A DNA stretch of 64,000 nucleotides from NCBI GenBank assembly GCA_913060875.1, contig CAJXSL010000018.1:1-64000 (forward strand), in the 5' to 3' direction. Each line of letters opens with the position of its first letter. Positions within the stretch are counted from its first letter, which is position 1. The position numbers and the translations under genes were made by a program. A model generated the notes under the pieces. It was not told the origin of the DNA. It worked only from the letters and a program-made list of their open reading frames with translations, and did not search any database. The stretch is from an uncultured Desulfobacteraceae bacterium. GTDB taxonomy: Bacteria > Desulfobacterota > Desulfobacteria > Desulfobacterales > UBA5852. Below, piece after piece: positions 1 through 64,000 of the stretch.

Positions 1-167
1 AGCATCGGCGGGGCGGACGGAAAAAAGCGCGCGGACTGTCTGAACCCGCCGTAGCTTTGCGTAGGCGGGTGAGTTTCCGCGCGCGCCGGCCGCCACGACG
101 ACGCGCAGGGAAGCCCCGTAGGGGCCGCGGGACACGGGCGTTTTCTTTTGCTTCGTTTTCTTTGATA

Positions 168-2069
168 GACCCGTAAAAAGTCATGCGGCCAGTTTGATAG
201 CACCGTAGGCGCCAACAAATTTTGGCGGCAACTTTTTCATGAATTTGGGCCACCAGCGTCCAATTGGCTCTTTGATAATCGAAAAAAGCATGAATAAGGC
301 TCTTAAAGCCGCTGTTTTCGCATCCTGAGGCTTTCGTTGCTCGGTCCTTACCGCAGCGGCTCTCAGGATATTCAGACCGGCAGCCTTCAAGGTGGCGTAG
401 AATCGTACGGTTTTAAACCTCACGACCCGCAGTCGCTTGACGCCGGTCACGCGCTTGTATTGACTCATCGTGGCCTCCACGCCTGCCCGCCACCGATATA
501 GATCGATAAATTCATCGCTGGCTTCAAACTGGCGGCGACGCGACAAGCGGTAATCCTTCTCGGAATACCAAAGATAGTAGTACTTCTTACCCGGCTTGAT
601 AGGACACGCATCAACGTGAGGGCAACTGCGGCAATGCTCCAGATCGAAACGGGCGGTAAACCGTTTGGTCTTCTTCTTGTACCGGACGTTCTCAGGACGG
701 CGACCGACAGGACAGCGGACAACCCGGCCGCTGTCATCAAAGGTAAAATCGCAAAGCCGCATACCGGTGTACGCACTCCCGTTATGGCCGTCTTTTACCG
801 GAGCCACCAGGTCAACACCCGCGCCCTTGGCCTTCTGAGCGTTCTCATCACTGCCATAAAGCGTGTCGGCCAAAACCATGTCCGGTTTTATGCCGCGTTG
901 CTCACTGGCCTCAATCGCCGGCATTAAAGCATCTGTATCCTGAGCGTTGGCTTTCTCAACGGCCACATGGGTGATTAGGTTTAAACGTGGCTTTTTTCCC
1001 GAATCATCCTCGCTTCGAGTGAACGTTTCCATCACCTGAACCTGGTAGCCCTGGCCTTTGTGGCCGCTGTAGGCCGCATCCGGATCACTGGGATTTTGCA
1101 ATGAATCCGTGGGGACATCCTTGGGCGTTTTGACAACCACACGCGGGTTGCCGTCATCGGATTGAACCGTGCAGTGTTCGGCTAAAACCCGCTGCATGAG
1201 TTTGTAGCTGTGCATACCGACAACCGCGTGTTGTCCCTTGAACTGCACGATGAGTTCATACAAATCAGCGCTGACTTGCGCCAGGGTTTTGCCCGATGCA
1301 CTGGGCTTGACCATTGAGAATGCCTTTAAAGCCTTCTTGGTGGCATAGCGATCAACCAACGCAGCGTTCAGCGTTGTGAATAAATCCTGATGATGGCGTT
1401 TGAGGTTGGTAAGAAACTTAAAGATCGTGTGGCTGAAAATGCCGATACGACCGAGTCGGCGCATATTGGACTTGATGTGGGTCGAATCGATGCGCTGCAA
1501 GCCGGTTTTAACCTTAAACACGGTGGCCTGCTTGGTACTGATTTGATCGAAGATAAGCTGGTCCAATCGCTGTTCGATTAATATCTGGCGCCAGTGCCAC
1601 AGTGTCTTTTCGCTGATATACTTGGCGCTGTCGCTCTCCTCGGTGATGTTGAGGGCATAATGCCACTGGATGTTGAAGGACAATTGCTCAAGGGCCTTGG
1701 TGTCGGTAAGATCCATCATTTGCTGTAACAGCAAGACGCCAAGCAGGGTATAGAGCTCTTTGCTGGGAGCACCAAAGTCTTCCCGAAGAAACGGACGCAG
1801 CTGGTCCACGGGCAGTTCACAGAGCAGATGCTCGCGGAACAGACCCGGCCAGCTTTCATCGAGCAGGCGTCTCCGTTTGGGGCTTAAAAAGTGCCACGGA
1901 TCGAAAAGATCTTGCTGTTTGTGGTCCTTGATACGAATCATGCTTTTTCCGATTTAAATGGTTGATAATATTGGCTATTCAATATCAAAACCAGAAGAGC
2001 TCTGCAACCTTAAAATTGACTAAATCCAATTAATTTAGGCGCTTAGAAGCTAAAGACTTTTTACGACTC
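168..2069 (-). mobile_element. IS1182-family insertion sequence
   Basis: A single complete transposase gene is flanked by an inverted pair: GACCCGTAAAAAGTC at 168-182 and its near complement GACTTTTTACGACTC at 2055-2069, matching at 13 of 15 positions. I take these as candidate terminal repeats. The left copy overlaps the transposase stop codon, which is unusually tight, so the true tips may differ. No convincing target-site duplication was seen. The GC-rich 1-167 flank holds no gene; its C/T-rich run before the element and the similar run after 2070 may be the interrupted target. Confidence 0.7.
181..1941 (-). CDS. IS1182-family DDE transposase
   Basis: A 586-aa, apparently full-length transposase that would cut and join the ends of its own insertion sequence. 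The DDE acid triad can be followed: Asp152 in IDSTHIKSN, a second Asp in VLADTLYGSD in the middle, and Glu in the C-terminal WRAGVEATMSQYKR. A cysteine cluster (CRSCPHVDAC) before the last acidic residue is typical of the family. The N-terminal region carries the LFREHLLCELP-like segment that precedes the helical DNA-binding part. No frameshift or internal stop is present, so the copy may be active. The ATG at 1941 has only a weak purine-rich upstream sequence. Confidence 0.93.
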   Translation of the reverse strand: MIRIKDHKQQDLFDPWHFLSPKRRRLLDESWPGLFREHLLCELPVDQLRPFLREDFGAPSKELYTLLGVLLLQQMMDLTDTKALEQLSFNIQWHYALNITEESDSAKYISEKTLWHWRQILIEQRLDQLIFDQISTKQATVFKVKTGLQRIDSTHIKSNMRRLGRIGIFSHTIFKFLTNLKRHHQDLFTTLNAALVDRYATKKALKAFSMVKPSASGKTLAQVSADLYELIVQFKGQHAVVGMHSYKLMQRVLAEHCTVQSDDGNPRVVVKTPKDVPTDSLQNPSDPDAAYSGHKGQGYQVQVMETFTRSEDDSGKKPRLNLITHVAVEKANAQDTDALMPAIEASEQRGIKPDMVLADTLYGSDENAQKAKGAGVDLVAPVKDGHNGSAYTGMRLCDFTFDDSGRVVRCPVGRRPENVRYKKKTKRFTARFDLEHCRSCPHVDACPIKPGKKYYYLWYSEKDYRLSRRRQFEASDEFIDLYRWRAGVEATMSQYKRVTGVKRLRVVRFKTVRFYATLKAAGLNILRAAAVRTEQRKPQDAKTAALRALFMLFSIIKEPIGRWWPKFMKKLPPKFVGAYGAIKLAA

Positions 2070-2202
2070 CATCTTTTCTTTTCACGGGAAAGAAAATGAA
2101 GAAACTATCATAGAAAAACATACCAGATCGATAAGATCAATCAGAGGCCTTCATCGGAAGCGACAGATTTAGATGCAGACCTAAACCCGAGGGAACCGCC
2201 GC

Positions 2203-2970
2203 ATGACAACCATATCGATAGGCTTTAAATCCTACGCCGAATCCATTCCCCTGGCCCTGGACCGCATCGGGGCGGGAAAGGAATTGGCCCGGCAGACCCA
2301 CATTCTGCTCAAGCCCAACCTGATCAATGCCGACCCCCACCCCGTCACGACGCCGGCAGCCTGCTGCGAAGCGATCGTCCACTACATCCACAGTGTTTCA
2401 GGTGCCGTCATCGTGATTGGCGAGGGATGCGGCGCCCCGGGCATGAGCACCGAAGACATCTTCGGTCAACTCGGGTACCGCCGTTTGGCCCGCCGCCTGG
2501 ACGTCGAACTGATCGATCTGAATACCGCCCCCGTAAAGGAAGTCCCCAATCCCGGGGCGATCAACCATCCCGTCATGATGCTGCCCGAAATCGCCCTGAC
2601 CCACTACCTGGTATCCGTCCCCGTGCTCAAAGCCCATTCCATGACGGACATGACCGGCACGCTGAAAAACATGATGGGCCTGCTGCCGCCGGAGCACTAC
2701 GGCACCCGCGGCGGGGCCTGGCGCAAAGCCGAGTTCCATGACGATCTGCACCGCAATATCCGGGAACTCAATGCCTGCCGCCGCTCCGACCTCACGGTCA
2801 TGGATGCCTCCGTGGGGCTGGCGACCTTTCATCTCGGCGGCCCCTCGTGCGAGCCCCCGTTGGCCCGGATTATCGCCGGCCACGACCCCCTGGAAGTGGA
2901 CCGCATGGCCGCAGGCCTGCTGGGGTTGGAGTGGCAGAAAATCCCCCACCTGACAACGCCGTCCCCATGA
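2203..2970 (+). CDS. DUF362 domain-containing protein
   Basis: A 255-aa protein of the DUF362 family, recognised from the KPNLI segment near residue 37, the VLKAHSMTDMTGTLKNMMG block near residue 145 and a C-terminal MDASVGLATFHLGGP stretch. DUF362 proteins are often encoded beside ferredoxin-like domains and are suspected to be redox or nucleotide-binding proteins, but the biochemical role is not settled. This copy lacks the CxxCxxC ferredoxin module found in longer relatives, so it is a stand-alone domain. GAGGGA lies upstream of the ATG. It stands alone between the IS element and a REP-like palindrome. Confidence 0.85.
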   Translation: MTTISIGFKSYAESIPLALDRIGAGKELARQTHILLKPNLINADPHPVTTPAACCEAIVHYIHSVSGAVIVIGEGCGAPGMSTEDIFGQLGYRRLARRLDVELIDLNTAPVKEVPNPGAINHPVMMLPEIALTHYLVSVPVLKAHSMTDMTGTLKNMMGLLPPEHYGTRGGAWRKAEFHDDLHRNIRELNACRRSDLTVMDASVGLATFHLGGPSCEPPLARIIAGHDPLEVDRMAAGLLGLEWQKIPHLTTPSP

Positions 2971-3005
2971 CACCGATTCGTGACAGCATGGCAGCTTGAT
3001 GGCCC

Positions 3006-3085
3006 CGTCATGCCGGACCCGATCCGGCATCTCATGTACTAACGGTATGAAATGAAAGAGATTCCGGATCAGGTCCGGCATGACG
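3006..3085. repeat. REP-like double palindrome
   Basis: Two head-to-head palindromes built on CATGCCGG/CCGGCAT and GATTCCGG/CCGGCATGAC, with a short spacer. The same architecture recurs at 12989-13060 and 14462-14532. Such elements are normally mobilised by RAYT transposases, and a RAYT gene lies at 5908-6882. It sits about 35 nt after the DUF362 stop and could affect its transcript end. Confidence 0.75.
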
Positions 3086-3143
3086 AGCTATAGGGAATCT
3101 CTGTCTGCCCATTATGACACAATCTTTCAGCCGGGATGACAGA

Positions 3144-3605
3144 TCAACGAAAGAGAAGGATACGTACGAAGTCCAGAAACCGGTCGAACCAGTCCTGGCG
3201 AACTGGGGTGAAGACGAAATCATCAACCGCCGCAGGGCTTGCATCGGCCGCCGCGACCGGGGCCGCATCACGCTGGTCGGCCTCGTCCTCCTGGTCCGGA
3301 GCCGCATGGCTTGCATCGATGGTCGCCTTCGGGGCCGGGGTTGGCGGGGCGGCTTCAGGTGCGAAGCGCCGCCAGTGATCCGCCACGAAGGCGGCCAGGA
3401 ATTCCCGCCGGGATGGTTGTAAAAAAGAATAGCGATACAGGAGGGTTTTGAAGGCAATGCCCAGCGGGGCCCGGTTTAAAACCATGGGCTGGCGGGCGCA
3501 ATGGCGGTAGAACTGCGCCAGCAGCGGCGCTTCGACGGAGTCGGCACCGTTTGCTTGCACAAGGGTTCGCAGGGTGGCCAGGCACTGGTTTTCCATCGTG
3601 GTCAT
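3144..3605 (-). CDS. hypothetical protein, Ala/Pro-rich linker with conserved C-terminal tail
   Basis: A 153-aa soluble protein I do not recognise. It has a helical N-terminal part (residues 1-80), an Ala/Pro/Asp-rich low-complexity linker (about 83-128) and a compact aromatic tail ending TPVRQDWFDRFLDFVRILL. The DNA for that tail (3155-3213) is repeated, with 51 of 59 bases identical, at 10003-10061, where the reading frame is broken. The tail may therefore be a mobile or duplicated module. The start is uncertain: the ATG at 3605 and another three codons later both have weak ribosome binding sites. It lies just upstream of nothing co-directional and downstream of the lipoprotein gene at 3650. 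Confidence 0.55.
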   Translation of the reverse strand: MTTMENQCLATLRTLVQANGADSVEAPLLAQFYRHCARQPMVLNRAPLGIAFKTLLYRYSFLQPSRREFLAAFVADHWRRFAPEAAPPTPAPKATIDASHAAPDQEDEADQRDAAPVAAADASPAAVDDFVFTPVRQDWFDRFLDFVRILLFR

Positions 3606-3649
3606 CCGTTTCAGGTGTCGGGTTGTCTTCGAAAAGCAGCCGTCGGCGC

Positions 3650-3922
3650 CTATTTCAAGCCCTTGGCCGAATGGAACACCACCTGGTCGGCGATGAATTT
3701 GATATGGATGGTCTCATCCCCCTCGCCCCAGACGCAACTCTTGGTGCCGATGACATCGCTGGCTTCCTGGGGTTCCCCCAGGATATCCACCACCTCGTCA
3801 TAGTCCATACCCACTTCGATCTTGTCATAATTTTCCTTGGTGACCTTGCTGCAGCCCACCGTCAGGACGGCAACGGCGATAAACAGGACCAGCGCGATTG
3901 CTGAAATACGTCGGGACATCAT
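3650..3922 (-). CDS. small BamE/SmpA-like lipoprotein
   Basis: A 90-aa lipoprotein, exported and lipid-anchored. It starts with a short basic and hydrophobic signal (MMSRRISAIALVLFIAVAVL) followed by a lipobox ending VGC, so the mature protein begins at Cys24 of this start. The mature part (VTKENYDKIEVGMDYDEVVDILGEPQ...) is the classic beginning of the SmpA/OmlA-BamE-like fold (start of a helix, then GMxxxEVxxxLGxP), and a tryptophan follows the cysteine of SCVWGEG. The start at 3922 is chosen because AGAAAGG precedes it by six bases; a longer frame reaches 3943. The exact partner is unknown; many such domains are general envelope lipoproteins rather than BamE itself. Confidence 0.75.
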   Translation of the reverse strand: MMSRRISAIALVLFIAVAVLTVGCSKVTKENYDKIEVGMDYDEVVDILGEPQEASDVIGTKSCVWGEGDETIHIKFIADQVVFHSAKGLK

Positions 3923-4123
3923 CAGGAACCTTTCTTCCACCAATTGAATGAAATCACGTCATGGAAAGGGTTGATCGGAGGCACCATAACCAATCGCAGG
4001 ATGTTTCGCAACGGATTTTGCCATGGAAAACCGTGGCAGAGATGTCCCCGGATGGGAACGCGGAAGGGGGGTGTTGGTTTAGCGGAGGGGCGGCGCCGGT
4101 CATCCGAAACGCCCGGGTCCTTT

Positions 4124-4342
4124 TCAGGCGCAGGGTGTGCCGCGCATTTCCCAGTACCGACGCCGGTCGTCAGTGTGCCGTCGGTCGAGGCCGCTGCGGC
4201 GCTCACGGCCGCCATTGGCGAAATAGGCCAGGCTGTAAGACCGCCGCCGGTCAAACCCGGAGCGGCGATCGATCAGGCATACATGCCGTTTTTCATCCTC
4301 GATATCGCTGTCCGGCGGCCAGATGGTTCGACGGTCGCTCAC
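4124..4342 (-). CDS. small basic protein with repeated RRSGxDRR motif
   Basis: A 72-aa Arg-rich protein with a duplicated motif, DRRSGFDRRR near residue 26 and RRSGLDRR near residue 48, then DDRRRYW. Short proteins with this GxERRSGxDRR pattern recur in delta-type proteobacteria; their function is unknown to me. The GTG start at 4342 is supported by GGGAGG five bases upstream. A longer opposite-strand frame (3944-4516) overlaps but has no such start signal. Nucleic-acid or phospholipid binding is possible from the charge, but this is a guess. Confidence 0.6.
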   Translation of the reverse strand: MSDRRTIWPPDSDIEDEKRHVCLIDRRSGFDRRRSYSLAYFANGGRERRSGLDRRHTDDRRRYWEMRGTPCA

Positions 4343-4647
4343 GATGTCCTCCCGGTATCATCAGCATGGGGTTCGTATGGGGAAAAACAAGGGTTTGCCA
4401 CCCGGCCCCGCAATTTTCAGACAAGAGGCCGCGCAAATGAGGGCAATATAAGGCGAGGTGAACGGTCGAGAGGCGGCGGCAATGGGTGCAGCAAGCTATA
4501 CAAAAGTATAATATAGCGTTCGCAGGCCCTCGTCAAGCAAGGTCCTGGCGCGGTGTGGGGGGCTTTCGGCCCGAATTCCTGTGGCGGCAGTTATAGGCCC
4601 ACCTTCTTTTTAAACGATGCCACCAACTGGTGGACGTCTGCCAAACA
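4343..4647. other. intergenic, no gene seen
   Basis: About 300 bases without a supported gene. It contains the GGGAGG ribosome binding site of the 4342 gene and an A/T-rich patch near 4490-4515 (AAGTATAATATAGCG) that could hold a promoter for the minus strand; no clear -35 partner was found. Confidence 0.4.
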
Positions 4648-4848
4648 TCATCGCCCCTTCGGATTCTTTAGAGCACAGTTGCAGCCGCCAGCCTTTTTTT
4701 CGGATGCTATTTTTTCATGAATAAGTGACCGGCCATTTCTGCGGAAATCATTTTCGATATCTCTTTTCGTGTATTCAAAGCAGTAACACACGAGATCATC
4801 ATCATTGAATTCATTTTGGCCTGAAAATTTTGCGCTGATATCAATCAA
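4648..4848 (-). CDS. BFD-like [2Fe-2S]-binding small protein
   Basis: A 66-aa protein with four cysteines in the pattern VCYCFEYTKRDI ... GCNCALKNPKG, which is the BFD-like fold that binds one [2Fe-2S] cluster, as in bacterioferritin-associated ferredoxin and the N-terminal domain of CopZ-type metallochaperones. It has no second metal-binding domain, so it is the stand-alone form. The role may be electron transfer or iron/copper handling. The TTG start at 4848 has AGGA seven bases upstream; no ATG is available in this frame near the conserved part. Confidence 0.72.
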   Translation of the reverse strand: MIDISAKFSGQNEFNDDDLVCYCFEYTKRDIENDFRRNGRSLIHEKIASEKKAGGCNCALKNPKGR

Positions 4849-4860
4849 TTTTAATCCTGA

Positions 4861-4935
4861 AAGTTTTCCGGTTTATCGGAGCTTCTTTGAGCCGCCAGGC
4901 CGTCCTCTGCATCGCCTTTTTAGGCGACGCTTTCG
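4861..4935. repeat. 75-bp dispersed repeat, copy 1
   Basis: Closely similar to 7558-7632 on the same strand, sharing AGCCGCCAGGCCGT, CTGCATCGCCT and a small GGCGA/TCGCC hairpin. In both places it lies over or just after the stop codon of a minus-strand gene (the interrupted gene at 4920 and the OmpA-type gene at 7642). The two copies bracket the RAYT region. Whether it acts as a terminator, a structured RNA or a recombination scar cannot be told from the sequence. Confidence 0.7.
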
Positions 4936-5222
4936 CATGGAAGGGTACAGTTGATGATCAAATCTCTTGAATCCAGATCATTGATCGCCTTGTGGATCAG
5001 CTCTTCGGTCAAGGGCGCCCCAATCACGATCATATGGGAGGCACCATAGTGAAATGGCACCGCGGTGCCTTCGATCCAATCGCCGCAGTTGGCCACACCG
5101 ACAGGGCTGAAGACGAAGCACCATCGTCACTCGCCGGTCTTCAGCACAACCACCACCTCGATCGCGGCGTGATCCTGAATGCTCAGGTCGTCCTCAATCG
5201 TGATGGATTCGATCTTGGCCAT
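4920..5222 (-). pseudogene. 100-codon gene interrupted by an in-frame TGA
   Basis: Read from the ATG at 5222, the frame gives MAKIESITIEDDLSIQDHA... for 31 codons, meets TGA at 5127-5129, then continues open in the same frame for 68 codons (RWCFVFSPVGVANCGDWIEG... to CESVA) and ends with TAA at 4920. The two halves look like one continuous small protein. The simplest reading is a nonsense mutation, for example CGA to TGA by a single C-to-T change. Selenocysteine insertion is an alternative: a 5-bp stem (GACGA/TCGTC) follows the TGA, but it starts too close to the codon for a standard bacterial SECIS. I do not know the family's function. Confidence 0.6.
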
Positions 5223-5331
5223 GGGGTCCGTTTCGCCGCCCGCCTTATGTTATTTTGTTGCTTAAAGACGGGCTAAGCTTATAGCTGAACACCAACAATT
5301 AAAATTGAAGATACGCCACCGGCTCTTTTTA

Positions 5332-5862
5332 TTAAAGGAATTGTATCGTCTGGACCCAATTTTCAAACTCTCCGACAGCTATTTCGAAGTTTTCTGCTTT
5401 GCTCATGAGGCGTATCAAGTACATTTTTCCGCCGTATTGAAGAGCGTACAGTTTATGATTTATGTGAGCGCCACTTTTAGCCGTATGCTCTTCGATCAGC
5501 CAGTAAGCTTTTTCGCCACCGACTTCAGTCCATCCTTCTTTTTTTATTTCCATATTCTTCCACTTGTACTTTTTCTCGACAAAGTTCAGCCATTTGGCCG
5601 TTCGCTCATCCACGGCTTTGGTATTGCCGTCCTTTATGTCGGCAGCCCTGACGAAAAGCATTGCTTCAGGGGATTTCCGATTTGCCTTAAAAAAGTTGAA
5701 CTTGGTCGGATTGCCGACCTTCCAGCCTTTTGGCAACTCCGAAAAAGTGATTTTTTGTGCTGGATATTCATGCCTGTCACCAGCAACAGCGGGAATGACA
5801 ATTAAAGACGAGACAAACAGTAGTGTGGTCAAAATCCCAAAGGTACGAAACAGGTGTCGCAT
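5332..5862 (-). CDS. exported protein of unknown function
   Basis: A 176-aa protein with a clear Sec signal peptide (MRHLFRTFGILTTLLFVSSLIVIPAVAG, cleavage expected near AVAG). The mature part has alternating beta-strand-like segments (KAYWLIEEH, HKLYALQYGGKMYLIRLMS) and a closing FENWVQTIQFL, a layout seen in small periplasmic beta-sandwich domains. I do not recognise the family. The start at 5862 is chosen because GGAGG lies five to six bases upstream; a longer frame reaches 5874. GC content is lower than in the metabolic clusters, consistent with an accessory region. Confidence 0.7.
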   Translation of the reverse strand: MRHLFRTFGILTTLLFVSSLIVIPAVAGDRHEYPAQKITFSELPKGWKVGNPTKFNFFKANRKSPEAMLFVRAADIKDGNTKAVDERTAKWLNFVEKKYKWKNMEIKKEGWTEVGGEKAYWLIEEHTAKSGAHINHKLYALQYGGKMYLIRLMSKAENFEIAVGEFENWVQTIQFL

Positions 5863-5907
5863 GATCGCCTCCAATCGTAAGTGTCCATCCAGGACAAGGA
5901 TCGCATC

Positions 5908-6882
5908 TTAATTATTAATTATTTCCTTTTTTACCCGCCCGACCGTCTGCCTTAAACGCCGATTGCTTTCCAACTGATGTGCTAATAGGTTATAACGCAT
6001 TGTAATGCCGGCACCGGAAATGCCGCCGAAAAACTTCCCCAGCCGGACATTGGATTCACCGCTCAAATCACGCGCCAAATAGATGGCCACGTCACGGGCG
6101 GCGTTCTTTTTACGCCCCTTTTGAATAAGCTCTTCCTTCCGGCAACTAAAGGCCTTGCTGACGCCTTCCACTATTTGTTCCGCTGACGGTTTCGGCTTCA
6201 ACATTGCTGCCTGGGCAATTTCCTTGCCGAATTTCGACTGGGACAAATACGTTGTTTTTACCCAATTGACAAAATCGTCGCTGCCCAGCAAAAAGCCCCC
6301 GACCACGTTTCCGGAAGGATTCTCAACGGTATTCCAATCCTGAATCTCCACAAAGCGCCGGTAGTTGCGCATGGCAGCCTTGCGTTGCTTCCCGAACAGT
6401 GACAGCAGCCAGTCGGTTTTCAGCCATTCCGGCGGCGGGACCTTTCCGATAAACGCAGGATAGCTGCTCCAGGAATAGCCGCCAAGATTTTCCACCATAT
6501 TGGCCCGCAAAGGATTTAAATGAATGTAGCGGGACAATTGTTTCAAATAAGCATCGGCATCCACCAGAATCGCCTTGTAGCGTCCCTGGAACACATGGCC
6601 TTGCCTCCGTCGTTTGCGGTTGAAATAGGTGGCGTAGCTGACGTTGATCCATTTGACGGTCTGGCTGAGGTTCGCGCGAGGGGTTTCGACCAGCAGGTGG
6701 TAGTGGTTGGTCATCAGGCAGTAGGTATGGATGCATAGATCAAAGCGTTCGCCGGCGGTTTCCAGGCACTCAAGAAACCTCTCGTGGTCGCGACCACTCT
6801 CGAAAATCGCATCTCCGGCATTACCGCGATTGATCACATGATAAAAAGCGCCCGGATACTCGATCCGTAAAGAGCGAGCCAT
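5908..6882 (-). CDS. REP-associated tyrosine transposase (RAYT, Y1_Tnp)
   Basis: A 324-aa IS200-like HUH transposase of the RAYT class, expected to cut single-stranded DNA at REP palindromes. The N-terminal Y1_Tnp domain begins MARSLRIEYPGAFYHVINRG, has the metal-binding HUH motif in CLMTNHYHLLVE and the conserved RYIHLNPLRA block with tyrosine. Residues after about 190 form a helical C-terminal extension resembling a DnaA-type helix-turn-helix, as in long RAYTs. REP-like palindromes at 3006, 12989 and 14462 are plausible substrates. The 5' part of the gene and its leader are tandemly duplicated immediately upstream. Confidence 0.9.
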   Translation of the reverse strand: MARSLRIEYPGAFYHVINRGNAGDAIFESGRDHERFLECLETAGERFDLCIHTYCLMTNHYHLLVETPRANLSQTVKWINVSYATYFNRKRRRQGHVFQGRYKAILVDADAYLKQLSRYIHLNPLRANMVENLGGYSWSSYPAFIGKVPPPEWLKTDWLLSLFGKQRKAAMRNYRRFVEIQDWNTVENPSGNVVGGFLLGSDDFVNWVKTTYLSQSKFGKEIAQAAMLKPKPSAEQIVEGVSKAFSCRKEELIQKGRKKNAARDVAIYLARDLSGESNVRLGKFFGGISGAGITMRYNLLAHQLESNRRLRQTVGRVKKEIINN

Positions 6883-7070
6883 ACTTCAACCCCTCTGGAG
6901 CTATTGTAGGCCGCCATTTGCGGCAAATTGAGACTCTTCAGTACCTTGCTTGATCCGTTGTGAGGAAAGATACTGGCCGGCCAGCGACCGGCGCCGTATG
7001 GGAGGTAAATATGCAAGAAAAAGCTAAACGTCAATAATTAATATTTAAGATACGACCCCAATAGCTCTTT
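6587..7070. repeat. 484-bp tandem duplication, copy 1 (RAYT 5' part and leader)
   Basis: The segment from 6587 to 7070 covers the first ~98 codons of the RAYT gene plus about 190 bases of its leader. It is repeated essentially without change at 7071-7554. The unit length is 484 bases, measured from matching anchor sequences in both copies. Confidence 0.92.
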
Positions 7071-7366
7071 TGGAACACATGGCCTTGCCTCCGTCGTTTG
7101 CGGTTGAAATAGGTGGCGTAGCTGACGTTGATCCATTTGACGGTCTGGCTGAGGTTCGCGCGAGGGGTTTCGACCAGCAGGTGGTAGTGGTTGGTCATCA
7201 GGCAGTAGGTATGGATGCATAGATCAAAGCGTTCGCCGGCGGTTTCCAGGCACTCAAGAAACCTCTCGTGGTCGCGACCACTCTCGAAAATCGCATCTCC
7301 GGCATTACCGCGATTGATCACATGATAAAAAGCGCCCGGATACTCGATCCGTAAAGAGCGAGCCAT
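7031..7366 (-). pseudogene. truncated RAYT duplicate
   Basis: From 7366 the frame repeats the first ~98 residues of the neighbouring RAYT exactly, including the HUH motif, then crosses the duplication junction at 7070/7071 and ends with an unrelated tail (KSYWGRILNINY). It lacks the rest of the Y1 domain and the catalytic tyrosine region, so it should not be active. The duplicated leader before it probably carries the same promoter and ribosome binding site. Confidence 0.85.
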
Positions 7367-7554
7367 ACTTCAACCCCTCTGGAGCTATTGTAGGCCGCCA
7401 TTTGCGGCAAATTGAGACTCTTCAGTACCTTGCTTGATCCGTTGTGAGGAAAGATACTGGCCGGCCAGCGACCGGCGCCGTATGGGAGGTAAATATGCAA
7501 GAAAAAGCTAAACGTCAATAATTAATATTTAAGATACGACCCCTATAGCTCTTC
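7071..7554. repeat. 484-bp tandem duplication, copy 2
   Basis: Direct tandem copy of 6587-7070. Differences are confined to the last few bases (for example CCCT versus CCCA before ATAGCTCTT). The near-identity points to a recent event or to ongoing gene conversion. Confidence 0.92.
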
Positions 7555-7557
7555 TGA

Positions 7558-7632
7558 ACGTTTTCCGTTTTATCGAAGCGTCTTTTAGCCGCCAGGCCGT
7601 TCGCTGCATCGCCTAATTGGGCGACCCTTTCG
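7558..7632. repeat. 75-bp dispersed repeat, copy 2
   Basis: Second copy of the repeat at 4861-4935. It begins 10 bases beyond the stop of the OmpA-type gene and contains the same small hairpin (TCGCCTAATTGGGCGA), so on the minus strand it could act as a 3'-end structure for that gene. Confidence 0.7.
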
Positions 7633-7641
7633 GTTCTTTAT

Positions 7642-8862
7642 TTATTCTTTGGCTACCAATTCCACACGCCGGTTCTGAGCCTTTCCCGTACCAGTTGTAT
7701 TCGGAGCGACAGGTTTCGATTCTCCAAAGCCTTTTGTAGAAAGTCGGGAAGAAGATATGCCTGCGGAAATCAGATAGGCCTTTACCGATTCCGCACGCTT
7801 CTGTGAAAGTATTTGATTGTGCTGGATCTCTCCGTCTGAATCGGTATGCCCTTCAACAATCAAATGCATGTCTTTTTCAGAGCGAAGCATGGCAACAATT
7901 TTATCCAGTGTCGGCTTGGATTCATCCCGGATAACATCCGAATCGACATCGAAATTAATCCCGTAAAGCCTTACCCTTCCAGCTTCTAAAAGCTCTTTGG
8001 TCATCTGACCTTGGACACCTCCGGCCCAATGCGAACAGCCACCGACCGCTTGAGCGATTTTTTGGCCATCCCAGATGCTTCCCCGCTCATTTTCTCTCCC
8101 CTCGTACCACCAAAGCCCAAAAAATGTATCCCCTTTTGAATTAAATATCATGACAGCCGGCCCTTGCCCCTTTGTCTCTTTCCAGGTCAATCGCATGATA
8201 TTCTTTTCTATCCCGCCATTCAACAAGCCCTGCTCATATTCGTAGCACCCCGTAACCGATGTCCCCTGTTGCCGAATATGAAAATCATTATAATTGGTTT
8301 TGTATGTTCCTGAAATATCGGGCAACTGCGTCTTGGTTAATTGCTTTCCATAAGCGCGAAAATCCATTAGTTCCGTATAATCGCTGGAACCATGGTTGTT
8401 CTTGACCGTCAACCGAAGCCATTTGCCGGATGTATCACTTGTCACAGGAAAACTTTGATGGTCTTTTTGATCAACTAGGGACACGCTCAAGATTTTTGTA
8501 AATCCTTCCGCCGCGCTATCATTCGAGAGTTCAATAGCGATATCCTTTGCACCACGTCCAGCGCCGTCAATGGATCCTGTATCAAATTCAACACGATCAA
8601 AAACGCTTTTCTCGGCAAGTTCAATAACACAAACATTATTCAGAATTTTTCCTTTATGGCAACACCAGCCGGATTTAGGGTCTTCGTCCATAATCCAATA
8701 ATTTCCCCACTGCGAATCGTATCCCGCCCATTGCTTTACAAGCAATGCTCCTGAAGAAAAGGAGGCAAGGGAAATATCTGTCGGGCTATCATCAGAACAA
8801 AATCCAACGTTATAAAATTGAAATAGGATTGTAACCGATATGACAAACAATTTTTTCATCAT
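7642..8862 (-). CDS. OmpA-family protein with discoidin-like N-terminal domain
   Basis: A 406-aa exported protein. The first ~22 residues (MMKKLFVISVTILFQFYNVGFC) form a signal peptide whose final Cys may be a lipobox, though the preceding residues are not ideal. Residues about 25-170 resemble an F5/8-type or NPCBM-like carbohydrate-binding beta-sandwich (SLASFSSGA..., FDRVEFDTGSIDGAG, GKWLRLTVKNNHGSSDYTELMDFRAYG). A middle lipocalin/avidin-like region (ISGTYKTNYNDFHIRQQGTSVTGCYEY) follows. The last ~110 residues are an OmpA peptidoglycan-binding domain (INFDVDSDVI, VEGHTDSDG, LSQKRAESVKAYL, NRRVEL). It should tether the envelope to peptidoglycan while binding a sugar-like ligand. The start at 8862 has a GGGGG ribosome site; an upstream in-frame start at 8889 is less likely. 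Confidence 0.85.
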   Translation of the reverse strand: MMKKLFVISVTILFQFYNVGFCSDDSPTDISLASFSSGALLVKQWAGYDSQWGNYWIMDEDPKSGWCCHKGKILNNVCVIELAEKSVFDRVEFDTGSIDGAGRGAKDIAIELSNDSAAEGFTKILSVSLVDQKDHQSFPVTSDTSGKWLRLTVKNNHGSSDYTELMDFRAYGKQLTKTQLPDISGTYKTNYNDFHIRQQGTSVTGCYEYEQGLLNGGIEKNIMRLTWKETKGQGPAVMIFNSKGDTFFGLWWYEGRENERGSIWDGQKIAQAVGGCSHWAGGVQGQMTKELLEAGRVRLYGINFDVDSDVIRDESKPTLDKIVAMLRSEKDMHLIVEGHTDSDGEIQHNQILSQKRAESVKAYLISAGISSSRLSTKGFGESKPVAPNTTGTGKAQNRRVELVAKE

Positions 8863-9208
8863 TCTTGAACCCCCTGTTACATATTCCATTTGTCAATCGT
8901 ATATGAGCAGACAGAAAGTCTCGGGGAGAGAGATAAATCGCTCATGCCTTGTTCGAAACTCAAATCAACCATTTCCGGACGAACACGCTTTGAATTTTCG
9001 TTATGCCGGCTTGGGGAAAATGCTGGTGATGCTTGAGGCAAAATCGGGTATTGTCCGTTCTGATCTAATGCTCATATACCTTGAAACGGGTTTTTGTCAA
9101 TGGTTACATGGGGTTTGTTGGATAAGACATGCTGCCGTCGGCATGGCAACGGATGCCAAACTGGTGGTGGATAACTGTGTGGAAGTTATACTTGCAGGGT
9201 GAAGGGAT
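8863..9208. other. intergenic, no supported gene
   Basis: About 350 bases between the OmpA-type gene and the peroxiredoxin terminator. A 120-codon plus-strand frame (8840-9202) overlaps the OmpA start region and has no recognisable similarity or ribosome site, so I do not call it. Confidence 0.4.
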
Positions 9209-9250
9209 GGTCCGGCCCGTGCAACCAAAGGCCTTTGCACGGGCCGGACC
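9209..9250 (-). terminator. hairpin downstream of peroxiredoxin gene
   Basis: A perfect 15-bp inverted repeat (GGTCCGGCCCGTGCA and its complement) with a 12-base loop, 28 bases after the stop of the peroxiredoxin gene. It is very stable, but no strong T tract follows, so termination may be Rho-assisted or the structure may protect the transcript 3' end. Confidence 0.6.
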
Positions 9251-9278
9251 GAATTGTTTGGGGTGAACTATTGCCTTT

Positions 9279-9878
9279 TTAAAGCTTGTCGACGTTCGAG
9301 CTCAGGTAGTCCGCCACGCCACCGGCGTCCGGTTTCATGGCGGTTTCTCCCTTGTGCCAGCCGGCCGGGCAGACTTCCCCGTGCTGCTCGGTGTATTGCA
9401 GGGCGTCCACCATGCGCAGCATTTCGTCCACATCGCGGCCCAGGGGGAGATTGTTCACCACCTGGTGCTGGACCACGCCCTCCTTGTCGATCAGGAAGGA
9501 GGCCCGCAGGGCTACCCCGTCCGGGTGTTCGATCCCGTAGGCCCGGGCAATGTCATGTTTGACGTCGGCCACCAGGGGGAAGTCGATGGCCCCGATGCCC
9601 CCCTCCGCCACCGGTGTGTTGCGCCAGGCAAAATGGGTAAACTGGGAGTCGATGGACACCCCCACCACGGCCACCCCTTTTTCCGTGAACTGGTCCATGC
9701 GTTTGTGATGGGCCAGGATCTCGGTGGGGCAGACAAAGGTAAAATCCAGGGGATAGAAAAATATCACGACATACTGCCCGCGCAGGTCGGACAACTTGAA
9801 ATGCTCTTCAATCACACCACTGGGCATGACCGCCGGCGCTTCGAAATCCGGCGCCGCTTTTGCGACCAGAACGCTCAT
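9279..9878 (-). CDS. 2-Cys peroxiredoxin (AhpC/Prx1 type)
   Basis: A 199-aa cytoplasmic thiol peroxidase that reduces H2O2 and organic peroxides. The peroxidatic cysteine is in DFTFVCPTE and the resolving cysteine in GEVCPAGW, so it is a typical dimeric 2-Cys enzyme. Length and order match the AhpC/Prx1 group. AAGGAGGG lies just before the ATG. No AhpF or thioredoxin reductase partner is adjacent, so electrons must come from elsewhere. In an anaerobe it would serve oxygen-exposure defence. Confidence 0.93.
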   Translation of the reverse strand: MSVLVAKAAPDFEAPAVMPSGVIEEHFKLSDLRGQYVVIFFYPLDFTFVCPTEILAHHKRMDQFTEKGVAVVGVSIDSQFTHFAWRNTPVAEGGIGAIDFPLVADVKHDIARAYGIEHPDGVALRASFLIDKEGVVQHQVVNNLPLGRDVDEMLRMVDALQYTEQHGEVCPAGWHKGETAMKPDAGGVADYLSSNVDKL

Positions 9879-10002
9879 AAAGCCCTCCTTTGTTGAATCA
9901 GGGTTGGATCAATACAACCGCTGACGTATGGCAACGGGTCCCTTCAGAATGCTCAAACTAATACCGGCCCGGGAAATGGCAACCGTTTTCTGTCGCGTGA
10001 AA

Positions 10003-10061
10003 GAAGGATACGTGCGAGATCCGGGAACCGGTCGAACCAGTCCTGTCAAACCGGGGTGAAG
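10003..10061 (-). repeat. decayed copy of the tail of the 3144-3605 gene
   Basis: 51 of 59 bases match 3155-3213. On the minus strand it would read FTPV, TGA, QDWFDRFPDLARILLSR, so the Arg codon of the parent has become a stop. I read it as a fragment left by duplication. It lies in the leader of the peroxiredoxin gene and no intact gene is seen around it. Confidence 0.65.
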
Positions 10062-10153
10062 GGAGGGAAAGGGATTTGGATCCGAAAGGTTATTCAAAAG
10101 GGTTGAGACCAGACTGGCCGATCCCAACCCTTTAATCTATTGGCGGCAACCGC

Positions 10154-12610
10154 CTATTTCTTTTTCTTCTTGGCCGCCTCCATGGCCTCCTTCTCTTCAG
10201 CCGCGATGGTGTCCATGGCCGCGGCCGCACCGGCTTCCAGCACCCGGGCGGATTGCTCCGGGGTCAGTTTGCCGGGAGGGGTGTCGCCGGCCCGGGTGGT
10301 ATTGGCCGGGGCGACATCCATCTTGTCGGCCAGTTCCGGGGCCAGATCCACGATGACCTTGCGGTGGGCGTATTTGATCCCCTTCGCTTCCAGGGCCTCG
10401 GTGATGCGGCGGAAGGCTTCCCGCCGGATAACGAAGTGGGTGCCAGGCCGGGCGGTAAACTTCACCCGGAAGGTCATCACCGAATCCCCCACGCTGCGCA
10501 CCCCCTGGGACTTGACCGGTTTGATGAAATCCGAACCCAACTCCTCGTCCAGCAGCATCTTCTTGCCCACCTTCTTGATGATCTTGCGCACCTTCTCGAT
10601 ATCCGTGTCGTAGGGCAGCTGGAGATCGAACTTGACCACCATGCCGCCCCGCATGAAGTTGGTGATGGAGGCCAGATCCCCCAGGGGCACGATCTGGAGC
10701 ATGCCCCGGTGGTGGCGTAGTTTGATGGTGCGCAGGGTGATCTGCTCCACCGTGCCGGAAACCCCGCCGGCCTGGAGGTATTCCCCCACCCGGAAGGCAT
10801 CGTCCATCAGGAAGAAAATGCCCGAGAGGATATCGCGCACCAGCTTTTGGGCGCCAAAACCGATGGCCAGGCCGATCACCCCGGCGCCGGCCAGCAGGGG
10901 CGCGATGTCCACCCCGACGGAGGAGAGCACGATCAGGGTCGTCATCACCACAATGACCACCCCCAGAAACTTGCGCAGCATGGGCAGCAGGGTATGGGAG
11001 CGGTCCTGGGCCCCGCCGGCCCCCCACTCGTCGTCGTCATCCTTGTTCTCTTCCCCTTCGACAAAACCGCCTTCGGCCAGCTTGCGGCTGATGACCGCAC
11101 TGATGAACTCCCAGGCGAGGTGAGCCAGCAGCAGGGTCACCAGGACATCGATGACGGCTCCCACCGCCTCTTCACCGAAGGTGATATGAAAACCCCAGAT
11201 ATCGAGAAACCAGAGCGCCACGGCGAGGAAGACCACCACCCGCACCACCCGGCTGGCAATATCGAGGTAGCCGTTGCCTTCTTCGGCGGGTGCTTCGGCG
11301 GCTTGCGCAACGGAGGGCTCGGATGTGAGATCTTCATCCTCTGGTGACGCCGCGTCGGAAGGCTCGGCCGACGTGCCCGCGGCGGCCGGCTTTTTCGAAA
11401 ACACCGAGATGACGCACCACTGGGCGATACGATCCAACGCCAGGTAGATGGGCACGATCAGGAGGCTGAGGACAAACGTGCCTTCAAACTTCATTTCATC
11501 CACCGTCACCACCCGCCCCACGCCCAAAAGCCAGATCAGGCCGAGATAGGCCAGGGCCAGGATATGCCACATGGAAGCGAACTGCTCCCGGATCCAGGCC
11601 CGTTTTTCGCAGGCGATCTGACGCCGTCCGAGAATGTGCTGCTTCACGGCCTGGCGATTGCCCCAGACCATACCGGCAAACATCCCGAGAACCAGGGTAC
11701 CCAGAAAAATGGCCAGCCAGATCTGGGTCAGCGGGTTGACCTCGAGGTGGAGGAAAAGCAGCTCCAGAACCCAGCCCACGCCGATAATCGTCACCATCAG
11801 GCGCAAGCGGCGATGCAGGTACTGCGCCACCTCGCAGGAAATGGGAATCAGGCGGAGCTTGATATTCCGGGGGGAGAATACGAGTCGCAGCACGAGGGCG
11901 CACACCCGAATGATCACCGTGGCCAGCATGAAGGCCAGGAACAGCAGGCGCATGTTGCGGTCCTGGCGGTCCATCGCCAGGGAATAGACCACCATCGGTA
12001 TGACCGCGAAGACCAGCAGGCCCAGCAGCTCGGGAATGGCGTTGACCAGGGCCCCCCAGAACCGCAGGATGCCCTCCATCCCGGGCATGGTCTCGATGCG
12101 TTCCTTCAACCCGGCGGTGAGACGCAAAAACGTTTTTTCGGCGGCCCAGCCCAGGGCCAGAAAGCCCAGGGCGATCAAGATCATGACCATCAGGCGCCCC
12201 AGGCCTTCGAAGTCGGTGAGGCGCTGCACGGCCGCATTCAAGTTGCCGGGGACGGCCGGAAGCGCCATGATCAGCCGGTAGCCGCGGTTGATAAACAGAT
12301 GGGTGCCATCCTCGATGCCGCGGATAACACCCTTCAAGCCGCCCACCTTTTCGGGCGCATCCTGCGCCTGAGCGGCCGCATCCGCCTGGAGCTCCGCCAT
12401 CAAAAGGCGCCGCACCTGGTCGTCACTGAGCTGGGCCATCAACGCGTTGATATCCTCCGCCTGCAGGTTTTCAGGCAGGGCCACGCCCTCCTCGGCCGCC
12501 TCCCCGTTGCCACCACCTGTCTTGGTCAGCAGCATGGGATTCAGGGCGAAGGCCTGGGACGTCATCAGGAACAAACAGACCATTGCGATAGCCAGGAGAT
12601 ACTTTTTCAT
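10154..12610 (-). CDS. large multi-domain MscS-family mechanosensitive channel
   Basis: An 818-aa inner-membrane channel protein. It begins with a signal peptide (MKKYLLAIAMVCLFLMTSQAFA), followed by a periplasmic helical region with a QLSDDQVRRLLMAELQADAAAQ stretch, then roughly ten hydrophobic segments between residues ~135 and 600. An acidic, Pro/Ala-rich linker (about 410-445) and an acidic loop (GEENKDDDDEWG, near 530) interrupt them. The pore-lining helix and MscS beta domain follow (LLAGAGVIGLAIGFGAQKLVRDILSG, then VEQITLRTIKLRH). The C terminus ends in a Lys run. This layout matches MscK/YbiO-like channels that open on hypo-osmotic shock. It is monocistronic, with GGGGG before the ATG. 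Confidence 0.88.
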   Translation of the reverse strand: MKKYLLAIAMVCLFLMTSQAFALNPMLLTKTGGGNGEAAEEGVALPENLQAEDINALMAQLSDDQVRRLLMAELQADAAAQAQDAPEKVGGLKGVIRGIEDGTHLFINRGYRLIMALPAVPGNLNAAVQRLTDFEGLGRLMVMILIALGFLALGWAAEKTFLRLTAGLKERIETMPGMEGILRFWGALVNAIPELLGLLVFAVIPMVVYSLAMDRQDRNMRLLFLAFMLATVIIRVCALVLRLVFSPRNIKLRLIPISCEVAQYLHRRLRLMVTIIGVGWVLELLFLHLEVNPLTQIWLAIFLGTLVLGMFAGMVWGNRQAVKQHILGRRQIACEKRAWIREQFASMWHILALAYLGLIWLLGVGRVVTVDEMKFEGTFVLSLLIVPIYLALDRIAQWCVISVFSKKPAAAGTSAEPSDAASPEDEDLTSEPSVAQAAEAPAEEGNGYLDIASRVVRVVVFLAVALWFLDIWGFHITFGEEAVGAVIDVLVTLLLAHLAWEFISAVISRKLAEGGFVEGEENKDDDDEWGAGGAQDRSHTLLPMLRKFLGVVIVVMTTLIVLSSVGVDIAPLLAGAGVIGLAIGFGAQKLVRDILSGIFFLMDDAFRVGEYLQAGGVSGTVEQITLRTIKLRHHRGMLQIVPLGDLASITNFMRGGMVVKFDLQLPYDTDIEKVRKIIKKVGKKMLLDEELGSDFIKPVKSQGVRSVGDSVMTFRVKFTARPGTHFVIRREAFRRITEALEAKGIKYAHRKVIVDLAPELADKMDVAPANTTRAGDTPPGKLTPEQSARVLEAGAAAAMDTIAAEEKEAMEAAKKKKK

Positions 12611-12702
12611 AGCGGAGCCCCCGTTACGTTGTGGCTGGTCATCGCCGGTGCGGCGACCGGCCGCCCCGTTGGCGTCTATAATTTGGATCTGGAAAATAAA
12701 GG

Positions 12703-12741
12703 AAAGGTTTGTTCAGATGTAGCGAATCCGAACAAACCTTT
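12703..12741 (-). terminator. intrinsic terminator after the 35-aa ORF
   Basis: A perfect 12-bp inverted repeat (AAAGGTTTGTTC / GAACAAACCTTT) with a 15-base loop. On the minus strand it is followed by CCTTTATTTT, giving a recognisable Rho-independent terminator about 40 bases beyond the stop of the small ORF at 12781. Confidence 0.7.
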
Positions 12742-12780
12742 AATAGATTCAAGCCATTATTTCAAGAGGAGTTGTGCGGG

Positions 12781-12888
12781 TCAATCGTCCTGGTCCTCTT
12801 CGATCATGTCGCAGGTCATCCAGGAGCCATCATACACCGTGACGGCGCATTCGAGTTCACTGCCGGTATCGTTGTGAGAATTTTCCAT
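12781..12888 (-). CDS. 35-aa acidic small protein
   Basis: A short frame starting MENSHNDTGSELECAVTVYD and ending MIEEDQDD. It has an AGGGAGA ribosome binding site eight bases before the ATG, two cysteines (ECAV, MTCDM) and an acidic tail, and is followed by a good intrinsic terminator. The combination of start signal, frame and terminator with nothing else in between supports a real gene. Function unknown; the two cysteines could bind metal or form a disulfide. It is not part of the MscS transcript, which reads away from it. Confidence 0.55.
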   Translation of the reverse strand: MENSHNDTGSELECAVTVYDGSWMTCDMIEEDQDD

Positions 12889-12988
12889 AATGCTATCTCC
12901 CTTCCAAGGGTGTTCAGGGCACGAGCGCCCTCTACATGCTAAAAGGTGCGATTCCTTTTCTTGATGGTCCCGTAGAAAGTAGTTTATC

Positions 12989-13060
12989 CGTCATTCCGGA
13001 CTTGATCCGGAATCTCTACGTCCCTGTTATCAAAAGATTCCGGCTTTCGCCGGAATGACG
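12989..13060. repeat. REP-like double palindrome
   Basis: Two palindromes, CATTCCGGACTTGATCCGGAAT and GATTCCGGCTTTCGCCGGAATG by pattern, separated by about 20 bases. Same family as 3006-3085 and 14462-14532. Confidence 0.8.
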
Positions 13061-13234
13061 TCGAAAAGGGATAAGAGAATAAACCTACCAGGGACCTTCA
13101 CCCAAAATGGTGAATGTAAAATACAGGCTAAGTCGACTTTGCCGGATGTAAAGCCGGCCGCTTCCCCCGCCCCTTGTTCAGGCCGCCGAAAAGCCCTATA
13201 GTGAGGGATGCATCCACCACGGGGGAATCCATTC

Positions 13235-13678
13235 ATGCGCCTCGGAGGGACCATAACCCAACTGCCGCCGCAGCCGCCGGCCGGCCTGTGGCTGAAAACC
13301 CCGGCCGCCCCGGAGAAAGGCGACGGCACCGCTCCGGCCGGCGAGGCCCGGGAAAAAGCGGAAGAAGAGCGCCTCATTCTTTGCCGGGAATGCCTCTTCC
13401 CCATTGCCCGGGAAGAAGAACAAGGCGACATGGCGGGCCAATTCAAGCATACCTTCGCCAACCCCGCCGGCATCGTGTTCACCATCGGCTGTTTCCAGGC
13501 GGCCGACGGATGCGCGCCCGTGGGGCCGGCATCGGATGAATTCACCTGGTTTCCTGGTTTTGCTTGGCGGGTGGGGGTTTGCCGGGGCTGCCTCGCCCAC
13601 CTGGGATGGCTTTTTACCGCGCCCTCGGGGGCGTCATTCTGGGGGCTAATCCTGGACCATTTGATTTTTCCCACCTAG
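13235..13678 (+). CDS. CULT-domain (cereblon-like) protein
   Basis: A 147-aa protein whose residues 48-145 form a CULT domain, the zinc-containing ligand-binding fold of the thalidomide-binding half of human cereblon. Cys50/Cys53 and Cys116/Cys119 would hold the zinc. Trp105, Trp111 and Trp125 line up with the cereblon cage Trp380, Trp386 and Trp400, with identical spacing (6 and 14) and identical distances to the second Cys pair. The HTFANPAG and EFTWFPGFAWRV blocks also match the family. Residues 1-45 are a Pro/Ala-rich, probably disordered leader. The start at 13235 is preferred because GGGGGA lies eight bases upstream; the ATG at 13208 lacks a spaced site. Bacterial CULT proteins bind uracil- or glutarimide-like rings in vitro; their natural ligand is unknown. 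Confidence 0.88.
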   Translation: MRLGGTITQLPPQPPAGLWLKTPAAPEKGDGTAPAGEAREKAEEERLILCRECLFPIAREEEQGDMAGQFKHTFANPAGIVFTIGCFQAADGCAPVGPASDEFTWFPGFAWRVGVCRGCLAHLGWLFTAPSGASFWGLILDHLIFPT

Positions 13679-13682
13679 CCCG

Positions 13683-13700
13683 AGGTTTTGCGTAAAACCT
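13683..13700 (+). terminator. small hairpin after CULT gene
   Basis: AGGTTTT and AAAACCT form a perfect 7-bp stem around GCGT, five bases after the CULT stop codon. There is no T tract, so this is a weak call. Confidence 0.35.
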
Positions 13701-13754
13701 ATCGTGCCGAAAAAATTTAATACAAAAACCAGGATAGCGGGAAAGCGTCCGACC

Positions 13755-14405
13755 TCACAGGGCCAGGGACATCAGTTTCAGCCTGTCCTTGAGCACCAGG
13801 GGGCAGGCGTCCACCTTGTCCCCGATCTGCCGGAACAGCCGGGTCTCCATGGCGGGATTTCTTTCCTGATCGTGGTAGGCAAACAGATAGCGGCTGAACT
13901 CGTATTTGTTCGGAAATTCCCAGTCGGTCTCGAATTGGGTGGTTTTCACCACCGACAGCCCGCTCGCCGCAAGGGCGGCCTGGGCCGCTTCCAGTTCCGG
14001 CGTTTCGTCCCGGAAGCAATGGAAAAGCAACTGCACCTCGCCATCGACGGCCGGTTCCATGACCAGGATACGGCCGTCGGGCCGCACCACCCGCCCGGCC
14101 TCTTGCAGGGCCCGGCGGCTATCCTGGTGGTGCAGGGACAGGGTAAAGAGGAGGGTATCGAAACTGCGGCCCGGAAACGGCAGCTGTTCCCCGGAGGCGG
14201 CCGCAAAAACCACGCCGTCGATCCTGCCGGCCGCCTGGCGCAAGGCCTCTTCACCGGGGTCCACCGCCGCCAAAACCCCGGCCCGGGCCGCCAGGGTGCC
14301 GGTCACGCGCCCATCCCCGCACCCGATCTCGAGTATCCGGGGCCCGTCAAACACCCCGAAGGCCTCGAGGTTGCGAAGTTCCAAACCACCGGCATCCATT
14401 TTCAT
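13755..14405 (-). CDS. class I SAM-dependent methyltransferase
   Basis: A 216-aa cytoplasmic protein with the Rossmann SAM-binding signature ILEIGCGDGRVTGTLA near residue 24, the acidic AVDPGEE motif II and FDTLLFTLSLHH (motif IV) before a GRVVRPDGRILVMEP turn. This is the Methyltransf_11 (UbiE-like) pattern. The substrate cannot be told. The open frame continues upstream to 14504, but those codons fall in a REP-like palindrome, so the ATG at 14405 is the likely start; its ribosome site is weak. It reads towards the CULT gene, and the two are convergent. Confidence 0.82.
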   Translation of the reverse strand: MKMDAGGLELRNLEAFGVFDGPRILEIGCGDGRVTGTLAARAGVLAAVDPGEEALRQAAGRIDGVVFAAASGEQLPFPGRSFDTLLFTLSLHHQDSRRALQEAGRVVRPDGRILVMEPAVDGEVQLLFHCFRDETPELEAAQAALAASGLSVVKTTQFETDWEFPNKYEFSRYLFAYHDQERNPAMETRLFRQIGDKVDACPLVLKDRLKLMSLAL

Positions 14406-14461
14406 AATGAGTGTATTCCTATTCTTAAGCGGTCCTAAATAGGTCGAAACACCCCTTTCGA

Positions 14462-14532
14462 CGTCATTCCGGCGAAAGCCGGAATCTATTGATATCAGGG
14501 GCATAGAGATTCCGGATCAAGTCCGGAATGAC
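14462..14532. repeat. REP-like double palindrome
   Basis: Third member of the family, here in inverted order (GGCGAAAGCC palindrome first, GGATCAAGTCC second). It lies between the methyltransferase start and the stop of the sucrose phosphorylase gene. Confidence 0.8.
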
Positions 14533-14569
14533 AATCGTAGGATACTATGGATTTAGATCAAAGCAGCCC

Positions 14570-16018
14570 TTAGGCCACAAAAGTTTTGCGCGCATCCACC
14601 GCGGGGTCGTAATAGGTGATACGCGCGGCGTAGCCCTTCAAGTCCACGTGCAGCGTCGTCGCAAACCGGCCCTTGCGCCAGGTGAGCCCCACCTGATCCT
14701 CGGGGGTCGCTTCGATCCTGAAATCCCCGTTGAAAGCCGGGTAGTAGGAGCGGAAGGTCATCAGGCGCAGCAGGCGCTGGACCACCGGCCGCTGCATCTC
14801 CTGTTCGATCTCGTCCAGGTCGTAGGCGTGGCGGTTGATGTCCCGCCCGTTTTTGGTCCGCTCCACCAGCTCGATATCGTTCCGGCCGGCCAGCAGCCCG
14901 ACATAATAAACCTGGGGAATGCCCGGGCAGAAAAACTGGATGGCGCGGGCCGCCAGGTAGGAATCGTCGTTGTCTTCTAGGGCCGAATAGTAGGTGCAGT
15001 TCACCTGGTAGATATCCAGGTTCTGGTAATCCTCGCCCGAGTAGATGCGCTTGATGTTGGAGCCCTTTGCGTAGAGCCCCTCGATGGTGCGGTCGATGTC
15101 CGCCTGGGGCATCAAATCGGCCACATCCACGACCCCCAGGCCGTCGTGGGTGTCCAGGGTGGTGATCTGTTTGCGGGGGCAGATGCGCAGCCATTCCAGC
15201 AGCTGCCGGTTGGTATGATGGTAGAGGGTGTGCAGCATGATCATGGGCAGGGCGAAATCGTAGGTCCAGTAGTCCTGCTCGGCCAGTTTGAGCTGGTAGC
15301 GATGGTGTTCGTGCACCTCCGGCAGCACCTCGACGTCGAAGGGGGTGGTGAAGCCCTTGATCCATTCCAGGAGTTCCCAGGTTTCCGGCTCCAGAAAAAA
15401 ACAGTCCGTCCCCAGCTTGAACGTCGTATAGGCGAAGGCATCCAGCCGGATCATCTTCGGCCGGCTGCGGGCCAGCCGGATCAGGAAATTGCGCACCACT
15501 TCCCGGGTCACCGGCGAGCGGTAGTCCAGATCGATCTGCTCGTAATCGAAGGTGCACCAGATCTTTTCGCGGGAGCCGTCCGGCCGCTGGATTACGGTAT
15601 AGGGCGGCCGGGGTTTGCGGGTGTAGACTTTGGCCAGATCGGCTTCGGGCAATTCCCCGTCCGGACTGAGCTTCCGGAAGCTGAGAAACATATCGGCATA
15701 GGCGCTGTCGTCCCCATTCTCCATGTAATCCTGGAAAAACACTGACTGGCGGGAGATATGGTTGACCATGAAATCCACAATCAGGTCGAAATCCCGGCCG
15801 ATGTGTTCGACATCCTCCCAGGTGCCGAAGGTCGGGTCCACCTCATCGTAGGTCAGGGGAGCGAAACCGCGGTCGGCCGACGAAGGGTAAAAGGGAAGGA
15901 TGTGAACGCCGCCGATGGCGTTGCGCAGATACCGGCGCAGCACATAATGCAGTTCCAGGAGATTGGTCCCCAGGGAATCGGGATAGGTAATCAGTTGGAC
16001 TTTGTTTTTGATCGTCAT
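14570..16018 (-). CDS. GH13_18 sucrose phosphorylase-type enzyme
   Basis: A 482-aa retaining glycoside phosphorylase expected to turn sucrose plus phosphate into glucose 1-phosphate and fructose, reversibly. The GH13 residues are visible: nucleophile Asp in MIRLDAFAY, acid/base Glu in EVLPEVHEH and transition-state Asp in TLDTHDGLG. Length and N terminus (VQLITYPDSLG) fit subfamily 18. That subfamily also contains sucrose 6'-phosphate, glucosylglycerol and glucosylglycerate phosphorylases, so the exact substrate is inferred from the neighbours. Its ATG overlaps the TGA of the upstream synthase gene (ATGA), so translation is coupled. It is the last gene of the sucrose operon. Confidence 0.85.
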   Translation of the reverse strand: MTIKNKVQLITYPDSLGTNLLELHYVLRRYLRNAIGGVHILPFYPSSADRGFAPLTYDEVDPTFGTWEDVEHIGRDFDLIVDFMVNHISRQSVFFQDYMENGDDSAYADMFLSFRKLSPDGELPEADLAKVYTRKPRPPYTVIQRPDGSREKIWCTFDYEQIDLDYRSPVTREVVRNFLIRLARSRPKMIRLDAFAYTTFKLGTDCFFLEPETWELLEWIKGFTTPFDVEVLPEVHEHHRYQLKLAEQDYWTYDFALPMIMLHTLYHHTNRQLLEWLRICPRKQITTLDTHDGLGVVDVADLMPQADIDRTIEGLYAKGSNIKRIYSGEDYQNLDIYQVNCTYYSALEDNDDSYLAARAIQFFCPGIPQVYYVGLLAGRNDIELVERTKNGRDINRHAYDLDEIEQEMQRPVVQRLLRLMTFRSYYPAFNGDFRIEATPEDQVGLTWRKGRFATTLHVDLKGYAARITYYDPAVDARKTFVA

Positions 16019-18204
16019 TTGGCCGCCTCGGCTTTTTCGAAAAATCGATATTTGCGCAGCCCGTCCAGAATGCCGCCGGCACAGGACTTTTTGGCAAAAT
16101 AAACATGCTTGCCCTTGCGCAGGACGTCAAGCTCCGGGCTGTAATTGGCCACCACGACGGCCGAAGGCTCCCCGCGCAGCATCTCCTCGTCGTTGCCCGA
16201 GTCGCCGCACACGATGATATGCCTGAGGGGGATGTCCCACTTGTAGGCCAGAAACCGGATGGCTTTGCCTTTGGATGCCCGGTAGGGAAGGATGTCCAGG
16301 TACTGGTCATGGGAATAGACAAGGTTGTATTTGCACTTGCTGTTGAGCAGACGGTTATGGATTTCCGCCAGGCGGTCTTTGCCGGGATCCATGTAGTAGC
16401 TGATTTTAAAGCGACGCTGGGTATCGTCTTCCTGGTCGCTCAAATACGGCAGGCCCTGCAGGACCCGACGAATCTTTTGCGGCTCCCACTTGGCGGCAAT
16501 ATGGGACTCCCAGCTGCGGCTCTGCTGCAGGTGCGGCCCGTAATAGATTTCCGCGCCCACGGAAGTGATCAGGAGGTCGACCCCCGTGACCCCGTGATCT
16601 TCCAGGTGCTCCCGGGCGGATTCGATGGTGCGCCCGGTGGCCACGACGAAACCGACCGTGGATCGATGGGCCTTCAGTTCCGCCAGCAGATCCGCCAGAT
16701 GGGTGTTGTCTTCCCCGATCAGGGTATGGTCGATGTCGGTGACAAAAAGGGAATTCAGGCCTGTCAGGCGCCGCCCGATGGCATCCGTGGGTCTGGCCGC
16801 CTTCATATCGGCTGTGTCCGCCGCGGCCACGAGTTTTTCCGCGCGCTGCATGTACTGCCGGGCATGGCTCTCCCAGGTGTAGTGCTCCCGCACGTTCATG
16901 ATGCCGTTTTTGGAAAAGCGCTCCCATTTTTCCCGGTCGGCGACAATGGTCTTCAGCGCACCGGCAATTTGTCCCGGCCGGGAAGGATCCACCAGAATGC
17001 CGTTCCGGCAGTTGTCGACGATATCCTTGGGGCCGCCGTCGTTCGTCGCCACGATTGGCAGACCGGCGGCCGACGCTTCCAGGAGCGTCAAACCAAAGGG
17101 TTCGGTCAGGGCCGGGTTTACGAACACGCCGCCCTTCGCGGCGGCAATCCGGTAGAGTTCCGGAACTTCCGACTCGAAATCGTGCTTCTTGGGAATGGCC
17201 ATCTTGCCGTAGAGATCATAGCGATCCAGCCGCAAGAGCATTTCGGTGAGAACTTCCCGCTCATTGTCTTCCATGGTTTCGATATTCTTGCGGATGCCGG
17301 CGAAAACCGCCAGGTTGGCCATGGCCTGCAGATCCAGGTCTTCACCGTAGGCCCGCACCAGCCCGGAGATATTCTTGCGCTTGTCCGGACGGCTCAAGGC
17401 CAGGATGAGGGGCTTGTCCGGATGGAGAAAAAAACGGTTCAACTCCTGCAGCACCGAAGCCCGGGCAAACATGGCGGCTTCGTCTTTGTCGCCCTGGGAC
17501 ACCATGTCCCGGTAATAGGGGTAGAAACGCTCCACGTCCAAACCCGGGGGGATGACGGCAAACACCGGGCGGCCGTTGTTGCGGTAGAGGCCGTACTGTT
17601 CATCGATCTCCTGGCGCGTGCTGGTGACGATGAGATCGGCCTGGTTCAGCAGCTCTTCCTCCACGGCGATGCGGTGGTCGATCTTGTAGCGCCGGTTGAG
17701 ATCGGCCTCCCGAATCCCGTCGTCAAGCAGCTTCTGCTTTTTGACGCGCCCCAGGGAATGCCCCGTAAAAATGAAGGGCACGCCAAAGAAACGGGCCAGT
17801 TCCATGGCCACATAGCCGGCATCCGGGTAATGCCCGTGGACGACATCGGGAATGGCCCGTTCGCGTTTGATGAATTTGACGGTTTTGTCCACGAATTCGT
17901 CCAGATGCGGCCAGAGTAATTCTTTGCGTAAATACTTGCGCCCCCCGCACTGAATGCGGACGATACGGAACTTGTCATTCACGGTTTCGATGGGAACGGC
18001 ATAATCGTCCGACACGCTCTTGTCGCCGATCAGCCGGGTGAACAGATCGATGCGGCCGACGGCCTCCATGCTGCTGAGCTGACGGGCCAGCTCCAGCACA
18101 TAGGTCACCTGGCCGCCGGTGTCGGCATCGCGCCCCATCTCCAGGTTTTCCGCGCGGATCAGTCCGTGAAGGCTGAACATCTGGATATAAAGGGGTCTAG
18201 TCAT
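16015..18204 (-). CDS. bifunctional sucrose-phosphate synthase/phosphatase
   Basis: A 729-aa fusion. Residues 1-480 are a GT-B glycosyltransferase of the sucrose-phosphate synthase type (MFSLHGLIR, DTGGQVTYVLELARQL, HGHYPDAGY, FTGHSLGRVKKQKLL, and NPALTEPFGLTLLEASAAGLP with the donor-binding acids). Residues ~505-729 are a HAD phosphatase of the SPP type (VTDIDHTLIGEDN with the nucleophile Asp, VVATGRT, and VCGDSGNDEEM). It would make sucrose from UDP-glucose and fructose 6-phosphate. The true start is the ATG at 18204, overlapping the kinase stop by eight bases; upstream codons of the open frame are antisense-like and not homologous. Confidence 0.9.
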   Translation of the reverse strand: MTRPLYIQMFSLHGLIRAENLEMGRDADTGGQVTYVLELARQLSSMEAVGRIDLFTRLIGDKSVSDDYAVPIETVNDKFRIVRIQCGGRKYLRKELLWPHLDEFVDKTVKFIKRERAIPDVVHGHYPDAGYVAMELARFFGVPFIFTGHSLGRVKKQKLLDDGIREADLNRRYKIDHRIAVEEELLNQADLIVTSTRQEIDEQYGLYRNNGRPVFAVIPPGLDVERFYPYYRDMVSQGDKDEAAMFARASVLQELNRFFLHPDKPLILALSRPDKRKNISGLVRAYGEDLDLQAMANLAVFAGIRKNIETMEDNEREVLTEMLLRLDRYDLYGKMAIPKKHDFESEVPELYRIAAAKGGVFVNPALTEPFGLTLLEASAAGLPIVATNDGGPKDIVDNCRNGILVDPSRPGQIAGALKTIVADREKWERFSKNGIMNVREHYTWESHARQYMQRAEKLVAAADTADMKAARPTDAIGRRLTGLNSLFVTDIDHTLIGEDNTHLADLLAELKAHRSTVGFVVATGRTIESAREHLEDHGVTGVDLLITSVGAEIYYGPHLQQSRSWESHIAAKWEPQKIRRVLQGLPYLSDQEDDTQRRFKISYYMDPGKDRLAEIHNRLLNSKCKYNLVYSHDQYLDILPYRASKGKAIRFLAYKWDIPLRHIIVCGDSGNDEEMLRGEPSAVVVANYSPELDVLRKGKHVYFAKKSCAGGILDGLRKYRFFEKAEAAK

Positions 18205-19105
18205 GGTTGCCCCCGGTGGCCATGATGGCCCGGATAGGGTCATAGAAATCCGGCGTTTCCGCCACCGCCCCCGGCAGACCGCATATGGCGGTGGCCAGTG
18301 ACTGGGCTGTAGCCAGAAGGCGCCCGGCCGGCCATTGGTGCAGATAGCCGATGGCCAGCATGGCGGCGAAGGCATCCCCGGCACCGACGGTGTCCCTGAT
18401 GGGGACATCCCGGTCCGGTTGGATGTCGTGCCGGGTATGCCCCCAGAAGAGGGAGCTGCCGCGTTCCGCCCGCGTGAGCGCCACCATTTCGATGGCGTAA
18501 CGTCCCATGAGGACCTCCACGGCCGCCGCGCCCCTCTCTTTTATGGCGAGCATGGCGGTCAGGGCGGCCAACTCGTCTTCGTTGAGTTTGAGAATGTCCG
18601 CCGCCCGGAGGGAATGATCGAGGCTGTCGGCATTGAAACAGCCCGGGCGCAGGTTGATGTCGAAAAGGCATTTGGTTTCGGCCGATCGGCGGCCCAGAAG
18701 CCGGCTGACGGTTCGGGCCGCCGCCGGTGTGCGCTGGATCAGGCTGCCGAAGTAGATCAGGCGGCAGTCACCCGCCACAAACTGCTCCAGGGACGGCGTC
18801 GGTACGATAAAATCGTAGGCCACGCCGGGAAGGATATCGAACTGCGGCCCGCCCCGGGCATCGACGGTTACCTGCACTCGGCCGGTGGGGTGCTCGGCAT
18901 CGGTTTGCAGATCGTCCACCGGGAATTCACGCGACGATAAAAAATCCAGCACGGCCCGCCCCTCGGCATCATTCCCGATACGGCTCAAAAACCGCACCGG
19001 GCCATCGAGGCAGTGCAGATGGAAGGCAAAGTTGAAAGCGGCCCCTCCCAGGCGGCGCCCTTCCGGGAATATATCAAAGAGAATTTCTCCGATGGCGAGT
19101 ATCAA
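18197..19105 (-). CDS. PfkB-family sugar kinase (fructokinase-like)
   Basis: A ~302-aa ribokinase-fold kinase. The N-terminal GGAAFNFAFHL motif and the C-terminal DTVGAGDAFAAML motif, with its catalytic Asp, are both intact. Placed first in the operon with sucrose-phosphate synthase and sucrose phosphorylase, it most likely phosphorylates fructose so that it can be reused. The first ATG (19171) would add a non-conserved leader. The TTG at 19105 (start of LILAIGEILFD) has GGAAAGGA seven bases upstream and fits the family start better, so I use it; the choice is not certain. Confidence 0.82.
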   Translation of the reverse strand: MILAIGEILFDIFPEGRRLGGAAFNFAFHLHCLDGPVRFLSRIGNDAEGRAVLDFLSSREFPVDDLQTDAEHPTGRVQVTVDARGGPQFDILPGVAYDFIVPTPSLEQFVAGDCRLIYFGSLIQRTPAAARTVSRLLGRRSAETKCLFDINLRPGCFNADSLDHSLRAADILKLNEDELAALTAMLAIKERGAAAVEVLMGRYAIEMVALTRAERGSSLFWGHTRHDIQPDRDVPIRDTVGAGDAFAAMLAIGYLHQWPAGRLLATAQSLATAICGLPGAVAETPDFYDPIRAIMATGGNHD

Positions 19106-19412
19106 AACCAGCGTCCTTTCCAAAAAGGCTCCGGCAGAATGCATCCGTCCTGTTCGCTCAAGCGAAGCCATGTAAACGGGAAAATGTCGGCGGGTATCAT
19201 TCGCTGCCGAAGAGCGCTAAAACGCCATCCGGCAAACCCGACCTGTCGTGTGGTGTGATTGCGGATCGAACCAGTTGATCTTGCAAGGCAGTTCAGGAAG
19301 CATAATGGGGTGGCCGACAAATGTCAAATGCGGTGCAATGGAACCGGCCGCCCGGGGCTGTTCGTCCCGGGCGACCGCTTACCGGTACTGCGGGGGGGGG
19401 GGTAAAATAATA
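19106..19412. other. intergenic between sucrose operon and acyl-CoA cluster
   Basis: About 300 bases with no supported gene. It should hold the promoter of the sucrose operon. A run of 11 G at 19392-19402 lies just beyond the stop of the acyl-CoA dehydrogenase gene. Confidence 0.4.
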
Positions 19413-20576
19413 CTATAGCAGCAGCTTGGAAATGATTTCGTTCATGATCTCGGTGGTGCCGCCCCCGATGGTGAGCAGCCGGTTGTCCCGGTACAGGCGC
19501 TCCACCAGGTAGCCCCGCATGAAGCCGAAGCCGCCGAAGATCTGGACCGCATCGTAGGTCACGCGGTTGCTGACGCTGCAGGCGAAATTCTTGGCCATGG
19601 AGACTTCCTTGACCTGGTCGATGCCGGCATCCATGCGGGCCGCCACCCGGTAGGTGTACTCCCGGCTCACCTCCACCAGGGTGGCCAGCTCGGCCAGCTT
19701 GTGGCGGGTCACCTGGAAGCCGGCCAGGGGTTTGCCGAAGGCCTCCCGCTCTTTGGCGTAGCGCAGGGCCTCGTCCAGGGCCAGTTGGGCCGTCATGTTG
19801 GCCATGATGGAAAGGGACAGGCGCTCGGCCTGGAAGTTCTCCATGATGATGTAAAACCCCTGGTTTTCTTCCCCGATCCGGTTGGCCACCGGCACCCGGC
19901 AGTCGTCGAAAAAAAGTTCGGCCGTGTCCGAGGCCCACCAGCCCATTTTGCGCAGTTTGTTGGAGGTGGTAAACCCCGGGGTGCCCTTCTCGATCACCAG
20001 GAAACTGATGCCGTGGGCCCCTTCTTCCCCGGTGCGCACGGCACAGGTGACCTGGTCGGCCCGGCACCCGCTGGTGATGAAGGTCTTGCTGCCGTTGACC
20101 ACGTAGTCGTCGCCGTCGCGCACCGCCGTGGTCTGCAAACGGGCCACGTCGGAGCCGCCGCTCGGTTCGGTAATGCCCAGCGCGGCGATCTTCTCCCCGG
20201 CCAGGACAGGCTTGACAAAGCGCTCTTTCTGTTCGTCCGTGCCGTGGCGGATGATAGGCGGGATGGCGATGTCCAGCGATCCCAAACCGGCCACCAGGCC
20301 GCCGGACCCGGAGCGCATGAGCTCTTCGCTGGCGGCCACCTTGAAAAAGATGTCGCCGGGCGTGCCCCCCAGCTCCTCCGGATAGCCGATCCCCAGTATG
20401 CCCACCTCACCGGCCTGGCGGTAGAGATCGACGGGAAACGCGCCCTGCTCCTCCCATTCGTCGATATACGGTAAAATCTCCTTCTTGACAAAATCCCGCA
20501 CCGACCCGCGCACCATCTCGTGGGCTTTGGAAAAGTATTCCTGGCATCCAGCCCGGGCATTGAATTCAAGCGCCAT
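19413..20576 (-). CDS. acyl-CoA dehydrogenase
   Basis: A 387-aa flavoprotein that would introduce an alpha-beta double bond in an acyl-CoA and pass electrons to ETF. Signatures include ALGITEPSGGSDVA, the substrate/FAD loop VNGSKTFITSG and the C-terminal FGGFGFMRGY...IGGGTTEIM. The residue at the MCAD catalytic position is Gly, but a Glu is present in FQAERLSLS, where long-chain and isovaleryl-CoA dehydrogenases keep their base. That suggests a branched or bulky substrate. It is the most downstream gene of the minus-strand cluster, separated from the MaoC fusion gene by a long hairpin element. Confidence 0.9.
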   Translation of the reverse strand: MALEFNARAGCQEYFSKAHEMVRGSVRDFVKKEILPYIDEWEEQGAFPVDLYRQAGEVGILGIGYPEELGGTPGDIFFKVAASEELMRSGSGGLVAGLGSLDIAIPPIIRHGTDEQKERFVKPVLAGEKIAALGITEPSGGSDVARLQTTAVRDGDDYVVNGSKTFITSGCRADQVTCAVRTGEEGAHGISFLVIEKGTPGFTTSNKLRKMGWWASDTAELFFDDCRVPVANRIGEENQGFYIIMENFQAERLSLSIMANMTAQLALDEALRYAKEREAFGKPLAGFQVTRHKLAELATLVEVSREYTYRVAARMDAGIDQVKEVSMAKNFACSVSNRVTYDAVQIFGGFGFMRGYLVERLYRDNRLLTIGGGTTEIMNEIISKLLL

Positions 20577-20633
20577 GGCTTTCCCCTATTCATTAGATTT
20601 GGAGCAATTTGTGCTTTATTTAGAACCGGTATC

Positions 20634-20775
20634 GTGGACCTTCAGAAGGTGTAGATTTTGATTCGGGCCAAGGCCGCAGCCATTTGGCAACCGCAGGCGT
20701 AGTCCACTACGTCGAGGATTGCCAAATGGCGAGAACGCCGGCCGGGATCAAAAGATGCGCCTTCTGAAGGTCCAC
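20634..20775. repeat. long hairpin element (hairpin family, copy 1)
   Basis: Outer arms GTGGACCTTCAGAAGG (20634-20649) and CCTTCTGAAGGTCCAC (20760-20775) are perfectly complementary. Further complementary blocks lie inside (ATTTTGAT/ATCAAAA, GCCATTTGGCAA/TTGCCAAATGGC), giving a ~140-nt near-continuous hairpin with a central GGCGTAG...CTACG turn. Its edge touches the stop codon of the DUF35-MaoC gene. Confidence 0.85.
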
Positions 20776-21668
20776 TAATCCATGGGAACCGGCGGCAAGA
20801 CGAGCGCCGTCCCCTCCGCCACCAGCTTCTCATCCTGATTCGTCCAGGTCAGCACCATGCGCACCCAGCGCTTCTCTTCCAGTTTTTCCGTCACTTCGGC
20901 CGTAGCCGTGATCGTATCGCCGAAATACGTCGGCGCCCGGAAGCGCGTGTTGATTTCCAGAGCCACCGTGCCCAGCCCGGGCAGTTTCATGCCCAGGACC
21001 GGGGCAATCAGGCACTGGGGCAGGGCCCCGTGGGCAATCCGTGTGCCGAAGGGGGTCTGCTTGGCGAATACTTCATCCACGTGCATGGGATTGAAATCCC
21101 CGGAGATCCCGGCAAAAAGATAGACGTCGGTCTCGGTGATGGTCTTGGTGAAGGAAGCCGACATGCCCACTTCCAGCTCATCATAGGTGTAACCCATGGC
21201 GGCGGTCGCCTTGCGCACGGGACGGAAGCAGGCAATGTCCATGATGGTAGAGGTGGGCTTGCGGGCGAATTCGGCTTTGACCCGCAGGCCGGTTTTCATC
21301 TCACTCGGCCCCACACCGCGCACCACGTGCACCAGGGGGGTGTCCGCCTCGTCCAGCTTGATCAGGGCCTGGATATAGGGCGGCGGAAAGGGCTGGTGGG
21401 GCTCGGCGTAACGAATCACGGTAAACCCCGTCACCGTGCCGGTGGACTTCAATTCCACCCAGTTGTCCGCGATGGGTTTAAAGCAGCGCTCACAGGTGGA
21501 GCGCGGGGGCACGTACACCTTGTCGCAGGAGGGGCAGCGCACCCCCTGGATCTTTTTTTCCTTCTCAAGAGCCGTCAGGAACCGGCTGCCGGTCTGGCCG
21601 GCAAAATACTGGTAGGGCAGGGCCAGTTTGCCTTCAACCACGAAGCAGTCTTCTCTTCCGCTATCCAT
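20775..21668 (-). CDS. DUF35 (zinc ribbon/OB) fused to MaoC-type enoyl-CoA hydratase
   Basis: A 297-aa fusion. Residues 1-150 are a DUF35 unit: a rubredoxin-like zinc ribbon (CPSC at ~45, CERC at ~60) then an OB fold (VELKSTGTVTGFTVIRYAEP). Residues ~160-295 are a MaoC hot-dog hydratase with the catalytic Asp/His segment GISGDFNPMHVDEVFA and the IAHGALPQ helix. It should hydrate a 2-enoyl-CoA. In the steroid-degradation protein ChsH2 the same two domains occur in the opposite order and the DUF35 part binds the Ltp2 aldolase. The N-terminal DUF35 is the paralogue of the stand-alone gene at 27231. It lies 61 bases downstream of the synthetase fusion and is probably cotranscribed. Confidence 0.88.
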   Translation of the reverse strand: MDSGREDCFVVEGKLALPYQYFAGQTGSRFLTALEKEKKIQGVRCPSCDKVYVPPRSTCERCFKPIADNWVELKSTGTVTGFTVIRYAEPHQPFPPPYIQALIKLDEADTPLVHVVRGVGPSEMKTGLRVKAEFARKPTSTIMDIACFRPVRKATAAMGYTYDELEVGMSASFTKTITETDVYLFAGISGDFNPMHVDEVFAKQTPFGTRIAHGALPQCLIAPVLGMKLPGLGTVALEINTRFRAPTYFGDTITATAEVTEKLEEKRWVRMVLTWTNQDEKLVAEGTALVLPPVPMD

Positions 21669-21729
21669 AGGTTTCTCCCTTGCTTGGCGACCAGCGGCAA
21701 ACCGCTGGCCGCATCACTGCCTGCGCAGG

Positions 21730-24700
21730 CTATTCGATAATTTCAAAATATTTGATGTCCGTGATCGCGCCGACCCGTTTGTCGTTCCAGACCGGCCGCA
21801 CACGGGCCCCCCGCTTGACCTTGTCGAAATCGGTCATTTTGAGCTCGTGCCAGAGGGTCTCGTGATCCTTGCAGCCATCCAGCAGGAAATGGGCCGAGAT
21901 ATAGGGGGTCTCCCGGGTTTCACCGGTCAGGGGATCCGGGCTGGCGTAGTAGGTGATGTCCGGCGTGGCGATCACGCCCTCCGGGCCCACTTCCACCCAT
22001 TCCGTGGCCCGCACCCGGCATTCGGCGCAAACTTCCCGCGGCGGCAATTGCAGGCGGCCGCATTGCGGACATTTGTTGGCCAGGATGCGTTTTTCCTTGA
22101 AGGCATTCAGGAACTTGCCCATCACCGGTCCGGTGGCAAACCGCTGGGGGATGGAGAGCACCTGATTGAGACGCACCAAGGGCTCGGCTTCCTCTTCTTC
22201 GGCCGCGGCCGAGGGCGCCTGGTATTTCTTGAAAAACCGGGTGGCCTTGGTCAAGAGCCCCATGTCCCCTTCCACCTTCAGGCGGCCGGAGGTAAACGCC
22301 GTCATCCCGTCGAGCTTGCCCAGGGTGATGGCGATCCAGTCCTTGGCCGACACCGTGGTGGTCACCTGGGGATCGTGGAGGCCCTCCAGCACTTTCACCG
22401 TGCCGTCATTGGCCGCCACCGTCCACTCGCCGCCCCCCGTGCCGGTGACGATGTAGCCGTAGTTGGCCGTCACCCCGGCCACGCCGTCGGGGTTCACCCG
22501 GCTTTCCATGGTGCCGAAGATGTCCGCCACCGTCACTTCCGGGGCGGCGGCCGGCGGCTGGTATTTCTTGAAAAACTGGGCCGCTTTGGTCAGCAGGCCC
22601 ATGTCGCCTTCCACCTTGAGTTTACCCGACGTAAAGGCGGTCATGCCGTCCAGCTTGCCCAGGGTGATGGCGATCCAGTCCTTGGCCGTACAGGTGGTGG
22701 TGACGGCCGGTTCGTGCAGCCCCTCTTTGACCTGCACCGCACCGTCGGCCACGCACACGGTCCATTCGCCGCCGCCCGAGCCGGTGATGATATAGCCGTA
22801 GTTGGCCGTGATGCCGGCCACGCCGTCGGGGTTCACCCGACTCTCCATGGTCCCGAAGATATCCGCCACCGTCACTTCCGGCGCCGCTGCGGGCGGTTGG
22901 TACTTCTTGAAAAATTCCGCCGCCTTGACCAGCAGGCCCATCTCGCCTTCCACTTTGAGCTTGCCCGAAGAAAAGGCGGTCATGCCGTCCAGTTTGCCCA
23001 GGGTGATGGCGATCCAGTCCCTGGCCGCACAGGTGGTGGTGACGGCCGGTTCGTGCAGCCCCTCTTTGACCTGCACCGCACCGTCGGCCACGCACACGGT
23101 CCATTCGCCGCCGCCCGAGCCGGTGATGATATAGCCGTAGTTGGCCGTGATGCCGGCCACGCCATCCGGATTGACCCGGCTCTCCATGGTCCCGAAGATA
23201 TCCGCCACCGTCACTTCCGGTCCCTTGGCGGCCGTGGCCGGCCCGTCCAGACCCCACTGGCGCATTTCTTTTTTCAGGACCTTGCCGATGGGACTGCGGG
23301 GGAAATCGTCTTCCAGGATCTGCACGTATTTGGGCACCTTGAAGCCGGCCAGGTTCTCCCGGCAATAGTCCACGACCTCGTCCTCGGTCAGGCTGTCATC
23401 CAGCGCGATGATGTAGACCTTGACCTCTTCGCCCATGGTGTCGTCCGGGACGCCCAGCGTGGCCGCCTCCTGGATTTTGGGATGGGTGGCCAAAAGATTG
23501 TCGATTTCCTTGGGGTAGATGTTTTCACCGCCCCGGATAATCATGTCCTTGATACGGTCCACGATGAAGATATAGCCGTCATCGTCCATGACGCCCACGT
23601 CACCGGTGTGCAGGAACCCGTCGGCCAGGGTTTCGGCGGTCTCTTCCGGACGGTTGAAATACCCCTTCATGACCACGTCGCCCCGGATGCAGATCTCGCC
23701 GGGGGTGTTGCGGGGCACCTCCTGGCCGTCTTCATCCAGAAGTCGGACCTCCTGACCGGGCAGGGGCAGGCCGATGGAGCCCACCTTGCGCTGGCCGTCG
23801 CGCGGATTCAGGGTGCTCACACAGGTGGCCTCGGTCAGGCCGTAGCCCTCGACGATGGGAATGTCGAATATCTCCTGAAAACGGTTGGCCGTCTCTTCGG
23901 TCAACGGAGCCGCCCCGCAGATGCCGAACTGCAGGGAGCTCAAATCGTATTTCTGGCGGGTGGGATCCGTCAGGAGAATCTGGTAGACCGCCGGCACGGC
24001 CGACCAGAAATTGACCTTGTACTGGTCCACCACTTCCCAGAATTCGCTGGCCGAGAACTGCCGCCGCAAGACGATCTGAAGACCGATGCCCAGGGCAAAG
24101 GTGCACGACAGCATGGCGTTGACATGAAACAGCGGCAGGAAAATTAGGGCGGTCATCTTTTCTTCCAACCCCAGGGATTCGGTCACCCCGGCCACATCCG
24201 CCAGCACATTGCGGTGGGAGAGGAGCACCCCCTTGGGATTGCCCGTGGTCCCGGAGGTGTAGAAGATATAGGCCGTATCCTCTTCGCTGCTTTCGCAGAC
24301 CACCGGCTGATCGTTCCCGCCCTGCAAGAGATCATCGAAGGCGATGTGGCCTTCCCGGGGGGAGGCGCCGACCTCGATGACGGTTTCCAGATGGGGACAG
24401 TTCGGCCGGATCTCATCCAGGATGGGCAGGTACTGGTCTTCGATGATCAGCCCGCGCCCCTGGGAATCGTTGAGCAGGTATTCCACTTCCGGCGCCTTCC
24501 ACCAGCCGTTGATGGGCCCGGCCACCGCACCGATCTTCTGGATGGCAAAATAGGCAATGAGGGTTTCCGGGCTGTTCTGCACCAGCACGTGAATGAAATC
24601 ACCCTTATTGAACCCCTGCGCCTTCAGGGCATTGGCCAGGATATTGACCCGACGGCTGAAATCGCCGAAGGTAACGGTTTGGTCGTAAAACTGGAGATAG

Positions 24701-24753
24701 GGGGCATCTTTATACGTTTCGGCACTGCGATCGAGATAGGTCCCGATGTTCAT
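21730..24753 (-). CDS. acyl-CoA synthetase - three SCP2 domains - DUF35 fusion
   Basis: A 1007-aa protein. Residues 1-505 are an ANL-superfamily acyl-CoA synthetase (FYTSGTTGNPKGV P-loop, YGLTEATC, GFLHTGDVG, DRIKDMIIRGGENIYP, and the C-terminal Lys in SPIGKVLKKE). Three SCP2 sterol-carrier domains of 113 residues each follow (about 512-624, 625-737, 738-850), the first two nearly identical. The end (~865-1007) is a DUF35 zinc ribbon/OB unit (CPQCGRLQLP, CAECRVR) paralogous to the C terminus of the 27817 gene. I infer activation of a carboxylic acid with the product held on SCP2 domains and delivered to the thiolase-like partner. GGGAGG precedes the ATG. No known single protein with this full architecture comes to mind. 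Confidence 0.88.
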   Translation of the reverse strand: MNIGTYLDRSAETYKDAPYLQFYDQTVTFGDFSRRVNILANALKAQGFNKGDFIHVLVQNSPETLIAYFAIQKIGAVAGPINGWWKAPEVEYLLNDSQGRGLIIEDQYLPILDEIRPNCPHLETVIEVGASPREGHIAFDDLLQGGNDQPVVCESSEEDTAYIFYTSGTTGNPKGVLLSHRNVLADVAGVTESLGLEEKMTALIFLPLFHVNAMLSCTFALGIGLQIVLRRQFSASEFWEVVDQYKVNFWSAVPAVYQILLTDPTRQKYDLSSLQFGICGAAPLTEETANRFQEIFDIPIVEGYGLTEATCVSTLNPRDGQRKVGSIGLPLPGQEVRLLDEDGQEVPRNTPGEICIRGDVVMKGYFNRPEETAETLADGFLHTGDVGVMDDDGYIFIVDRIKDMIIRGGENIYPKEIDNLLATHPKIQEAATLGVPDDTMGEEVKVYIIALDDSLTEDEVVDYCRENLAGFKVPKYVQILEDDFPRSPIGKVLKKEMRQWGLDGPATAAKGPEVTVADIFGTMESRVNPDGVAGITANYGYIITGSGGGEWTVCVADGAVQVKEGLHEPAVTTTCAARDWIAITLGKLDGMTAFSSGKLKVEGEMGLLVKAAEFFKKYQPPAAAPEVTVADIFGTMESRVNPDGVAGITANYGYIITGSGGGEWTVCVADGAVQVKEGLHEPAVTTTCTAKDWIAITLGKLDGMTAFTSGKLKVEGDMGLLTKAAQFFKKYQPPAAAPEVTVADIFGTMESRVNPDGVAGVTANYGYIVTGTGGGEWTVAANDGTVKVLEGLHDPQVTTTVSAKDWIAITLGKLDGMTAFTSGRLKVEGDMGLLTKATRFFKKYQAPSAAAEEEEAEPLVRLNQVLSIPQRFATGPVMGKFLNAFKEKRILANKCPQCGRLQLPPREVCAECRVRATEWVEVGPEGVIATPDITYYASPDPLTGETRETPYISAHFLLDGCKDHETLWHELKMTDFDKVKRGARVRPVWNDKRVGAITDIKYFEIIE
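22204..23220. repeat. three tandem 339-bp coding repeats (SCP2 domains)
   Basis: Inside the synthetase gene a 339-bp unit is repeated three times (about 22881-23220, 22542-22880, 22204-22541). The first two units differ by only a few bases over most of their length, which implies recent duplication or gene conversion; the third is more diverged. Copy number could vary by recombination. Confidence 0.9.
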
Positions 24754-24809
24754 CTTGTCCTCCCGCGTTTCCGTTACGGGTTAGCATACGGTCCAAGGGG
24801 CGCCGGCAC

Positions 24810-25991
24810 TCAGCTCGGCACCTCCCGGGTGAGCAAAAACAGAACCGTCCACATGGTGCCGCCGAACCCCGAGGCCAGGGCCTGGTTGACCGTCTTGGGC
24901 ACCTGGTGGTCGCCCGCCCGCCCCATGACCTGCAGGGCCGCTTCGGCCACGCGCACCATGGCGGTGGCACCGATGGGATTCGAAGCGATGACCCCGCCGG
25001 ACGGGTTGACCGGGAAGGCGCCATCGATGGCGATTTCATCGTTTTCGATCATCTTCAGGTGCGCGTCACCCTCCAGCAGGAGAAATTCCCGCAGCCAGTC
25101 CGACCCCCACCAACTGGAAGGATCGTACATTTCGAAAAGATCGATCTCTTCGCGCGGATTTGTGATGCCGCAGCGCCCGAACAATTTCCGGGCCGCATAG
25201 CGGTGGGTGCTGAGCACCGGCGCGTCGCCGAAGATGCAGAACATCTCCTCGCGATGGGCCGTAATGTGGTCCTTGATCCAGGCGGGCTGGTCGCACAGCG
25301 CCTTGGCTTTTTCCTCCGAGGCGAAAACCATGGCACAGGCCCCGTCGCTCTGGGAACACATGTGAATCATGCGCAGCTCGCCCACCAGTTGCGGCGAGTT
25401 CTCCGCCAGTTCCTCGGCCTGGTCGGGCGACAAGCCCAGGCGGCGATGGGCCTTGTTGTTCTTCATGGCATGCTGGTCCATCTGGATGCGGTATTTCATG
25501 GCCACTTTTTTGGCCCGCTCCTCACCGAACTCGTCGATCATCTGGGCCGCCGTCATCCCGGTGAGGGCACCGGTCTGGAGCTGGCGCCCCCACAGGGGAT
25601 CGGCCATATTGGTAATGCCGCCGGTGGTGTGGCCTTCCTGCAGTTTTTCGAAACCAATGGCCAGCACCACATCGTGCAGCCCGGACGCCACCAGATGATC
25701 GGCCGCCGCCACCAGGGTCGCCCCCGTGGTGCCGCCGGTGGTCACCCGCAGGGTCTCCTTGCCGTAAGCCCCGGTCCCCAGCACGTGCCAGAGGTCCGGC
25801 TGGTGGATCATTTCAAAAAGTTCCATATTGCCGTGCACGATGCATTCCACATCGTCGATGGTCACACCGGCACTTTCGAGGGCTTCCACCACCGCCTCAT
25901 TGATCATCTCCGGCTGGTTGACCTCTTCCCGGTGGCTCGAATAGACCGACTGGCCCACACCGATAATGCCGACATTTCTATTCTTCTTCAT
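24810..25991 (-). CDS. thiolase-fold protein, type A (SCP2-thiolase/Ltp-like), module 1
   Basis: A 393-aa thiolase-fold protein, closely paralogous to 28662-29867. It keeps the fold signatures (IHMCSQSDGACAMVF, FPVNPSGGVIASNPIGATAM) but not the chemistry of thiolases. The nucleophile-Cys region reads TTGGTTGATLV, the GHPxGATG histidine is Asn (SNPIGATA) and the last CGGGG cysteine is absent. Such loss is seen in Ltp2-type aldolases, which cleave C-C bonds of beta-hydroxyacyl-CoAs with a DUF35 partner. It probably pairs with the type B protein encoded 24 bases upstream. GGGAGG precedes the ATG. Confidence 0.8.
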   Translation of the reverse strand: MKKNRNVGIIGVGQSVYSSHREEVNQPEMINEAVVEALESAGVTIDDVECIVHGNMELFEMIHQPDLWHVLGTGAYGKETLRVTTGGTTGATLVAAADHLVASGLHDVVLAIGFEKLQEGHTTGGITNMADPLWGRQLQTGALTGMTAAQMIDEFGEERAKKVAMKYRIQMDQHAMKNNKAHRRLGLSPDQAEELAENSPQLVGELRMIHMCSQSDGACAMVFASEEKAKALCDQPAWIKDHITAHREEMFCIFGDAPVLSTHRYAARKLFGRCGITNPREEIDLFEMYDPSSWWGSDWLREFLLLEGDAHLKMIENDEIAIDGAFPVNPSGGVIASNPIGATAMVRVAEAALQVMGRAGDHQVPKTVNQALASGFGGTMWTVLFLLTREVPS

Positions 25992-26015
25992 CAGTTGCCT
26001 CCCTGAGATGAACCT

Positions 26016-27164
26016 TTAGTCCCGTTCCAGAATCGCCACGGAGTGAAATTGCCCGGCCGGCCCCATGACGCCATGGGCCAAGCCGCGACGGGCATCCGCC
26101 ACCTGGCGTTCGCCGGCCAGCCCCATGAGCTGCAGGGCAACCTCGGCCGCCCGCACCAGCCCGCCCAGGATGAGCGGGTTGCCGGCCAGCATGCCGCCGG
26201 ATCGGTTGACGTTCATGGCATCCGGCCCGCCGCCGGCAATCCAGGCGCCGCCGCAGCCTTCGTCCACCAGCCCCAAGCCTTCCATCCACATGGGCTGCTG
26301 GTAGGCGAACTGGTCCGAGACTTCCACGACATCGAACCTGTCGCGGGGCTGATCGATGCCGGCCCGCTGATAGGCCCGGGCAGCAGCCTGCTTGAGCGCA
26401 AAATTGGATGCCAGATCGCGGTCGCCCAGGAAAAAACTGTCCATGCAGTTGCCGACACCCGTGATCCAGACCGGATGATCGCATATGGCGAGGGCCGTCT
26501 CTTCGGCCGCCAGAATCATCCCCACGGCCCCATCCGAAACCGGATAGGCATGGTGGGCACGGATCGGGTCCGCCAGCATGGGGGACGCCAGAACCTCCTC
26601 CCGGGTCAACACCGGTGCCTCCGGTGTGGCGGGGTTCAATTGCGCCATCCGGCCGGCCCGGGCCACGATGTCCGCCAGGTGCGTGTCGCCGACGTCCGAA
26701 CGATCGGCATAGGCCTGGGCCTGGAGACCGGCGGCGGCCGTGAAATCAAGCCCCACCGGACGGGTGTAGAACGGATCGAAGGCCATGTGCGTCACCATGT
26801 TGCGGCTTTGCCCCTGGGATTCCTTGCAGTGTCCCAGCACCAGGGCGGTATCCACATGGCCGCCCTGAATGGCCGCCAGACCGTAATAAAGCGCCTGAAT
26901 CCCCTCCTGGGCGATTTTCTCCTCACAGCGCATGTGCGCGCCCAGAACGTCCGTCATGCCGTTGTCGGAAATGGTGCGGGCATCGAATATATCGTCGGAA
27001 ACGCTGATGCTCATGCCGATGCCCTTGTCCTCGGAAAAATCCAAACCCGTCTGCGCCAAAAGCGGCTCCAGAACTTCGAGCGCCATCCCCTGGAAACGCT
27101 CGTGCCATTTATCCCGCTGGTACGTCGTCTGGGCAACGGCGCAAATGCCAACTCTTCGTGCCAT
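26016..27164 (-). CDS. thiolase-fold protein, type B, module 1
   Basis: A 382-aa divergent thiolase-fold protein, paralogue of 29878-31020. Recognisable remnants are ALVLGHCKES, YPVSDGAVGMILAAEE and NVNRSGGMLAGNPLILGGLVRAAE. The thiolase Cys is not present at the expected place, and the active-site His is again replaced in GNP. It is likely the structural or catalytic partner of the type A protein in a hetero-oligomer. The start at 27164 (MARRVGICAV) has AGGGAGG upstream; a longer frame to 27203 is not conserved with the paralogue. Confidence 0.78.
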   Translation of the reverse strand: MARRVGICAVAQTTYQRDKWHERFQGMALEVLEPLLAQTGLDFSEDKGIGMSISVSDDIFDARTISDNGMTDVLGAHMRCEEKIAQEGIQALYYGLAAIQGGHVDTALVLGHCKESQGQSRNMVTHMAFDPFYTRPVGLDFTAAAGLQAQAYADRSDVGDTHLADIVARAGRMAQLNPATPEAPVLTREEVLASPMLADPIRAHHAYPVSDGAVGMILAAEETALAICDHPVWITGVGNCMDSFFLGDRDLASNFALKQAAARAYQRAGIDQPRDRFDVVEVSDQFAYQQPMWMEGLGLVDEGCGGAWIAGGGPDAMNVNRSGGMLAGNPLILGGLVRAAEVALQLMGLAGERQVADARRGLAHGVMGPAGQFHSVAILERD

Positions 27165-27230
27165 AGATACGGCCCTCCCTGTCCTAGTGCGAATGATGGT
27201 CAACCGCGCGGCTTCCCCGGCGGCTGCCGG

Positions 27231-27698
27231 TCAAGCATCGCATGGTTTGAAATGATCGATATCCCGGATGGTATTCGTGGTGGTTTCGGCAAATACGGCT
27301 TCCACCGCCATGTCGACGGCCACCTGCTCGGGCGGGATGCCTTCCAGCAGGTGCACGATGGGGGTGTCAGCCCCCTCCAGCAGGATCATGGCCAGTACGA
27401 ACGGTACCGGCCGCGGCAGATGACGATCCGGGTAGCGCACCACGGTGAAGTTCACCACCCGGCCGCGGGATCCCACCTCGCACCAACTGTCCGTGAGGTC
27501 GCCGAGGCAGCGCTCGCAGGTCTGGCGGGGCGGTACGAATACCGTGTCGCAGGCAGCGCAGCGCACCCCCATGATCTTGTGCTGGTCCCGGAGCGTGGTG
27601 ATAAACCGGCTGCCCACCCGCCCCGCGAAATAGGTGTAGGGCAGCGCCAGCTTTCCCTCGATCGTGTAGCAGTCGCTGGTATCGAAATCGCTTTGCAT
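27231..27698 (-). CDS. stand-alone DUF35 zinc ribbon/OB-fold protein
   Basis: A 155-aa DUF35 protein: YTIEGKLALPYTYFAGRVGSRF N-terminal helix, zinc ribbon (CAACDTVFVPPRQTCERC), then the OB fold (RGRVVNFTVVRYPDRH). These proteins bind thiolase-fold partners and in Ltp2/ChsH2, BbsA/BbsB and the archaeal thiolase/HMG-CoA synthase complex help hold the acyl-CoA. Its sequence matches the N-terminal half of the DUF35-MaoC fusion at 20775. The start at 27698 has AGGGGG upstream; the open frame runs to 27824 but overlaps the preceding gene with no conservation. Confidence 0.85.
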   Translation of the reverse strand: MQSDFDTSDCYTIEGKLALPYTYFAGRVGSRFITTLRDQHKIMGVRCAACDTVFVPPRQTCERCLGDLTDSWCEVGSRGRVVNFTVVRYPDRHLPRPVPFVLAMILLEGADTPIVHLLEGIPPEQVAVDMAVEAVFAETTTNTIRDIDHFKPCDA

Positions 27699-27816
27699 GG
27701 GTTGTCCCCCTGGTGTGGAATCCGAGCCGGGCATGACCGGGTCGGCCGGGTTGAGGCAGCAGCGCCCCACCGGGCGGGCGGCGTCCTGTCCGCCTCCGCC
27801 GCCGCGCGGCCCGACC

Positions 27817-28665
27817 TCAGTCATCCAGCTCGAAGTATTGAATGTCGTCGATGCTGCCGGTGCGGTTTTCCGCCCAGACCGGCCGCAGCCGCGATCCGTG
27901 ACGGACCTGGCCGTCGATCACACTGCCCATTTGCACCCGATCCAGCTGGGCCGGGTTCAACAGGTGCCAGAAGACTTCCTCGTCCCGGCAGCCGTCCAGG
28001 AGCACCCCGATCGCCCCGTAGGGCGTCTCCCGGGTTTCACCGGTCAGGGGATCCGGGCTGGCGTAGTAGACATACTCCAGCATGCGCATCTCGCCCTTGG
28101 GCCCGATCTCGACCCATTCGGTGTTGCGCACCCGGCAGACCGCACAAATCTCCCGGGGCGGCGACTGGAGGCGGCCGCAGACCGGGCAGCGCATGGCCAG
28201 TATTTTCTTTTCCTTGAGGCCTTTGAGAAAACGGCCCATCACCGGGCCGGTGGCAAAAGTCTGGTCGACACTGATGGTCTGCTTGAGGACCACCAGCTCC
28301 GTCTCCGGCAGGGCCTCTTCCCCCGGCGGGAGGTATTTCTGAAACAGGCGGGTGATGGACCCGAAGGCGCCCCGGTCGCCCGCCACGGTCAGCTTCTGCA
28401 GGGCCATGGCCTCGGTCGCATCGATCTTGCCCAGCTGGATCCCCACAAAGGTCTGCGGGTCCGTGGCCACCACCGCCAGGCAATCGTCGAGATCCTCGGC
28501 CGGCGCCAGGGCCGCATCGCCGTCCCGGACCGCCAGGCGCCAGCGCCCGGCCTCGCCCAGGTCATAGCCGAAGCTGCCGGCAATGCCGGCCGCGGCTTCC
28601 TTGCGGAAACGCGACGGCATGGTTTCAATGACATCCGCTACATCTACGCCGAAATAGGTCGTCAT
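27817..28665 (-). CDS. SCP2 - DUF35 fusion protein
   Basis: A 282-aa protein. Residues 1-115 are an SCP2-like sterol/lipid-carrier domain (VADVIETMPSRFRKEAAAGIAGSFGYDL..., FVGIQLGKIDATEAM); residues ~125-282 are a DUF35 unit (CPVCGRLQSPPREICAVC, then YYASPDPLTGETRETPYGA). The C-terminal part is the paralogue of the end of the 1007-aa synthetase fusion, so this gene is the unfused state of the same module. The ATG at 28665 overlaps the TGA of the type A gene (ATGA), giving translational coupling. Confidence 0.85.
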   Translation of the reverse strand: MTTYFGVDVADVIETMPSRFRKEAAAGIAGSFGYDLGEAGRWRLAVRDGDAALAPAEDLDDCLAVVATDPQTFVGIQLGKIDATEAMALQKLTVAGDRGAFGSITRLFQKYLPPGEEALPETELVVLKQTISVDQTFATGPVMGRFLKGLKEKKILAMRCPVCGRLQSPPREICAVCRVRNTEWVEIGPKGEMRMLEYVYYASPDPLTGETRETPYGAIGVLLDGCRDEEVFWHLLNPAQLDRVQMGSVIDGQVRHGSRLRPVWAENRTGSIDDIQYFELDD

Positions 28666-29867
28666 GGCATTCCCCATCCGTTGAGTTCATCTTCCAGCAT
28701 CAGCAAAACGGTCCACATGGTGCCGCCGAAGGATGACGCCAGCGCGTGGCGCACGGTGCGGGGCACCTGGTGGGGACCGGCATCCCCGCGTATCTGTTTG
28801 GCGGCCTCCGCCACCCGGACCATGGCCGTGGCCCCGATGGGATTGGCCGCAATCACCCCGCCGGAGGGGTTGATGGGCATCCGGCCGCCGATGGCGATCT
28901 CCCGGTCTTCCACCAGCTTCAGGTGGGCGTCCCCTTCGAGTAAAAAGAAATCCCGGAGCCAGTCCACGCCCCACCAGGCCGAGGGGTCGTACATCTCGAA
29001 AACATCGAAGTAGTCGAGGGGGGCATCGATCCCGTTGCGGGCGAAAAGCTGCTCCGCGGCGAAACGGTGGGTCGGGTTGTTGGGGTAGTAATTGGTGCAC
29101 AGATTGAGGGTCTCTTCCCGGTGCACGGTGATGTGGTCCCGCAGCCAGACCGGCTTCTTCGCGATCTGGCGGGCCCGCTCCTCGGAAGCGAAGATCAGGG
29201 CACAGGCGCCGTCCGACTGGGAGCACATGTGGATCAGGCGCAGGTTGCCGATCAGGGGCGGGGAGTCGGCCATGAGGTCGTCCATCTGATCCCAGTCCAG
29301 ACCGAAGGCCCGGTGGGAATTGGGATTCAGGCAGGCGTGCTGGTCCATGATGATACGGTAGGTCATGGCCGCCCGCTTGGCCCGCTCCGGACCGAATTCT
29401 TCGATCAGCTTGACCGCGGCGGAATCCGTGAGAGCGCCCGACTGGAGCTTGCGGGCCCACAGGGGATCGGCCATATTGGTGATGCCGCCGGTGGTGTGGC
29501 CCTCCTGGAGCTTTTCAAACCCGATGGCCAGGACCACGTCGTACATGCCGGAGGCCACCAGGTTGTCCGCCGCGCACACCAGGGTGCCGCCGGTGGTGCC
29601 CCCCGTGGTGATGCGGAAGCTGTCCTTGCCGTAGGCCCCGGAGCCCAGCACATGCCACAAGTCCGGCTGGTGGACCATTTCGAACAATTCCATGTTGCCG
29701 TGCACGACACAGTCCACCTCCTGGATGCCGATCCCGGCATCGTCCAGGGCCTGGCGCACCGCCTCGTGAATCATTTCGGGCTGGTTGACATCTTCCCGGT
29801 GGCTCGAGAACTTGGTCTCGCCGATGCCCACGATACCCACATGCCGATTTTTGGTTCCCCTTGCCAT
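28662..29867 (-). CDS. thiolase-fold protein, type A, module 2
   Basis: A 401-aa paralogue of 24810-25991 (shared IVHGNMELFEMxHQPDLWHVLG, TTGGTTGGTLV, IGFEKLQEGHTTGGITNMADPLW and IHMCSQSDGACA). As in the first copy, the canonical Cys is replaced within TTGGTTGG and His by Asn in AANPIGATAM. I infer a non-thiolytic acyl-CoA enzyme, possibly an aldolase, working with the type B protein and the DUF35 proteins next to it. GGGGAGGG precedes the ATG; the end is coupled to the SCP2-DUF35 gene. Confidence 0.8.
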   Translation of the reverse strand: MARGTKNRHVGIVGIGETKFSSHREDVNQPEMIHEAVRQALDDAGIGIQEVDCVVHGNMELFEMVHQPDLWHVLGSGAYGKDSFRITTGGTTGGTLVCAADNLVASGMYDVVLAIGFEKLQEGHTTGGITNMADPLWARKLQSGALTDSAAVKLIEEFGPERAKRAAMTYRIIMDQHACLNPNSHRAFGLDWDQMDDLMADSPPLIGNLRLIHMCSQSDGACALIFASEERARQIAKKPVWLRDHITVHREETLNLCTNYYPNNPTHRFAAEQLFARNGIDAPLDYFDVFEMYDPSAWWGVDWLRDFFLLEGDAHLKLVEDREIAIGGRMPINPSGGVIAANPIGATAMVRVAEAAKQIRGDAGPHQVPRTVRHALASSFGGTMWTVLLMLEDELNGWGMP

Positions 29868-29877
29868 GCGCCCTCCC

Positions 29878-31020
29878 CTAATTTTCCATGATCAAGACGG
29901 CGTGATGCTGACCGGCCGGCCCGGTGGTGCCATGGGCCAGGGCGCGCTCCAGGCCGTCCACCTGTCGATCGCCCGCTTCGCCGCGCAGTTGGTAAAAGGC
30001 TTCCAGCGCCCGGGCCAACCCACCCAGCATCAGGGGATTGCCGTTCAGCATACCGCCCGAGCGGTTGACCTGGTGACGATCCGGCCCGTCCGCATCCAGC
30101 CAGCGGGCCCCGTCACCGGGCGGCACCAGCCCGACCCCCTCCGCCCACAGGGGCATCTGGTAGGCGGCGGCATCGTTCAGTTCGAAGAGACCGACATCCC
30201 GGGCATCGACACCGCCCGCCATCTTGAACGCACGTTGGGAGGCCTGCTGCAGGGCCGTGCTGAACGCCAGGTCCCGTTCGCCCAGATAATAGCTGTCCAT
30301 GGAGCTGCCGAACCCGGTCAGCCAGACCGGCTTGTCGGTGAACTCGTGGGCGCGCTCTTCACAACACAGCAGCATGCCCACGGCCCAGTCGGTCACCGGG
30401 TAGTAATGGAGCTCCCGCAGGGGGTCGGCCAGCAGCGGCGAGGCCGCCACCGCCTGGTGGGTCACCGCCGCGTTCTCCCGGGCAAAGGGATTGGCCGCGG
30501 CCAGGCGCCGGGAACGGACCACCACCTCGGCCAGATGATCTTCGGTAAGGCCGGCCCGGGTCATATAGGCCCGCGCCTGCAAACCGCCGGCACTCAGGAA
30601 GTCCAATCCCAGGGGCCGGGTAAAAAACGGTTCAAAGGCCAGGTTGGTGCACATGTGCCGGCTTTCGGACTGGGATTCCTTGCAGTGCCCCAGAAGAAGC
30701 ACCAGATCGTCGTGCCCGGACATGATGGCGGCCATGGCGTAGCCCAGGCCGTTCAAGCCATCCTGGGCCATTTTCTCTTCGCCGCGATAATGGGCGCCGA
30801 CCACGTCGGTCATGCCGTTGTCGGAAATCGTGCGGGCGTCGAACACGTCATCCGAACAGGTCACCACATTCCGGACGCCCGTTTCCATGTCAAAGGTGAG
30901 TCCGGTTTGATCCACCAGGGACTCGAAGCATTCCAGCAGCATCCCCTGGAAGCGCTGGTACCAGATATTGGCTTCATTTCGAATCTGCGCCGCCGCGCAG
31001 ATGGCCACCCGCCTCGCCAT
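29878..31020 (-). CDS. thiolase-fold protein, type B, module 2
   Basis: A 380-aa paralogue of 26016-27164 (MARRVAICAAAQ, DVFDARTISDNGMTDVVGAH, LLGHCKESQSESRHM, NRSGGMLNGNPLMLGGLARALE). The catalytic Cys/His of true thiolases are missing. It is the first gene of the module 2-module 1 run, so the operon promoter should lie between 31021 and the hairpin at 31089. AAAGGACAGGAT stands directly before the ATG at 31020; the longer frame to 31116 runs into the repeat. Confidence 0.78.
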   Translation of the reverse strand: MARRVAICAAAQIRNEANIWYQRFQGMLLECFESLVDQTGLTFDMETGVRNVVTCSDDVFDARTISDNGMTDVVGAHYRGEEKMAQDGLNGLGYAMAAIMSGHDDLVLLLGHCKESQSESRHMCTNLAFEPFFTRPLGLDFLSAGGLQARAYMTRAGLTEDHLAEVVVRSRRLAAANPFARENAAVTHQAVAASPLLADPLRELHYYPVTDWAVGMLLCCEERAHEFTDKPVWLTGFGSSMDSYYLGERDLAFSTALQQASQRAFKMAGGVDARDVGLFELNDAAAYQMPLWAEGVGLVPPGDGARWLDADGPDRHQVNRSGGMLNGNPLMLGGLARALEAFYQLRGEAGDRQVDGLERALAHGTTGPAGQHHAVLIMEN

Positions 31021-31088
31021 ATCCTGTCCTTTCCTGTTGTACGGTTTCCGAAAACTCCAAAGGGTGCCGAATTTAAAATTACCGTTTC

Positions 31089-31211
31089 GACGGTTTTGTA
31101 AAAAGTTCGAGATCAAGGCTTGCGGCTCCCGAGGAGCGAGGCGTACATTCGGTACGCCGCAGCAACGAGGGTGGCGCGTAACGCCGATATCGGGCTTTTT
31201 ACAAAACCGTC
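31089..31211. repeat. long hairpin element (hairpin family, copy 2)
   Basis: Arms GACGGTTTTGTAAAAAG (31089-31105) and CTTTTTACAAAACCGTC (31195-31211) are perfectly complementary. The centre carries GAGGCGTACATTCGGTACGCCGCAG, closely matching the 54030 and 62283 copies. The right edge overlaps the stop codon of the PHP gene at 31210. Confidence 0.88.
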
Positions 31212-31758
31212 AGAGGTAGCAGTTCCAGAAATCATTGTGCTTCACCGCCTGCAAAATCGCATCCTTGCTGCGGCCCGCATCCATTTCGATCCAGGCCCGG
31301 CCGATGCCCAGCCGCGTGTGGGAGTCGTCCGATGCGATCTTGGGGTAGGCAATCTCAGGGATTTCATACTCCGGGTTGCGAAACCCCCGGGTGGTAATCT
31401 CCACGGCGTCCAGGGGGTATTCCCTGGCAACCGCTTTCAGGCGTTCGATCAACTTGACCACCGGGAGATCATATTCGCCCAGGTGATTCAGGACGTGCAG
31501 CACTTCCCGGTCGCCGTCGATTTTGTTGACGTGCAGGTAGCCCTTTTCGAACACCGTCAGCTCGATGCCCGTAAAAAGGATCATTTCCGAACGCACGGTC
31601 GCATAGGCCTCGAGGCATCGCTTGCGGGGAAAGTAATCGTGATCCGTAAAGGCGATAAAATCATACCCTTTGGCCTGGTAGGCATCGACCACCGCCTGGG
31701 GGGTCAGATCCCCGTCCGAGCAAGTGGTATGGCAATGAAGGCATCCCTTCAGCAGCAT
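31210..31758 (-). CDS. PHP-domain metal-dependent phosphoesterase-like protein
   Basis: A 182-aa PHP-fold protein with the metal-binding motifs CLHCHTTCSDGDLTP (HxH), FIAFTDHDYF, a Glu in FTGIELTVFE, VLHVLN and a closing SDDSHTRLGIG (DxH). These motifs mark the polymerase-and-histidinol-phosphatase family; related proteins hydrolyse nucleoside or sugar phosphates. The specific substrate is unknown. The ATG at 31758 (MLLKGCLHCH) has AGGTGA upstream, and the longer frame to 31875 overlaps the TetR gene without conservation. It follows the TetR gene by 52 bases. Confidence 0.82.
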   Translation of the reverse strand: MLLKGCLHCHTTCSDGDLTPQAVVDAYQAKGYDFIAFTDHDYFPRKRCLEAYATVRSEMILFTGIELTVFEKGYLHVNKIDGDREVLHVLNHLGEYDLPVVKLIERLKAVAREYPLDAVEITTRGFRNPEYEIPEIAYPKIASDDSHTRLGIGRAWIEMDAGRSKDAILQAVKHNDFWNCYL

Positions 31759-31810
31759 AAGGCATTCACCTGCATATCCCCAGTCCCGCAGCCGGCCGGC
31801 GCCAGTGCCG

Positions 31811-32503
31811 TCAAGACTTCTCCGCTTTGAGACAATTTTGCACCCCGCCGACGATGAATCGCACGGCGTCCTCACCCACTTCCTCCAGGGCGTCCTTGCG
31901 GTCCTGCCAGATCATGTACTGGTAGGCCAGGCGCTCGAACATCCCCATGATGCTGGCGGCCATGACTTCGGCGGCCAGCGGGCTGTGGAAAGGTCCCAGC
32001 TTGTCGGACACGCTTTGGAGGGCGACTTCCAAATCACTGATCAGTTTGTCGAAGATTTTTTTGCGGCGGGCTTCCACCAACTCGCCCTGTCCGGCCGACT
32101 CCCGGAATATCAGGGCAATTTTCTCCGGATGATTGGGACAAAAATCCTCGAAGAAAACCTTGCCGGCCCGACTGAGGCCTTCCAGGGTGCCGTCGGCGTT
32201 CTTGAAGGCCGTGCCCAGGAGATTGCGCAGTTCATACCCGGTCTGATCGAGCAGCTTGACCAGCAGGTCTTCCTTGTTTTTAAAATAGAAGTAGACCGTC
32301 CCCACCGACACCTCGGCCTCGTCGGCGATCCGCTCCATGCCGGTCTGGTGATACCCCTCCCGGGCAAACAGCGTTCCGGCCGCCTCCAAAATCGTCTGCA
32401 GGCGCAGTTCGCGTTCCCGCTGGCGGCGCAGGGCACTGCGGGTCGGTGTCGGCGCGGTTGTCTTGGCGGCCGGGCGAGGCTTTTTATCGCGTTTTGCGGT
32501 CAT
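31811..32503 (-). CDS. TetR/AcrR-family regulator
   Basis: A 230-aa repressor. A basic leader (residues 1-30) precedes the helix-turn-helix (ILEAAGTLFAREGYHQTGMERIADEAEVSVGTVYFYFKNKEDLL). The C-terminal ligand domain is of the FadR/PsrA-like type (FRESAGQGELVEARRKKIFDKLISDLE), which in relatives senses acyl-CoAs. Its position among acyl-CoA dehydrogenase genes and the 15-bp palindromes at 34988 and 35072 suggest it represses this cluster until the CoA-activated substrate appears. The ligand is not known. Confidence 0.88.
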   Translation of the reverse strand: MTAKRDKKPRPAAKTTAPTPTRSALRRQRERELRLQTILEAAGTLFAREGYHQTGMERIADEAEVSVGTVYFYFKNKEDLLVKLLDQTGYELRNLLGTAFKNADGTLEGLSRAGKVFFEDFCPNHPEKIALIFRESAGQGELVEARRKKIFDKLISDLEVALQSVSDKLGPFHSPLAAEVMAASIMGMFERLAYQYMIWQDRKDALEEVGEDAVRFIVGGVQNCLKAEKS

Positions 32504-32596
32504 GGATCTGATCTGTCTCCCCTATCGCAATTTCAATGACGTCGAAACGCGAATCGCGGCGTTTCGCGTCCCCTTTAATTTACAGCCATCGACGCT

Positions 32597-33736
32597 TCAT
32601 CGCCCGGGGGCATAGCCCAGGGCCTGATCGCCGATGCGGACCCGCGCAATCTCGGTGGAGATGCCGCCGATCTGGGTCCATTTGGCGGCCCGGTAGGCCG
32701 ACTCGGAAGCGCTTCCGGCGCGATACCCCTGTCCCGCGAGAATACGCAGGGCGTCTCCGGCCACGCGCTCCGCCGCTTCCGTGGCGAACACCTTGGCGCA
32801 CCAGATCAACGCGGCGCCCTCCTTGGGCTGGTCTTTAAGGGTCCAGACCGCCCGGTAGGCCAACAGTTGGGCCGTCTGGTACAAGGTCAGCATTTCCGAG
32901 AGTTTGAACCCGACCTCCTGATAGGCGATGACGGGTTTACCGCCGGAGCGATGGGACTTGGCGAAATCCCGGGCCTCGGCAAACGCGGCCTGCATCATGC
33001 CCAGGGCGGCCGCCATCAGAACTTCGTTCTCCCACTGGCGCAGAAGATCCAGAACAGGGGTCCCCTCGGGGGGAAGCAAAACGTTTTCTTCGGGGAGGAC
33101 ACACGCGTCAAGCGTGACATCGGCCATCCGGATGCCATCATAGCCCATGGTGGGCACGGGTTCCGATATGCTCAGGCCCTCCGTCCCGGCGTCCAGCATG
33201 AAAATGGCCGGGCGATCATCCAACAGGCCCACGACCCCGATCTTGTCCGCCAGGGGCGCGTTGATGACATAGTGTTTGCCGCCGCTGACAACGACGCGGC
33301 CGTCTTTGCGGCTGCCCACGGTGGCCAGGGGATCGTTCTGGACGTTCATGGCTTCTTCGGACAATGCCAGGGCGCCGATCCACTGCCCCTGCAAGAGCCC
33401 CTCCCGCCACTGTTCCTGGGTGGCACCGGTTCCCCACCGGGCCAGCGCACGGCCCAGCACGCGGGTGCTCATCTCCACCGCCAGGAAAAGGGAACGGGCC
33501 TGGCCCGCCAGTGTTTCCATGGCCGCCATCTGGTTCACGGCACTTTCCGAAGCGTCGCCGGCCAGACCATCCTGGAGATAACCGGCCCCGGCCAGGGTCT
33601 TGAGCATCTCCCGCAGCGCGGCGGAAATCGTATCGACCGTCGCCCCGGCCAGGTCTTCCTCGGCGGGTGCGGTCGCGGCAATGGACCGAATCGCTTCGAA
33701 CAGTTTTTCCGCTTCTTCCGAAAAATCATAGTTCAT
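32597..33736 (-). CDS. divergent acyl-CoA dehydrogenase subunit
   Basis: A 379-aa member of the acyl-CoA dehydrogenase fold with a much altered N-terminal half (Ala-rich, with short helices in place of the usual FFPYID-like start). Fold marks are ALALSEEAMNVQNDP, VSGGKHYVINAP and a C-terminal ILAGQGYRAG...IGGISTEIARVRIGD. The MCAD base position is Ile, while a Glu in RQWENEVLM lies near the long-chain-type base position. It sits directly downstream of the 33788 gene (51 bases), so the two may form a heteromeric dehydrogenase as the ChsE/FadE pairs do in actinobacteria. Confidence 0.78.
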   Translation of the reverse strand: MNYDFSEEAEKLFEAIRSIAATAPAEEDLAGATVDTISAALREMLKTLAGAGYLQDGLAGDASESAVNQMAAMETLAGQARSLFLAVEMSTRVLGRALARWGTGATQEQWREGLLQGQWIGALALSEEAMNVQNDPLATVGSRKDGRVVVSGGKHYVINAPLADKIGVVGLLDDRPAIFMLDAGTEGLSISEPVPTMGYDGIRMADVTLDACVLPEENVLLPPEGTPVLDLLRQWENEVLMAAALGMMQAAFAEARDFAKSHRSGGKPVIAYQEVGFKLSEMLTLYQTAQLLAYRAVWTLKDQPKEGAALIWCAKVFATEAAERVAGDALRILAGQGYRAGSASESAYRAAKWTQIGGISTEIARVRIGDQALGYAPGR

Positions 33737-33787
33737 ATGCTGTCCCCCTGCATGCTAATTTGCTGTCTGCCGCCTCACAAAGCCGAT

Positions 33788-34930
33788 CTACATCAGGCGC
33801 GAAATGATCATCTTCTGCACTTCCGAAGTACCGCCGCCGATGGGTGCCAGACGGGTATCGCGGAAAATGCGCTCCACATCGAATTCATGGGTATAGCCGT
33901 AGCCGCCGTGCAGGGTCACCGCATCGTTGGTTACCGGCAAGCTCCAGTCGCCGATGAAAAGTTTGGCCACGGCCGCTTCCAGATGGTTCAGCGGACGCCC
34001 CTGATCCTTGCACCAGGCAATGCGGTAGACCAGGGCCCGGGCCGCTTCACCGAAAATGCGCATATCGGCCAGTTTGCGTTTGATGGCCTGGTAGTGCCCG
34101 ATGGGTTTGCCGAACTGCACGCGCCCTTTGGCATAGTCGGCGCACTTTTTGACCAGGTAGGTGGTGGACCCCACGAAGGGCGCCAGCAGGGCGCTGCGAT
34201 CCCACTCCACGGTCTGCATGGCCATCAGGAACCCCTCGCCTTCGTTGCCGAGGAGGTTTTCCGCCGGTATGACGCAATTGTTCAACACCAGCTCCGACGT
34301 CTTGGATGTGCGCACCCCCATTTTGAGCAGGGGCGGCCCGGCGCTGAAGCCCGGGGTGCCCTTGTCGATGATGAACGCGGAAATGCCCGCATGCTGCTGG
34401 TCCGGATCGGTTTTGGCATAAACCACGGCCACGTCCGCGATGGGGCCGTTGGTGATCCACATTTTCGTACCGTTGAGAACGTAGGTATCACCCTGGCGGG
34501 TGGCCGTGGTCGACATGGAGGCCACATCCGAGCCGGCATCCGGCTCCGAGAGGCCCATGCAGCCGATCCACTCGCCGCTGGCCAGCTTGGGGATGTAGTG
34601 CTGCCGCTGGGCATCCGTGCCATGCCGGAAAATGGTGTCGGCACACAAAAAGGAGTGGGCCCCGTAAGCCAGTGTCAGCCCCCCGTCCACACCGGCTTCG
34701 CCCAGGGCTTCCCCGGCCAGCACGGTGGTGACCACATCGGCGCCGCCGCCGCCCAGTTCCTCCGGGAAATGCAGCCCCAGAATGCCGAAATCCCCCATCT
34801 TGCGAAACGACTGGAAATCAAACTCACCATTGAGATCGTGCTCCTGGACACGGGGCACGATCTCCTTTTTGGCGAACCGGATCACTTCCTTCTTGAACAT
34901 CACTTGTTCCCGGGAAAAAGAAAAATCCAT
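33788..34930 (-). CDS. acyl-CoA dehydrogenase
   Basis: A 380-aa, otherwise classical acyl-CoA dehydrogenase (MGLSEPDAGSDVASM, VLNGTKMWITNG, RVQFGKPIGHYQ, LHGGYGYTHEF). At the C-terminal site it has IGGGTSEVQ, so the MCAD Glu is Gly. At the alternative long-chain/isovaleryl site it has VEWDRSALL, with Asp where Glu is expected. It could still act with Asp as base, or be the FAD-binding partner of the adjacent divergent subunit. GGAGG lies just before the ATG. A promoter and two operator-like palindromes precede it. Confidence 0.88.
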   Translation of the reverse strand: MDFSFSREQVMFKKEVIRFAKKEIVPRVQEHDLNGEFDFQSFRKMGDFGILGLHFPEELGGGGADVVTTVLAGEALGEAGVDGGLTLAYGAHSFLCADTIFRHGTDAQRQHYIPKLASGEWIGCMGLSEPDAGSDVASMSTTATRQGDTYVLNGTKMWITNGPIADVAVVYAKTDPDQQHAGISAFIIDKGTPGFSAGPPLLKMGVRTSKTSELVLNNCVIPAENLLGNEGEGFLMAMQTVEWDRSALLAPFVGSTTYLVKKCADYAKGRVQFGKPIGHYQAIKRKLADMRIFGEAARALVYRIAWCKDQGRPLNHLEAAVAKLFIGDWSLPVTNDAVTLHGGYGYTHEFDVERIFRDTRLAPIGGGTSEVQKMIISRLM

Positions 34931-34987
34931 AAGGTTCCTCCGTCTGATTCAGGCCAACCGCCCACCATCTTGGCTTACATTCGAATT

Positions 34988-35002
34988 TTGAACTTAATTC
35001 AA
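34988..35002. promoter_or_regulatory. putative TetR operator, site 1
   Basis: TTGAACTTAATTCAA, a 15-bp palindrome with arms TTGAA/TTCAA, about 58-72 bases upstream of the 34930 start and just downstream of the predicted promoter. A near match is at 35072-35086. A degenerate copy (TTGAATTCTAATT, 35011-35023) overlaps the -10 box. Confidence 0.5.
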
Positions 35003-35018
35003 ATTTATAATTGAATTC

Positions 35019-35047
35019 TAATTACGCTTCGCCGGAAGGGTTGTCAA
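35019..35047 (-). promoter_or_regulatory. sigma-70-type promoter for the 34930 gene
   Basis: On the minus strand TTGACA (35047-35042), a 17-base spacer, then TAATTA (35024-35019). The two palindromes lie on either side and a partial one overlaps the -10 box, which is the expected geometry for repression. Confidence 0.5.
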
Positions 35048-35071
35048 GCGTTTTCGAATTAATTTTTTATT

Positions 35072-35086
35072 TTGAATCTAATTCAA
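35072..35086. promoter_or_regulatory. putative TetR operator, site 2
   Basis: TTGAATCTAATTCAA, sharing 13 of 15 bases with site 1. It lies upstream of the -35 box of the minus-strand promoter and between the divergent dehydrogenase genes, so it could serve both directions. Confidence 0.5.
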
Positions 35087-35731
35087 ATCTTGAATACAGC
35101 CACCCTAATTTTTTGCTTTGACAACCAGCGCATGATTTGCCTATGGTAAAATCTGATCGCTCAACAGCACCCTGAGACCGCATTGCCACGCACCGAAAAG
35201 CACGTTTCACGCGACTTCGCTCCCCACCCACCGATAAGCCCAAGCTGATTCCCCGGCGCGATCACAACTGGAGGCCACCCGAGTTTCGGCGGGCGTCTCC
35301 CGGAAGAGCGTGCATCTTTTCCGATGGGGATCCTACTTCCACAAGGCTTTCACCGGGATGAAAACAACGACTTCCCGAGAGCGCCTGCCGAACCCTCACC
35401 CGTGCTGGCGCGCTTGCGGCGTCGCTCCCAAGGCATCGCCATCTGCTCCCGAACCGTCTGCCTGCTCCGGAAGCCATTATCCACATTCGCCAACGATTCT
35501 TGACAAACCACCGTTATCCTTTTTAATATGCCTTCCGCCGCTTCGGGGAGCGTGATCCCCGACGGCCTGGCCGCCGCCCGGGGGATCCCCGGAAACAAGC
35601 GGCGCCTCTCCAATTGCAGGGCTGGTCTTACTTATGGATTACAGGAAATCGCTCGCGCGCCCGCCTGGATAGACCATTGTCTGGACGGCGTTGCCCAACA
35701 CTACCCCACCCACGAACCGAGGAGCAGCCAC
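35087..35731. other. long divergent intergenic region
   Basis: About 650 bases without a supported gene. Small frames here lack ribosome sites and conservation. A TTGACA at 35498 with TTTAAT at 35522 (18-base spacer) is a possible promoter for the 35732 gene, leaving a leader of roughly 200 bases. Confidence 0.4.
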
Positions 35732-37582
35732 ATGGCCCAACAGATTGCCGACCGCCGGGACATCGATTTCGTTCTGCATGAACAGTTGCAGATTGAATCG
35801 CTTTTCAAACACGCGCGCTATCAGGACCTCAACCGCAAGTCCGCCGACATGGTGGTGACCGAGGCCCGCCGCTTCGGCCTCAAGGAAATTTTACCCACCT
35901 ATGGGGAAGGCGACCGCGAAGGCGTCGGCTATGAAGATGGGCAGGTCAAAGTGCCCTCCTGCTTCTACGGCCCCTATAAGCATTATGTGGACGGCGAATG
36001 GATCGCCATGGAAGAAGACCCCGAGGTCGGGGGCCAGGGCCTGCCCCAGGTGATTGCCCAGGCCGCCCGGGAGTATATTGTCGGGGCCAATTTCGCCTTC
36101 GCCGCCTTCGGCATCCTGAGTCACGGCACCGGCAAGATGATCGAACTGTTCGGGACCGACCTACAGAAAAAACTCTTCCTGAAAAAAGTCTATTCGGGCG
36201 AGTGGGCCGGCACCATGCTGCTGACCGAGCCCGAAGCCGGCTCCGACGTGGGCGCCCTGACCACCACGGCCCGCAAAAACGATGACGGCACCTACAGCCT
36301 CACCGGCAACAAGATTTTCATCACCTGCGGGGACCACGACGTGACCGAAAACATCATTCACCCCGTCCTGGCCCGCATTGAAGGCGCCCCGGCCGGCACC
36401 AAGGGCATCTCCATTTTCCTGGTGCCCAAATTCTGGGTGCATGACGACGGCTCCCTCGGGGAGCGCAACGACATCGTGTGCACCGGCATCGAGGAAAAAA
36501 TGGGCATCCATGGCAGCCCCACCTGCAGCATGGCAATGGGCTCCCGGGGCACCTGCCGGGGCATGCTCCTGGGAGAGGCCAACCGGGGCATGGCCATCAT
36601 GTTCCACATGATGAACGAAGCCCGCCTGGGCGTTGGCCAGCAGGGCTACCTGCATGGATCGTCCGCCTACCTGCATGCGGCCGAATATGCCAAACAGCGC
36701 GTCCAGGGGCGTGATATCGCCGCGGCCCGCACCCCCGATGCCACCGGGGTGCCCATCATCCGCCACCCGGACGTGCGCCGGCAGCTCATGCGCATGAAAG
36801 CCCTGGTGGATGGCATGCGCAGCTTCACCTTTTACGTGGCCTACCTTTTCGACCTGGAGGCCACCGCCACGGATGCCACCGAAAAGGATCGATTCCAGGG
36901 GCTCATCGAATACCTCACCCCGGTGGTGAAAGCCTACTGCTCGGATCGCGGCATGGAGATCTGCGACCTGGCCATGAACGTCTTCGGCGGCTACGGCTAC
37001 ACCCGCGAATACCCGGTGGAGCAGCTCATGCGGGATTGCAAGATCGCCACCATCTACGAGGGGACCAACAGCATCCAGGCCATGGACCTGCTGGGCCGCA
37101 AGCTGGGGCTCAAAAAAGGCGAAGTCTTCATGCAGTTGCTGCGGGAAATCCGCCAGACCATTCAGACCGCCGAAAAGATCCCCGGCCTGCAACCCCTGTG
37201 CGGCCGCCTGGACCAACTTCTCAACCGCTACGGCGAAACCGCCGTCTTCCTGGGCAAACGCGCCATGAGCCCGAATGTCAAAGCCGCCTTTGTCCAGGCC
37301 TACCCCTTCCTGGACGTCACCGGCGACATCGTGATGGCCTGGATGCTTCTCTGGCGGGCGGCCGTGGCCCAGCCGAAACTGGCCGCCCTGCTGGACGGCG
37401 CCGAAGATCCCGCGGCCCGGATCGCCGCCAACAAAGATGCCGCTTTCTACGACGGCCAGATCAAGGCGGCCACCTACTTCATCCATAGCCAGCTGCCGGT
37501 CACCGAGGGCAAAATCAACGGCATCCTGGAAGGCGAAGCCGCTGCCGTCCTGGACGCTGCCGAGAAATCCTTCGGAGGATGA
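35732..37582 (+). CDS. large acyl-CoA dehydrogenase with C-terminal extension
   Basis: A 616-aa dehydrogenase of the long FadE/AcdB-like type. Residues ~1-60 are an extra N-terminal helix region, ~80-460 the dehydrogenase core (MLLTEPEAGSDVGALTT, LTGNKIFITCGDHD, VFGGYGYTREYPVEQLMRD) and ~470-616 the helical C-terminal domain found only in this subgroup. The catalytic Glu is present in ATIYEGTNSIQ. It should be fully active in beta-oxidation. GAGGAG precedes the ATG at 35732; the open frame extends to 35528 but those codons have no counterpart in the family. It is transcribed away from the minus-strand cluster and is followed by the thiolase. Confidence 0.9.
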   Translation: MAQQIADRRDIDFVLHEQLQIESLFKHARYQDLNRKSADMVVTEARRFGLKEILPTYGEGDREGVGYEDGQVKVPSCFYGPYKHYVDGEWIAMEEDPEVGGQGLPQVIAQAAREYIVGANFAFAAFGILSHGTGKMIELFGTDLQKKLFLKKVYSGEWAGTMLLTEPEAGSDVGALTTTARKNDDGTYSLTGNKIFITCGDHDVTENIIHPVLARIEGAPAGTKGISIFLVPKFWVHDDGSLGERNDIVCTGIEEKMGIHGSPTCSMAMGSRGTCRGMLLGEANRGMAIMFHMMNEARLGVGQQGYLHGSSAYLHAAEYAKQRVQGRDIAAARTPDATGVPIIRHPDVRRQLMRMKALVDGMRSFTFYVAYLFDLEATATDATEKDRFQGLIEYLTPVVKAYCSDRGMEICDLAMNVFGGYGYTREYPVEQLMRDCKIATIYEGTNSIQAMDLLGRKLGLKKGEVFMQLLREIRQTIQTAEKIPGLQPLCGRLDQLLNRYGETAVFLGKRAMSPNVKAAFVQAYPFLDVTGDIVMAWMLLWRAAVAQPKLAALLDGAEDPAARIAANKDAAFYDGQIKAATYFIHSQLPVTEGKINGILEGEAAAVLDAAEKSFGG

Positions 37583-38069
37583 AGCCTATTCCCGTTTTGT
37601 TGGGATGATCGTAAAAATTCTAATATACGAGGATTGCCCTTGCAGTTATATGCGAAGTCAGAAGCCAGGCGTCAGAAGTCAGAATAACGAATAGCCTTCA
37701 GCGCAGTCTATTTTGGAATCGATGGAGCGAAGCGACTTCAACACAATTCTGAATCCTGTCTTCTGTCTACTGACTTCTGGCGAATATATTCAGTGGCGAA
37801 ACCAACTGTCTCTGACCTTGGCCTGAGGGGCAGGCTTGCAAACAATGAAATAAGCCGGCCGGCATCAAACAGGGTTGCCGGCCCTTTCATACCCTGTCGG
37901 ACCTCTCCCTCAAAGCGGAAGACCCAGGGTCGTCCTCTCGAAGGGAACTTAAAAAAGGAATAAGGCAATTCATTCCCACGCTTCGGTGGAGCCTCCCAGG
38001 GTCCTCCACCGGAGGTGGAGATTGTGGATCAAAATTAACGTGGACGGATTCCCAAAAGGAGTAGAACTG
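37583..38069. other. intergenic with degenerate GTCAGAA repeats
   Basis: About 490 bases between the dehydrogenase and the thiolase. It carries scattered GTCAGAA/TTCTGAC heptamers (37654-37686 and 37743-37780) on both strands, a worn relative of the arrays at 39360 and 49197. No gene is supported. Confidence 0.5.
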
Positions 38070-39320
38070 ATGAAAGATGTCGTTATCGTATCGGCCTGCC
38101 GCACCGCCATCGGCACGTTCGGAGGAAGCCTCAAGGATGTCAACGGCGCCGTCATCGGCGCCGCCACCATGAAAGAAGCCGTTAACCGGGCCGGTATCGA
38201 TCCCGCCCTGATCGACGATGTGCGCTACGGCTGCTGCATGGAGCCCACCGACAGCCTGAACGTAACGCGCACGTCGGCCCTGCTGGCCGGTATTCCCGAC
38301 AGCGTGCCCGCCGTCACCATCAACCGGGTCTGCATTTCCGGTATGGAAGCCGCGCTCTCGGGTATGGCCATGATCCAGGCCGGCCTGGTGGATGTGGTGC
38401 TGGCCGGCGGCGTGGAGCACATGTCGGGCGCGCCCTATACCGTGGAAAACGCGCGCTGGGGCTGCCGGCTCCAGGACCATGTCTTCGTGGACCGGATGAT
38501 CCGGGCCCTGCACTGCGGCTCCCACATCATTCCCCACCCGGAAGACGGGCCCGTGGATGCCGAGAAGCCCCCGCTGAGCATGTTCAAGGGGAAACCCTAC
38601 ATTATGGGGCATACGGCCGAATTCATCGCCCAGCATCACGACATCAGCCGGGAAGCCATGGACGAAGTCGCCCTGCGCAGCCACAACAACGCCGAGCGGG
38701 CCACCCGGGACGGCGACTTCGCCGAAGAAATCGTCGCCCTGGAAGTTCCCCGGCGCAAAAAGGATCCGCTGGTCTTCGATCGCGACGAACATTTCCGGCC
38801 GGGCATGACCATGGCGGATCTCCAGAAACTGCCGCCGGCCTTCGTTCCCAAGATCGGCAAGGTCACGGCCGGCAATTCCAGCGGCCTCAACGACGGCTCG
38901 GCCGGCATGATCATCATGAGCGCCGACAAGGCCAAGGAACTGGGGCTCACCCCGCTGGCCCGCATCAAGGCCGTGGGCATGGGGGCCTGCCACCCCTCGG
39001 TGATGGGCCTGTCGCCAGTGCCGGCCGTGCGCAACCTGCTCGAGCGCTCCGGCCTGAAGCTGGAGGACTTCGAACTGATCGAAGTCAACGAGGCCTTTGC
39101 CGCCCAATACCTGGGATGCGAAATCGAACTGGGCCTGAACCGCGAGGTGACCAATGTGAACGGTTCCGGCATCGGCCTGGGCCATCCGGTGGGCGCCACC
39201 GGCGCCCGCATCATGGTCACCCTGCTCCACGCCCTCAAACACCAGGGCAAAACAATGGGCATGGCCACCCTCTGCGGCGGCGGCGGGATATCCATGGCGT
39301 GTGTGCTGGAGATGATGTAA
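38070..39320 (+). CDS. acetyl-CoA C-acyltransferase (thiolase)
   Basis: A 416-aa conventional thiolase that would cleave 3-oxoacyl-CoA with CoA. Unlike the four thiolase-fold proteins of the minus-strand cluster it keeps the full catalytic set: Cys in TINRVCISGMEA, His in GLGHPVGATGAR and Cys in TLCGGGGISMA, together with NEAFAAQ. GGAG eight bases upstream supports the ATG at 38070; the longer frame from 37986 is not conserved. It would finish a beta-oxidation round started by the 35732 dehydrogenase. Confidence 0.93.
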   Translation: MKDVVIVSACRTAIGTFGGSLKDVNGAVIGAATMKEAVNRAGIDPALIDDVRYGCCMEPTDSLNVTRTSALLAGIPDSVPAVTINRVCISGMEAALSGMAMIQAGLVDVVLAGGVEHMSGAPYTVENARWGCRLQDHVFVDRMIRALHCGSHIIPHPEDGPVDAEKPPLSMFKGKPYIMGHTAEFIAQHHDISREAMDEVALRSHNNAERATRDGDFAEEIVALEVPRRKKDPLVFDRDEHFRPGMTMADLQKLPPAFVPKIGKVTAGNSSGLNDGSAGMIIMSADKAKELGLTPLARIKAVGMGACHPSVMGLSPVPAVRNLLERSGLKLEDFELIEVNEAFAAQYLGCEIELGLNREVTNVNGSGIGLGHPVGATGARIMVTLLHALKHQGKTMGMATLCGGGGISMACVLEMM

Positions 39321-39358
39321 ATCCAGGGGCCGAGGATCCGAGGGGGATAGGGTTCAAG

Positions 39359-39600
<242 letters not shown>

Positions 39601-39676
39601 AGGCGGCCTCCCTGGGATCCTTGAATCCTCTCCTTAAAACTTCTCGGGCAACGGTCCAAGACCGCGCTTGCATTAA

Positions 39677-40837
39677 ATGGGAAAAACGGTCATGGAATTT
39701 CCGAACATCTGGGCTGAAATCGACCTTGGCGCCATCGCGCACAACGTCCGGGAATTGAAAAACATCACCCGTGACGGGGCGCGTTTCATCGCCGTGGTGA
39801 AGGCGGACGGGTACGGCCACGGCGCGGCCGAAGTCGCCCGTACCGCCCTGGCGGCCGGCGCTGATATGCTGGCCGTCGCCCGCATCGACGAAGGCATCGC
39901 CCTGCGCCAGGCCGGCTTCGAAGAGCCTATCCTGGTGCTGGGCCCCACCTTTCCCGCGCATGCCGAAGGCCTGGTGACCCACCACCTGACCCAGAGCGTC
40001 ACCGGCCTGGCCGCCGCCCGGGCCCTGGATGAAGTGGCCCGGCGCTGCGGCGGGACCCTCCCGGTTCATCTCAAGGTGGATTCCGGCATGGGCCGACTGG
40101 GCCTGATTCCGGATGAACGGCGTCAGGATACGTCTCGGCCGCCGGTAGAAGAAGTCGCGGCCATCACCCGCTTGCCGGGCCTTCAGCTCAAAGGGGTCTT
40201 CACCCATTTTGCCACGGCCGACGAGCAGGACAAACGCTATGCCCACCGGCAGTTCAGTATTTTCTCGTCTTTTCTGGAAACCCTCGCAAAAGCCGGCATC
40301 GACTGCGGCCTGCGCCATGCCGCCAACAGCGCCGCCCTCATCGATCTGCCCGAAACCCACCTGGACGCCGTGCGGCCGGGCATCGCCCTTTACGGTCTCT
40401 ACCCGTCCCGGGAGGTCGATCACGCGCGGGCCAATCTCCAACCGGCCCTGGCGTTGAAGACACGCCTGCTGCAGGTCAAAGCCGTGCCGGCCGGGTTTCA
40501 GGTCAGCTACGGCCTGACCTGGGAAGCCCCCCGGGCAACCATTATCGGCACGGTGGCCGCCGGCTATGCCGACGGCATCCAGCGCCGGCTTTCCAACCGG
40601 GGCGTCATGCTGGTCAACGGTCGCCGGGCCTCCATCGTCGGGCGGGTCTGCATGGACCTGATCATGCTGGACCTGGGGCCGGATGCCACGGCCGCCGCCG
40701 GCGACGAGGTGGTCATCATCGGCCGCCAGGGCACGGAGACCATCAGCGCCGAGGACGTGGCCGACCTGCTGGGCACCATCAACTACGAGGTGGTCTTCAC
40801 CAATGCCACCCGGGTGCCGCGCAAATACCTGCCATAG
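39677..40837 (+). CDS. alr: alanine racemase
   Basis: A 386-aa PLP enzyme that interconverts L- and D-alanine for peptidoglycan. The PLP lysine is in VVKADGYGHG near residue 40, the catalytic Tyr in QVSYGLTW near residue 277, and VGRVCMDLIMLDL lies in the C-terminal beta domain. Fold type III length is normal. Two starts are possible, the ATG at 39677 and another five codons later (MEFPNIWAEIDL), which has GGGA upstream. It is flanked by repeats and seems to be monocistronic. Confidence 0.94.
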   Translation: MGKTVMEFPNIWAEIDLGAIAHNVRELKNITRDGARFIAVVKADGYGHGAAEVARTALAAGADMLAVARIDEGIALRQAGFEEPILVLGPTFPAHAEGLVTHHLTQSVTGLAAARALDEVARRCGGTLPVHLKVDSGMGRLGLIPDERRQDTSRPPVEEVAAITRLPGLQLKGVFTHFATADEQDKRYAHRQFSIFSSFLETLAKAGIDCGLRHAANSAALIDLPETHLDAVRPGIALYGLYPSREVDHARANLQPALALKTRLLQVKAVPAGFQVSYGLTWEAPRATIIGTVAAGYADGIQRRLSNRGVMLVNGRRASIVGRVCMDLIMLDLGPDATAAAGDEVVIIGRQGTETISAEDVADLLGTINYEVVFTNATRVPRKYLP

Positions 40838-41048
40838 GGATTCGCCAAACATCGCCGATTATTTTAGATTTCTTCCTGCTGCCAAAAACCTTTTTCAGCT
40901 GGATAAAGAGGCGGGTTTGTGCAGGATTCAGCCGATACCGATCATGTCCGGAATGGTAAAGGTGAGACTTTTGGGGAGAGAATCAAAATTTGAACACCCA
41001 ACGCATTTACTTTTCCCTGTTTCCCTGTTTCCCTGATTTCCTAATTCT

Positions 41049-42131
41049 CTATTCTCTGATTCTCGCTTTCCCACTCGTCCTGGCGCTTTCAGCGTCTGCC
41101 TTCCCCTCCCGCATCAAATGAATATCTTCCGGCGCGATGGCCAAATAGACCGTCTCGCCTTCGGCCACGCCCGAGCGGCTTAGACGACGGCGGCTGTCGA
41201 TGGCGCGAAAAGACAGGCCGTCCACATCCACCCAGACATCGGCGTAAAACCCGCGATTGAGCATACGCCTCAGCTTGCCCGCCAGTTGGTTTGCGGTCCC
41301 TGCATCAAAGGGGTCTTTGCGGATGCGGACATTTTCCGGCCGGACGGCCACCGCGTGAAAATCCCCGCCCCGGGCCTTGCAGCGCAACCGGATGTTCCCG
41401 ATGACAGCGTCATTTCCCGCGATCACCGCCGGGAAAAAATTCTTCATCCCCACGAAGTCGGCCACGAAAGGGGTTTCCGGGCGCTCGAAAATCGCGTCCA
41501 CCGGCCCCACCTGTTCGATGCGCCCCCGGTTCATCACTGCCGTGCGCTGGGCCATGAAATGGGCCTCCGCAAAATCGTGGGTCACCATCAACAGGGTAAT
41601 CCCCGTATCCTGGTGGAGGGTCTTGAGCAATCCCCGGATGTCTTCCCGGAAATTGGGATCCAGGGCGGTCAAGGGTTCGTCCAGCAACAGAACCGAGGGG
41701 GCCACGGCCAGGGACCGGGCCAGGGCCACACGCTGTTTTTCACCGCCGCTCAGGGAGTGGATCCGGCGCGATAGGAGCCGCTGCAGCCCCAGGCGTTCGA
41801 TCAGGGGTTCCAGATTTGGCAGGGCGGATGTGCAGTACCGCTGGCCGTAGGCAATGTTCTCCGCCACGCTCAGGTGGGGGAAAAGGGCATGGTCCTGGTA
41901 AAGGATCCCGATGCGGCGCCGTTCCGGCGGCAGGCCGGTCATGTCGCGACCGTCGATGAGAATGCGGCCCCGGGTCACCGGCACCACGCCGATAATCGCC
42001 TCCAGCAGGAGCGTCTTGCCGGCCCCGGTGGGGCCTAAGAGGGCAAAGGCCTCGCCCGGGTTGACTTGCAGATCGATATCCTCCAGCGCAAACCCCGGCA
42101 GGACGATGGCGAGATCTTCCACCCGTATCAT
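41049..42131 (-). CDS. wtpC: tungstate/molybdate ABC transporter, ATP-binding protein
   Basis: A 360-aa ATPase that would power oxyanion uptake at the inner face of the membrane. Walker A GPTGAGKT, Q-loop YQDHALFP, signature LSGGEKQR and Walker B VLLLDEP are intact; the last ~90 residues form a TOBE-type domain (VAVRPENVRI, VYLAIAPEDIHLM). The start at 42131 overlaps the permease stop (ATGA). It is the last gene of the four-gene operon. I use Wtp because the binding protein resembles WtpA; a Mod or Tup assignment cannot be excluded. A CCCTGTTTCCCTG-type tract follows the stop. Confidence 0.85.
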   Translation of the reverse strand: MIRVEDLAIVLPGFALEDIDLQVNPGEAFALLGPTGAGKTLLLEAIIGVVPVTRGRILIDGRDMTGLPPERRRIGILYQDHALFPHLSVAENIAYGQRYCTSALPNLEPLIERLGLQRLLSRRIHSLSGGEKQRVALARSLAVAPSVLLLDEPLTALDPNFREDIRGLLKTLHQDTGITLLMVTHDFAEAHFMAQRTAVMNRGRIEQVGPVDAIFERPETPFVADFVGMKNFFPAVIAGNDAVIGNIRLRCKARGGDFHAVAVRPENVRIRKDPFDAGTANQLAGKLRRMLNRGFYADVWVDVDGLSFRAIDSRRRLSRSGVAEGETVYLAIAPEDIHLMREGKADAESARTSGKARIRE

Positions 42132-42964
42132 GCGGTGCCATCCTTGCGGGGCGAGGCCCAGCGCAACAGCAGAAAAAGCACCAGACAGACCATGATCAGC
42201 CCCACGGCCACGGGCTGGGAGTATTTCAGCCCATAGGCGGTGAATCGTTCGTAAATCATCACCGGCGCCACCATGGGGTGGTAGGCCACGATCACCACGG
42301 CGCCGAATTCGCTCACTGCCCGGGCCATGCACATGATCAACCCCACCAGCATGCTGCGCCAGGCCAGGGGCAGGGTGATCCGGAAGAAGGTGCTCCAGGG
42401 CGAGGCCCCCAGGCTGCGGGAGACGGTCTCCAGACGCGCAGGCACGGCCTCGAAACCGGTCTTGACGGCATTGATGTAAAAGGGCAATCCCACAAAGGTC
42501 AGCACGCAGACGATGCCGGTGACCGTCCCCATGATCTGGATGTTCAGCTGGTCCAGGATCCGCCCGAACCAGTGGTGGCGGCCGGCCATGCTCAGAAGGG
42601 CAATGCCCACCACCGGGTGGGGGATCATGATGGGCAGGTCCACCACGCTTTCCACCAGCCGTTTGCCGGGAAAGTGTTTACGGGCCAGCAGGTAGGCAAA
42701 GGGCGTGCCAAAGACGAACGCAATCAGAGCGGCGGATCCCGACGTGTAGAGGCTCATCCCGATGGCCCGGATGACATCGGGATCGCTCCAGGTCTCCCGC
42801 AAATCTTCCACTGAGGGCTGGACCACCATTTCCACCAGCGGCAGCAGGACGAAGGCCATAATGATGGCGCTGGCGGCCAGCGCGATCCCCAGAAACGGAT
42901 CGACCCGGCGGCGGTCCGATCCGGGGGGCGGCAGGGGCAATGCGTCGTCGGTGTGTTTGTTCAT
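42128..42964 (-). CDS. wtpB: tungstate/molybdate ABC transporter permease
   Basis: A 278-aa inner-membrane permease with about six hydrophobic segments and the EAA-type loop (ETVSRSLGASPWSTFFRITLPLAW) that contacts the ATPase. The segment VDLPIMIPHPVVGIALL is typical of ModB/WtpB/CysT permeases. It lies 78 bases downstream of the binding-protein gene and is coupled to the ATPase gene. The ribosome site is weak, so the start could be slightly different. Confidence 0.87.
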   Translation of the reverse strand: MNKHTDDALPLPPPGSDRRRVDPFLGIALAASAIIMAFVLLPLVEMVVQPSVEDLRETWSDPDVIRAIGMSLYTSGSAALIAFVFGTPFAYLLARKHFPGKRLVESVVDLPIMIPHPVVGIALLSMAGRHHWFGRILDQLNIQIMGTVTGIVCVLTFVGLPFYINAVKTGFEAVPARLETVSRSLGASPWSTFFRITLPLAWRSMLVGLIMCMARAVSEFGAVVIVAYHPMVAPVMIYERFTAYGLKYSQPVAVGLIMVCLVLFLLLRWASPRKDGTA

Positions 42965-43042
42965 GTCGAAAATGAATGCGGCTGGAAAACGGCAAGCCCG
43001 CTTACGCCGTGCACGGCGCGCGGGCTTGCCGTGTTGCCCTTA

Positions 43043-44035
43043 TCAGGGATTGACGGTTGCCAACTTCTGCAGGGGGGCGGGCAGGGTTTGCAGCTCCGCC
43101 TCGGAGGCCACCCGGCAGGGGATGAAAGGCGGCTGGCCCATGGCTTCCAGGACCTTCATGCCGCCCTGCGGATCCAGCAGGTAGGTCATGAAACGCTCCG
43201 CGCCCTTGGGATTGGGGCTGTCTTTGACCATGGTGACGCCGTAGGTGCAGCTCTTGCCGGTGCGGGTGATCCAGGTGCCGGGCTTCTTCCCGGTAACCTT
43301 GACGTTGGCCTGCTTGTAGAAATCGTCGTAGGCATAGTTGCCCAGGTTGATATGATCGTCCAACTCCACGAATTTCAGCTCATGCTGAACGGCCACGGAG
43401 CGGTATTCCCAGGCGTAGTCCATGTGGCCGGTCTTGAGCAGCGACACCAGTTCCACCGATTTGGGCCGCACATTGGCTTCCGGACGGTTGGCGATCAGGC
43501 GGTCGTAGAGGCCCTTCTGGTTGTAGAAAATTTCCGCCAGCTGAAGGACCATCAGGCTGCGGTAGCCGCAGGGGTCCAGATTCGGGTCCGAATGCCCCCA
43601 GACCACTTTCTCCCGACCCAGGATGTCGAACCAGTTGTCCTTGGTAATCTCGTCGGCAAATCGGCTCTTGTCCGTATAGCAGAGCACCAGCCGGTTGGTG
43701 GCAAAGCGGATGTTCCAGTCGGCGTACGTGGGCATCAGGGTCTTTTCGATTACTTTGTAATCCGCCGAGGCCATGATATCGGCAGGTTTGTGGAGTTCCG
43801 AAATCATGCGGGCCATCTTGGTGCTGCCCCCGGCCTCGCGCTGGATATCGATATCCGGATTCTGGGCTTCAAAGTCTTTTTCGATCTGCGCCAGGGGCAC
43901 CGTCAGGCTGCCGGCATGAAAAATAATGACGGCCTCTTTGGCCACCGCCAGCCCGGCGGTCAGCAATACCGCCATCAACACCAAAACTGCCATTCGAAGC
44001 GATTGCGTCATCTTTCGGGTCATGATCTTCTCCAT
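43043..44035 (-). CDS. wtpA: tungstate/molybdate-binding periplasmic protein
   Basis: A 330-aa exported binding protein. A Sec signal ([20 protein letters not shown]) is followed by the family hallmark [20 protein letters not shown] and [10 protein letters not shown], then [17 protein letters not shown] and YAWEYRSVA, which together make the oxyanion pocket in WtpA/ModA. It feeds the permease encoded next. The ATG at 44035 has GGGAGG seven bases upstream and lies one base after the stop of the regulator gene, so all four genes form one operon. Confidence 0.9.
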
Positions 44036-44036
44036 T

Positions 44037-44963
44037 CTATTCCTCCCGTGGTCGATCCTCTTTGGGATAGACCATTTTACCGCTGGCCGAGACGTCATAG
44101 CCTTCCAGCGCATCCGCCAATTGCCGGAATTCCTCATCCGGCAAGAGGCCCAGAAACAACTGAACACCGGGATCGAAAAAGCGGTCCTTGGTGATCAACA
44201 AATCATAGCGTTCCCAGCGCAAGGGGATAAAATCCAGCCCCAGCATGCCGGCCACGGCCCGGATGCCCGGTCCCACGTCGGCCCGCCCGGCCAGGATTTC
44301 CAGCCCCACGTCCAGGTGGCGCGTTACCGTATTGTGGTAGCCGTCGACGGTTTCGCCGTCGATGCCCGCCTTGTCGAGCTCGTGATCCAGCAGCAGCCGC
44401 GTGCCTGTGGTATTGGGCCGGTTGACCAGGGAAAGCCCGGGCTTGGCCAGGTCGGCCACCGCCGCAATGCCATGCGGATTTCCCTTGGCCACCAGCAGCC
44501 CCTGCTCCCGGCGGCAGAAATTGACCACCGCCGGCTGGCGATCCAGTTCACGATCGGCATACTCGAAATTGTAATCCGCCTCGTCATCCTGGATCAGATG
44601 GCTGGTGGCCATGTGACACAGGCTGCGGCGCAGCGCCCGCAACCCCCCGAGGCTGCCGAGATTGCCCAGAACGCCGACATGGTCGGGATATTGCCGGTTG
44701 AAAAGGGCCAGGGTCTTGTCCAACAGGGGGTCGTTGCTGCCGGCAATGATCAGAAGCCCTTCATAGGGCGGCAGCCGGTGGGGCGGATCAGGATAATTGA
44801 TCGTATGGGCTTCGACCCACTGGTCCACCAGCTGCTTGGGGAACAGCCATTTGCCGGTAATTTTGGTTGCCGGGAGCCCCTTTTCAGCCACCAGGGTGTA
44901 GACCATCTTTTCATTGACGCCCAGGAACTGGGCCACTTCTTTGGTCGACAGTAAATGGTTCAT
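44037..44963 (-). CDS. one-component regulator: excisionase-type HTH plus substrate-binding domain
   Basis: A 308-aa protein. Residues 1-55 are an excisionase/MerR-like winged helix ([40 protein letters not shown]). The rest is a periplasmic-binding-protein-like sensor of the PBP_like class ([53 protein letters not shown]) with no signal peptide, so it senses a ligand in the cytoplasm. Being first in the operon with wtpABC, it probably responds to tungstate or molybdate and controls its own transcript. The start at 44963 has AAAGG upstream. Confidence 0.85.
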
Positions 44964-45285
44964 AGCGACCTTTCCCTTTCCATTTGCCGGAATATCCGCT
45001 ACAGACCCCGGGATCTCCTGGCAAATCGGCACATAGTGAGATATGTACCATAAGAGGTGTTTTCTATAGGTTTTGGTTTGTCAATGTCAATACTGTTTTT
45101 TTTAAACGACAAAATACACCAAAACAAACGAATCGCAACCCAAAGTTCCCATGCCGGTGGCGAATTTATGACCCGTTGAACACCCCCGGTCGGCCGCGGG
45201 CAAGCCCGCAACGGTCGTGATAAAGCCCGGCGTTTCTATGGCCGCGCTTTGCAAAATGAAATCTAATAATGGATGACCGGAGGGT
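44964..45285. other. promoter region of the wtp operon
   Basis: About 320 bases with no gene. It holds the palindrome at 45031-45046 and an A/T-rich stretch (45055-45125) that is a likely promoter zone. The end next to the YihY gene shows nothing distinctive. Confidence 0.45.
45031..45046. promoter_or_regulatory. putative operator of the wtp operon
   Basis: ACATAGTGAGATATGT, with 5-bp inverted arms ACATA/TATGT around a six-base centre, lies 68-83 bases upstream of the regulator gene start. It is a reasonable autoregulatory site, but only one copy is seen. Confidence 0.35.
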
Positions 45286-46644
45286 TCAGAGTTCCTTGAG
45301 GTTGCGGTTGCCCGGTGACTGGCGCAGGGCGTCGCGGAGCTGCTCGAGGGCGCTCGCGAGACGGACGTTTTGCGGGCCTTCCGGAAGGGGGAGTTCGTTT
45401 ACCCCGCGGGCTTCCAGGGCTTCGAGAATGAAGCTGATGGTAAACTGGTCCACGTCCCGGGCCGGGACATAGGTGGGGGCCGCGGTTTTGTCGATGCGGA
45501 CTTCGTTGAAGACACCGCTCTCCACCAGTTCCCCCAGCACGCGCCGGGTCAACCGGGTGGGTTGTTCCAATTCGGCGGCAATGGTGGCGGCGGTCAGGGG
45601 GGAGTCCCCCTCCCCGAACTTGTGCACCACCAGGCGGGCGATCTGCAGGGCCACCAGCTTGCGCAGCCCGGGACTGGCCCGGGAAGTATCAGCCTCGAAC
45701 TCGTACTCCTGGGCATGCTGTTTGGCGAAGGAAATCTCGGCTCCGAAGAGGACGATAATCCAGCTGACCTGCAGCCAGGCCAGGAATAGCGGCAACGCGG
45801 CAAAGCTTCCGTAGATGGCGTTGTAGCGGGCGGCGCCGACCTGGAGCGCGATGTAACCCCATTGGAACAGTTGATAGCTGGTCCCGGCAATGATGCCGGC
45901 GGTGAGTCCCGATGTGAACTTGACCCGCGTATTGGGCATAATCATGTAAATCATGGTGAACAGAACCCACACGATGACATAAGGGATCAATTTCAAGGCC
46001 AGGGCGATGAGCGAGCTGAAATAACCCACCAGGGCGATCTTCTGGGCAATCAGGTTGACGTGGGTCGTAATGAAAACCGTCGCGCTGCTCTGCATCAATA
46101 TCAGCAGAGGACTGATCAGCATGATGGAAAGGTAGTCGCTGAACTTGCGGGCCAACGTACGGGGCTGGCGAACACGCCAGATGTGATTGAAGGAATCTTC
46201 GATATTGCTCAGGACTTTGATGACCGCCCAAAACAGCAGCACCAGTCCGATGCCGGCGATCACGCCCCCCTGGGTTGTCTCCAGCAGCGATTGCGCGAAT
46301 TCGACCACCTTGCCGACAACTTCTTCCTGTCCGGGAAAATTTTCGTAGAGTTGTTTTTCCAGGACCTTTTGAAATCCGAACCCCTTGGCAATGCCAAACG
46401 CCATGGCCGCCACCGGCACGATGGACAGCATGGTGAAAAAAGTCAGGGCCGAGGCCCGCAGCATGCAAAAATCGTCTTTGAAGCCGCGCATCGCCAGGAG
46501 CAGGACCCGCAGCATGCGAACAAACATGCGTTTCCAGGGGGGCAGGTTCGCCAGGCGGGTTCGCCAGATATCCCCGGAAACAAACCGAACGGTTCCGGAG
46601 ATCCGGGCCTTGGCATTTTCAATCGCGGGGGCAGGTTTGGGCAT
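45286..46644 (-). CDS. YihY/BrkB-family inner-membrane protein
   Basis: A 452-aa membrane protein with six hydrophobic segments between residues ~60 and 320. The family block ASALTFFTMLSIVPVAAMAFGIAKGFG, the FNHIWRV motif and the NAIYGSFAALPLFLAWLQVSWIIVLFGAEI segment identify it. Residues ~345-450 are a cytoplasmic extension with a winged-helix look (LTAATIAAELEQPTRLTRRVLGELVESGVF). The family was once called RNase BN by mistake; its real role is unclear. It is transcribed alone. Confidence 0.87.
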   Translation of the reverse strand: MPKPAPAIENAKARISGTVRFVSGDIWRTRLANLPPWKRMFVRMLRVLLLAMRGFKDDFCMLRASALTFFTMLSIVPVAAMAFGIAKGFGFQKVLEKQLYENFPGQEEVVGKVVEFAQSLLETTQGGVIAGIGLVLLFWAVIKVLSNIEDSFNHIWRVRQPRTLARKFSDYLSIMLISPLLILMQSSATVFITTHVNLIAQKIALVGYFSSLIALALKLIPYVIVWVLFTMIYMIMPNTRVKFTSGLTAGIIAGTSYQLFQWGYIALQVGAARYNAIYGSFAALPLFLAWLQVSWIIVLFGAEISFAKQHAQEYEFEADTSRASPGLRKLVALQIARLVVHKFGEGDSPLTAATIAAELEQPTRLTRRVLGELVESGVFNEVRIDKTAAPTYVPARDVDQFTISFILEALEARGVNELPLPEGPQNVRLASALEQLRDALRQSPGNRNLKEL

Positions 46645-47161
46645 CCTATCTTCCTTGTTTTAGAGAGGGAAACAGGCGACTCCGGCCGAAGCCGCCGGAG
46701 AAAAGATAGCAAGTTTCCCCGGGCAGCGCAAGCCGCGTCAGGCGGTCAGCAACACCGGCCGCAGGCGAATCGGGTGTTTCTTTTTGGCCCGCAATCCTTT
46801 ATGGGTAGAGAATCGCCCCCAAGCATAGCGACCCCCGGCAGGCAACCCGTGCGGCTGCCGGCGTTTAGCCCGAATATTTCACGTACTCGCGAGGTTCATG
46901 GGCAAGGCATCAAGGGCGCCGCTGTACTTCTGCTACCGCAAGCCCCTGATAACGCCGCCAAGGGACATCTCGGGCGCGCCCGCAGGGTGAAATTTTATCG
47001 ATGAGTTTGGAAATCGACGAAGGGGACAACGTGTCACCTGAAAATTATATCCCGAATAGCGTTGATACCCCTGAATCGTTGCATAAAATTTAGGGTGTAG
47101 AAAAAATTTCATGAAATGTTCGGGTTAGCCCTCAACGCCCATCACAGGAAAGGCCATTGCC
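46645..47161. other. intergenic, no gene seen
   Basis: About 520 bases between divergent genes. No frame has both a ribosome site and recognisable similarity. The A/T-rich part near 47075-47115 probably holds the promoter of the SIMPL gene. Confidence 0.4.
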
Positions 47162-47881
47162 ATGAACACCTCATCGATCAGCAGCGCTTTCACCCTGGGA
47201 CTTTTGATCTGCATCGGACTCATCGGGTTCGCTTTCCAGGCCGGCAAAAGCCTGGTCGCCTTCAAAGCCCTGGAACGAACCGTCACCGTCAAAGGCCTGT
47301 CGGAACGCGAAGTGAATGCCGACACGGCGATCTGGCCCATCACCTTCAACGAAGCCGGCAACGACCTCAATGCGCTCTTTTCAGACATGCAGAAGAAAAA
47401 CAGCATTATTACGACCTTTTTAGCGGAACAGGGATTCCCTGCGGAAGCGGTTTCTATTGCACCTCCCGGCATCGTCGACAAACAGGCCCAGGGCTACAGT
47501 GGATCGGCCAACATCAAATTCCGCTACTCGGGCCGTTCCACCATCACGGTCTACACCGAAGACGTCGAACGTGTGCTTCAAACCCGCAAACGCCTGGTGG
47601 AGCTGGGCAAAAAGGGAATCGCATTTTCCGGACAAGGTTATCAGAGCCAGACCGAATTCCTGTTCACCGGGCTCAATCGCATCAAACCGGATATGATTCA
47701 GGAAGCCACGCAAAATGCCCGCGAGGTCGCGGAAAAATTTGCCACGGATTCCCAGAGTCTTCTGGGCAAAATCAAACAGGCCCGCCAGGGGCAGTTTTCC
47801 ATCAACAACCGCGACAGCAACACCCCGCACATCAAAAAAGTCCGGGTGGTGTCCACCATCACCTATTATCTGAGAGATTAG
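47162..47881 (+). CDS. SIMPL (DUF541) domain protein
   Basis: A 239-aa protein anchored by an N-terminal hydrophobic segment (FTLGLLICIGLIGFAFQAG), with the rest periplasmic. ERTVTVKGLSEREVNADTAIW begins the SIMPL domain, and VRVVSTITYYLRD ends it. Relatives such as YggE are linked to oxidative stress, but no enzymatic role is established. Its stop overlaps that of the convergent MscS gene by four bases. AGGAAAGG precedes the ATG. Confidence 0.85.
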   Translation: MNTSSISSAFTLGLLICIGLIGFAFQAGKSLVAFKALERTVTVKGLSEREVNADTAIWPITFNEAGNDLNALFSDMQKKNSIITTFLAEQGFPAEAVSIAPPGIVDKQAQGYSGSANIKFRYSGRSTITVYTEDVERVLQTRKRLVELGKKGIAFSGQGYQSQTEFLFTGLNRIKPDMIQEATQNAREVAEKFATDSQSLLGKIKQARQGQFSINNRDSNTPHIKKVRVVSTITYYLRD

Positions 47882-49152
47882 GCCGGAGGCGACGGGTCAA
47901 GGACCTTCCGCAGGCTGGCGACATCATCGCCGGTGGGGGCCTGGTGCACCTGCAGGTCGAAAGCCGGCAGGATGGCCAGCAGGTGGTCGAAGATATCCGC
48001 CTGAACGCCCTCGTAGGCGACCCAGGCCTTGTCCCTGCAAAAGGCGTAGATTTCCAGGGGCAGGCCCTGGGGGGTGGGCGCCAGCTGGCGCACCATGAGG
48101 GTCATGTCCGGATTGATCATGGGATGCTGCCGGAGATAGGCCGTGACGTAGGCCCGGAAGGTTCCGATATTCGTCAGGCGGCGCCCATTGAGCGTGTCTC
48201 CCGCTTCGAGGCCCAGGCCGGCGTTGTGGGCCTCGATAGCCAGGCGCTTTTCTTCCAGATAGGCGGCGATCAGGCGCATCCGGCTGAAGCGGGCCAGCAT
48301 ATCATCGGAGCAGAAGCGTACGGAGCGCATGTCGATATGGAGCGCCCGCTTGATGCGGCGGCCGGCGGCGTCCTGCATGCCGCGCCAGTTCTTGAAGGAT
48401 GTGGTGATCAGCGCATAGGTCGGAATGGCCGTGATGGACTTGTCCCAGTTCTGGACCTTGACCGTCGTCAGGGTGATGTCGGTGACATCGCCGTCCGCCC
48501 CGTAACCCGGCATTTCGATCCAGTCGCCCTGTTTGAGCATGCGGTTGGAGATCAGTTGGACCCCCGCCACGAATCCCAGGATGGCATCTTTGAAGACCAG
48601 CATCAGGACGGCCGTCATGGCCCCCAGGCCGCTGAAGAGGTAAAGGGGCGTCTTGCCCAGGAGAATGGCAATGATGGACAGCAGACCGGAGAAATAGAGC
48701 AGGAGCTTGAGCACCTGGACAAATCCGGTCACCGGGATGTCCCGCGACACCCGGAAGGTCTTGTAGATGTCCAGGAACGCGTTGAGCAGGGCGTCGACGA
48801 CCAGCACCGCCACGGCGATGATGTAGATGGTCACGGCGCTGCGGGCCGCTCCCTCGGCCCGGTCGAATCCGCCGAAGATCATGGGGATGCTGACATGCAC
48901 GATGAGGGCCGGCACGAGCAGGGCGAGGTGGGAGAAGACATTGCGCCCCACCAGATAGTTATCCCAGTGGGTCTGGGTACGGCCTGCCAGTCGGTGCAGC
49001 AGGTTGTTGATAAGGCCCCGGGTGATTTTCAACGCCGCCAGGCAAACCAGCAGTACGACGACGGCCACCGCCAGCCGGGTCAGCAGGCCGCTGGCGTCGG
49101 CGCCGACACCCCATTTCGCCATCCATTCCGTGATGATTTCAGGCATGCTCAT
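47878..49152 (-). CDS. YbdG-type MscS mechanosensitive channel
   Basis: A 424-aa inner-membrane protein with about five membrane helices before the MscS core (LYLFSGLGAMTAVLMLVFKDAILGFVAGV; QGDWIEMPGYGADGDVTDITLTTVKVQNWD). A long cytoplasmic C-terminal region (SFKNWRGMQDAAGRRIKRALHID and onward) is typical of YbdG/MscM, a miniature-conductance osmotic sensor. It is the second MscS-fold protein of the window and is much shorter than the one at 10154. Confidence 0.88.
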   Translation of the reverse strand: MSMPEIITEWMAKWGVGADASGLLTRLAVAVVVLLVCLAALKITRGLINNLLHRLAGRTQTHWDNYLVGRNVFSHLALLVPALIVHVSIPMIFGGFDRAEGAARSAVTIYIIAVAVLVVDALLNAFLDIYKTFRVSRDIPVTGFVQVLKLLLYFSGLLSIIAILLGKTPLYLFSGLGAMTAVLMLVFKDAILGFVAGVQLISNRMLKQGDWIEMPGYGADGDVTDITLTTVKVQNWDKSITAIPTYALITTSFKNWRGMQDAAGRRIKRALHIDMRSVRFCSDDMLARFSRMRLIAAYLEEKRLAIEAHNAGLGLEAGDTLNGRRLTNIGTFRAYVTAYLRQHPMINPDMTLMVRQLAPTPQGLPLEIYAFCRDKAWVAYEGVQADIFDHLLAILPAFDLQVHQAPTGDDVASLRKVLDPSPPA

Positions 49153-49196
49153 GGCTTATCCTTCGCGCATAAGGGTTGGAAAAAAGAAGGGCCGGC

Positions 49197-49470
49197 GTCA
49201 GAAGTCAGAAGTCAGAAGTCAGAAGTCAGAAGTCAGAAGTCAGAAGTCAGAATAAAACCGCTACCCTTATTTATTGCAAGCAAGAAATTTTCCACCCGTT
49301 GCGCTTGAGACACGGGCGAAAAGAGTCCCAACGCCATTTGACGCCTGGCTTTTGATTTCTGTTTCCCCATTTTGTGTTTTCTTAATTCCCTATTTCCTGT
49401 TTCCCTTTCATCTTGGCCCTTTCAGCTTGACGCTTTGAGCTTGGCCCTTCTTTCATACAAGCTTCGCGCT
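49197..49470. repeat. heptamer array plus conserved pyrimidine-rich tail, copy 2
   Basis: Eight tandem copies of GTCAGAA (49197-49252) followed by a tail matching the one after 39409. It ends with CTTTCAGCTTGACGCTTTGAGCTTGGC, whose complement also appears at 55048-55083. It fills the ~330-base gap between the MscS and aminotransferase genes. Confidence 0.85.
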
Positions 49471-49486
49471 TCTTTTTTTTTCGGTC

Positions 49487-50785
49487 TCAGCTCAAGTGTT
49501 CGCCCCGGGCCACGAACTGCTGGAAGCCTTCCGCATCGCGGCCGGCAGCGTCCAGGCGCCGAACACCCTCCCCGAGGGTTTCCAGGTCGGCGGCAATGGA
49601 AATACGCAGAAAGTGGAGATCCTCGGCCCCGATGACCCCAAAGGATCGTCGGTCCATCACGGCCACATGGTGATGATACAGGGCGAACATCTGAAACAGC
49701 GTGGCCGGCGACGTGGCCGCCCGGGTCTCCGGCGACAGGCGGCCAAAAGCCTCGAACGCACCGATCCGTTCACATAAACCGCCGATATTGGGAAACAGGT
49801 AAAAGGCTCCGCCCGGCCGCTGGCAGGTCACGCCCTCAATGGCATTCAACCGGGCCAGGATGGCATCGCGGCGCGCCTCGAAGGTCCGTGTCATATCCGC
49901 CATCCAGGGGCCCGACTGTTCATTCTCCAGTGCTTCGCGGGCGCCTTCCTGGTTGTAGGGCGGCACGCAGGAAAAGTAATTGATGTTCATGTTCTTGAAG
50001 GCATCGGCTTCCGCGACGCTCGGCATGACCGCATAACCGACACGCCCGCCGGTCCAGGCGAAAGACTTGGAAAGCCCGCTGCTGATGATGGTCTTGTCCG
50101 CCATGCCGGGCATCGACGCAATGGACAAATGCGTCCGGCCGTCAAAAATGATGTTCTCGTAGATTTCGTCCGAATAGACCCGCACCTCGGGTCGACACCG
50201 GGTCTGAATGACATCCGCCAGGGCACCCAGCTGGTCCCGGGTGGCCACCCCGCCGGTGGGATTGGAGGGAAAGTTCAGGATGATCAGTTTGGTCCGGGGG
50301 GTAATGAGGGCTGCCAGCTGGTCGGCCGTGCAGCTGAAGCCCTGATCTTCATCGAGATGGAGGGGCACCGGCACCGCACCGATATAACGGATAAAGGATT
50401 CGTAAATGGGAAACCCCGGGCTGGGATAGATGATTTCATCGCCGGGATCGCAATAGATCTGCTGGGTGAACCCAATGGAAGGTTTGCCCCCCGGGAAGAC
50501 GCAAACATGGTCCGGTGTCACCGACAGCCCCCGGGTGGCGTTGACCTGCCGGGCAATGGCCTGGCGCAGGGAAGGAATGCCCTTGGGATCACAGTAATGG
50601 GAATTGTCCCGGGCCACCTGCCGGCAAATCTCGTCCTTTACCCAGGGCGGCGCACTGAAATCCGGCTCACCCAGGTTCAGTTTGACCACCGGGGTACCCC
50701 GGGATTCCACCGCGACGATGTGCGGTCCGATTTTGAAAGCGTTTTCCGTTCCAATGCGCCCCTGGCGTTCCGCGTAAACTGGCAT
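49487..50785 (-). CDS. class I/II PLP-dependent aminotransferase
   Basis: A 432-aa fold-type-I aminotransferase. NLGEPDFSAPPWVKDE opens the core, NFPSNPTGG binds the cofactor region, VYSDEIYENIIF has the PLP-ring Asp/Tyr, the Schiff-base Lys is in SGLSKSFAWTGGRVGYA and the substrate-carboxylate Arg in LRISIA. The best match by eye is to aspartate/aromatic-type transaminases, but the amino donor cannot be fixed. The C terminus is longer than usual by some 20 residues. It is transcribed alone, divergent from the SpoIIM-like gene. Confidence 0.87.
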   Translation of the reverse strand: MPVYAERQGRIGTENAFKIGPHIVAVESRGTPVVKLNLGEPDFSAPPWVKDEICRQVARDNSHYCDPKGIPSLRQAIARQVNATRGLSVTPDHVCVFPGGKPSIGFTQQIYCDPGDEIIYPSPGFPIYESFIRYIGAVPVPLHLDEDQGFSCTADQLAALITPRTKLIILNFPSNPTGGVATRDQLGALADVIQTRCRPEVRVYSDEIYENIIFDGRTHLSIASMPGMADKTIISSGLSKSFAWTGGRVGYAVMPSVAEADAFKNMNINYFSCVPPYNQEGAREALENEQSGPWMADMTRTFEARRDAILARLNAIEGVTCQRPGGAFYLFPNIGGLCERIGAFEAFGRLSPETRAATSPATLFQMFALYHHHVAVMDRRSFGVIGAEDLHFLRISIAADLETLGEGVRRLDAAGRDAEGFQQFVARGEHLS

Positions 50786-50961
50786 GCGATGCGTTCTCCA
50801 TCCGATTGATTATATTTGGTCGTGCGGCGGTTATGCCACAATCGCCCGCAACATTCAAACCAGGGATTAGACATTTCCGGCGGTTTCCACTATACCCGTG
50901 GGGACCGACCATCCGCAAAAAACAAAACACCAATGATCCGCGAACGACGGTTCGCCCGTTT

Positions 50962-51537
50962 ATGACGAACAACGCCCAAAAACACCTGCCGGAATTCCTA
51001 ACCGGCCCCCTGGGGTTCCTTTTCACCCTGCGACATCACATCCTTTTCGCGGCGGCCGTGTTTGGGGCCGGCGCGGTGATCGGCACGATCATGACCGACT
51101 TGCCGGATGCCGTCATCCAGTCCTTTTTCGACCTCGCCCAGCGACTGAAAACTAAAAACTGGGCCGAATTGACCGCATTCATTCTAACGAAAAATGCCCT
51201 GGCAGCGATGATTGGCATTTATGGCGGATTCCTGCTGGGTCTCTTTCCTTTTTTCGCGGCCTTCCTCAACGGCATGGTGATGGGCCGTGTCGTCGCCATA
51301 CAACCGGAATCCATCTGGATGGTTCTGCCCCACGGCATCTTCGAGCTAACGGCCATATTCATCGCCTGGGGGGTGGGATTCTGGTGCGCCGGCTGGTGGC
51401 GCGACCCGCCCCGGCTCGAACGGCTGCAGGAACGCGCCCAGGCCAGCCTGCTGCTCTTCGGACTGATCGTCATGCCCCTGCTGGCCGTTGCCGCTGTCAT
51501 CGAGGCGACGGGCATCAAACTATTGACCGGCACGTGA
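50962..51537 (+). CDS. SpoIIM (DUF95)-like membrane protein
   Basis: A 191-aa integral membrane protein with about five hydrophobic segments, including ILFAAAVFGAGAVIGTIM, FILTKNALAAMIGIYGGFLLGLFPFFAAFLNGMVMG and the PHGIFELTAIFIAWGVGFW block, which is the hallmark of the stage II sporulation protein M family. In non-sporulating bacteria the role is unknown, perhaps membrane-protein quality control. The start at 50962 (MTNNAQKH) is chosen because the upstream part of the open frame (from 50806) is basic, Pro-rich and unlike the family. It reads in the same direction as the NfeD gene, 82 bases downstream. Confidence 0.8.
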   Translation: MTNNAQKHLPEFLTGPLGFLFTLRHHILFAAAVFGAGAVIGTIMTDLPDAVIQSFFDLAQRLKTKNWAELTAFILTKNALAAMIGIYGGFLLGLFPFFAAFLNGMVMGRVVAIQPESIWMVLPHGIFELTAIFIAWGVGFWCAGWWRDPPRLERLQERAQASLLLFGLIVMPLLAVAAVIEATGIKLLTGT

Positions 51538-51619
51538 GACCACGTTATCAAAGGCCTCAACCATCGGGGGCGCCCAAGGCGCACCATGGCCCCATCCCCA
51601 CCGCCACAGGAGACGAACC

Positions 51620-52078
51620 GTGTTAGACTTCCAAATGTTATACTGGCACTGGCTGGTCATCGGCATGCTGCTGATCATCGGTGAAATCTTTGTCACCAGC
51701 TTCACCATGTTCTGGTTCGGCCTGGGCGGCCTGGTGGTGGCCCTGATGCTCGTATTGGTGCCGGGCACCTCCCTGACCGGCCAGCTGTTGGTCTGGGCCC
51801 TGTCTTCGGCCTTGTTTACGCTGCTGTGGTTCAAGCTGATTCGCCCCCGCATGAAAGACCGCACCAGTGCCGGCATCGCCCGGGAAGCCATCATCGGCGA
51901 AAGCGGCCAGGTCATCAAGGCACCGGCCGAAGGACGCCGCGGCGTGGTGCGCTTTACCACCCCGCTGCTGGGATCGGACGAATGGCCCTTCATCTGTGAG
52001 GACGCGGTGACGCCCGGAAGCCGCGTGTTCGTCAAAGACATCTCGGGCAACACCCTCATCGTGGAATGCCGGGAATAG
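51620..52078 (+). CDS. NfeD-family membrane protein
   Basis: A 152-aa protein: three membrane helices (residues ~5-75) and a C-terminal OB-fold domain (IIGESGQVIKAPAEGRRGVVRFTTPLLGSDEWPF). NfeD short forms act with an SPFH protein, and the SPFH gene follows 82 bases later, so the pair should form a membrane microdomain complex. GTG start at 51620 with AGGAG upstream. Confidence 0.9.
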   Translation: MLDFQMLYWHWLVIGMLLIIGEIFVTSFTMFWFGLGGLVVALMLVLVPGTSLTGQLLVWALSSALFTLLWFKLIRPRMKDRTSAGIAREAIIGESGQVIKAPAEGRRGVVRFTTPLLGSDEWPFICEDAVTPGSRVFVKDISGNTLIVECRE

Positions 52079-52160
52079 GCACCGGTGTGCCGCCGCGCCC
52101 ACGCAACCACCCCGGGACACCCCGGCCCCCACAGGGTTTAAGCACAGGAGGTAGCTTTCC

Positions 52161-53015
52161 ATGGACGGTTTGATCGTTATTTCGGTTTTTTTCATCCTCG
52201 TACTGGTGACCATCACCATGGGGGTCCGCATCGTCCCCCAGGGCAGCAAGCATGTGGTCCAGCGGCTGGGCAAGTATCACCGCACCCTGCCCCCCGGCCT
52301 GAATATCATCATCCCCTATATCGATATCGTGGCCTACAAGGTCACCACCAAAGACATTGTCCTGGACATTCCCTCCCAGGAAGTCATCACCCGCGACAAT
52401 GCGGTCATCATCGCCAATGCCGTGGCCTACATCAACATCATTTCCCCGGAGAAATCCGTCTACGGGGTGGAAGACTACCGCTTGGCCATTCAGAATCTGG
52501 TGCAGACCTCCCTGCGTTCCATCGTGGGTGAGATGGACCTGGATGACGCCCTGTCCTCCCGGGACCAGATCAAGGCCAAATTGAAAGCGGCCATTTCGGA
52601 CGACATCGCCGATTGGGGCATTACGCTCAAAACCGTGGAAATCCAGGATATCAACCCGTCCGAAACCATGCAGAAGGCCATGGAAGAGCAGGCCGCCGCC
52701 GAACGGGAGCGCCGGGCCACCGTGACCCGGGCCGACGGTGAAAAGGAAGCCGCCGTGCTCGAAGCCGACGGCCGTCTGGAAGCATCCAAACGCGATGCCC
52801 AGGCCAAAGTGGTCCTGGCCGAGGCCAGCCAGCGCGCCATTCAGAAGGTCACGGAAGCCATCCAAAACCGCGAGTTGCCGGCCATGTTCATCCTGGGCGA
52901 GCGCTATGTGGAGGCCATGCGCCAGATGGCCGGATCGGAGAATGCCAAAATCGTCGTGGTCCCCGCCGATATTCCCACGGCCATCCGCGGTATCATGGGG
53001 AACCCCGAAAAATAA
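52161..53015 (+). CDS. SPFH/band-7 (stomatin/slipin-like) protein
   Basis: A 284-aa membrane-anchored scaffold protein. One N-terminal hydrophobic helix, then the band-7 domain (GVRIVPQGSKHVVQRLGKYHRTLPPGLNIIIPYID; VITRDNAVIIANAVAYINI), then a coiled coil rich in Ala/Glu/Lys (AAERERRATVTRADGEKEAAV). This is the paraslipin/QmcA arrangement, which oligomerises into ring-like cages and partners NfeD. AGGAGG precedes the ATG. Confidence 0.93.
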   Translation: MDGLIVISVFFILVLVTITMGVRIVPQGSKHVVQRLGKYHRTLPPGLNIIIPYIDIVAYKVTTKDIVLDIPSQEVITRDNAVIIANAVAYINIISPEKSVYGVEDYRLAIQNLVQTSLRSIVGEMDLDDALSSRDQIKAKLKAAISDDIADWGITLKTVEIQDINPSETMQKAMEEQAAAERERRATVTRADGEKEAAVLEADGRLEASKRDAQAKVVLAEASQRAIQKVTEAIQNRELPAMFILGERYVEAMRQMAGSENAKIVVVPADIPTAIRGIMGNPEK

Positions 53016-53091
53016 GAACGATAGACGCCTGCCGGGAAAAGTGAATCGGTATGCGGCCGGCCGAACCCAACCCCAACCGATGGGAGGACAG

Positions 53092-53916
53092 ATGACGCCC
53101 CTAACGCGCACCCAATGGATCGCCGCCATCATGTTGCTGCTGGCCCTGGCAGGACTGCCCGGATGCACCACGCCCGGCCCGACGGCGCCCCCGGCCGTTT
53201 CCCCGGCAGCGCCGGCAGCGGTAAAAACCTCCACCTCCCCTTTGAAAGTCGGGGTCTCCACCAATATGCCCCCGCTCATTTACAAGCAGAGCAATCGCAT
53301 CACCGGCCTGGAAGCCGATCTTGCCAAGGGCCTGGCGGATTATCTGGGCCGACCGCTGCAGTTTGTCGAGGTGGCCTGGAAGGACCAGATCCCCTATCTG
53401 CTGGACGGCCGAACGGACATCATCATGTCAGGGCTGTCCGTTACGGAGCTGCGCAAGGTGCGCATCGCCTTCTGCGACCCCTATTCCCGCAGCGGCCTGA
53501 TGGCCATCTTGAGGCGGGGCGACATCCAGCGGTTCAAGGCCGGCTATTTTTCCCTCGTGGAAACCCCGGGCATCGGGGCGGTGGAAGGCACCACCGGAGC
53601 AGGCTTCGTGCGCAGCCGGTATGAAAAAGCCCGGAAACGGTTTTTCAAAACGTCGGAAGACGGGATCACGGCCCTGCGGGACAAAACCATCGACCTGTTC
53701 ATCCACGATGCGCCGGTGGTTTTGGTGATGGCGGCCACCTACGAAAGTGAGCTGGCTCCGATCTACTCCCTGCTGACCGAAGAATACCTGGCCTGGGGCG
53801 TTCGCCGGGACAATACGGCCTTGCAGAAGGCTGCCAATGCCTACATTGCCGACCTTAAAAACAACGGCCGGTTGAAATCCATCGTCCAACGCTGGATGCC
53901 CATGTCCGGCAAATAG
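53092..53916 (+). CDS. family 3 extracellular solute-binding lipoprotein
   Basis: A 274-aa binding lipoprotein with a signal peptide and lipobox LPGC, a Pro/Ala linker (residues ~26-48) and the SBP_bac_3 fold (LKVGVSTNMPPLIYKQSNRITGLEADLAKGLADYL; DGRTDIIMSGLSVTELRKVRIAFCDPY). Such proteins bind polar amino acids, but no ABC permease is nearby, so it could also be a sensor or a lytic-transglycosylase-type regulator. GGGAGG precedes the ATG at 53092; the frame stays open upstream to 52738, inside the SPFH gene. Confidence 0.85.
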   Translation: MTPLTRTQWIAAIMLLLALAGLPGCTTPGPTAPPAVSPAAPAAVKTSTSPLKVGVSTNMPPLIYKQSNRITGLEADLAKGLADYLGRPLQFVEVAWKDQIPYLLDGRTDIIMSGLSVTELRKVRIAFCDPYSRSGLMAILRRGDIQRFKAGYFSLVETPGIGAVEGTTGAGFVRSRYEKARKRFFKTSEDGITALRDKTIDLFIHDAPVVLVMAATYESELAPIYSLLTEEYLAWGVRRDNTALQKAANAYIADLKNNGRLKSIVQRWMPMSGK

Positions 53917-54029
53917 AGCGAAAAGGGCCACCTGCAATCGAGGCCGGCAACCTTTCAGCGCGATCCGTCCGTCAAACTGTCAGCGCTCATTTTTTATGAA
54001 GATGGAGCTGTGATGAAATCTATTCTTTG

Positions 54030-54176
54030 GACGGTTTCGTAAAATGTCTGAGATACGGCTTGCGAATCCCGAGGAGGAAGGCGTACATACAGTACGCCGC
54101 AGTGACGAGGGATTCGCGTAACGCCGATCTTTAGTCCCCCCCCCACCAGGGGAATCGGACATTTTACGGAACCGTC
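54030..54176. repeat. long hairpin element (hairpin family, copy 3)
   Basis: Arms GACGGTTTCGTAAAATGTC (54030-54048) and its near complement GACATTTTACGGAACCGTC (54158-54176). The centre GGCGTACATACAGTACGCCGCAG is nearly identical to the 31089 copy. A nine-C run and about 20 extra bases interrupt the right arm. It lies between the solute-binding gene and the NAD synthetase gene. Confidence 0.85.
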
Positions 54177-54205
54177 TTTTGAAACAACAGAAAGGATTGC
54201 AAGAC

Positions 54206-54988
54206 ATGCAGGCAGCACAGGTCATTGAACACATCGTCGACTGGTTGACACGCTACTGCGACCAGTCAGGATTGAAAGGCTTCGTGGTCGGAGTTTCCGG
54301 CGGCATCGACTCGGCGGTGACCTCCACCCTGTGCGCCCGCACCGGCAAAACCGTCCTGCTCCTGAACATGCCCATCCGCCAGGCCCCGGCCCAGATCGAT
54401 CTGGGCCGGACGCATATCCAGTGGGTCGCGCAAAACTACCCGAACGCCCAGGGGGTGGACGTCAACCTGACCCCGGCCTTCCAGTCCCTGGAAGACACCT
54501 TGCCCCCCGGCATCCAGGACGGGCTGACCATGGCCAACACCCGCTCGCGCCTGCGCATGGCGGCCCTCTATGCCTTTGCCACCCACCACCGTCTCCTGGT
54601 GGCCGGCACCGGCAACAAGGTGGAAGATTTCGGAGTCGGTTTCTACACCAAGTACGGGGACGGCGGCGTGGATCTGTCCCCCATCGCGGACTTGATGAAA
54701 TCCGAAGTTTACGCCCTGGGGGGTGAATTGGGGATTATCGAAGGGATCATGCAGGCCCCGCCCACGGATGGCTTATGGGAGGACAACCGCACGGATGAAG
54801 GCCAGATCGGGGCCAGTTATGCGGAACTGGAATGGGCCATGCGGTTTGCCGACGCCGGCGGGGATGAAGCCGCCCTGGACGCCCGCCAGAAAGAAGTCCT
54901 GACCATTTTCCGCCGATTCAACCAGGCCAACCGACACAAAATGGAACCGATTCCCGTCTGCCACATCCCGGAAATGCTCAGAAAATAA
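54206..54988 (+). CDS. nadE: NAD+ synthetase, ammonia-dependent type
   Basis: A 260-aa enzyme of the final NAD step, converting deamido-NAD, ATP and ammonia to NAD. The ATP-pyrophosphatase P-loop is VGVSGGIDSAVTSTL near residue 30, and GTGNKVEDFGVGFYTKYGDGGVDLSPIADLMKSEV is the conserved substrate segment. No glutaminase domain is present, so it uses free ammonia or a separate partner. The ATG at 54206 has AAAGGA upstream; a TTG at 54179 would extend it into the repeat. With nadB at the window end, two de novo NAD genes are present, though not in one operon. Confidence 0.92.
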   Translation: MQAAQVIEHIVDWLTRYCDQSGLKGFVVGVSGGIDSAVTSTLCARTGKTVLLLNMPIRQAPAQIDLGRTHIQWVAQNYPNAQGVDVNLTPAFQSLEDTLPPGIQDGLTMANTRSRLRMAALYAFATHHRLLVAGTGNKVEDFGVGFYTKYGDGGVDLSPIADLMKSEVYALGGELGIIEGIMQAPPTDGLWEDNRTDEGQIGASYAELEWAMRFADAGGDEAALDARQKEVLTIFRRFNQANRHKMEPIPVCHIPEMLRK

Positions 54989-54991
54989 AAA

Positions 54992-55024
54992 CCGGGCGCC
55001 AACCTGTCGAGGGTTGACGCCCGG
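54992..55024 (+). terminator. terminator-like hairpin after nadE
   Basis: CCGGGCG and CGCCCGG pair, with AACC/GGTT extending the stem inside. It begins three bases after the nadE stop. No T tract follows. Confidence 0.5.
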
Positions 55025-55047
55025 ATGCCGAGCGATTCAGGCTTGTA

Positions 55048-55083
55048 TGAAAAAAGCGCCAAGCTCAAAGCGTCAAGCTGAAA
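55048..55083 (-). repeat. fragment of the heptamer-array tail
   Basis: The complement of this segment (AGCTTGACGCTTTGAGCTTGG and flanks) equals the end of the tail at about 49415-49443. It is an isolated piece in opposite orientation, with no heptamers beside it. Confidence 0.6.
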
Positions 55084-55189
55084 GGGCGACGCTTCGCGTC
55101 GACATCGAAATGCCGAACGTGACCAGGGCGGCAGACATTTTCATGCATGATCAAACTGGCACCAGCCGGCGGCTTCGCATGGTTTGCCA

Positions 55190-56263
55190 TCATTCGGGCA
55201 TGACCGGCCATTGGGTCAGCTTGCCCTGGTAATTGCGCAGCGTGTATTCCTTCTCGTCTTTGCCCATGATGTAGTAATCCGGCATCAAGGGTATCTTGCC
55301 GATATTCGTGGCGATAACGTACATGGGCTGGGCCAGTCCCGTTGTATGGCCGCGGATGGCGTCGCGAATCAACTCGGCGCCCTTTTCCACCGGCGTGCGG
55401 AAATGGTCGATCCCCGGCGCCGGTTCGCAATAGAACACATAGTAGGGACGAATCCGTACGGTCAGCAGTTTCTGGTGCAGTTCCCGGAACGTCTCCACGT
55501 CGTCGTTGATGCCCTTCAGCAGGACGGCCTGGTTACCGACGTTCACGCCGCAGCGCAGCAGGTCGAAAACCGCGTTGGCGGTCTGGTCGGTGATTTCTTT
55601 GGGGTGGTTGCATTGGGTGTTGATCCAGATGGGCACCCGGTGAAACCCGTCCAGTATTTTCTTCAGTCCATCGGTAATCCGCTGGGGCAGGACGATGGGC
55701 GTACGGGTCCCGAAGCGGATCATCTGGAGATGCGGAATCTCCCGCAACTTCCGGATCAGGTATTCAATCTTGTCATCGGCCAGGATGAAAGGATCCCCGC
55801 CGGTAATGAGAACGTCGCGAATCTCCTCGTGGGACTGAATCCATGCCAGGCCCTCATCCACATCCATGCGCAGTTTGAGTTCGCGGTCCACCACGGCCTC
55901 TTTGCGGAAACAGTGCCGGCAATAGTTGGCACAGACATCCGTCACCGTGAAGGCTACGCGGTCGCGATACTGGCGGGCGATGCTGTCCGGCCGCACTTCA
56001 TCGGTATCGCGGTTTTCTTTCCAGATCAGATAGTTTTCAACTCCGAACTTGTTCTGCCGCTCCTTCAGTGAGGGAATCACCTGCCGGCGGATCGGGCAGG
56101 CGGGATCATCGGGGTCCATCAGGCTGGCAAAGTAGGGCGTCGTTCCCCACTTGGTCTTCATCGAGGTGATGGCCTCTTCTTCTTCCGGGGTGACATGGAT
56201 ATGCTGCTTGAGCCTGTCCAGCGTATCCACGAAGTTATGCAGTTGGTCCTGCCATTTTTCCAT
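55190..56263 (-). CDS. KamA-family radical-SAM aminomutase-like protein
   Basis: A 357-aa radical-SAM enzyme. The [4Fe-4S] motif is Cys111-x3-Cys115-x2-Cys118 (TDVCANYCRHCFRK), and the PLP lysine of the family aligns with Lys323 (NIGKIPLMP). Aspartates 293 and 330 of lysine 2,3-aminomutase, which hold the substrate amino group, are Glu280 and Ala318 here. The Lys/Asn pair of glutamate 2,3-aminomutase is also absent. The C-terminal zinc-binding cysteines are missing, as in EpmB. The substrate is thus open: an amino acid other than lysine, or EF-P lysine, since epmA lies 5 kb away. It follows the glutamine-synthetase-like gene by 58 bases. AGGAGG precedes the ATG. Confidence 0.82.
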   Translation of the reverse strand: MEKWQDQLHNFVDTLDRLKQHIHVTPEEEEAITSMKTKWGTTPYFASLMDPDDPACPIRRQVIPSLKERQNKFGVENYLIWKENRDTDEVRPDSIARQYRDRVAFTVTDVCANYCRHCFRKEAVVDRELKLRMDVDEGLAWIQSHEEIRDVLITGGDPFILADDKIEYLIRKLREIPHLQMIRFGTRTPIVLPQRITDGLKKILDGFHRVPIWINTQCNHPKEITDQTANAVFDLLRCGVNVGNQAVLLKGINDDVETFRELHQKLLTVRIRPYYVFYCEPAPGIDHFRTPVEKGAELIRDAIRGHTTGLAQPMYVIATNIGKIPLMPDYYIMGKDEKEYTLRNYQGKLTQWPVMPE

Positions 56264-56321
56264 GAATCGATGCCTCCTGTAAGCAGTGTCGGTATAATGC
56301 GCCGGGGATATTCCCAGGCGT

Positions 56322-57635
56322 TTAATTCCCCAAGTATCTTTTGTGCTCCCGGGGCGTCACGTGGGTGCGGTGCTCCTCCCATTCAGCCATTTTGAGGGCC
56401 ATGTAATTCTCGTAGATCCGGTCCCCGAGAATTTCCGGCAGCAGTTTGCTGCGCTCGGCCTCCACAAGGGCCTCGAAAAGGGATTTGGGCAGCAGGCGCC
56501 GGTCCCAAACCCGGCGGGTCTGTTTACGATCATAGGTACTGCCGCGATCCGGTTTGCCGCAATCAAGCTTTTCCTCGATACCCCGCAGCCCCGTGGCAAT
56601 CAGCGTGGCCATCTGCAGATAGGGATTGCCGGAAGGATCCGGGTTGCGCAGTTCGATGCGGGTGGCCTGGGGGCTGGTGGAATAGGGCACGCGGACCATC
56701 GAGCTGCGGTTGCGCAGCCCCCAGCCCCGGATGACGGGGGCTTCCCGCTCCAGCACATAGGCTTTGTAGGAATTGAGCGTCGAGGCCATGATCAGCGACG
56801 TCTCCCGTCCGTATTTCAGGATCCCGCCGATAAAATGCCGGGCTGTCGTGCTCAAATGGTGGTCCTGGTCGGCGTCATAGAACAAATTGGTGCCCTCCCG
56901 GTCGGTCATGGACAAATGGATGTGGAAGGCACTGCGGTTGTAATGATCGAAAGGTTTGGGCATGAACGTGGCATAATAGCCAAATTCCCGTGCCACCTGA
57001 TGGGTCACGTGGTTGAAAATAACGGTACGGTCGGCCGCATCGAGGGGCGTTGCCGGCACCAGGTTGATTTCATGCTGGGACGGCGTGACTTCGTGATGGG
57101 CTTTTTCAAATTCGATGCCGCTTTCCGCCAGAATGTTAATGATGCGATTACGGACCATCTCCCCTTTATCATGGGGGGTGGCCACAAAATAGCCCGCCTG
57201 GTCGGAATGGCCTTTATCGCCGAATTCTTCACCGGTCAGCAGGAAAAATTCATGCTCGGGGCCCAGGAGAAACCGGAACCCATAGTCGGATTCGGCCCGG
57301 TCAACCACCTTTTCCAAAACCGCCCGGGGGTCGGCGGCGGCACGCACGCCGCGTTCATTGTAGATCCGACCGATAAAGCAGCCCAGGCTCTCGTCCTCAA
57401 ACGTCAGCATCCGAAGCGTCTCCGGATCCGGAAACAACTGGCGATCGCTGCTGTCCACCCGTGCCATCCCGGCAATGGATGAGCCGTCAAAGCCGATGCC
57501 GTCGCGGATGATGCGGTGAATGTGGTCCGGGTTCACGGGCAGGCTCATGAGCCGGCCGTTTAAATCCGTAAAAAAAATCTTGGTGGCGTCCCGTGTTTTG
57601 AGCTGATCTTGAATGGCCTCAACATCCATACTCAC
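56322..57635 (-). CDS. glutamine synthetase-family protein
   Basis: A 437-aa type-I GS-fold ligase. Present are GFDGSSIAGM at residues 48-57 (the Asp/Ser of the ammonium site), GPEHEF near 126 (metal Glu), HHEVTPSQHEI at 180-190 and RNRSSMVRVPY. Differences from housekeeping GlnA include FHIHLSM in place of the usual GSGMHxHQS-like segment and STYDRK where the adenylylation loop NLYDLP would be. These suggest another amine or acid substrate, as in polyamine or beta-amino-acid-specific GS relatives. It is first in a two-gene unit with the KamA-like gene. GTG start at 57635 with AAAGGA upstream; an ATG two codons later is possible. Confidence 0.82.
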   Translation of the reverse strand: MSMDVEAIQDQLKTRDATKIFFTDLNGRLMSLPVNPDHIHRIIRDGIGFDGSSIAGMARVDSSDRQLFPDPETLRMLTFEDESLGCFIGRIYNERGVRAAADPRAVLEKVVDRAESDYGFRFLLGPEHEFFLLTGEEFGDKGHSDQAGYFVATPHDKGEMVRNRIINILAESGIEFEKAHHEVTPSQHEINLVPATPLDAADRTVIFNHVTHQVAREFGYYATFMPKPFDHYNRSAFHIHLSMTDREGTNLFYDADQDHHLSTTARHFIGGILKYGRETSLIMASTLNSYKAYVLEREAPVIRGWGLRNRSSMVRVPYSTSPQATRIELRNPDPSGNPYLQMATLIATGLRGIEEKLDCGKPDRGSTYDRKQTRRVWDRRLLPKSLFEALVEAERSKLLPEILGDRIYENYMALKMAEWEEHRTHVTPREHKRYLGN

Positions 57636-57966
57636 AATCCATTCCTTTCCACTTTCGTTGTCCGATCCTCATTTCAGTGGTCCCATCTCTCCCAGGGCGA
57701 GCAATCGTCGTTCCGCCCCGGCAAATGAAAGCCTCTGTTCAGCAAACACCGTTAGTTTGACTAACATCCCGCCATACCAACCACCTTGGTAAATTGCAAC
57801 TTGAAACCCCCGTTATTTTCTCCTTTCCATCGGCGACCGTGCAAACAAGGGGACGATTGACATCGCGGACCAGATCCGTTAGGGTCTTTTCCGCGATGGA
57901 TGGTGGCAGATCACTAGCCGCCGGCGCCGATCGCGCTCATCACCCCTCAACCTTCGGGATGTTGCC
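57636..57966. other. divergent intergenic region
   Basis: About 330 bases between the GS-like gene and the hydantoinase-type gene. It should carry both promoters. A GTTTGACTAAC stretch near 57750 is the most promoter-like part; no clear operator was found. Confidence 0.35.
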
Positions 57967-59646
57967 ATGATCATTGGACTTGATGTCGGTGGCACCCACG
58001 CCGACGTTGTGCTGCTGGGAAACGAAGGCGTCATCAACGAAATCAAGGTCCCGACGGATCCTGAGAATCTCTTCCAGACCGTTTTATCGGCCCTCGACCA
58101 GATCACCGCCGACATCGATGCGGCTAAAATTCTCCGCATGGTCATGAGTACGACCCTGACCACCAACGCCATTATCCAGAACAAGCTCCCGGCGGTGGGC
58201 ATGGTCGTCTCGAGCGGACCGGGTATCGATCCCCGTTTTTATCGTACGAATGACCACTTCGAATGCCTTTCGGGATCCATCGATCACCGGGGCCGGGAAG
58301 TCGATCCGGTTCAGTTTGACGAGATTGAACGCATCATAGCGAAATTCAAGGCCGCCGGCATCCGCCACGTGGGGGTCGTGACCAAATTCTCCGTTCGCAA
58401 CGCCGAACAGGAGATGACCATCGCGGAACAGCTCAAGGGCCACTTTGAAAAAGTTTTTCTCGGTCATCGCATTTCCGGTAATTTGAGCTTTCCGCGCCGG
58501 ATTGCCACCACCTACCTAAACGCAGCGGTCTACCCCATTCACCGGGAGTTTTTCGAGGCGGTCAATAATTCCCTGACCCGCAAGGGGTTGAAGGTGCCCA
58601 TCCGCATCCTGAAAGCGGATGGCGGCAATATGAATTTCGAGGCCTCTATCGACTACCCGGCCCAGACCATATTTTCCGGTCCGGCCGCCAGCGTAATGGG
58701 CTCCATTGCCTTCGGGCCCGAAAACGGCGACACCCTGGTACTGGATATCGGCGGAACGACCACCGATATGGCCGTGCTGGTGGATCAGGTCCCCCTGCTC
58801 GATCCCCAGGGCGTGGAACTGGGCGGCTACAAGACCCTCATCCGATCGCTTAAAACCCATTCCATCGGGATTGGGGGAGACAGCGCCGTGCGGATCGCAA
58901 ACGGCCGCATTCAGGTTGGTCCCGATCGCAATGGTCCGGCCCTGGCCCACGGCGGTCCGTCACCGACCCCCACCGATGCGCTGGTCATCATGGGCAAAAC
59001 GCGCATGGGCTCCCGCGAAAGGGCTGAAAAGGGGTTTGCCCCAATTGCCGCGCAGTTGGGCCTTTCGCTGGAGGAAGCCGCCTTCCGCGTTTTCGACCAC
59101 ACCTGCCGGCAGATTCTGGATGAAGCCGAACGCATGGTCACCCGTATCAACCAGCAGCCGGTGTACACCGTGCATGAGATGCAGGAAGGCTACCAGGTCC
59201 GGCCGGAAACGATTTTGGTTCTGGGAGGGCCAGCACCCCTGTTTGCCGAACACCTGGAGGCCTTGTCACACCACAAGGTGGGCGTGGTGCCGCGCTGGAC
59301 CGTGGCCAATGCCATCGGCGCCGCCCTGGCCCGCACCACCTGCGAAGTGAATTTGTATGCCGATACGGAGCAGCAAGTCGCCTCCGCACCAGAGGAAGAT
59401 TTCTCGGAACGCGTCGACCGCTCCTTTGATCGGGCCAAGGCCCGCCAAATGGCGCTGGACCTGTTGAAAAACAAAGCGCTGGCACGCGGGGCCAATGCCG
59501 AGTATCTTGAGATGGAGGTCACCGAAGATCTCCAGTTCAACATGGTCAGGGGGTTCCACACCACCGGTCGCAACATCCGCATCCGGGCGCAAGTCCAGCC
59601 CGGACTGATTCATGGCTACGATCCGGTGGCCGGCCGACTGATGTAG
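57967..59646 (+). CDS. hydantoinase/oxoprolinase subunit A-type ATPase (HyuA-like)
   Basis: A 559-aa ASKHA-fold protein. The two phosphate-binding motifs are visible: MIIGLDVGGTHADVVLL at the N terminus and LVLDIGGTTTDMAVLVD near residue 265, with the substrate-domain segment IRILKADGGNMNFEA between. Such proteins hydrolyse ATP to open cyclic amides (hydantoins, 5-oxoproline) or carboxylate ketones with a HyuB-type partner. No HyuB is found nearby, so it is an orphan. It reads with the deacetylase-fold gene 170 bases downstream. Confidence 0.87.
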   Translation: MIIGLDVGGTHADVVLLGNEGVINEIKVPTDPENLFQTVLSALDQITADIDAAKILRMVMSTTLTTNAIIQNKLPAVGMVVSSGPGIDPRFYRTNDHFECLSGSIDHRGREVDPVQFDEIERIIAKFKAAGIRHVGVVTKFSVRNAEQEMTIAEQLKGHFEKVFLGHRISGNLSFPRRIATTYLNAAVYPIHREFFEAVNNSLTRKGLKVPIRILKADGGNMNFEASIDYPAQTIFSGPAASVMGSIAFGPENGDTLVLDIGGTTTDMAVLVDQVPLLDPQGVELGGYKTLIRSLKTHSIGIGGDSAVRIANGRIQVGPDRNGPALAHGGPSPTPTDALVIMGKTRMGSRERAEKGFAPIAAQLGLSLEEAAFRVFDHTCRQILDEAERMVTRINQQPVYTVHEMQEGYQVRPETILVLGGPAPLFAEHLEALSHHKVGVVPRWTVANAIGAALARTTCEVNLYADTEQQVASAPEEDFSERVDRSFDRAKARQMALDLLKNKALARGANAEYLEMEVTEDLQFNMVRGFHTTGRNIRIRAQVQPGLIHGYDPVAGRLM

Positions 59647-59816
59647 CCGGGCTCCCGGGATGATTGCAGGGCCCGCTTTCGTTTTAGCCGCTTGCCAAAC
59701 CCTGTTCCTGTGCCCATACTGGGATGTCGCCGGAAATCCGGCCGGTCGCCTCTTCACACGAATCCGACACCATCCGGGCAACAGGCCCGGGGTGACGGCC
59801 CACGATAGGAAACCAC

Positions 59817-61133
59817 ATGCTGAAGGCCAAACATAAAACCGGGTTGGTTTTTTTCCCCGCTTTTGACTGGGCGATCGATCCCACTCATCCGGAACGGGAG
59901 GAACGCCTGCTCTACACCCAGGACCAGGTGATCGAAGAGGGGCTGCTGGACATCGATGGCATCGTGGAACTGAAGCCGGACCTGGTGAACGTCCCCGACG
60001 TCCAGCGGGTGCATTTTTGCGTGCCCAACCCCCTGACCGTCATGACGGAATCCCACTTCATCAGTGCCGGCGGAGCCAAAACCATCGGCTGTGCGGTCAT
60101 GGAGAAACAGATCGAAAAAGGGTTTGCCCTGGTCCGCCCCCCCGGCCACCATGCCATGCGGGTGGTCCACGGCGCGCGCGGGTTCTGCAATGTCAACATC
60201 GAAGCCATCATGATCGAGCACCTGCGACAGACTTACGGGGTCAACCGGGTGGCCATCGTGGACACGGATTGCCATCACGGCGACGGGACCCAGGATGTCT
60301 ACTGGCACGATCCCGACACCCTGTTTATTTCGATTCACCAGGACGGCCGGACCCTCTATCCGGGTACCGGTTTTCCCAATGAACTCGGCGGTCCCAACGC
60401 CATCGGGACCACCCTGAACATCCCCCTGCCCCCCAACACCTCGGAGGAGGGCTTTCTTTACACCATCCGCAACGTCGTGCTGCCGATCCTGGAAGATTTC
60501 CAACCGGATCTCATCGTCAACTCCGCCGGGCAGGACAATCATTTTTCCGACCCCATTACCAATATGAATTTCACCGCCCGCGGCTATGCCGAACTGACGG
60601 AACTGCTGAATGCCGATATCGCCGTCCTGGAAGGGGGCTACGCCATCGAGGGCGCCCTGCCCTATGTGAACCTGGGAATCATTCTGGCCATGGCCGGCAT
60701 CGACTACAGCCAGGTGCGCGAGCCCACCTACAACCCGGACCGCCTGCGCCAATCCAAGGATGTCACAGGCATCATCGAACGCGTCGGCGAACTGGTGCTG
60801 ACCTATTGGCAGCAGCGCGGCGCCATCCAGGACCAGGTCCGCCAGAAACGCAACTGCGGCCAGCGCTCCCGTCAGTTGTTCTACGACACCGACGGCATCA
60901 CCGAAAGCCAGAAGGAAACGATCCAGATTTGCGATGAATGCGGCGGCGCCTGGCGCATCGATTCGACGTCCGACCGCGGCCGGCATATCCTCGCCATCCA
61001 CATTCCCCGCCGCGCCTGTCCGAAGTGTCAGAAAAAGGGGCAGGAATGGTTCACGGAGGCGGATGGCAAGGTCTTTGACCTGATTGCCCTGCAGGATCAA
61101 AGTACGGACACCTACAGCGTGCGTCCGGCTTGA
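59817..61133 (+). CDS. histone deacetylase-fold amidohydrolase with C-terminal zinc ribbon
   Basis: A 438-aa protein. Residues 1-335 are a class II-like deacetylase fold: tandem His in RPPGHHAMR (111-112), the zinc ligands in DTDCHHGDGT (Asp151, His153) and Asp240 in SAGQD, and the C-terminal GGY at 273-275. It should remove an acetyl or other acyl group from an amine such as a polyamine or lysine. Residues ~370-410 add a CDEC...CPKC zinc ribbon, which is unusual for this family and may bind nucleic acid or a protein partner. AGGAAACC precedes the ATG. The stop overlaps the first possible start of the EpmA gene. Confidence 0.88.
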   Translation: MLKAKHKTGLVFFPAFDWAIDPTHPEREERLLYTQDQVIEEGLLDIDGIVELKPDLVNVPDVQRVHFCVPNPLTVMTESHFISAGGAKTIGCAVMEKQIEKGFALVRPPGHHAMRVVHGARGFCNVNIEAIMIEHLRQTYGVNRVAIVDTDCHHGDGTQDVYWHDPDTLFISIHQDGRTLYPGTGFPNELGGPNAIGTTLNIPLPPNTSEEGFLYTIRNVVLPILEDFQPDLIVNSAGQDNHFSDPITNMNFTARGYAELTELLNADIAVLEGGYAIEGALPYVNLGIILAMAGIDYSQVREPTYNPDRLRQSKDVTGIIERVGELVLTYWQQRGAIQDQVRQKRNCGQRSRQLFYDTDGITESQKETIQICDECGGAWRIDSTSDRGRHILAIHIPRRACPKCQKKGQEWFTEADGKVFDLIALQDQSTDTYSVRPA

Positions 61134-61174
61134 CCGCCCCGTCAGGACACCCGCCCCGGCCTGTGAAATCCCCC

Positions 61175-62092
61175 ATGCCCATGCGCCAACGCCATATCAA
61201 CATCCAGCTGTTGCTCCGTTCCCGCCTTATGGGGGCCTTGCGCGCCTTTTTCGCGGCCGCCGACTATCTCGAAGTCGAAACCCCGATTCGCATCCCCGCC
61301 CCGGCGCCGGAGGCCCATATCGACCCGGAACCGGCCGGGGACCAGTTCCTGCAGACCTCTCCCGAACTGTGCATGAAGCGTCTCCTGGCCGCCGGGTACC
61401 CCCGCCTGTACCAGATCTGCCGCTGTTTCCGCCGGGGGGAACGCGGCCGCCGCCACCTGCCGGAGTTCACCCTGCTGGAATGGTATACGGCCCGGCGGGA
61501 TTACCGTGACATGATGGCCCAGACCGAGGCCCTTATAAAGCATGCGGCGCATGCCCTGGCATACGGCAACACTCTGGCCTACCAGGGGAAAGCCATCGAC
61601 CTCGAAAAGCCCTTCCAGCGCATGACGGTGGACGAGGCTTTCCAGACCTATGCGGACACCACCGCCGAGGAAGCCCTGGCCCGGGGACGTTTCGACGAGA
61701 TCATCGGCATCACCATCGAACCCCATCTCGGCTGGGAGCGGCCCCTCTTCCTCTTTGACTACCCGGCCGAATGCGCGGCCCTGGCGCGGTTGAAGCCGGA
61801 CCGACCTGACCGGGCGGAGCGTTTTGAGCTCTATATCGGGGGCATCGAATTGTGCAACGGGTTCAGTGAATTGAACGACGCGGAGGAGCAGCGCCATCGT
61901 TTCAAAACTGAGTTGGAGACGCGCCAGAAGGCCGGACGTCCAACCACCCCTCTGCCGGAACGCTTTCTGGAGGCGCTGGACCAAATGCCTCCCGCCACCG
62001 GCAACGCCCTGGGCGTCGATCGCCTGGTCATGCTCTTCGCCGACACCCTGGCCATCGACGACGTCACCGCCTTTGTCCCCGAGGAACTCTGA
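61175..62092 (+). CDS. epmA: EF-P lysine-34 lysyltransferase (EpmA/GenX)
   Basis: A 305-aa class II lysyl-tRNA-synthetase paralogue without the anticodon-binding domain. It would attach (beta-)lysine to elongation factor P, which helps ribosomes through polyproline. Motif 1 FFAAADYLEVETP, motif 2 YQICRCFRRGERGRRHLPEFTLLEWY and motif 3 GVDRLVMLFAD are intact, as is the FELYIGGIELCNGFSELNDAEEQ block. Several starts are possible: a TTG at 61130 that overlaps the upstream stop, or ATG at 61175 or 61181. I favour the ATGs. A matching EpmB is not certain; the KamA-like gene at 55190 is the only candidate. Confidence 0.9.
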   Translation: MPMRQRHINIQLLLRSRLMGALRAFFAAADYLEVETPIRIPAPAPEAHIDPEPAGDQFLQTSPELCMKRLLAAGYPRLYQICRCFRRGERGRRHLPEFTLLEWYTARRDYRDMMAQTEALIKHAAHALAYGNTLAYQGKAIDLEKPFQRMTVDEAFQTYADTTAEEALARGRFDEIIGITIEPHLGWERPLFLFDYPAECAALARLKPDRPDRAERFELYIGGIELCNGFSELNDAEEQRHRFKTELETRQKAGRPTTPLPERFLEALDQMPPATGNALGVDRLVMLFADTLAIDDVTAFVPEEL

Positions 62093-62282
62093 CGGGTTCG
62101 CAAATCAATTCCTCCAGTTTTTGCGTTTTCAAGAAGGCCATTTAACGCCGTATGGAAACGTATCCGTCAGGCAAAATAAGTACCTATGATGGTTTGAGGC
62201 GTGGGAAGGAAGAACTTCAAGAGGCGTCGACGGCAATCGATTTTCACTTCTCCAGGGATGGAGGCATCAAACGATTGTCTGG

Positions 62283-62409
62283 GTCAGAAATGAGGATTTT
62301 TAGTTCTGGTCAAGGCCGCACAAGGGGTTGCAGTGAGGCGTATTCATATACGCCGCAGCCGCTAAACCCGCGGAGAACGCTGACCAGGACAGAAAAGACC
62401 ATTTCTGAC
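62283..62409. repeat. long hairpin element (hairpin family, copy 4)
   Basis: Arms GTCAGAAATG (62283-62292) and CATTTCTGAC (62400-62409), with TTCTGGTCA/TGACCAG and TTTT/AAAA blocks inside, and a centre GAGGCGTATTCATATACGCCGCAG like the other copies. It begins 10 bases beyond the nadB stop. The rest of the 62093-62418 gap shows no gene. Confidence 0.85.
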
Positions 62410-62418
62410 GCAGACAAT

Positions 62419-64000
62419 TTAGCCCACGAATGAACGGCGCAAGATCGTATCCTTCAGCCAGCGTTTATCGTCGCGTTCGGGATAGCGGATGTTGTAGTGC
62501 AACCCCCGGCTTTCCTTGCGGTGGGTGGCACTGCGGATGATCAGCTCCGCCACCATGGCGAGATTGCGCAGTTCGATCAGGTCGCCGGTCACCTTGAAAT
62601 TCCAGTAGTAGTCCCTGATTTCCTGCTGAATCATTTCGATGCGCCGCCGGGCGCGCTCCAGGCGCTTGTCGGAACGCACAATGCCCACGTAGCTCCACAT
62701 GAAGCGCCGGATCTCGTCCCAGTTCTGGGAGACCATGATTCGTTCGTCGCTGTCCGTAGTGCCCACCTCGTCCCAGGCCGGCGGCGCCGGCACCTCCGGC
62801 AGGGAGCCGGCAGTGACCTCTTCCAGGGCCTGCTGGGCGGCCCGATGGGCATAGACCAGCGCCTCCAGCAGGGAATTGCTGGCCAGCCGGTTGGCACCAT
62901 GCAGGCCCGTGCAGGCCGTCTCCCCCACGGCATAAAGCTGGCGGATATCCGTGCGTCCTTCGGTGTCCGTCACCACCCCGCCGCACATGTAGTGGGCAGC
63001 GGGGACCACCGGAATCGGCTCCCGGGTCATGTCGATGCCAAAGCGCAGGCAATTCTCGTAAAGATTGGGAAAGCGTTCACGAATGAAATCGGGATCCTTC
63101 CCTGAAATGTCCAGGAAAACGGCGTCGTCGCCGCTTTTTTTGAGCTCGGTGTCGATAGCCCGGGCCACCACGTCCCGGCAGGCCAGTTCCCGGGCCGGAT
63201 CGTAGCGTTCCATGAACCGGTCGCCCCGGGCGTCGAGCAGGATAGCGCCTTCCCCGCGTACCGCCTCGGAAATCAGGAAGTTCTTGGCTTCGGGGTGGTA
63301 GAGGCAGGTGGGATGAAACTGGACAAACTCCAGATTGGCCAGAGTGGCGCCAGCCCGGTAGGCCATGGCCAAGCCGTCCCCGGTGGCAATGTCGGGATTA
63401 CTGGTATACAGATAGACTTTTCCGGCCCCGCCCGTTGCCAGCAGGACGATCCGGGACACGAAAGGTACCACCTGGCGGGTCTGGCGATCCAGCACATAGG
63501 CCCCGCAGCAGTGTTCTTCGTGGGTGGTCGTCACCAACCCGCGCTTCATGCGGGTGGAGTGGGTGATGAGGTCGATGGCGATGTGGTTTTCAAAAAGCTC
63601 GATATTGGGGTGTTCGCGAACCTGGGCCAGCAGGGCTCGCTCCACTTCACGGCCGGTCATGTCCTGGGTATGCACGATGCGGTTGCGGGAGTGGCCGCCT
63701 TCCCGACCCAGATCGAATTCTCCGGGAGACGCATTCAGCCGGCGGTTGAACGACACGCCGCGTTCGACCAGTTCCGCAATGCGCTGGGGGCCTTCTTCGA
63801 CAACGAGGCGCACCACTTCGGGATGGCAGAGGCCGGCGCCTGAAGACAGGGTGTCCTCGATATGGAGATCGAAAGAGTCGTTGCCGCCGAGAACGGCCGC
63901 AATACCGCCCTGGGCCTGATTGGTATTGCTCTCCATGGCCTCTTTTTTGGTCACCAGGGCCACCCGGCCGGCGTGGGCGGTGTTCAGCGCAAACAGCAGG
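62419..64000 (-). CDS. nadB: L-aspartate oxidase, N terminus beyond the window
   Basis: At least 527 residues of the flavoenzyme that oxidises L-aspartate to iminoaspartate in NAD synthesis; anaerobes use fumarate as electron acceptor. The frame stays open to the window edge (LLFALNTAHAGRVALVTKK precedes the first internal start), and the FAD dinucleotide-binding start of the protein is missing. Visible landmarks are NTNQAQGGIAAVL, HTQDMTGREVERALL, FVQFHPTCLYHPEA, GEGAILLDARGDRFM, AHYMCGGVVTD and GANRLASNSLLEALV. The helical C-terminal domain ends at 62419. A long hairpin follows the stop. Confidence 0.93.
   Translation of the reverse strand, partial: LLFALNTAHAGRVALVTKKEAMESNTNQAQGGIAAVLGGNDSFDLHIEDTLSSGAGLCHPEVVRLVVEEGPQRIAELVERGVSFNRRLNASPGEFDLGREGGHSRNRIVHTQDMTGREVERALLAQVREHPNIELFENHIAIDLITHSTRMKRGLVTTTHEEHCCGAYVLDRQTRQVVPFVSRIVLLATGGAGKVYLYTSNPDIATGDGLAMAYRAGATLANLEFVQFHPTCLYHPEAKNFLISEAVRGEGAILLDARGDRFMERYDPARELACRDVVARAIDTELKKSGDDAVFLDISGKDPDFIRERFPNLYENCLRFGIDMTREPIPVVPAAHYMCGGVVTDTEGRTDIRQLYAVGETACTGLHGANRLASNSLLEALVYAHRAAQQALEEVTAGSLPEVPAPPAWDEVGTTDSDERIMVSQNWDEIRRFMWSYVGIVRSDKRLERARRRIEMIQQEIRDYYWNFKVTGDLIELRNLAMVAELIIRSATHRKESRGLHYNIRYPERDDKRWLKDTILRRSFVG

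Follow-up and report, generated by a model that had tools for sequence, protein, structure and literature searches.

Two adjacent cassettes of thiolase-fold and DUF35 genes in a Desulfobacteraceae bacterium are candidate heteromeric retro-aldolases of the Ltp3-Ltp4 kind

Analysis of ORF positions and Pfam domains revealed two B-A-DUF35-DUF35 cassettes side by side at positions 20775-31020 of the window (the whole 64,000-nucleotide stretch of DNA analysed here), with all eight genes on the minus strand. In transcription order, module 2 consists of B2 (29878..31020), a thiolase-fold subunit of the putatively inert type that lacks the Cys and has Asn both for the active-site His and at the Tyr position; A2 (28662..29867), a thiolase-fold subunit with an aldolase-type Tyr (MYDPS), Gly for Cys and Asn for His; Z2 (27817..28677), an SCP2-DUF35-I protein combining a lipid-binding-type domain with a zinc ribbon/OB part (Pfam); and D2 (27231..27698, with the start codon at 27698 deduced from the translation), a DUF35-II zinc ribbon/OB protein. 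Module 1 follows with B1 (26016..27164), again a thiolase-fold subunit of the putatively inert type, the thiolase-fold subunit A1 (24810..25991; aldolase-type Tyr289, Gly87 for Cys and Asn338 for His), SZ1 (21730..24753), in which Pfam places an AMP-forming acyl-CoA ligase, three SCP2 domains and DUF35-I in one chain, and D1M (20775..21668), a DUF35-II-MaoC hydratase fusion with the hydratase motif GDFNPMH intact. The zinc motif CxxC...CxxC is kept in all four window DUF35s and GDxNPxH in the MaoC domain, and an AlphaFold model of B1 displays the thiolase fold (pLDDT 92.6, pTM 0.94). An acyl-CoA dehydrogenase gene (19413..20576, minus strand) lies directly downstream of module 1, as it does behind many module-1-type cassettes of other genomes. 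Upstream of B2 lies a PHP-domain ORF (31210..31875, minus strand; true start uncertain), and in related cassettes the gene immediately upstream of B encodes a PHP protein for 57 of the 77 A genes that could be scored. The operon content assigned by Pfam includes hydratase, ligase and acyl-CoA dehydrogenases; a Pfam scan of 13 window proteins showed neither a 3-hydroxyacyl-CoA dehydrogenase nor a Cys thiolase, the four thiolase-fold ones being checked by residue.

A sequence-only reading of this DNA had described two four-part modules with a paralogue at each rank, and all of its genes, positions and domains were found, with rank-by-rank identities of 51-67%. A1 and A2 share 67% identity over 390 aa, B1 and B2 55% over 379 aa, the two DUF35-I domains 57% over 150 aa and the two DUF35-II domains 51% over 149 aa, while A and B are merely 25-30% identical and DUF35-I and DUF35-II 26-31%. 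Recent tandem copying of the cassette was ruled out, because each type has nearer relatives elsewhere and also occurs singly, the module-1 type in L074, L075 and L077 and the module-2 type in L066-L068 (within the fetched stretches). Judged by sequence identity, the two cassettes are old paralogues, given that A1 is 91% identical to a Desulfosarcina widdelii protein and A2 86% to its relative in L162, against 67% to each other.

The neighbourhood comparison suggested in the same reading upheld the gene order. Among 88 A genes of at least 60% identity, 85 have any upstream ORF, and this is B in 85/85. Of 145 A/B neighbours in the window and fetched relatives (138 as distinct sequences), 144 were scored B-A, and exactly two DUF35 domains occur at 71 of the 78 with full flanks (67 of 74 as distinct sequences); 10 pairs were scored as having the order DUF35-B-A-DUF35. 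DUF35-II is fused to a MaoC hydratase in 28 ORFs and to BKACE in 15, DUF35-I is fused to SCP2 with or without a CoA ligase, and a natural A-DUF35-I fusion was found once, in L164. Record titles place further examples of the cassette in Desulfobacterota, Spirochaetota, Hydrogenedentota and other groups, mostly in metagenome-assembled genomes.

Alignment placed Gly at the catalytic Cys site and Asn at the active-site His in A1, A2, B1 and B2, in agreement with the loss of both residues read from the letters. Across the family, after seven Cys-bearing thiolases had been set aside, the Cys site is Gly in 146/146 A and 120/142 B proteins. The HDCF His position, where the catalytic-base Tyr of Ltp2 and Sal sits according to a section of PMC12329534, is Tyr in 146/146 A proteins and in 16/142 B proteins; across the family A, not B, retains the aldolase Tyr. 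This split of the aldolase Tyr is new in the present alignment-based analysis, and we therefore propose one working protomer (A) and one inert protomer (B). The general acids of both known aldolases are missing from A: Pro occupies the position of Sal Cys304 in 144/146, and the GHP His position, equated with Ltp2 Tyr344 by spacing inference, is Asn in 143/143 with 3 gaps. This unaccounted-for general acid would suit a decarboxylase, hydrolase or binding protein that works without Cys, for which the very slow malonyl-CoA decarboxylation by TbSLP, cited in a section of PMC12329534, offers a precedent. Such a function is nevertheless improbable, since the same section makes the case for TbSLP as an aldolase and reports that Sal shows no such decarboxylation, and the hydratase tethered in module 1 suits aldol chemistry.

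Condensing enzymes of the PhlACB or archaeal HMG-CoA synthase kind employ a Cys nucleophile. The lack of this nucleophile in both A and B, together with operon neighbours that are acyl-CoA dehydrogenases, hydratase and ligase, makes it very doubtful that the cassettes encode a condensing or acyl-transfer enzyme resembling PhlACB or the archaeal HMG-CoA synthase-thiolase-DUF35 complex, or an aldol reaction run in the synthetic direction, although the fold matches include PhlC and 6ESQ. In the PhlACB and MucABC acyltransferases and the archaeal complex (6ESQ), two thiolase-fold proteins are likewise linked by DUF35, as stated for PhlACB and the archaeal complexes in a section of PMC12329534, MucABC being likened from titles alone; PhlABC has a single DUF35 per thiolase domain and the chemistry of all three is acyl-transfer or condensing. 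BbsAB benzoylsuccinyl-CoA thiolase (7PXP) also shares the thiolase fold and a DUF35 subunit with the window cassettes, but in the alignment it carries the Cys, an HDAF motif and the GHP His, whereas the window proteins lack that Cys and His. The BbsAB-like thiolase named in the sequence-only reading was consequently not borne out, with Gly and Asn replacing Cys and His in A1, A2, B1 and B2.

Similar to Sal-Shy from Comamonas (9MYR) and Ltp2-ChsH1-ChsH2 (6OK1), A combines the thiolase fold with Gly for Cys and Tyr at the catalytic position. In both systems DUF35 docks the preceding MaoC hydratase, and module 1 shares the DUF35-MaoC order of Shy. Unlike Sal and Ltp2, which are homodimers with one DUF35 type, each window cassette has a pair of different thiolase-fold genes and DUF35s of two kinds.

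In the phylogenetic tree, the window A and B proteins fall into the same two clades as actinobacterial Ltp3/Ltp4-type (PRK08313-, PRK07937-type) proteins. The A clade (21 rows, SH-aLRT 96) includes Streptomyces L173 and Rhodococcus L092, the B clade (39 rows, SH-aLRT 99) includes Tsukamurella L093 and Nonomuraea L175, and a Cupriavidus pair (L091) has one member in each; the L058 A/B pair is not split in this way and lies outside both clades, as does L172_8632. B and A of Tsukamurella and Streptomyces score above the PRK07937 and PRK08313 cut-offs in NCBIfam. The window A and B stay under the cut-offs, with PRK07937 second for B1 (after PRK08313) and for B2 (after PRK06066). In Tsukamurella and Streptomyces one double-DUF35 protein is followed by B and A, which is the order of Rv3521-ltp4-ltp3, and double DUF35 was found in three actinobacterial records (L093, L173 and L175). 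A passage of a review (PMC6678751) gives Ltp3-Ltp4 (Rv3523/Rv3522) as a heteromeric aldol-lyase for actinobacterial C24-branched sterol side chains, with a proposed retro-aldol cleavage that leaves a carboxylate in need of thioesterification. The heteromeric A/B arrangement with two kinds of DUF35, for which the sequence-only reading had no name, can thus be named after Ltp3-Ltp4, with which it shares an adjacent pair of Cys-less thiolase folds, the two clades and two DUF35 domains. In the three actinobacterial records the DUF35s are fused together, whereas those of the window type either stand alone or are joined to SCP2, ligase, MaoC or BKACE. None of the window genes scanned could be recognised as sterol-specific, and the branch carboxylase of the proposed Ltp3-Ltp4 pathway does not accompany the cassettes: the window gave no carboxyltransferase match, and loci L046-L175 other than L171 gave one, L059. 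Searches of the open PMC literature yielded neither a structure nor an assay of the Ltp3-Ltp4 enzyme, and neither a DUF35-BKACE fusion nor a two-DUF35 heteromer. The kind is known genetically from bacterial sterol breakdown, and its enzyme-fused form looks undescribed.

Sal with DUF35 is described in a section of PMC12329534 as a dimer flanked by two DUF35s. By sequence, DUF35-I most likely belongs to A and DUF35-II to B, a placement in line with the natural A-DUF35-I fusion of L164. The DUF35-I clade (SH-aLRT 97) contains the downstream DUF35 of DUF35-B-A-DUF35 loci in 5/5 cases in the tree (L048, L051, L053, L056 and L064), whereas profile scores make the downstream DUF35s of such loci DUF35-II-like. 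For the double DUF35 of actinobacteria, the tree does not place the two halves with DUF35-I and DUF35-II, leaving their one-to-one homology unsupported. A model of the L164 A-DUF35-I fusion (pLDDT 70.9; A part covered by 5 rows only) was discarded as interface evidence given its pTM of 0.60 and disordered linker. A covariation analysis of 130 A-B pairs, equivalent to 38 effective pairs, gave no usable interface signal: among the best 40 column pairs, both columns lay in positions 75-105 in 1 (expected 0.26), and A columns fell there 3 times (expected 2.9) and B columns 13 times (expected 3.5). Nothing was drawn from these values because of the few effective pairs and the lack of a dimer structure. 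This missing signal, the homodimers of Sal and Ltp2 with their one DUF35 type, and the availability of one DUF35 per subunit would all accommodate A and B as two independent aldolases for successive steps, each a homodimer with a DUF35 of its own. We consider this unlikely, as B is upstream of A in 85/85 cases, the lack of a conserved residue in B at the catalytic Tyr position would be odd for a separate enzyme, and the review passage treats Ltp3-Ltp4 as one heteromeric activity (PMC6678751).

From the observed gene content, order, conservation, motifs and clades, we infer that each cassette probably encodes an Ltp3-Ltp4-kind heteromeric retro-aldolase for hindered beta-hydroxyacyl-CoAs, with the DUF35s as docking ports. 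In this complex, catalytic A would pair with inert B, where Ltp2 and Sal form homodimers, and each half may have its own DUF35 because the A and B halves differ. A hydratase, in module 1 the MaoC tethered via DUF35-II, would hydrate an enoyl-CoA; Tyr289 of A would then remove the proton of a hindered, probably tertiary, beta-hydroxyl, and C-C bond cleavage would give an acyl-CoA and either a ketone or a beta-keto acid. The SCP2 domains and, in module 1, the CoA ligase would sit on the DUF35-I arm; this ligase may serve substrate loading or re-activation of the released acid. The multi-subunit aldolase- or lyase-like machine akin to Ltp2-ChsH2 that had been suggested earlier is supported by the invariant Tyr and Gly of A and by the hydratase, ligase and dehydrogenases in the operon. 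The isoprenoid, sterol-like or alicyclic acids that had been named with it stay candidate substrates. Capture of DUF35 by neighbouring enzymes, also suggested, stands; the role of MaoC as the enzyme acting afterwards does not, as its step must precede C-C cleavage, and it is BKACE that would follow.

A more tentative version, which we hold to be possible rather than probable, is a pseudo-symmetric heteromer in which A works, the dead scaffold B lets a bulky or branched substrate fit, and two non-equivalent DUF35 ports take different pathway enzymes. The A-side port would take lipid carriers and the CoA ligase, and the B-side port BKACE or a hydratase producing the tertiary beta-hydroxyacyl-CoA. 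With BKACE on the DUF35-II port, release of a beta-keto acid is predicted, which BKACE with acetyl-CoA would turn into acetoacetate and a shortened acyl-CoA, in agreement with the carboxylate requiring thioesterification in the review passage (PMC6678751). Such a system would form an anaerobic lyase route for intermediates that resemble 3-hydroxy-3-substituted glutaryl-CoA. For the CoA-transferase pair next to BKACE cassettes, an IpdAB reading (steroid ring degradation) was dropped; the pair gave only a below-cut-off match, to 3-oxoacid CoA-transferase subunit A (NCBIfam).

Two other anaerobic systems were compared by description. ThnQ/ThnS of anaerobic naphthalene degradation cleaves a tertiary-hydroxyl beta-hydroxyacyl-CoA in a sulfate-reducing culture, according to a review passage citing unpublished results (PMC12016498). 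It was dropped as a homologue by description, the passage listing it with the AtuA-like enzymes, which are a different family. For anaerobic limonene degradation, LrcC was likewise set apart from A/B by description, being assigned to the HMG-CoA synthase superfamily.

Oxygen-free cleavage of hindered (branched, alicyclic or polycyclic) acyl-CoAs is a bottleneck in anaerobic lipid and hydrocarbon breakdown, for which the cassette offers a concrete candidate enzyme. The little-studied Ltp3-Ltp4 pair would become a large family, in which A is predicted to be active and B inert with one DUF35 each, and DUF35 would act as a swappable port for neighbouring pathway enzymes.

The eight cassette genes between 20775 and 31020, all on the minus strand, were recovered at the positions assigned by the sequence-only reading. 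They form module 2 (B2, A2, SCP2-DUF35 and DUF35) and module 1 (B1, A1, ligase-SCP2x3-DUF35 and DUF35-MaoC), in which A and B are two types of Cys-less thiolase-fold subunit, and DUF35-I and DUF35-II are the zinc-ribbon/OB partners at the first and second DUF35 rank. Pfam analysis identified Thiolase_C_1 in B1, B2, A1 and A2, with Thiolase_N additionally in A1 and A2, zf-ChsH2 and/or ChsH2 OB domains in the four DUF35 proteins, SCP2 in both DUF35-I proteins, AMP-binding in the 1007-residue fusion and MaoC in the 297-residue fusion. The proposed rank-by-rank correspondence of paralogues is real, because identities within a type (A1/A2 67%, B1/B2 55%, DUF35-I 57% and DUF35-II 51%) contrast with 25-31% across types. 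A fresh tandem copy was ruled out, as A1 shares 91% identity with a Desulfosarcina widdelii protein and A2 up to 86% with a protein of L162 (L-numbers denote fetched stretches of related loci), compared to 67% with each other; judged by these identities, the two cassettes are old paralogues brought side by side. In the fetched stretches, the module-1 type occurs singly in L074, L075 and L077, and the module-2 type in L066-L068. Both A genes occur in 11 of 77 loci (L100, L101, L103, L105, L108, L109, L113, L114, L124, L126 and L166) and also in L118. L151 carries module 2 together with the tail of module 1; among all these loci, only L118 has module 2 first, as in the window.

The 77 loci contain 88 A genes sharing 60% or more identity with A1 or A2, and the upstream ORF, present for 85, was B in every case (85/85). 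In the window and loci L046-L175, a sample of relatives chosen by similarity to A (and B) and hence non-random, 144 of 145 same-strand neighbouring A/B pairs were scored B-A; the lone A-B call, in Tsukamurella (L093), was caused by an over-long open frame, and the annotation there gives B then A. Exactly two DUF35 domains accompany 71 of the 78 pairs with full flanks, in keeping with a strict unit of four parts. Six pairs (L084, L118 twice, L151 and the window twice) have three or four, with a second cassette or other DUF35 within reach, and one, on a Rhodococcus plasmid (L092), has a single domain. Counting identical proteins once left 138 pairs, 74 with full flanks, of which 67 have two DUF35.

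Several neighbouring genes were also observed. A small PHP-domain protein (31210-31875, minus strand) is weakly alike to PHP phosphoesterases, its nearest solved structures (best E 4.8e-7, residues 10-93), and for 57 of the 77 A genes that could be scored in related cassettes, a gene of this kind is the one immediately upstream of B. Two adjoining, divergent acyl-CoA dehydrogenases (32597-34930, minus strand), which also adjoin the cassette in Desulfosarcina loci, are reminiscent of heteromeric dehydrogenases in the degradation of steroid side chains; that at 32597-33736 has Gly at the Glu position of YEGT in aligned dehydrogenases. Elsewhere in the same genome (contig C15, L090 8302-13240), two large ORFs (909 and 708 aa) that show SCP2-like matches adjoin a Cys-bearing thiolase.

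For a comparison of active sites, an alignment was made of 295 thiolase-fold sequences, 291 of them from loci and 4 from the window. Seven carry Cys at the nucleophile position and were excluded as thiolases; the best match of each remaining sequence assigned 146 to A and 142 to B. All 146 A sequences have Gly at the Cys position (Cys being absent by construction, as Cys-bearing rows were removed) and Tyr as the first residue of the HDCF motif; the third residue is Pro in 144/146, and the His of GHP is Asn in 143/143, with three gaps. B has Ser (57), Asn (25), Tyr (16), Cys (16) and others at the Tyr position, and Gly (120), Ser (18) or others (4) at the Cys position (n = 142). Residue counts were alike for distinct sequences only (140 A and 137 B). 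One A row, from a Simplicispira plasmid near a normal A/B pair (L172 8632-9888), is a Cys-less protein whose catalytic motif reads Tyr-x-His. According to passages of PMC12329534, Tyr at the HDCF position is the catalytic base of the steroid aldolases Ltp2 (Tyr294) and Sal (Tyr302), and Gly replaces Cys in Sal. With this Tyr invariant in A and the position variable in B, A resembles a functional aldolase protomer, and B seems inert. A weak point is that no counterpart of the general acids Cys304 (Sal) and Tyr344 (Ltp2) was found in the 146 A sequences; the Cys shared by 144/146 A at the A1 Cys212 position also occurs in 6/7 thiolases.

In the Sal crystal structure, as described in PMC12329534, a dimer at the centre carries an identical DUF35 on either side. 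If the two protomers differ, two kinds of DUF35 would be needed, and that is what the cassettes offer. DUF35-I probably sits on A, as suggested by a natural A-DUF35-I fusion in one genome (L164) and by the order DUF35-B-A-DUF35, scored in 10 pairs. Profile scores assign both DUF35s of these pairs to type II, whereas the five downstream ones in the tree (L048, L051, L053, L056 and L064) fall in the DUF35-I clade (SH-aLRT 97). The predicted structure of the L164 fusion (pTM 0.60) was too weak to inform placement; B1 alone was modelled with high confidence (pTM 0.94) and matched thiolase folds, with 4YZO, 6ET9/6ESQ and 7YVY on top.

Fusion partners were tallied over 254 DUF35-bearing ORFs from the window plus loci, with redundant records counted: SCP2, in one to three copies, accounts for 54, MaoC for 28, ligase together with SCP2 for 21, a beta-keto acid cleavage enzyme (BKACE) for 15 and another DUF35 for 3, and the other 133 carry none of these. 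BKACE fusions were Pfam-confirmed in two (L136 11389-12816 and L154 11383-12825) and assigned by BLAST to L136 in 13 further loci; 10 of the 15 loci have spirochaete record titles. The nearest NCBIfam model of the L136 BKACE is 3-keto-5-aminohexanoate cleavage enzyme, below its cut-off. No description of the cassette enzyme fusions was found in the open-access (PMC) literature searched. The BKACE family uses up beta-keto acids, so this step would follow cleavage, while MaoC produces beta-hydroxyacyl-CoA and precedes it; the ligase could act on entry or on the released acid. The suggested capture of DUF35 by neighbouring pathway enzymes stands, with MaoC placed before cleavage and, in relatives, BKACE as the putative later enzyme. 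Parts of PMC11321319 and PMC8399759 describe cleavage pulling an unfavourable hydration in the Ltp2 system.

In a 70-sequence tree with the Cys thiolases as root, A (21 rows, SH-aLRT 96) and B (39 rows, SH-aLRT 99) form separate clades, with only the L058 pair and the Simplicispira protein, an A row by best match, outside both. The A clade includes Streptomyces (L173) and Rhodococcus (L092) proteins, the B clade Tsukamurella (L093) and Nonomuraea (L175) proteins, and the two members of a Cupriavidus pair (L091) are divided between the clades. The tree left out Tsukamurella A and Streptomyces B; B and A of both genera score above the NCBIfam cut-offs of PRK07937 'lipid-transfer protein' and PRK08313. 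The primary paper behind the description of actinobacterial Ltp3-Ltp4 as an aldol-lyase is reportedly Wilbrink 2012. A single double-DUF35 protein precedes B and A in both genera, the same order as Rv3521, ltp4 (Rv3522) and ltp3 (Rv3523) in gene tables of PMC6429209, and by order and family we would equate the Tsukamurella genes with ltp4 and ltp3. As outlined in the review PMC6678751, heteromeric Ltp3-Ltp4 cuts the C24-C25 bond of branched side chains of sterols once these have been carboxylated and hydrated, and the carboxylate left behind requires thioesterification. Of the loci, 14 match both subunits of the CoA-transferase pair of L136, and four more match one subunit. A carboxyltransferase match was found only in L059, L171 being excluded as its terpene-utilisation carboxylases were the query, and this counts against the full Ltp3-Ltp4 scheme.

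Identity with Ltp2/Sal was rejected, as two of its defining features are lacking. The cassettes share the sequence features of Ltp3-Ltp4 and are candidates for that type. The earlier proposal of aldolase- or lyase-like machines is upheld by the A Tyr (146/146) and operon content, which support aldolase-like action. On balance we moderately favour the view that the cassettes would encode DUF35-docked heteromers acting as retro-aldolases of Ltp3-Ltp4 type.
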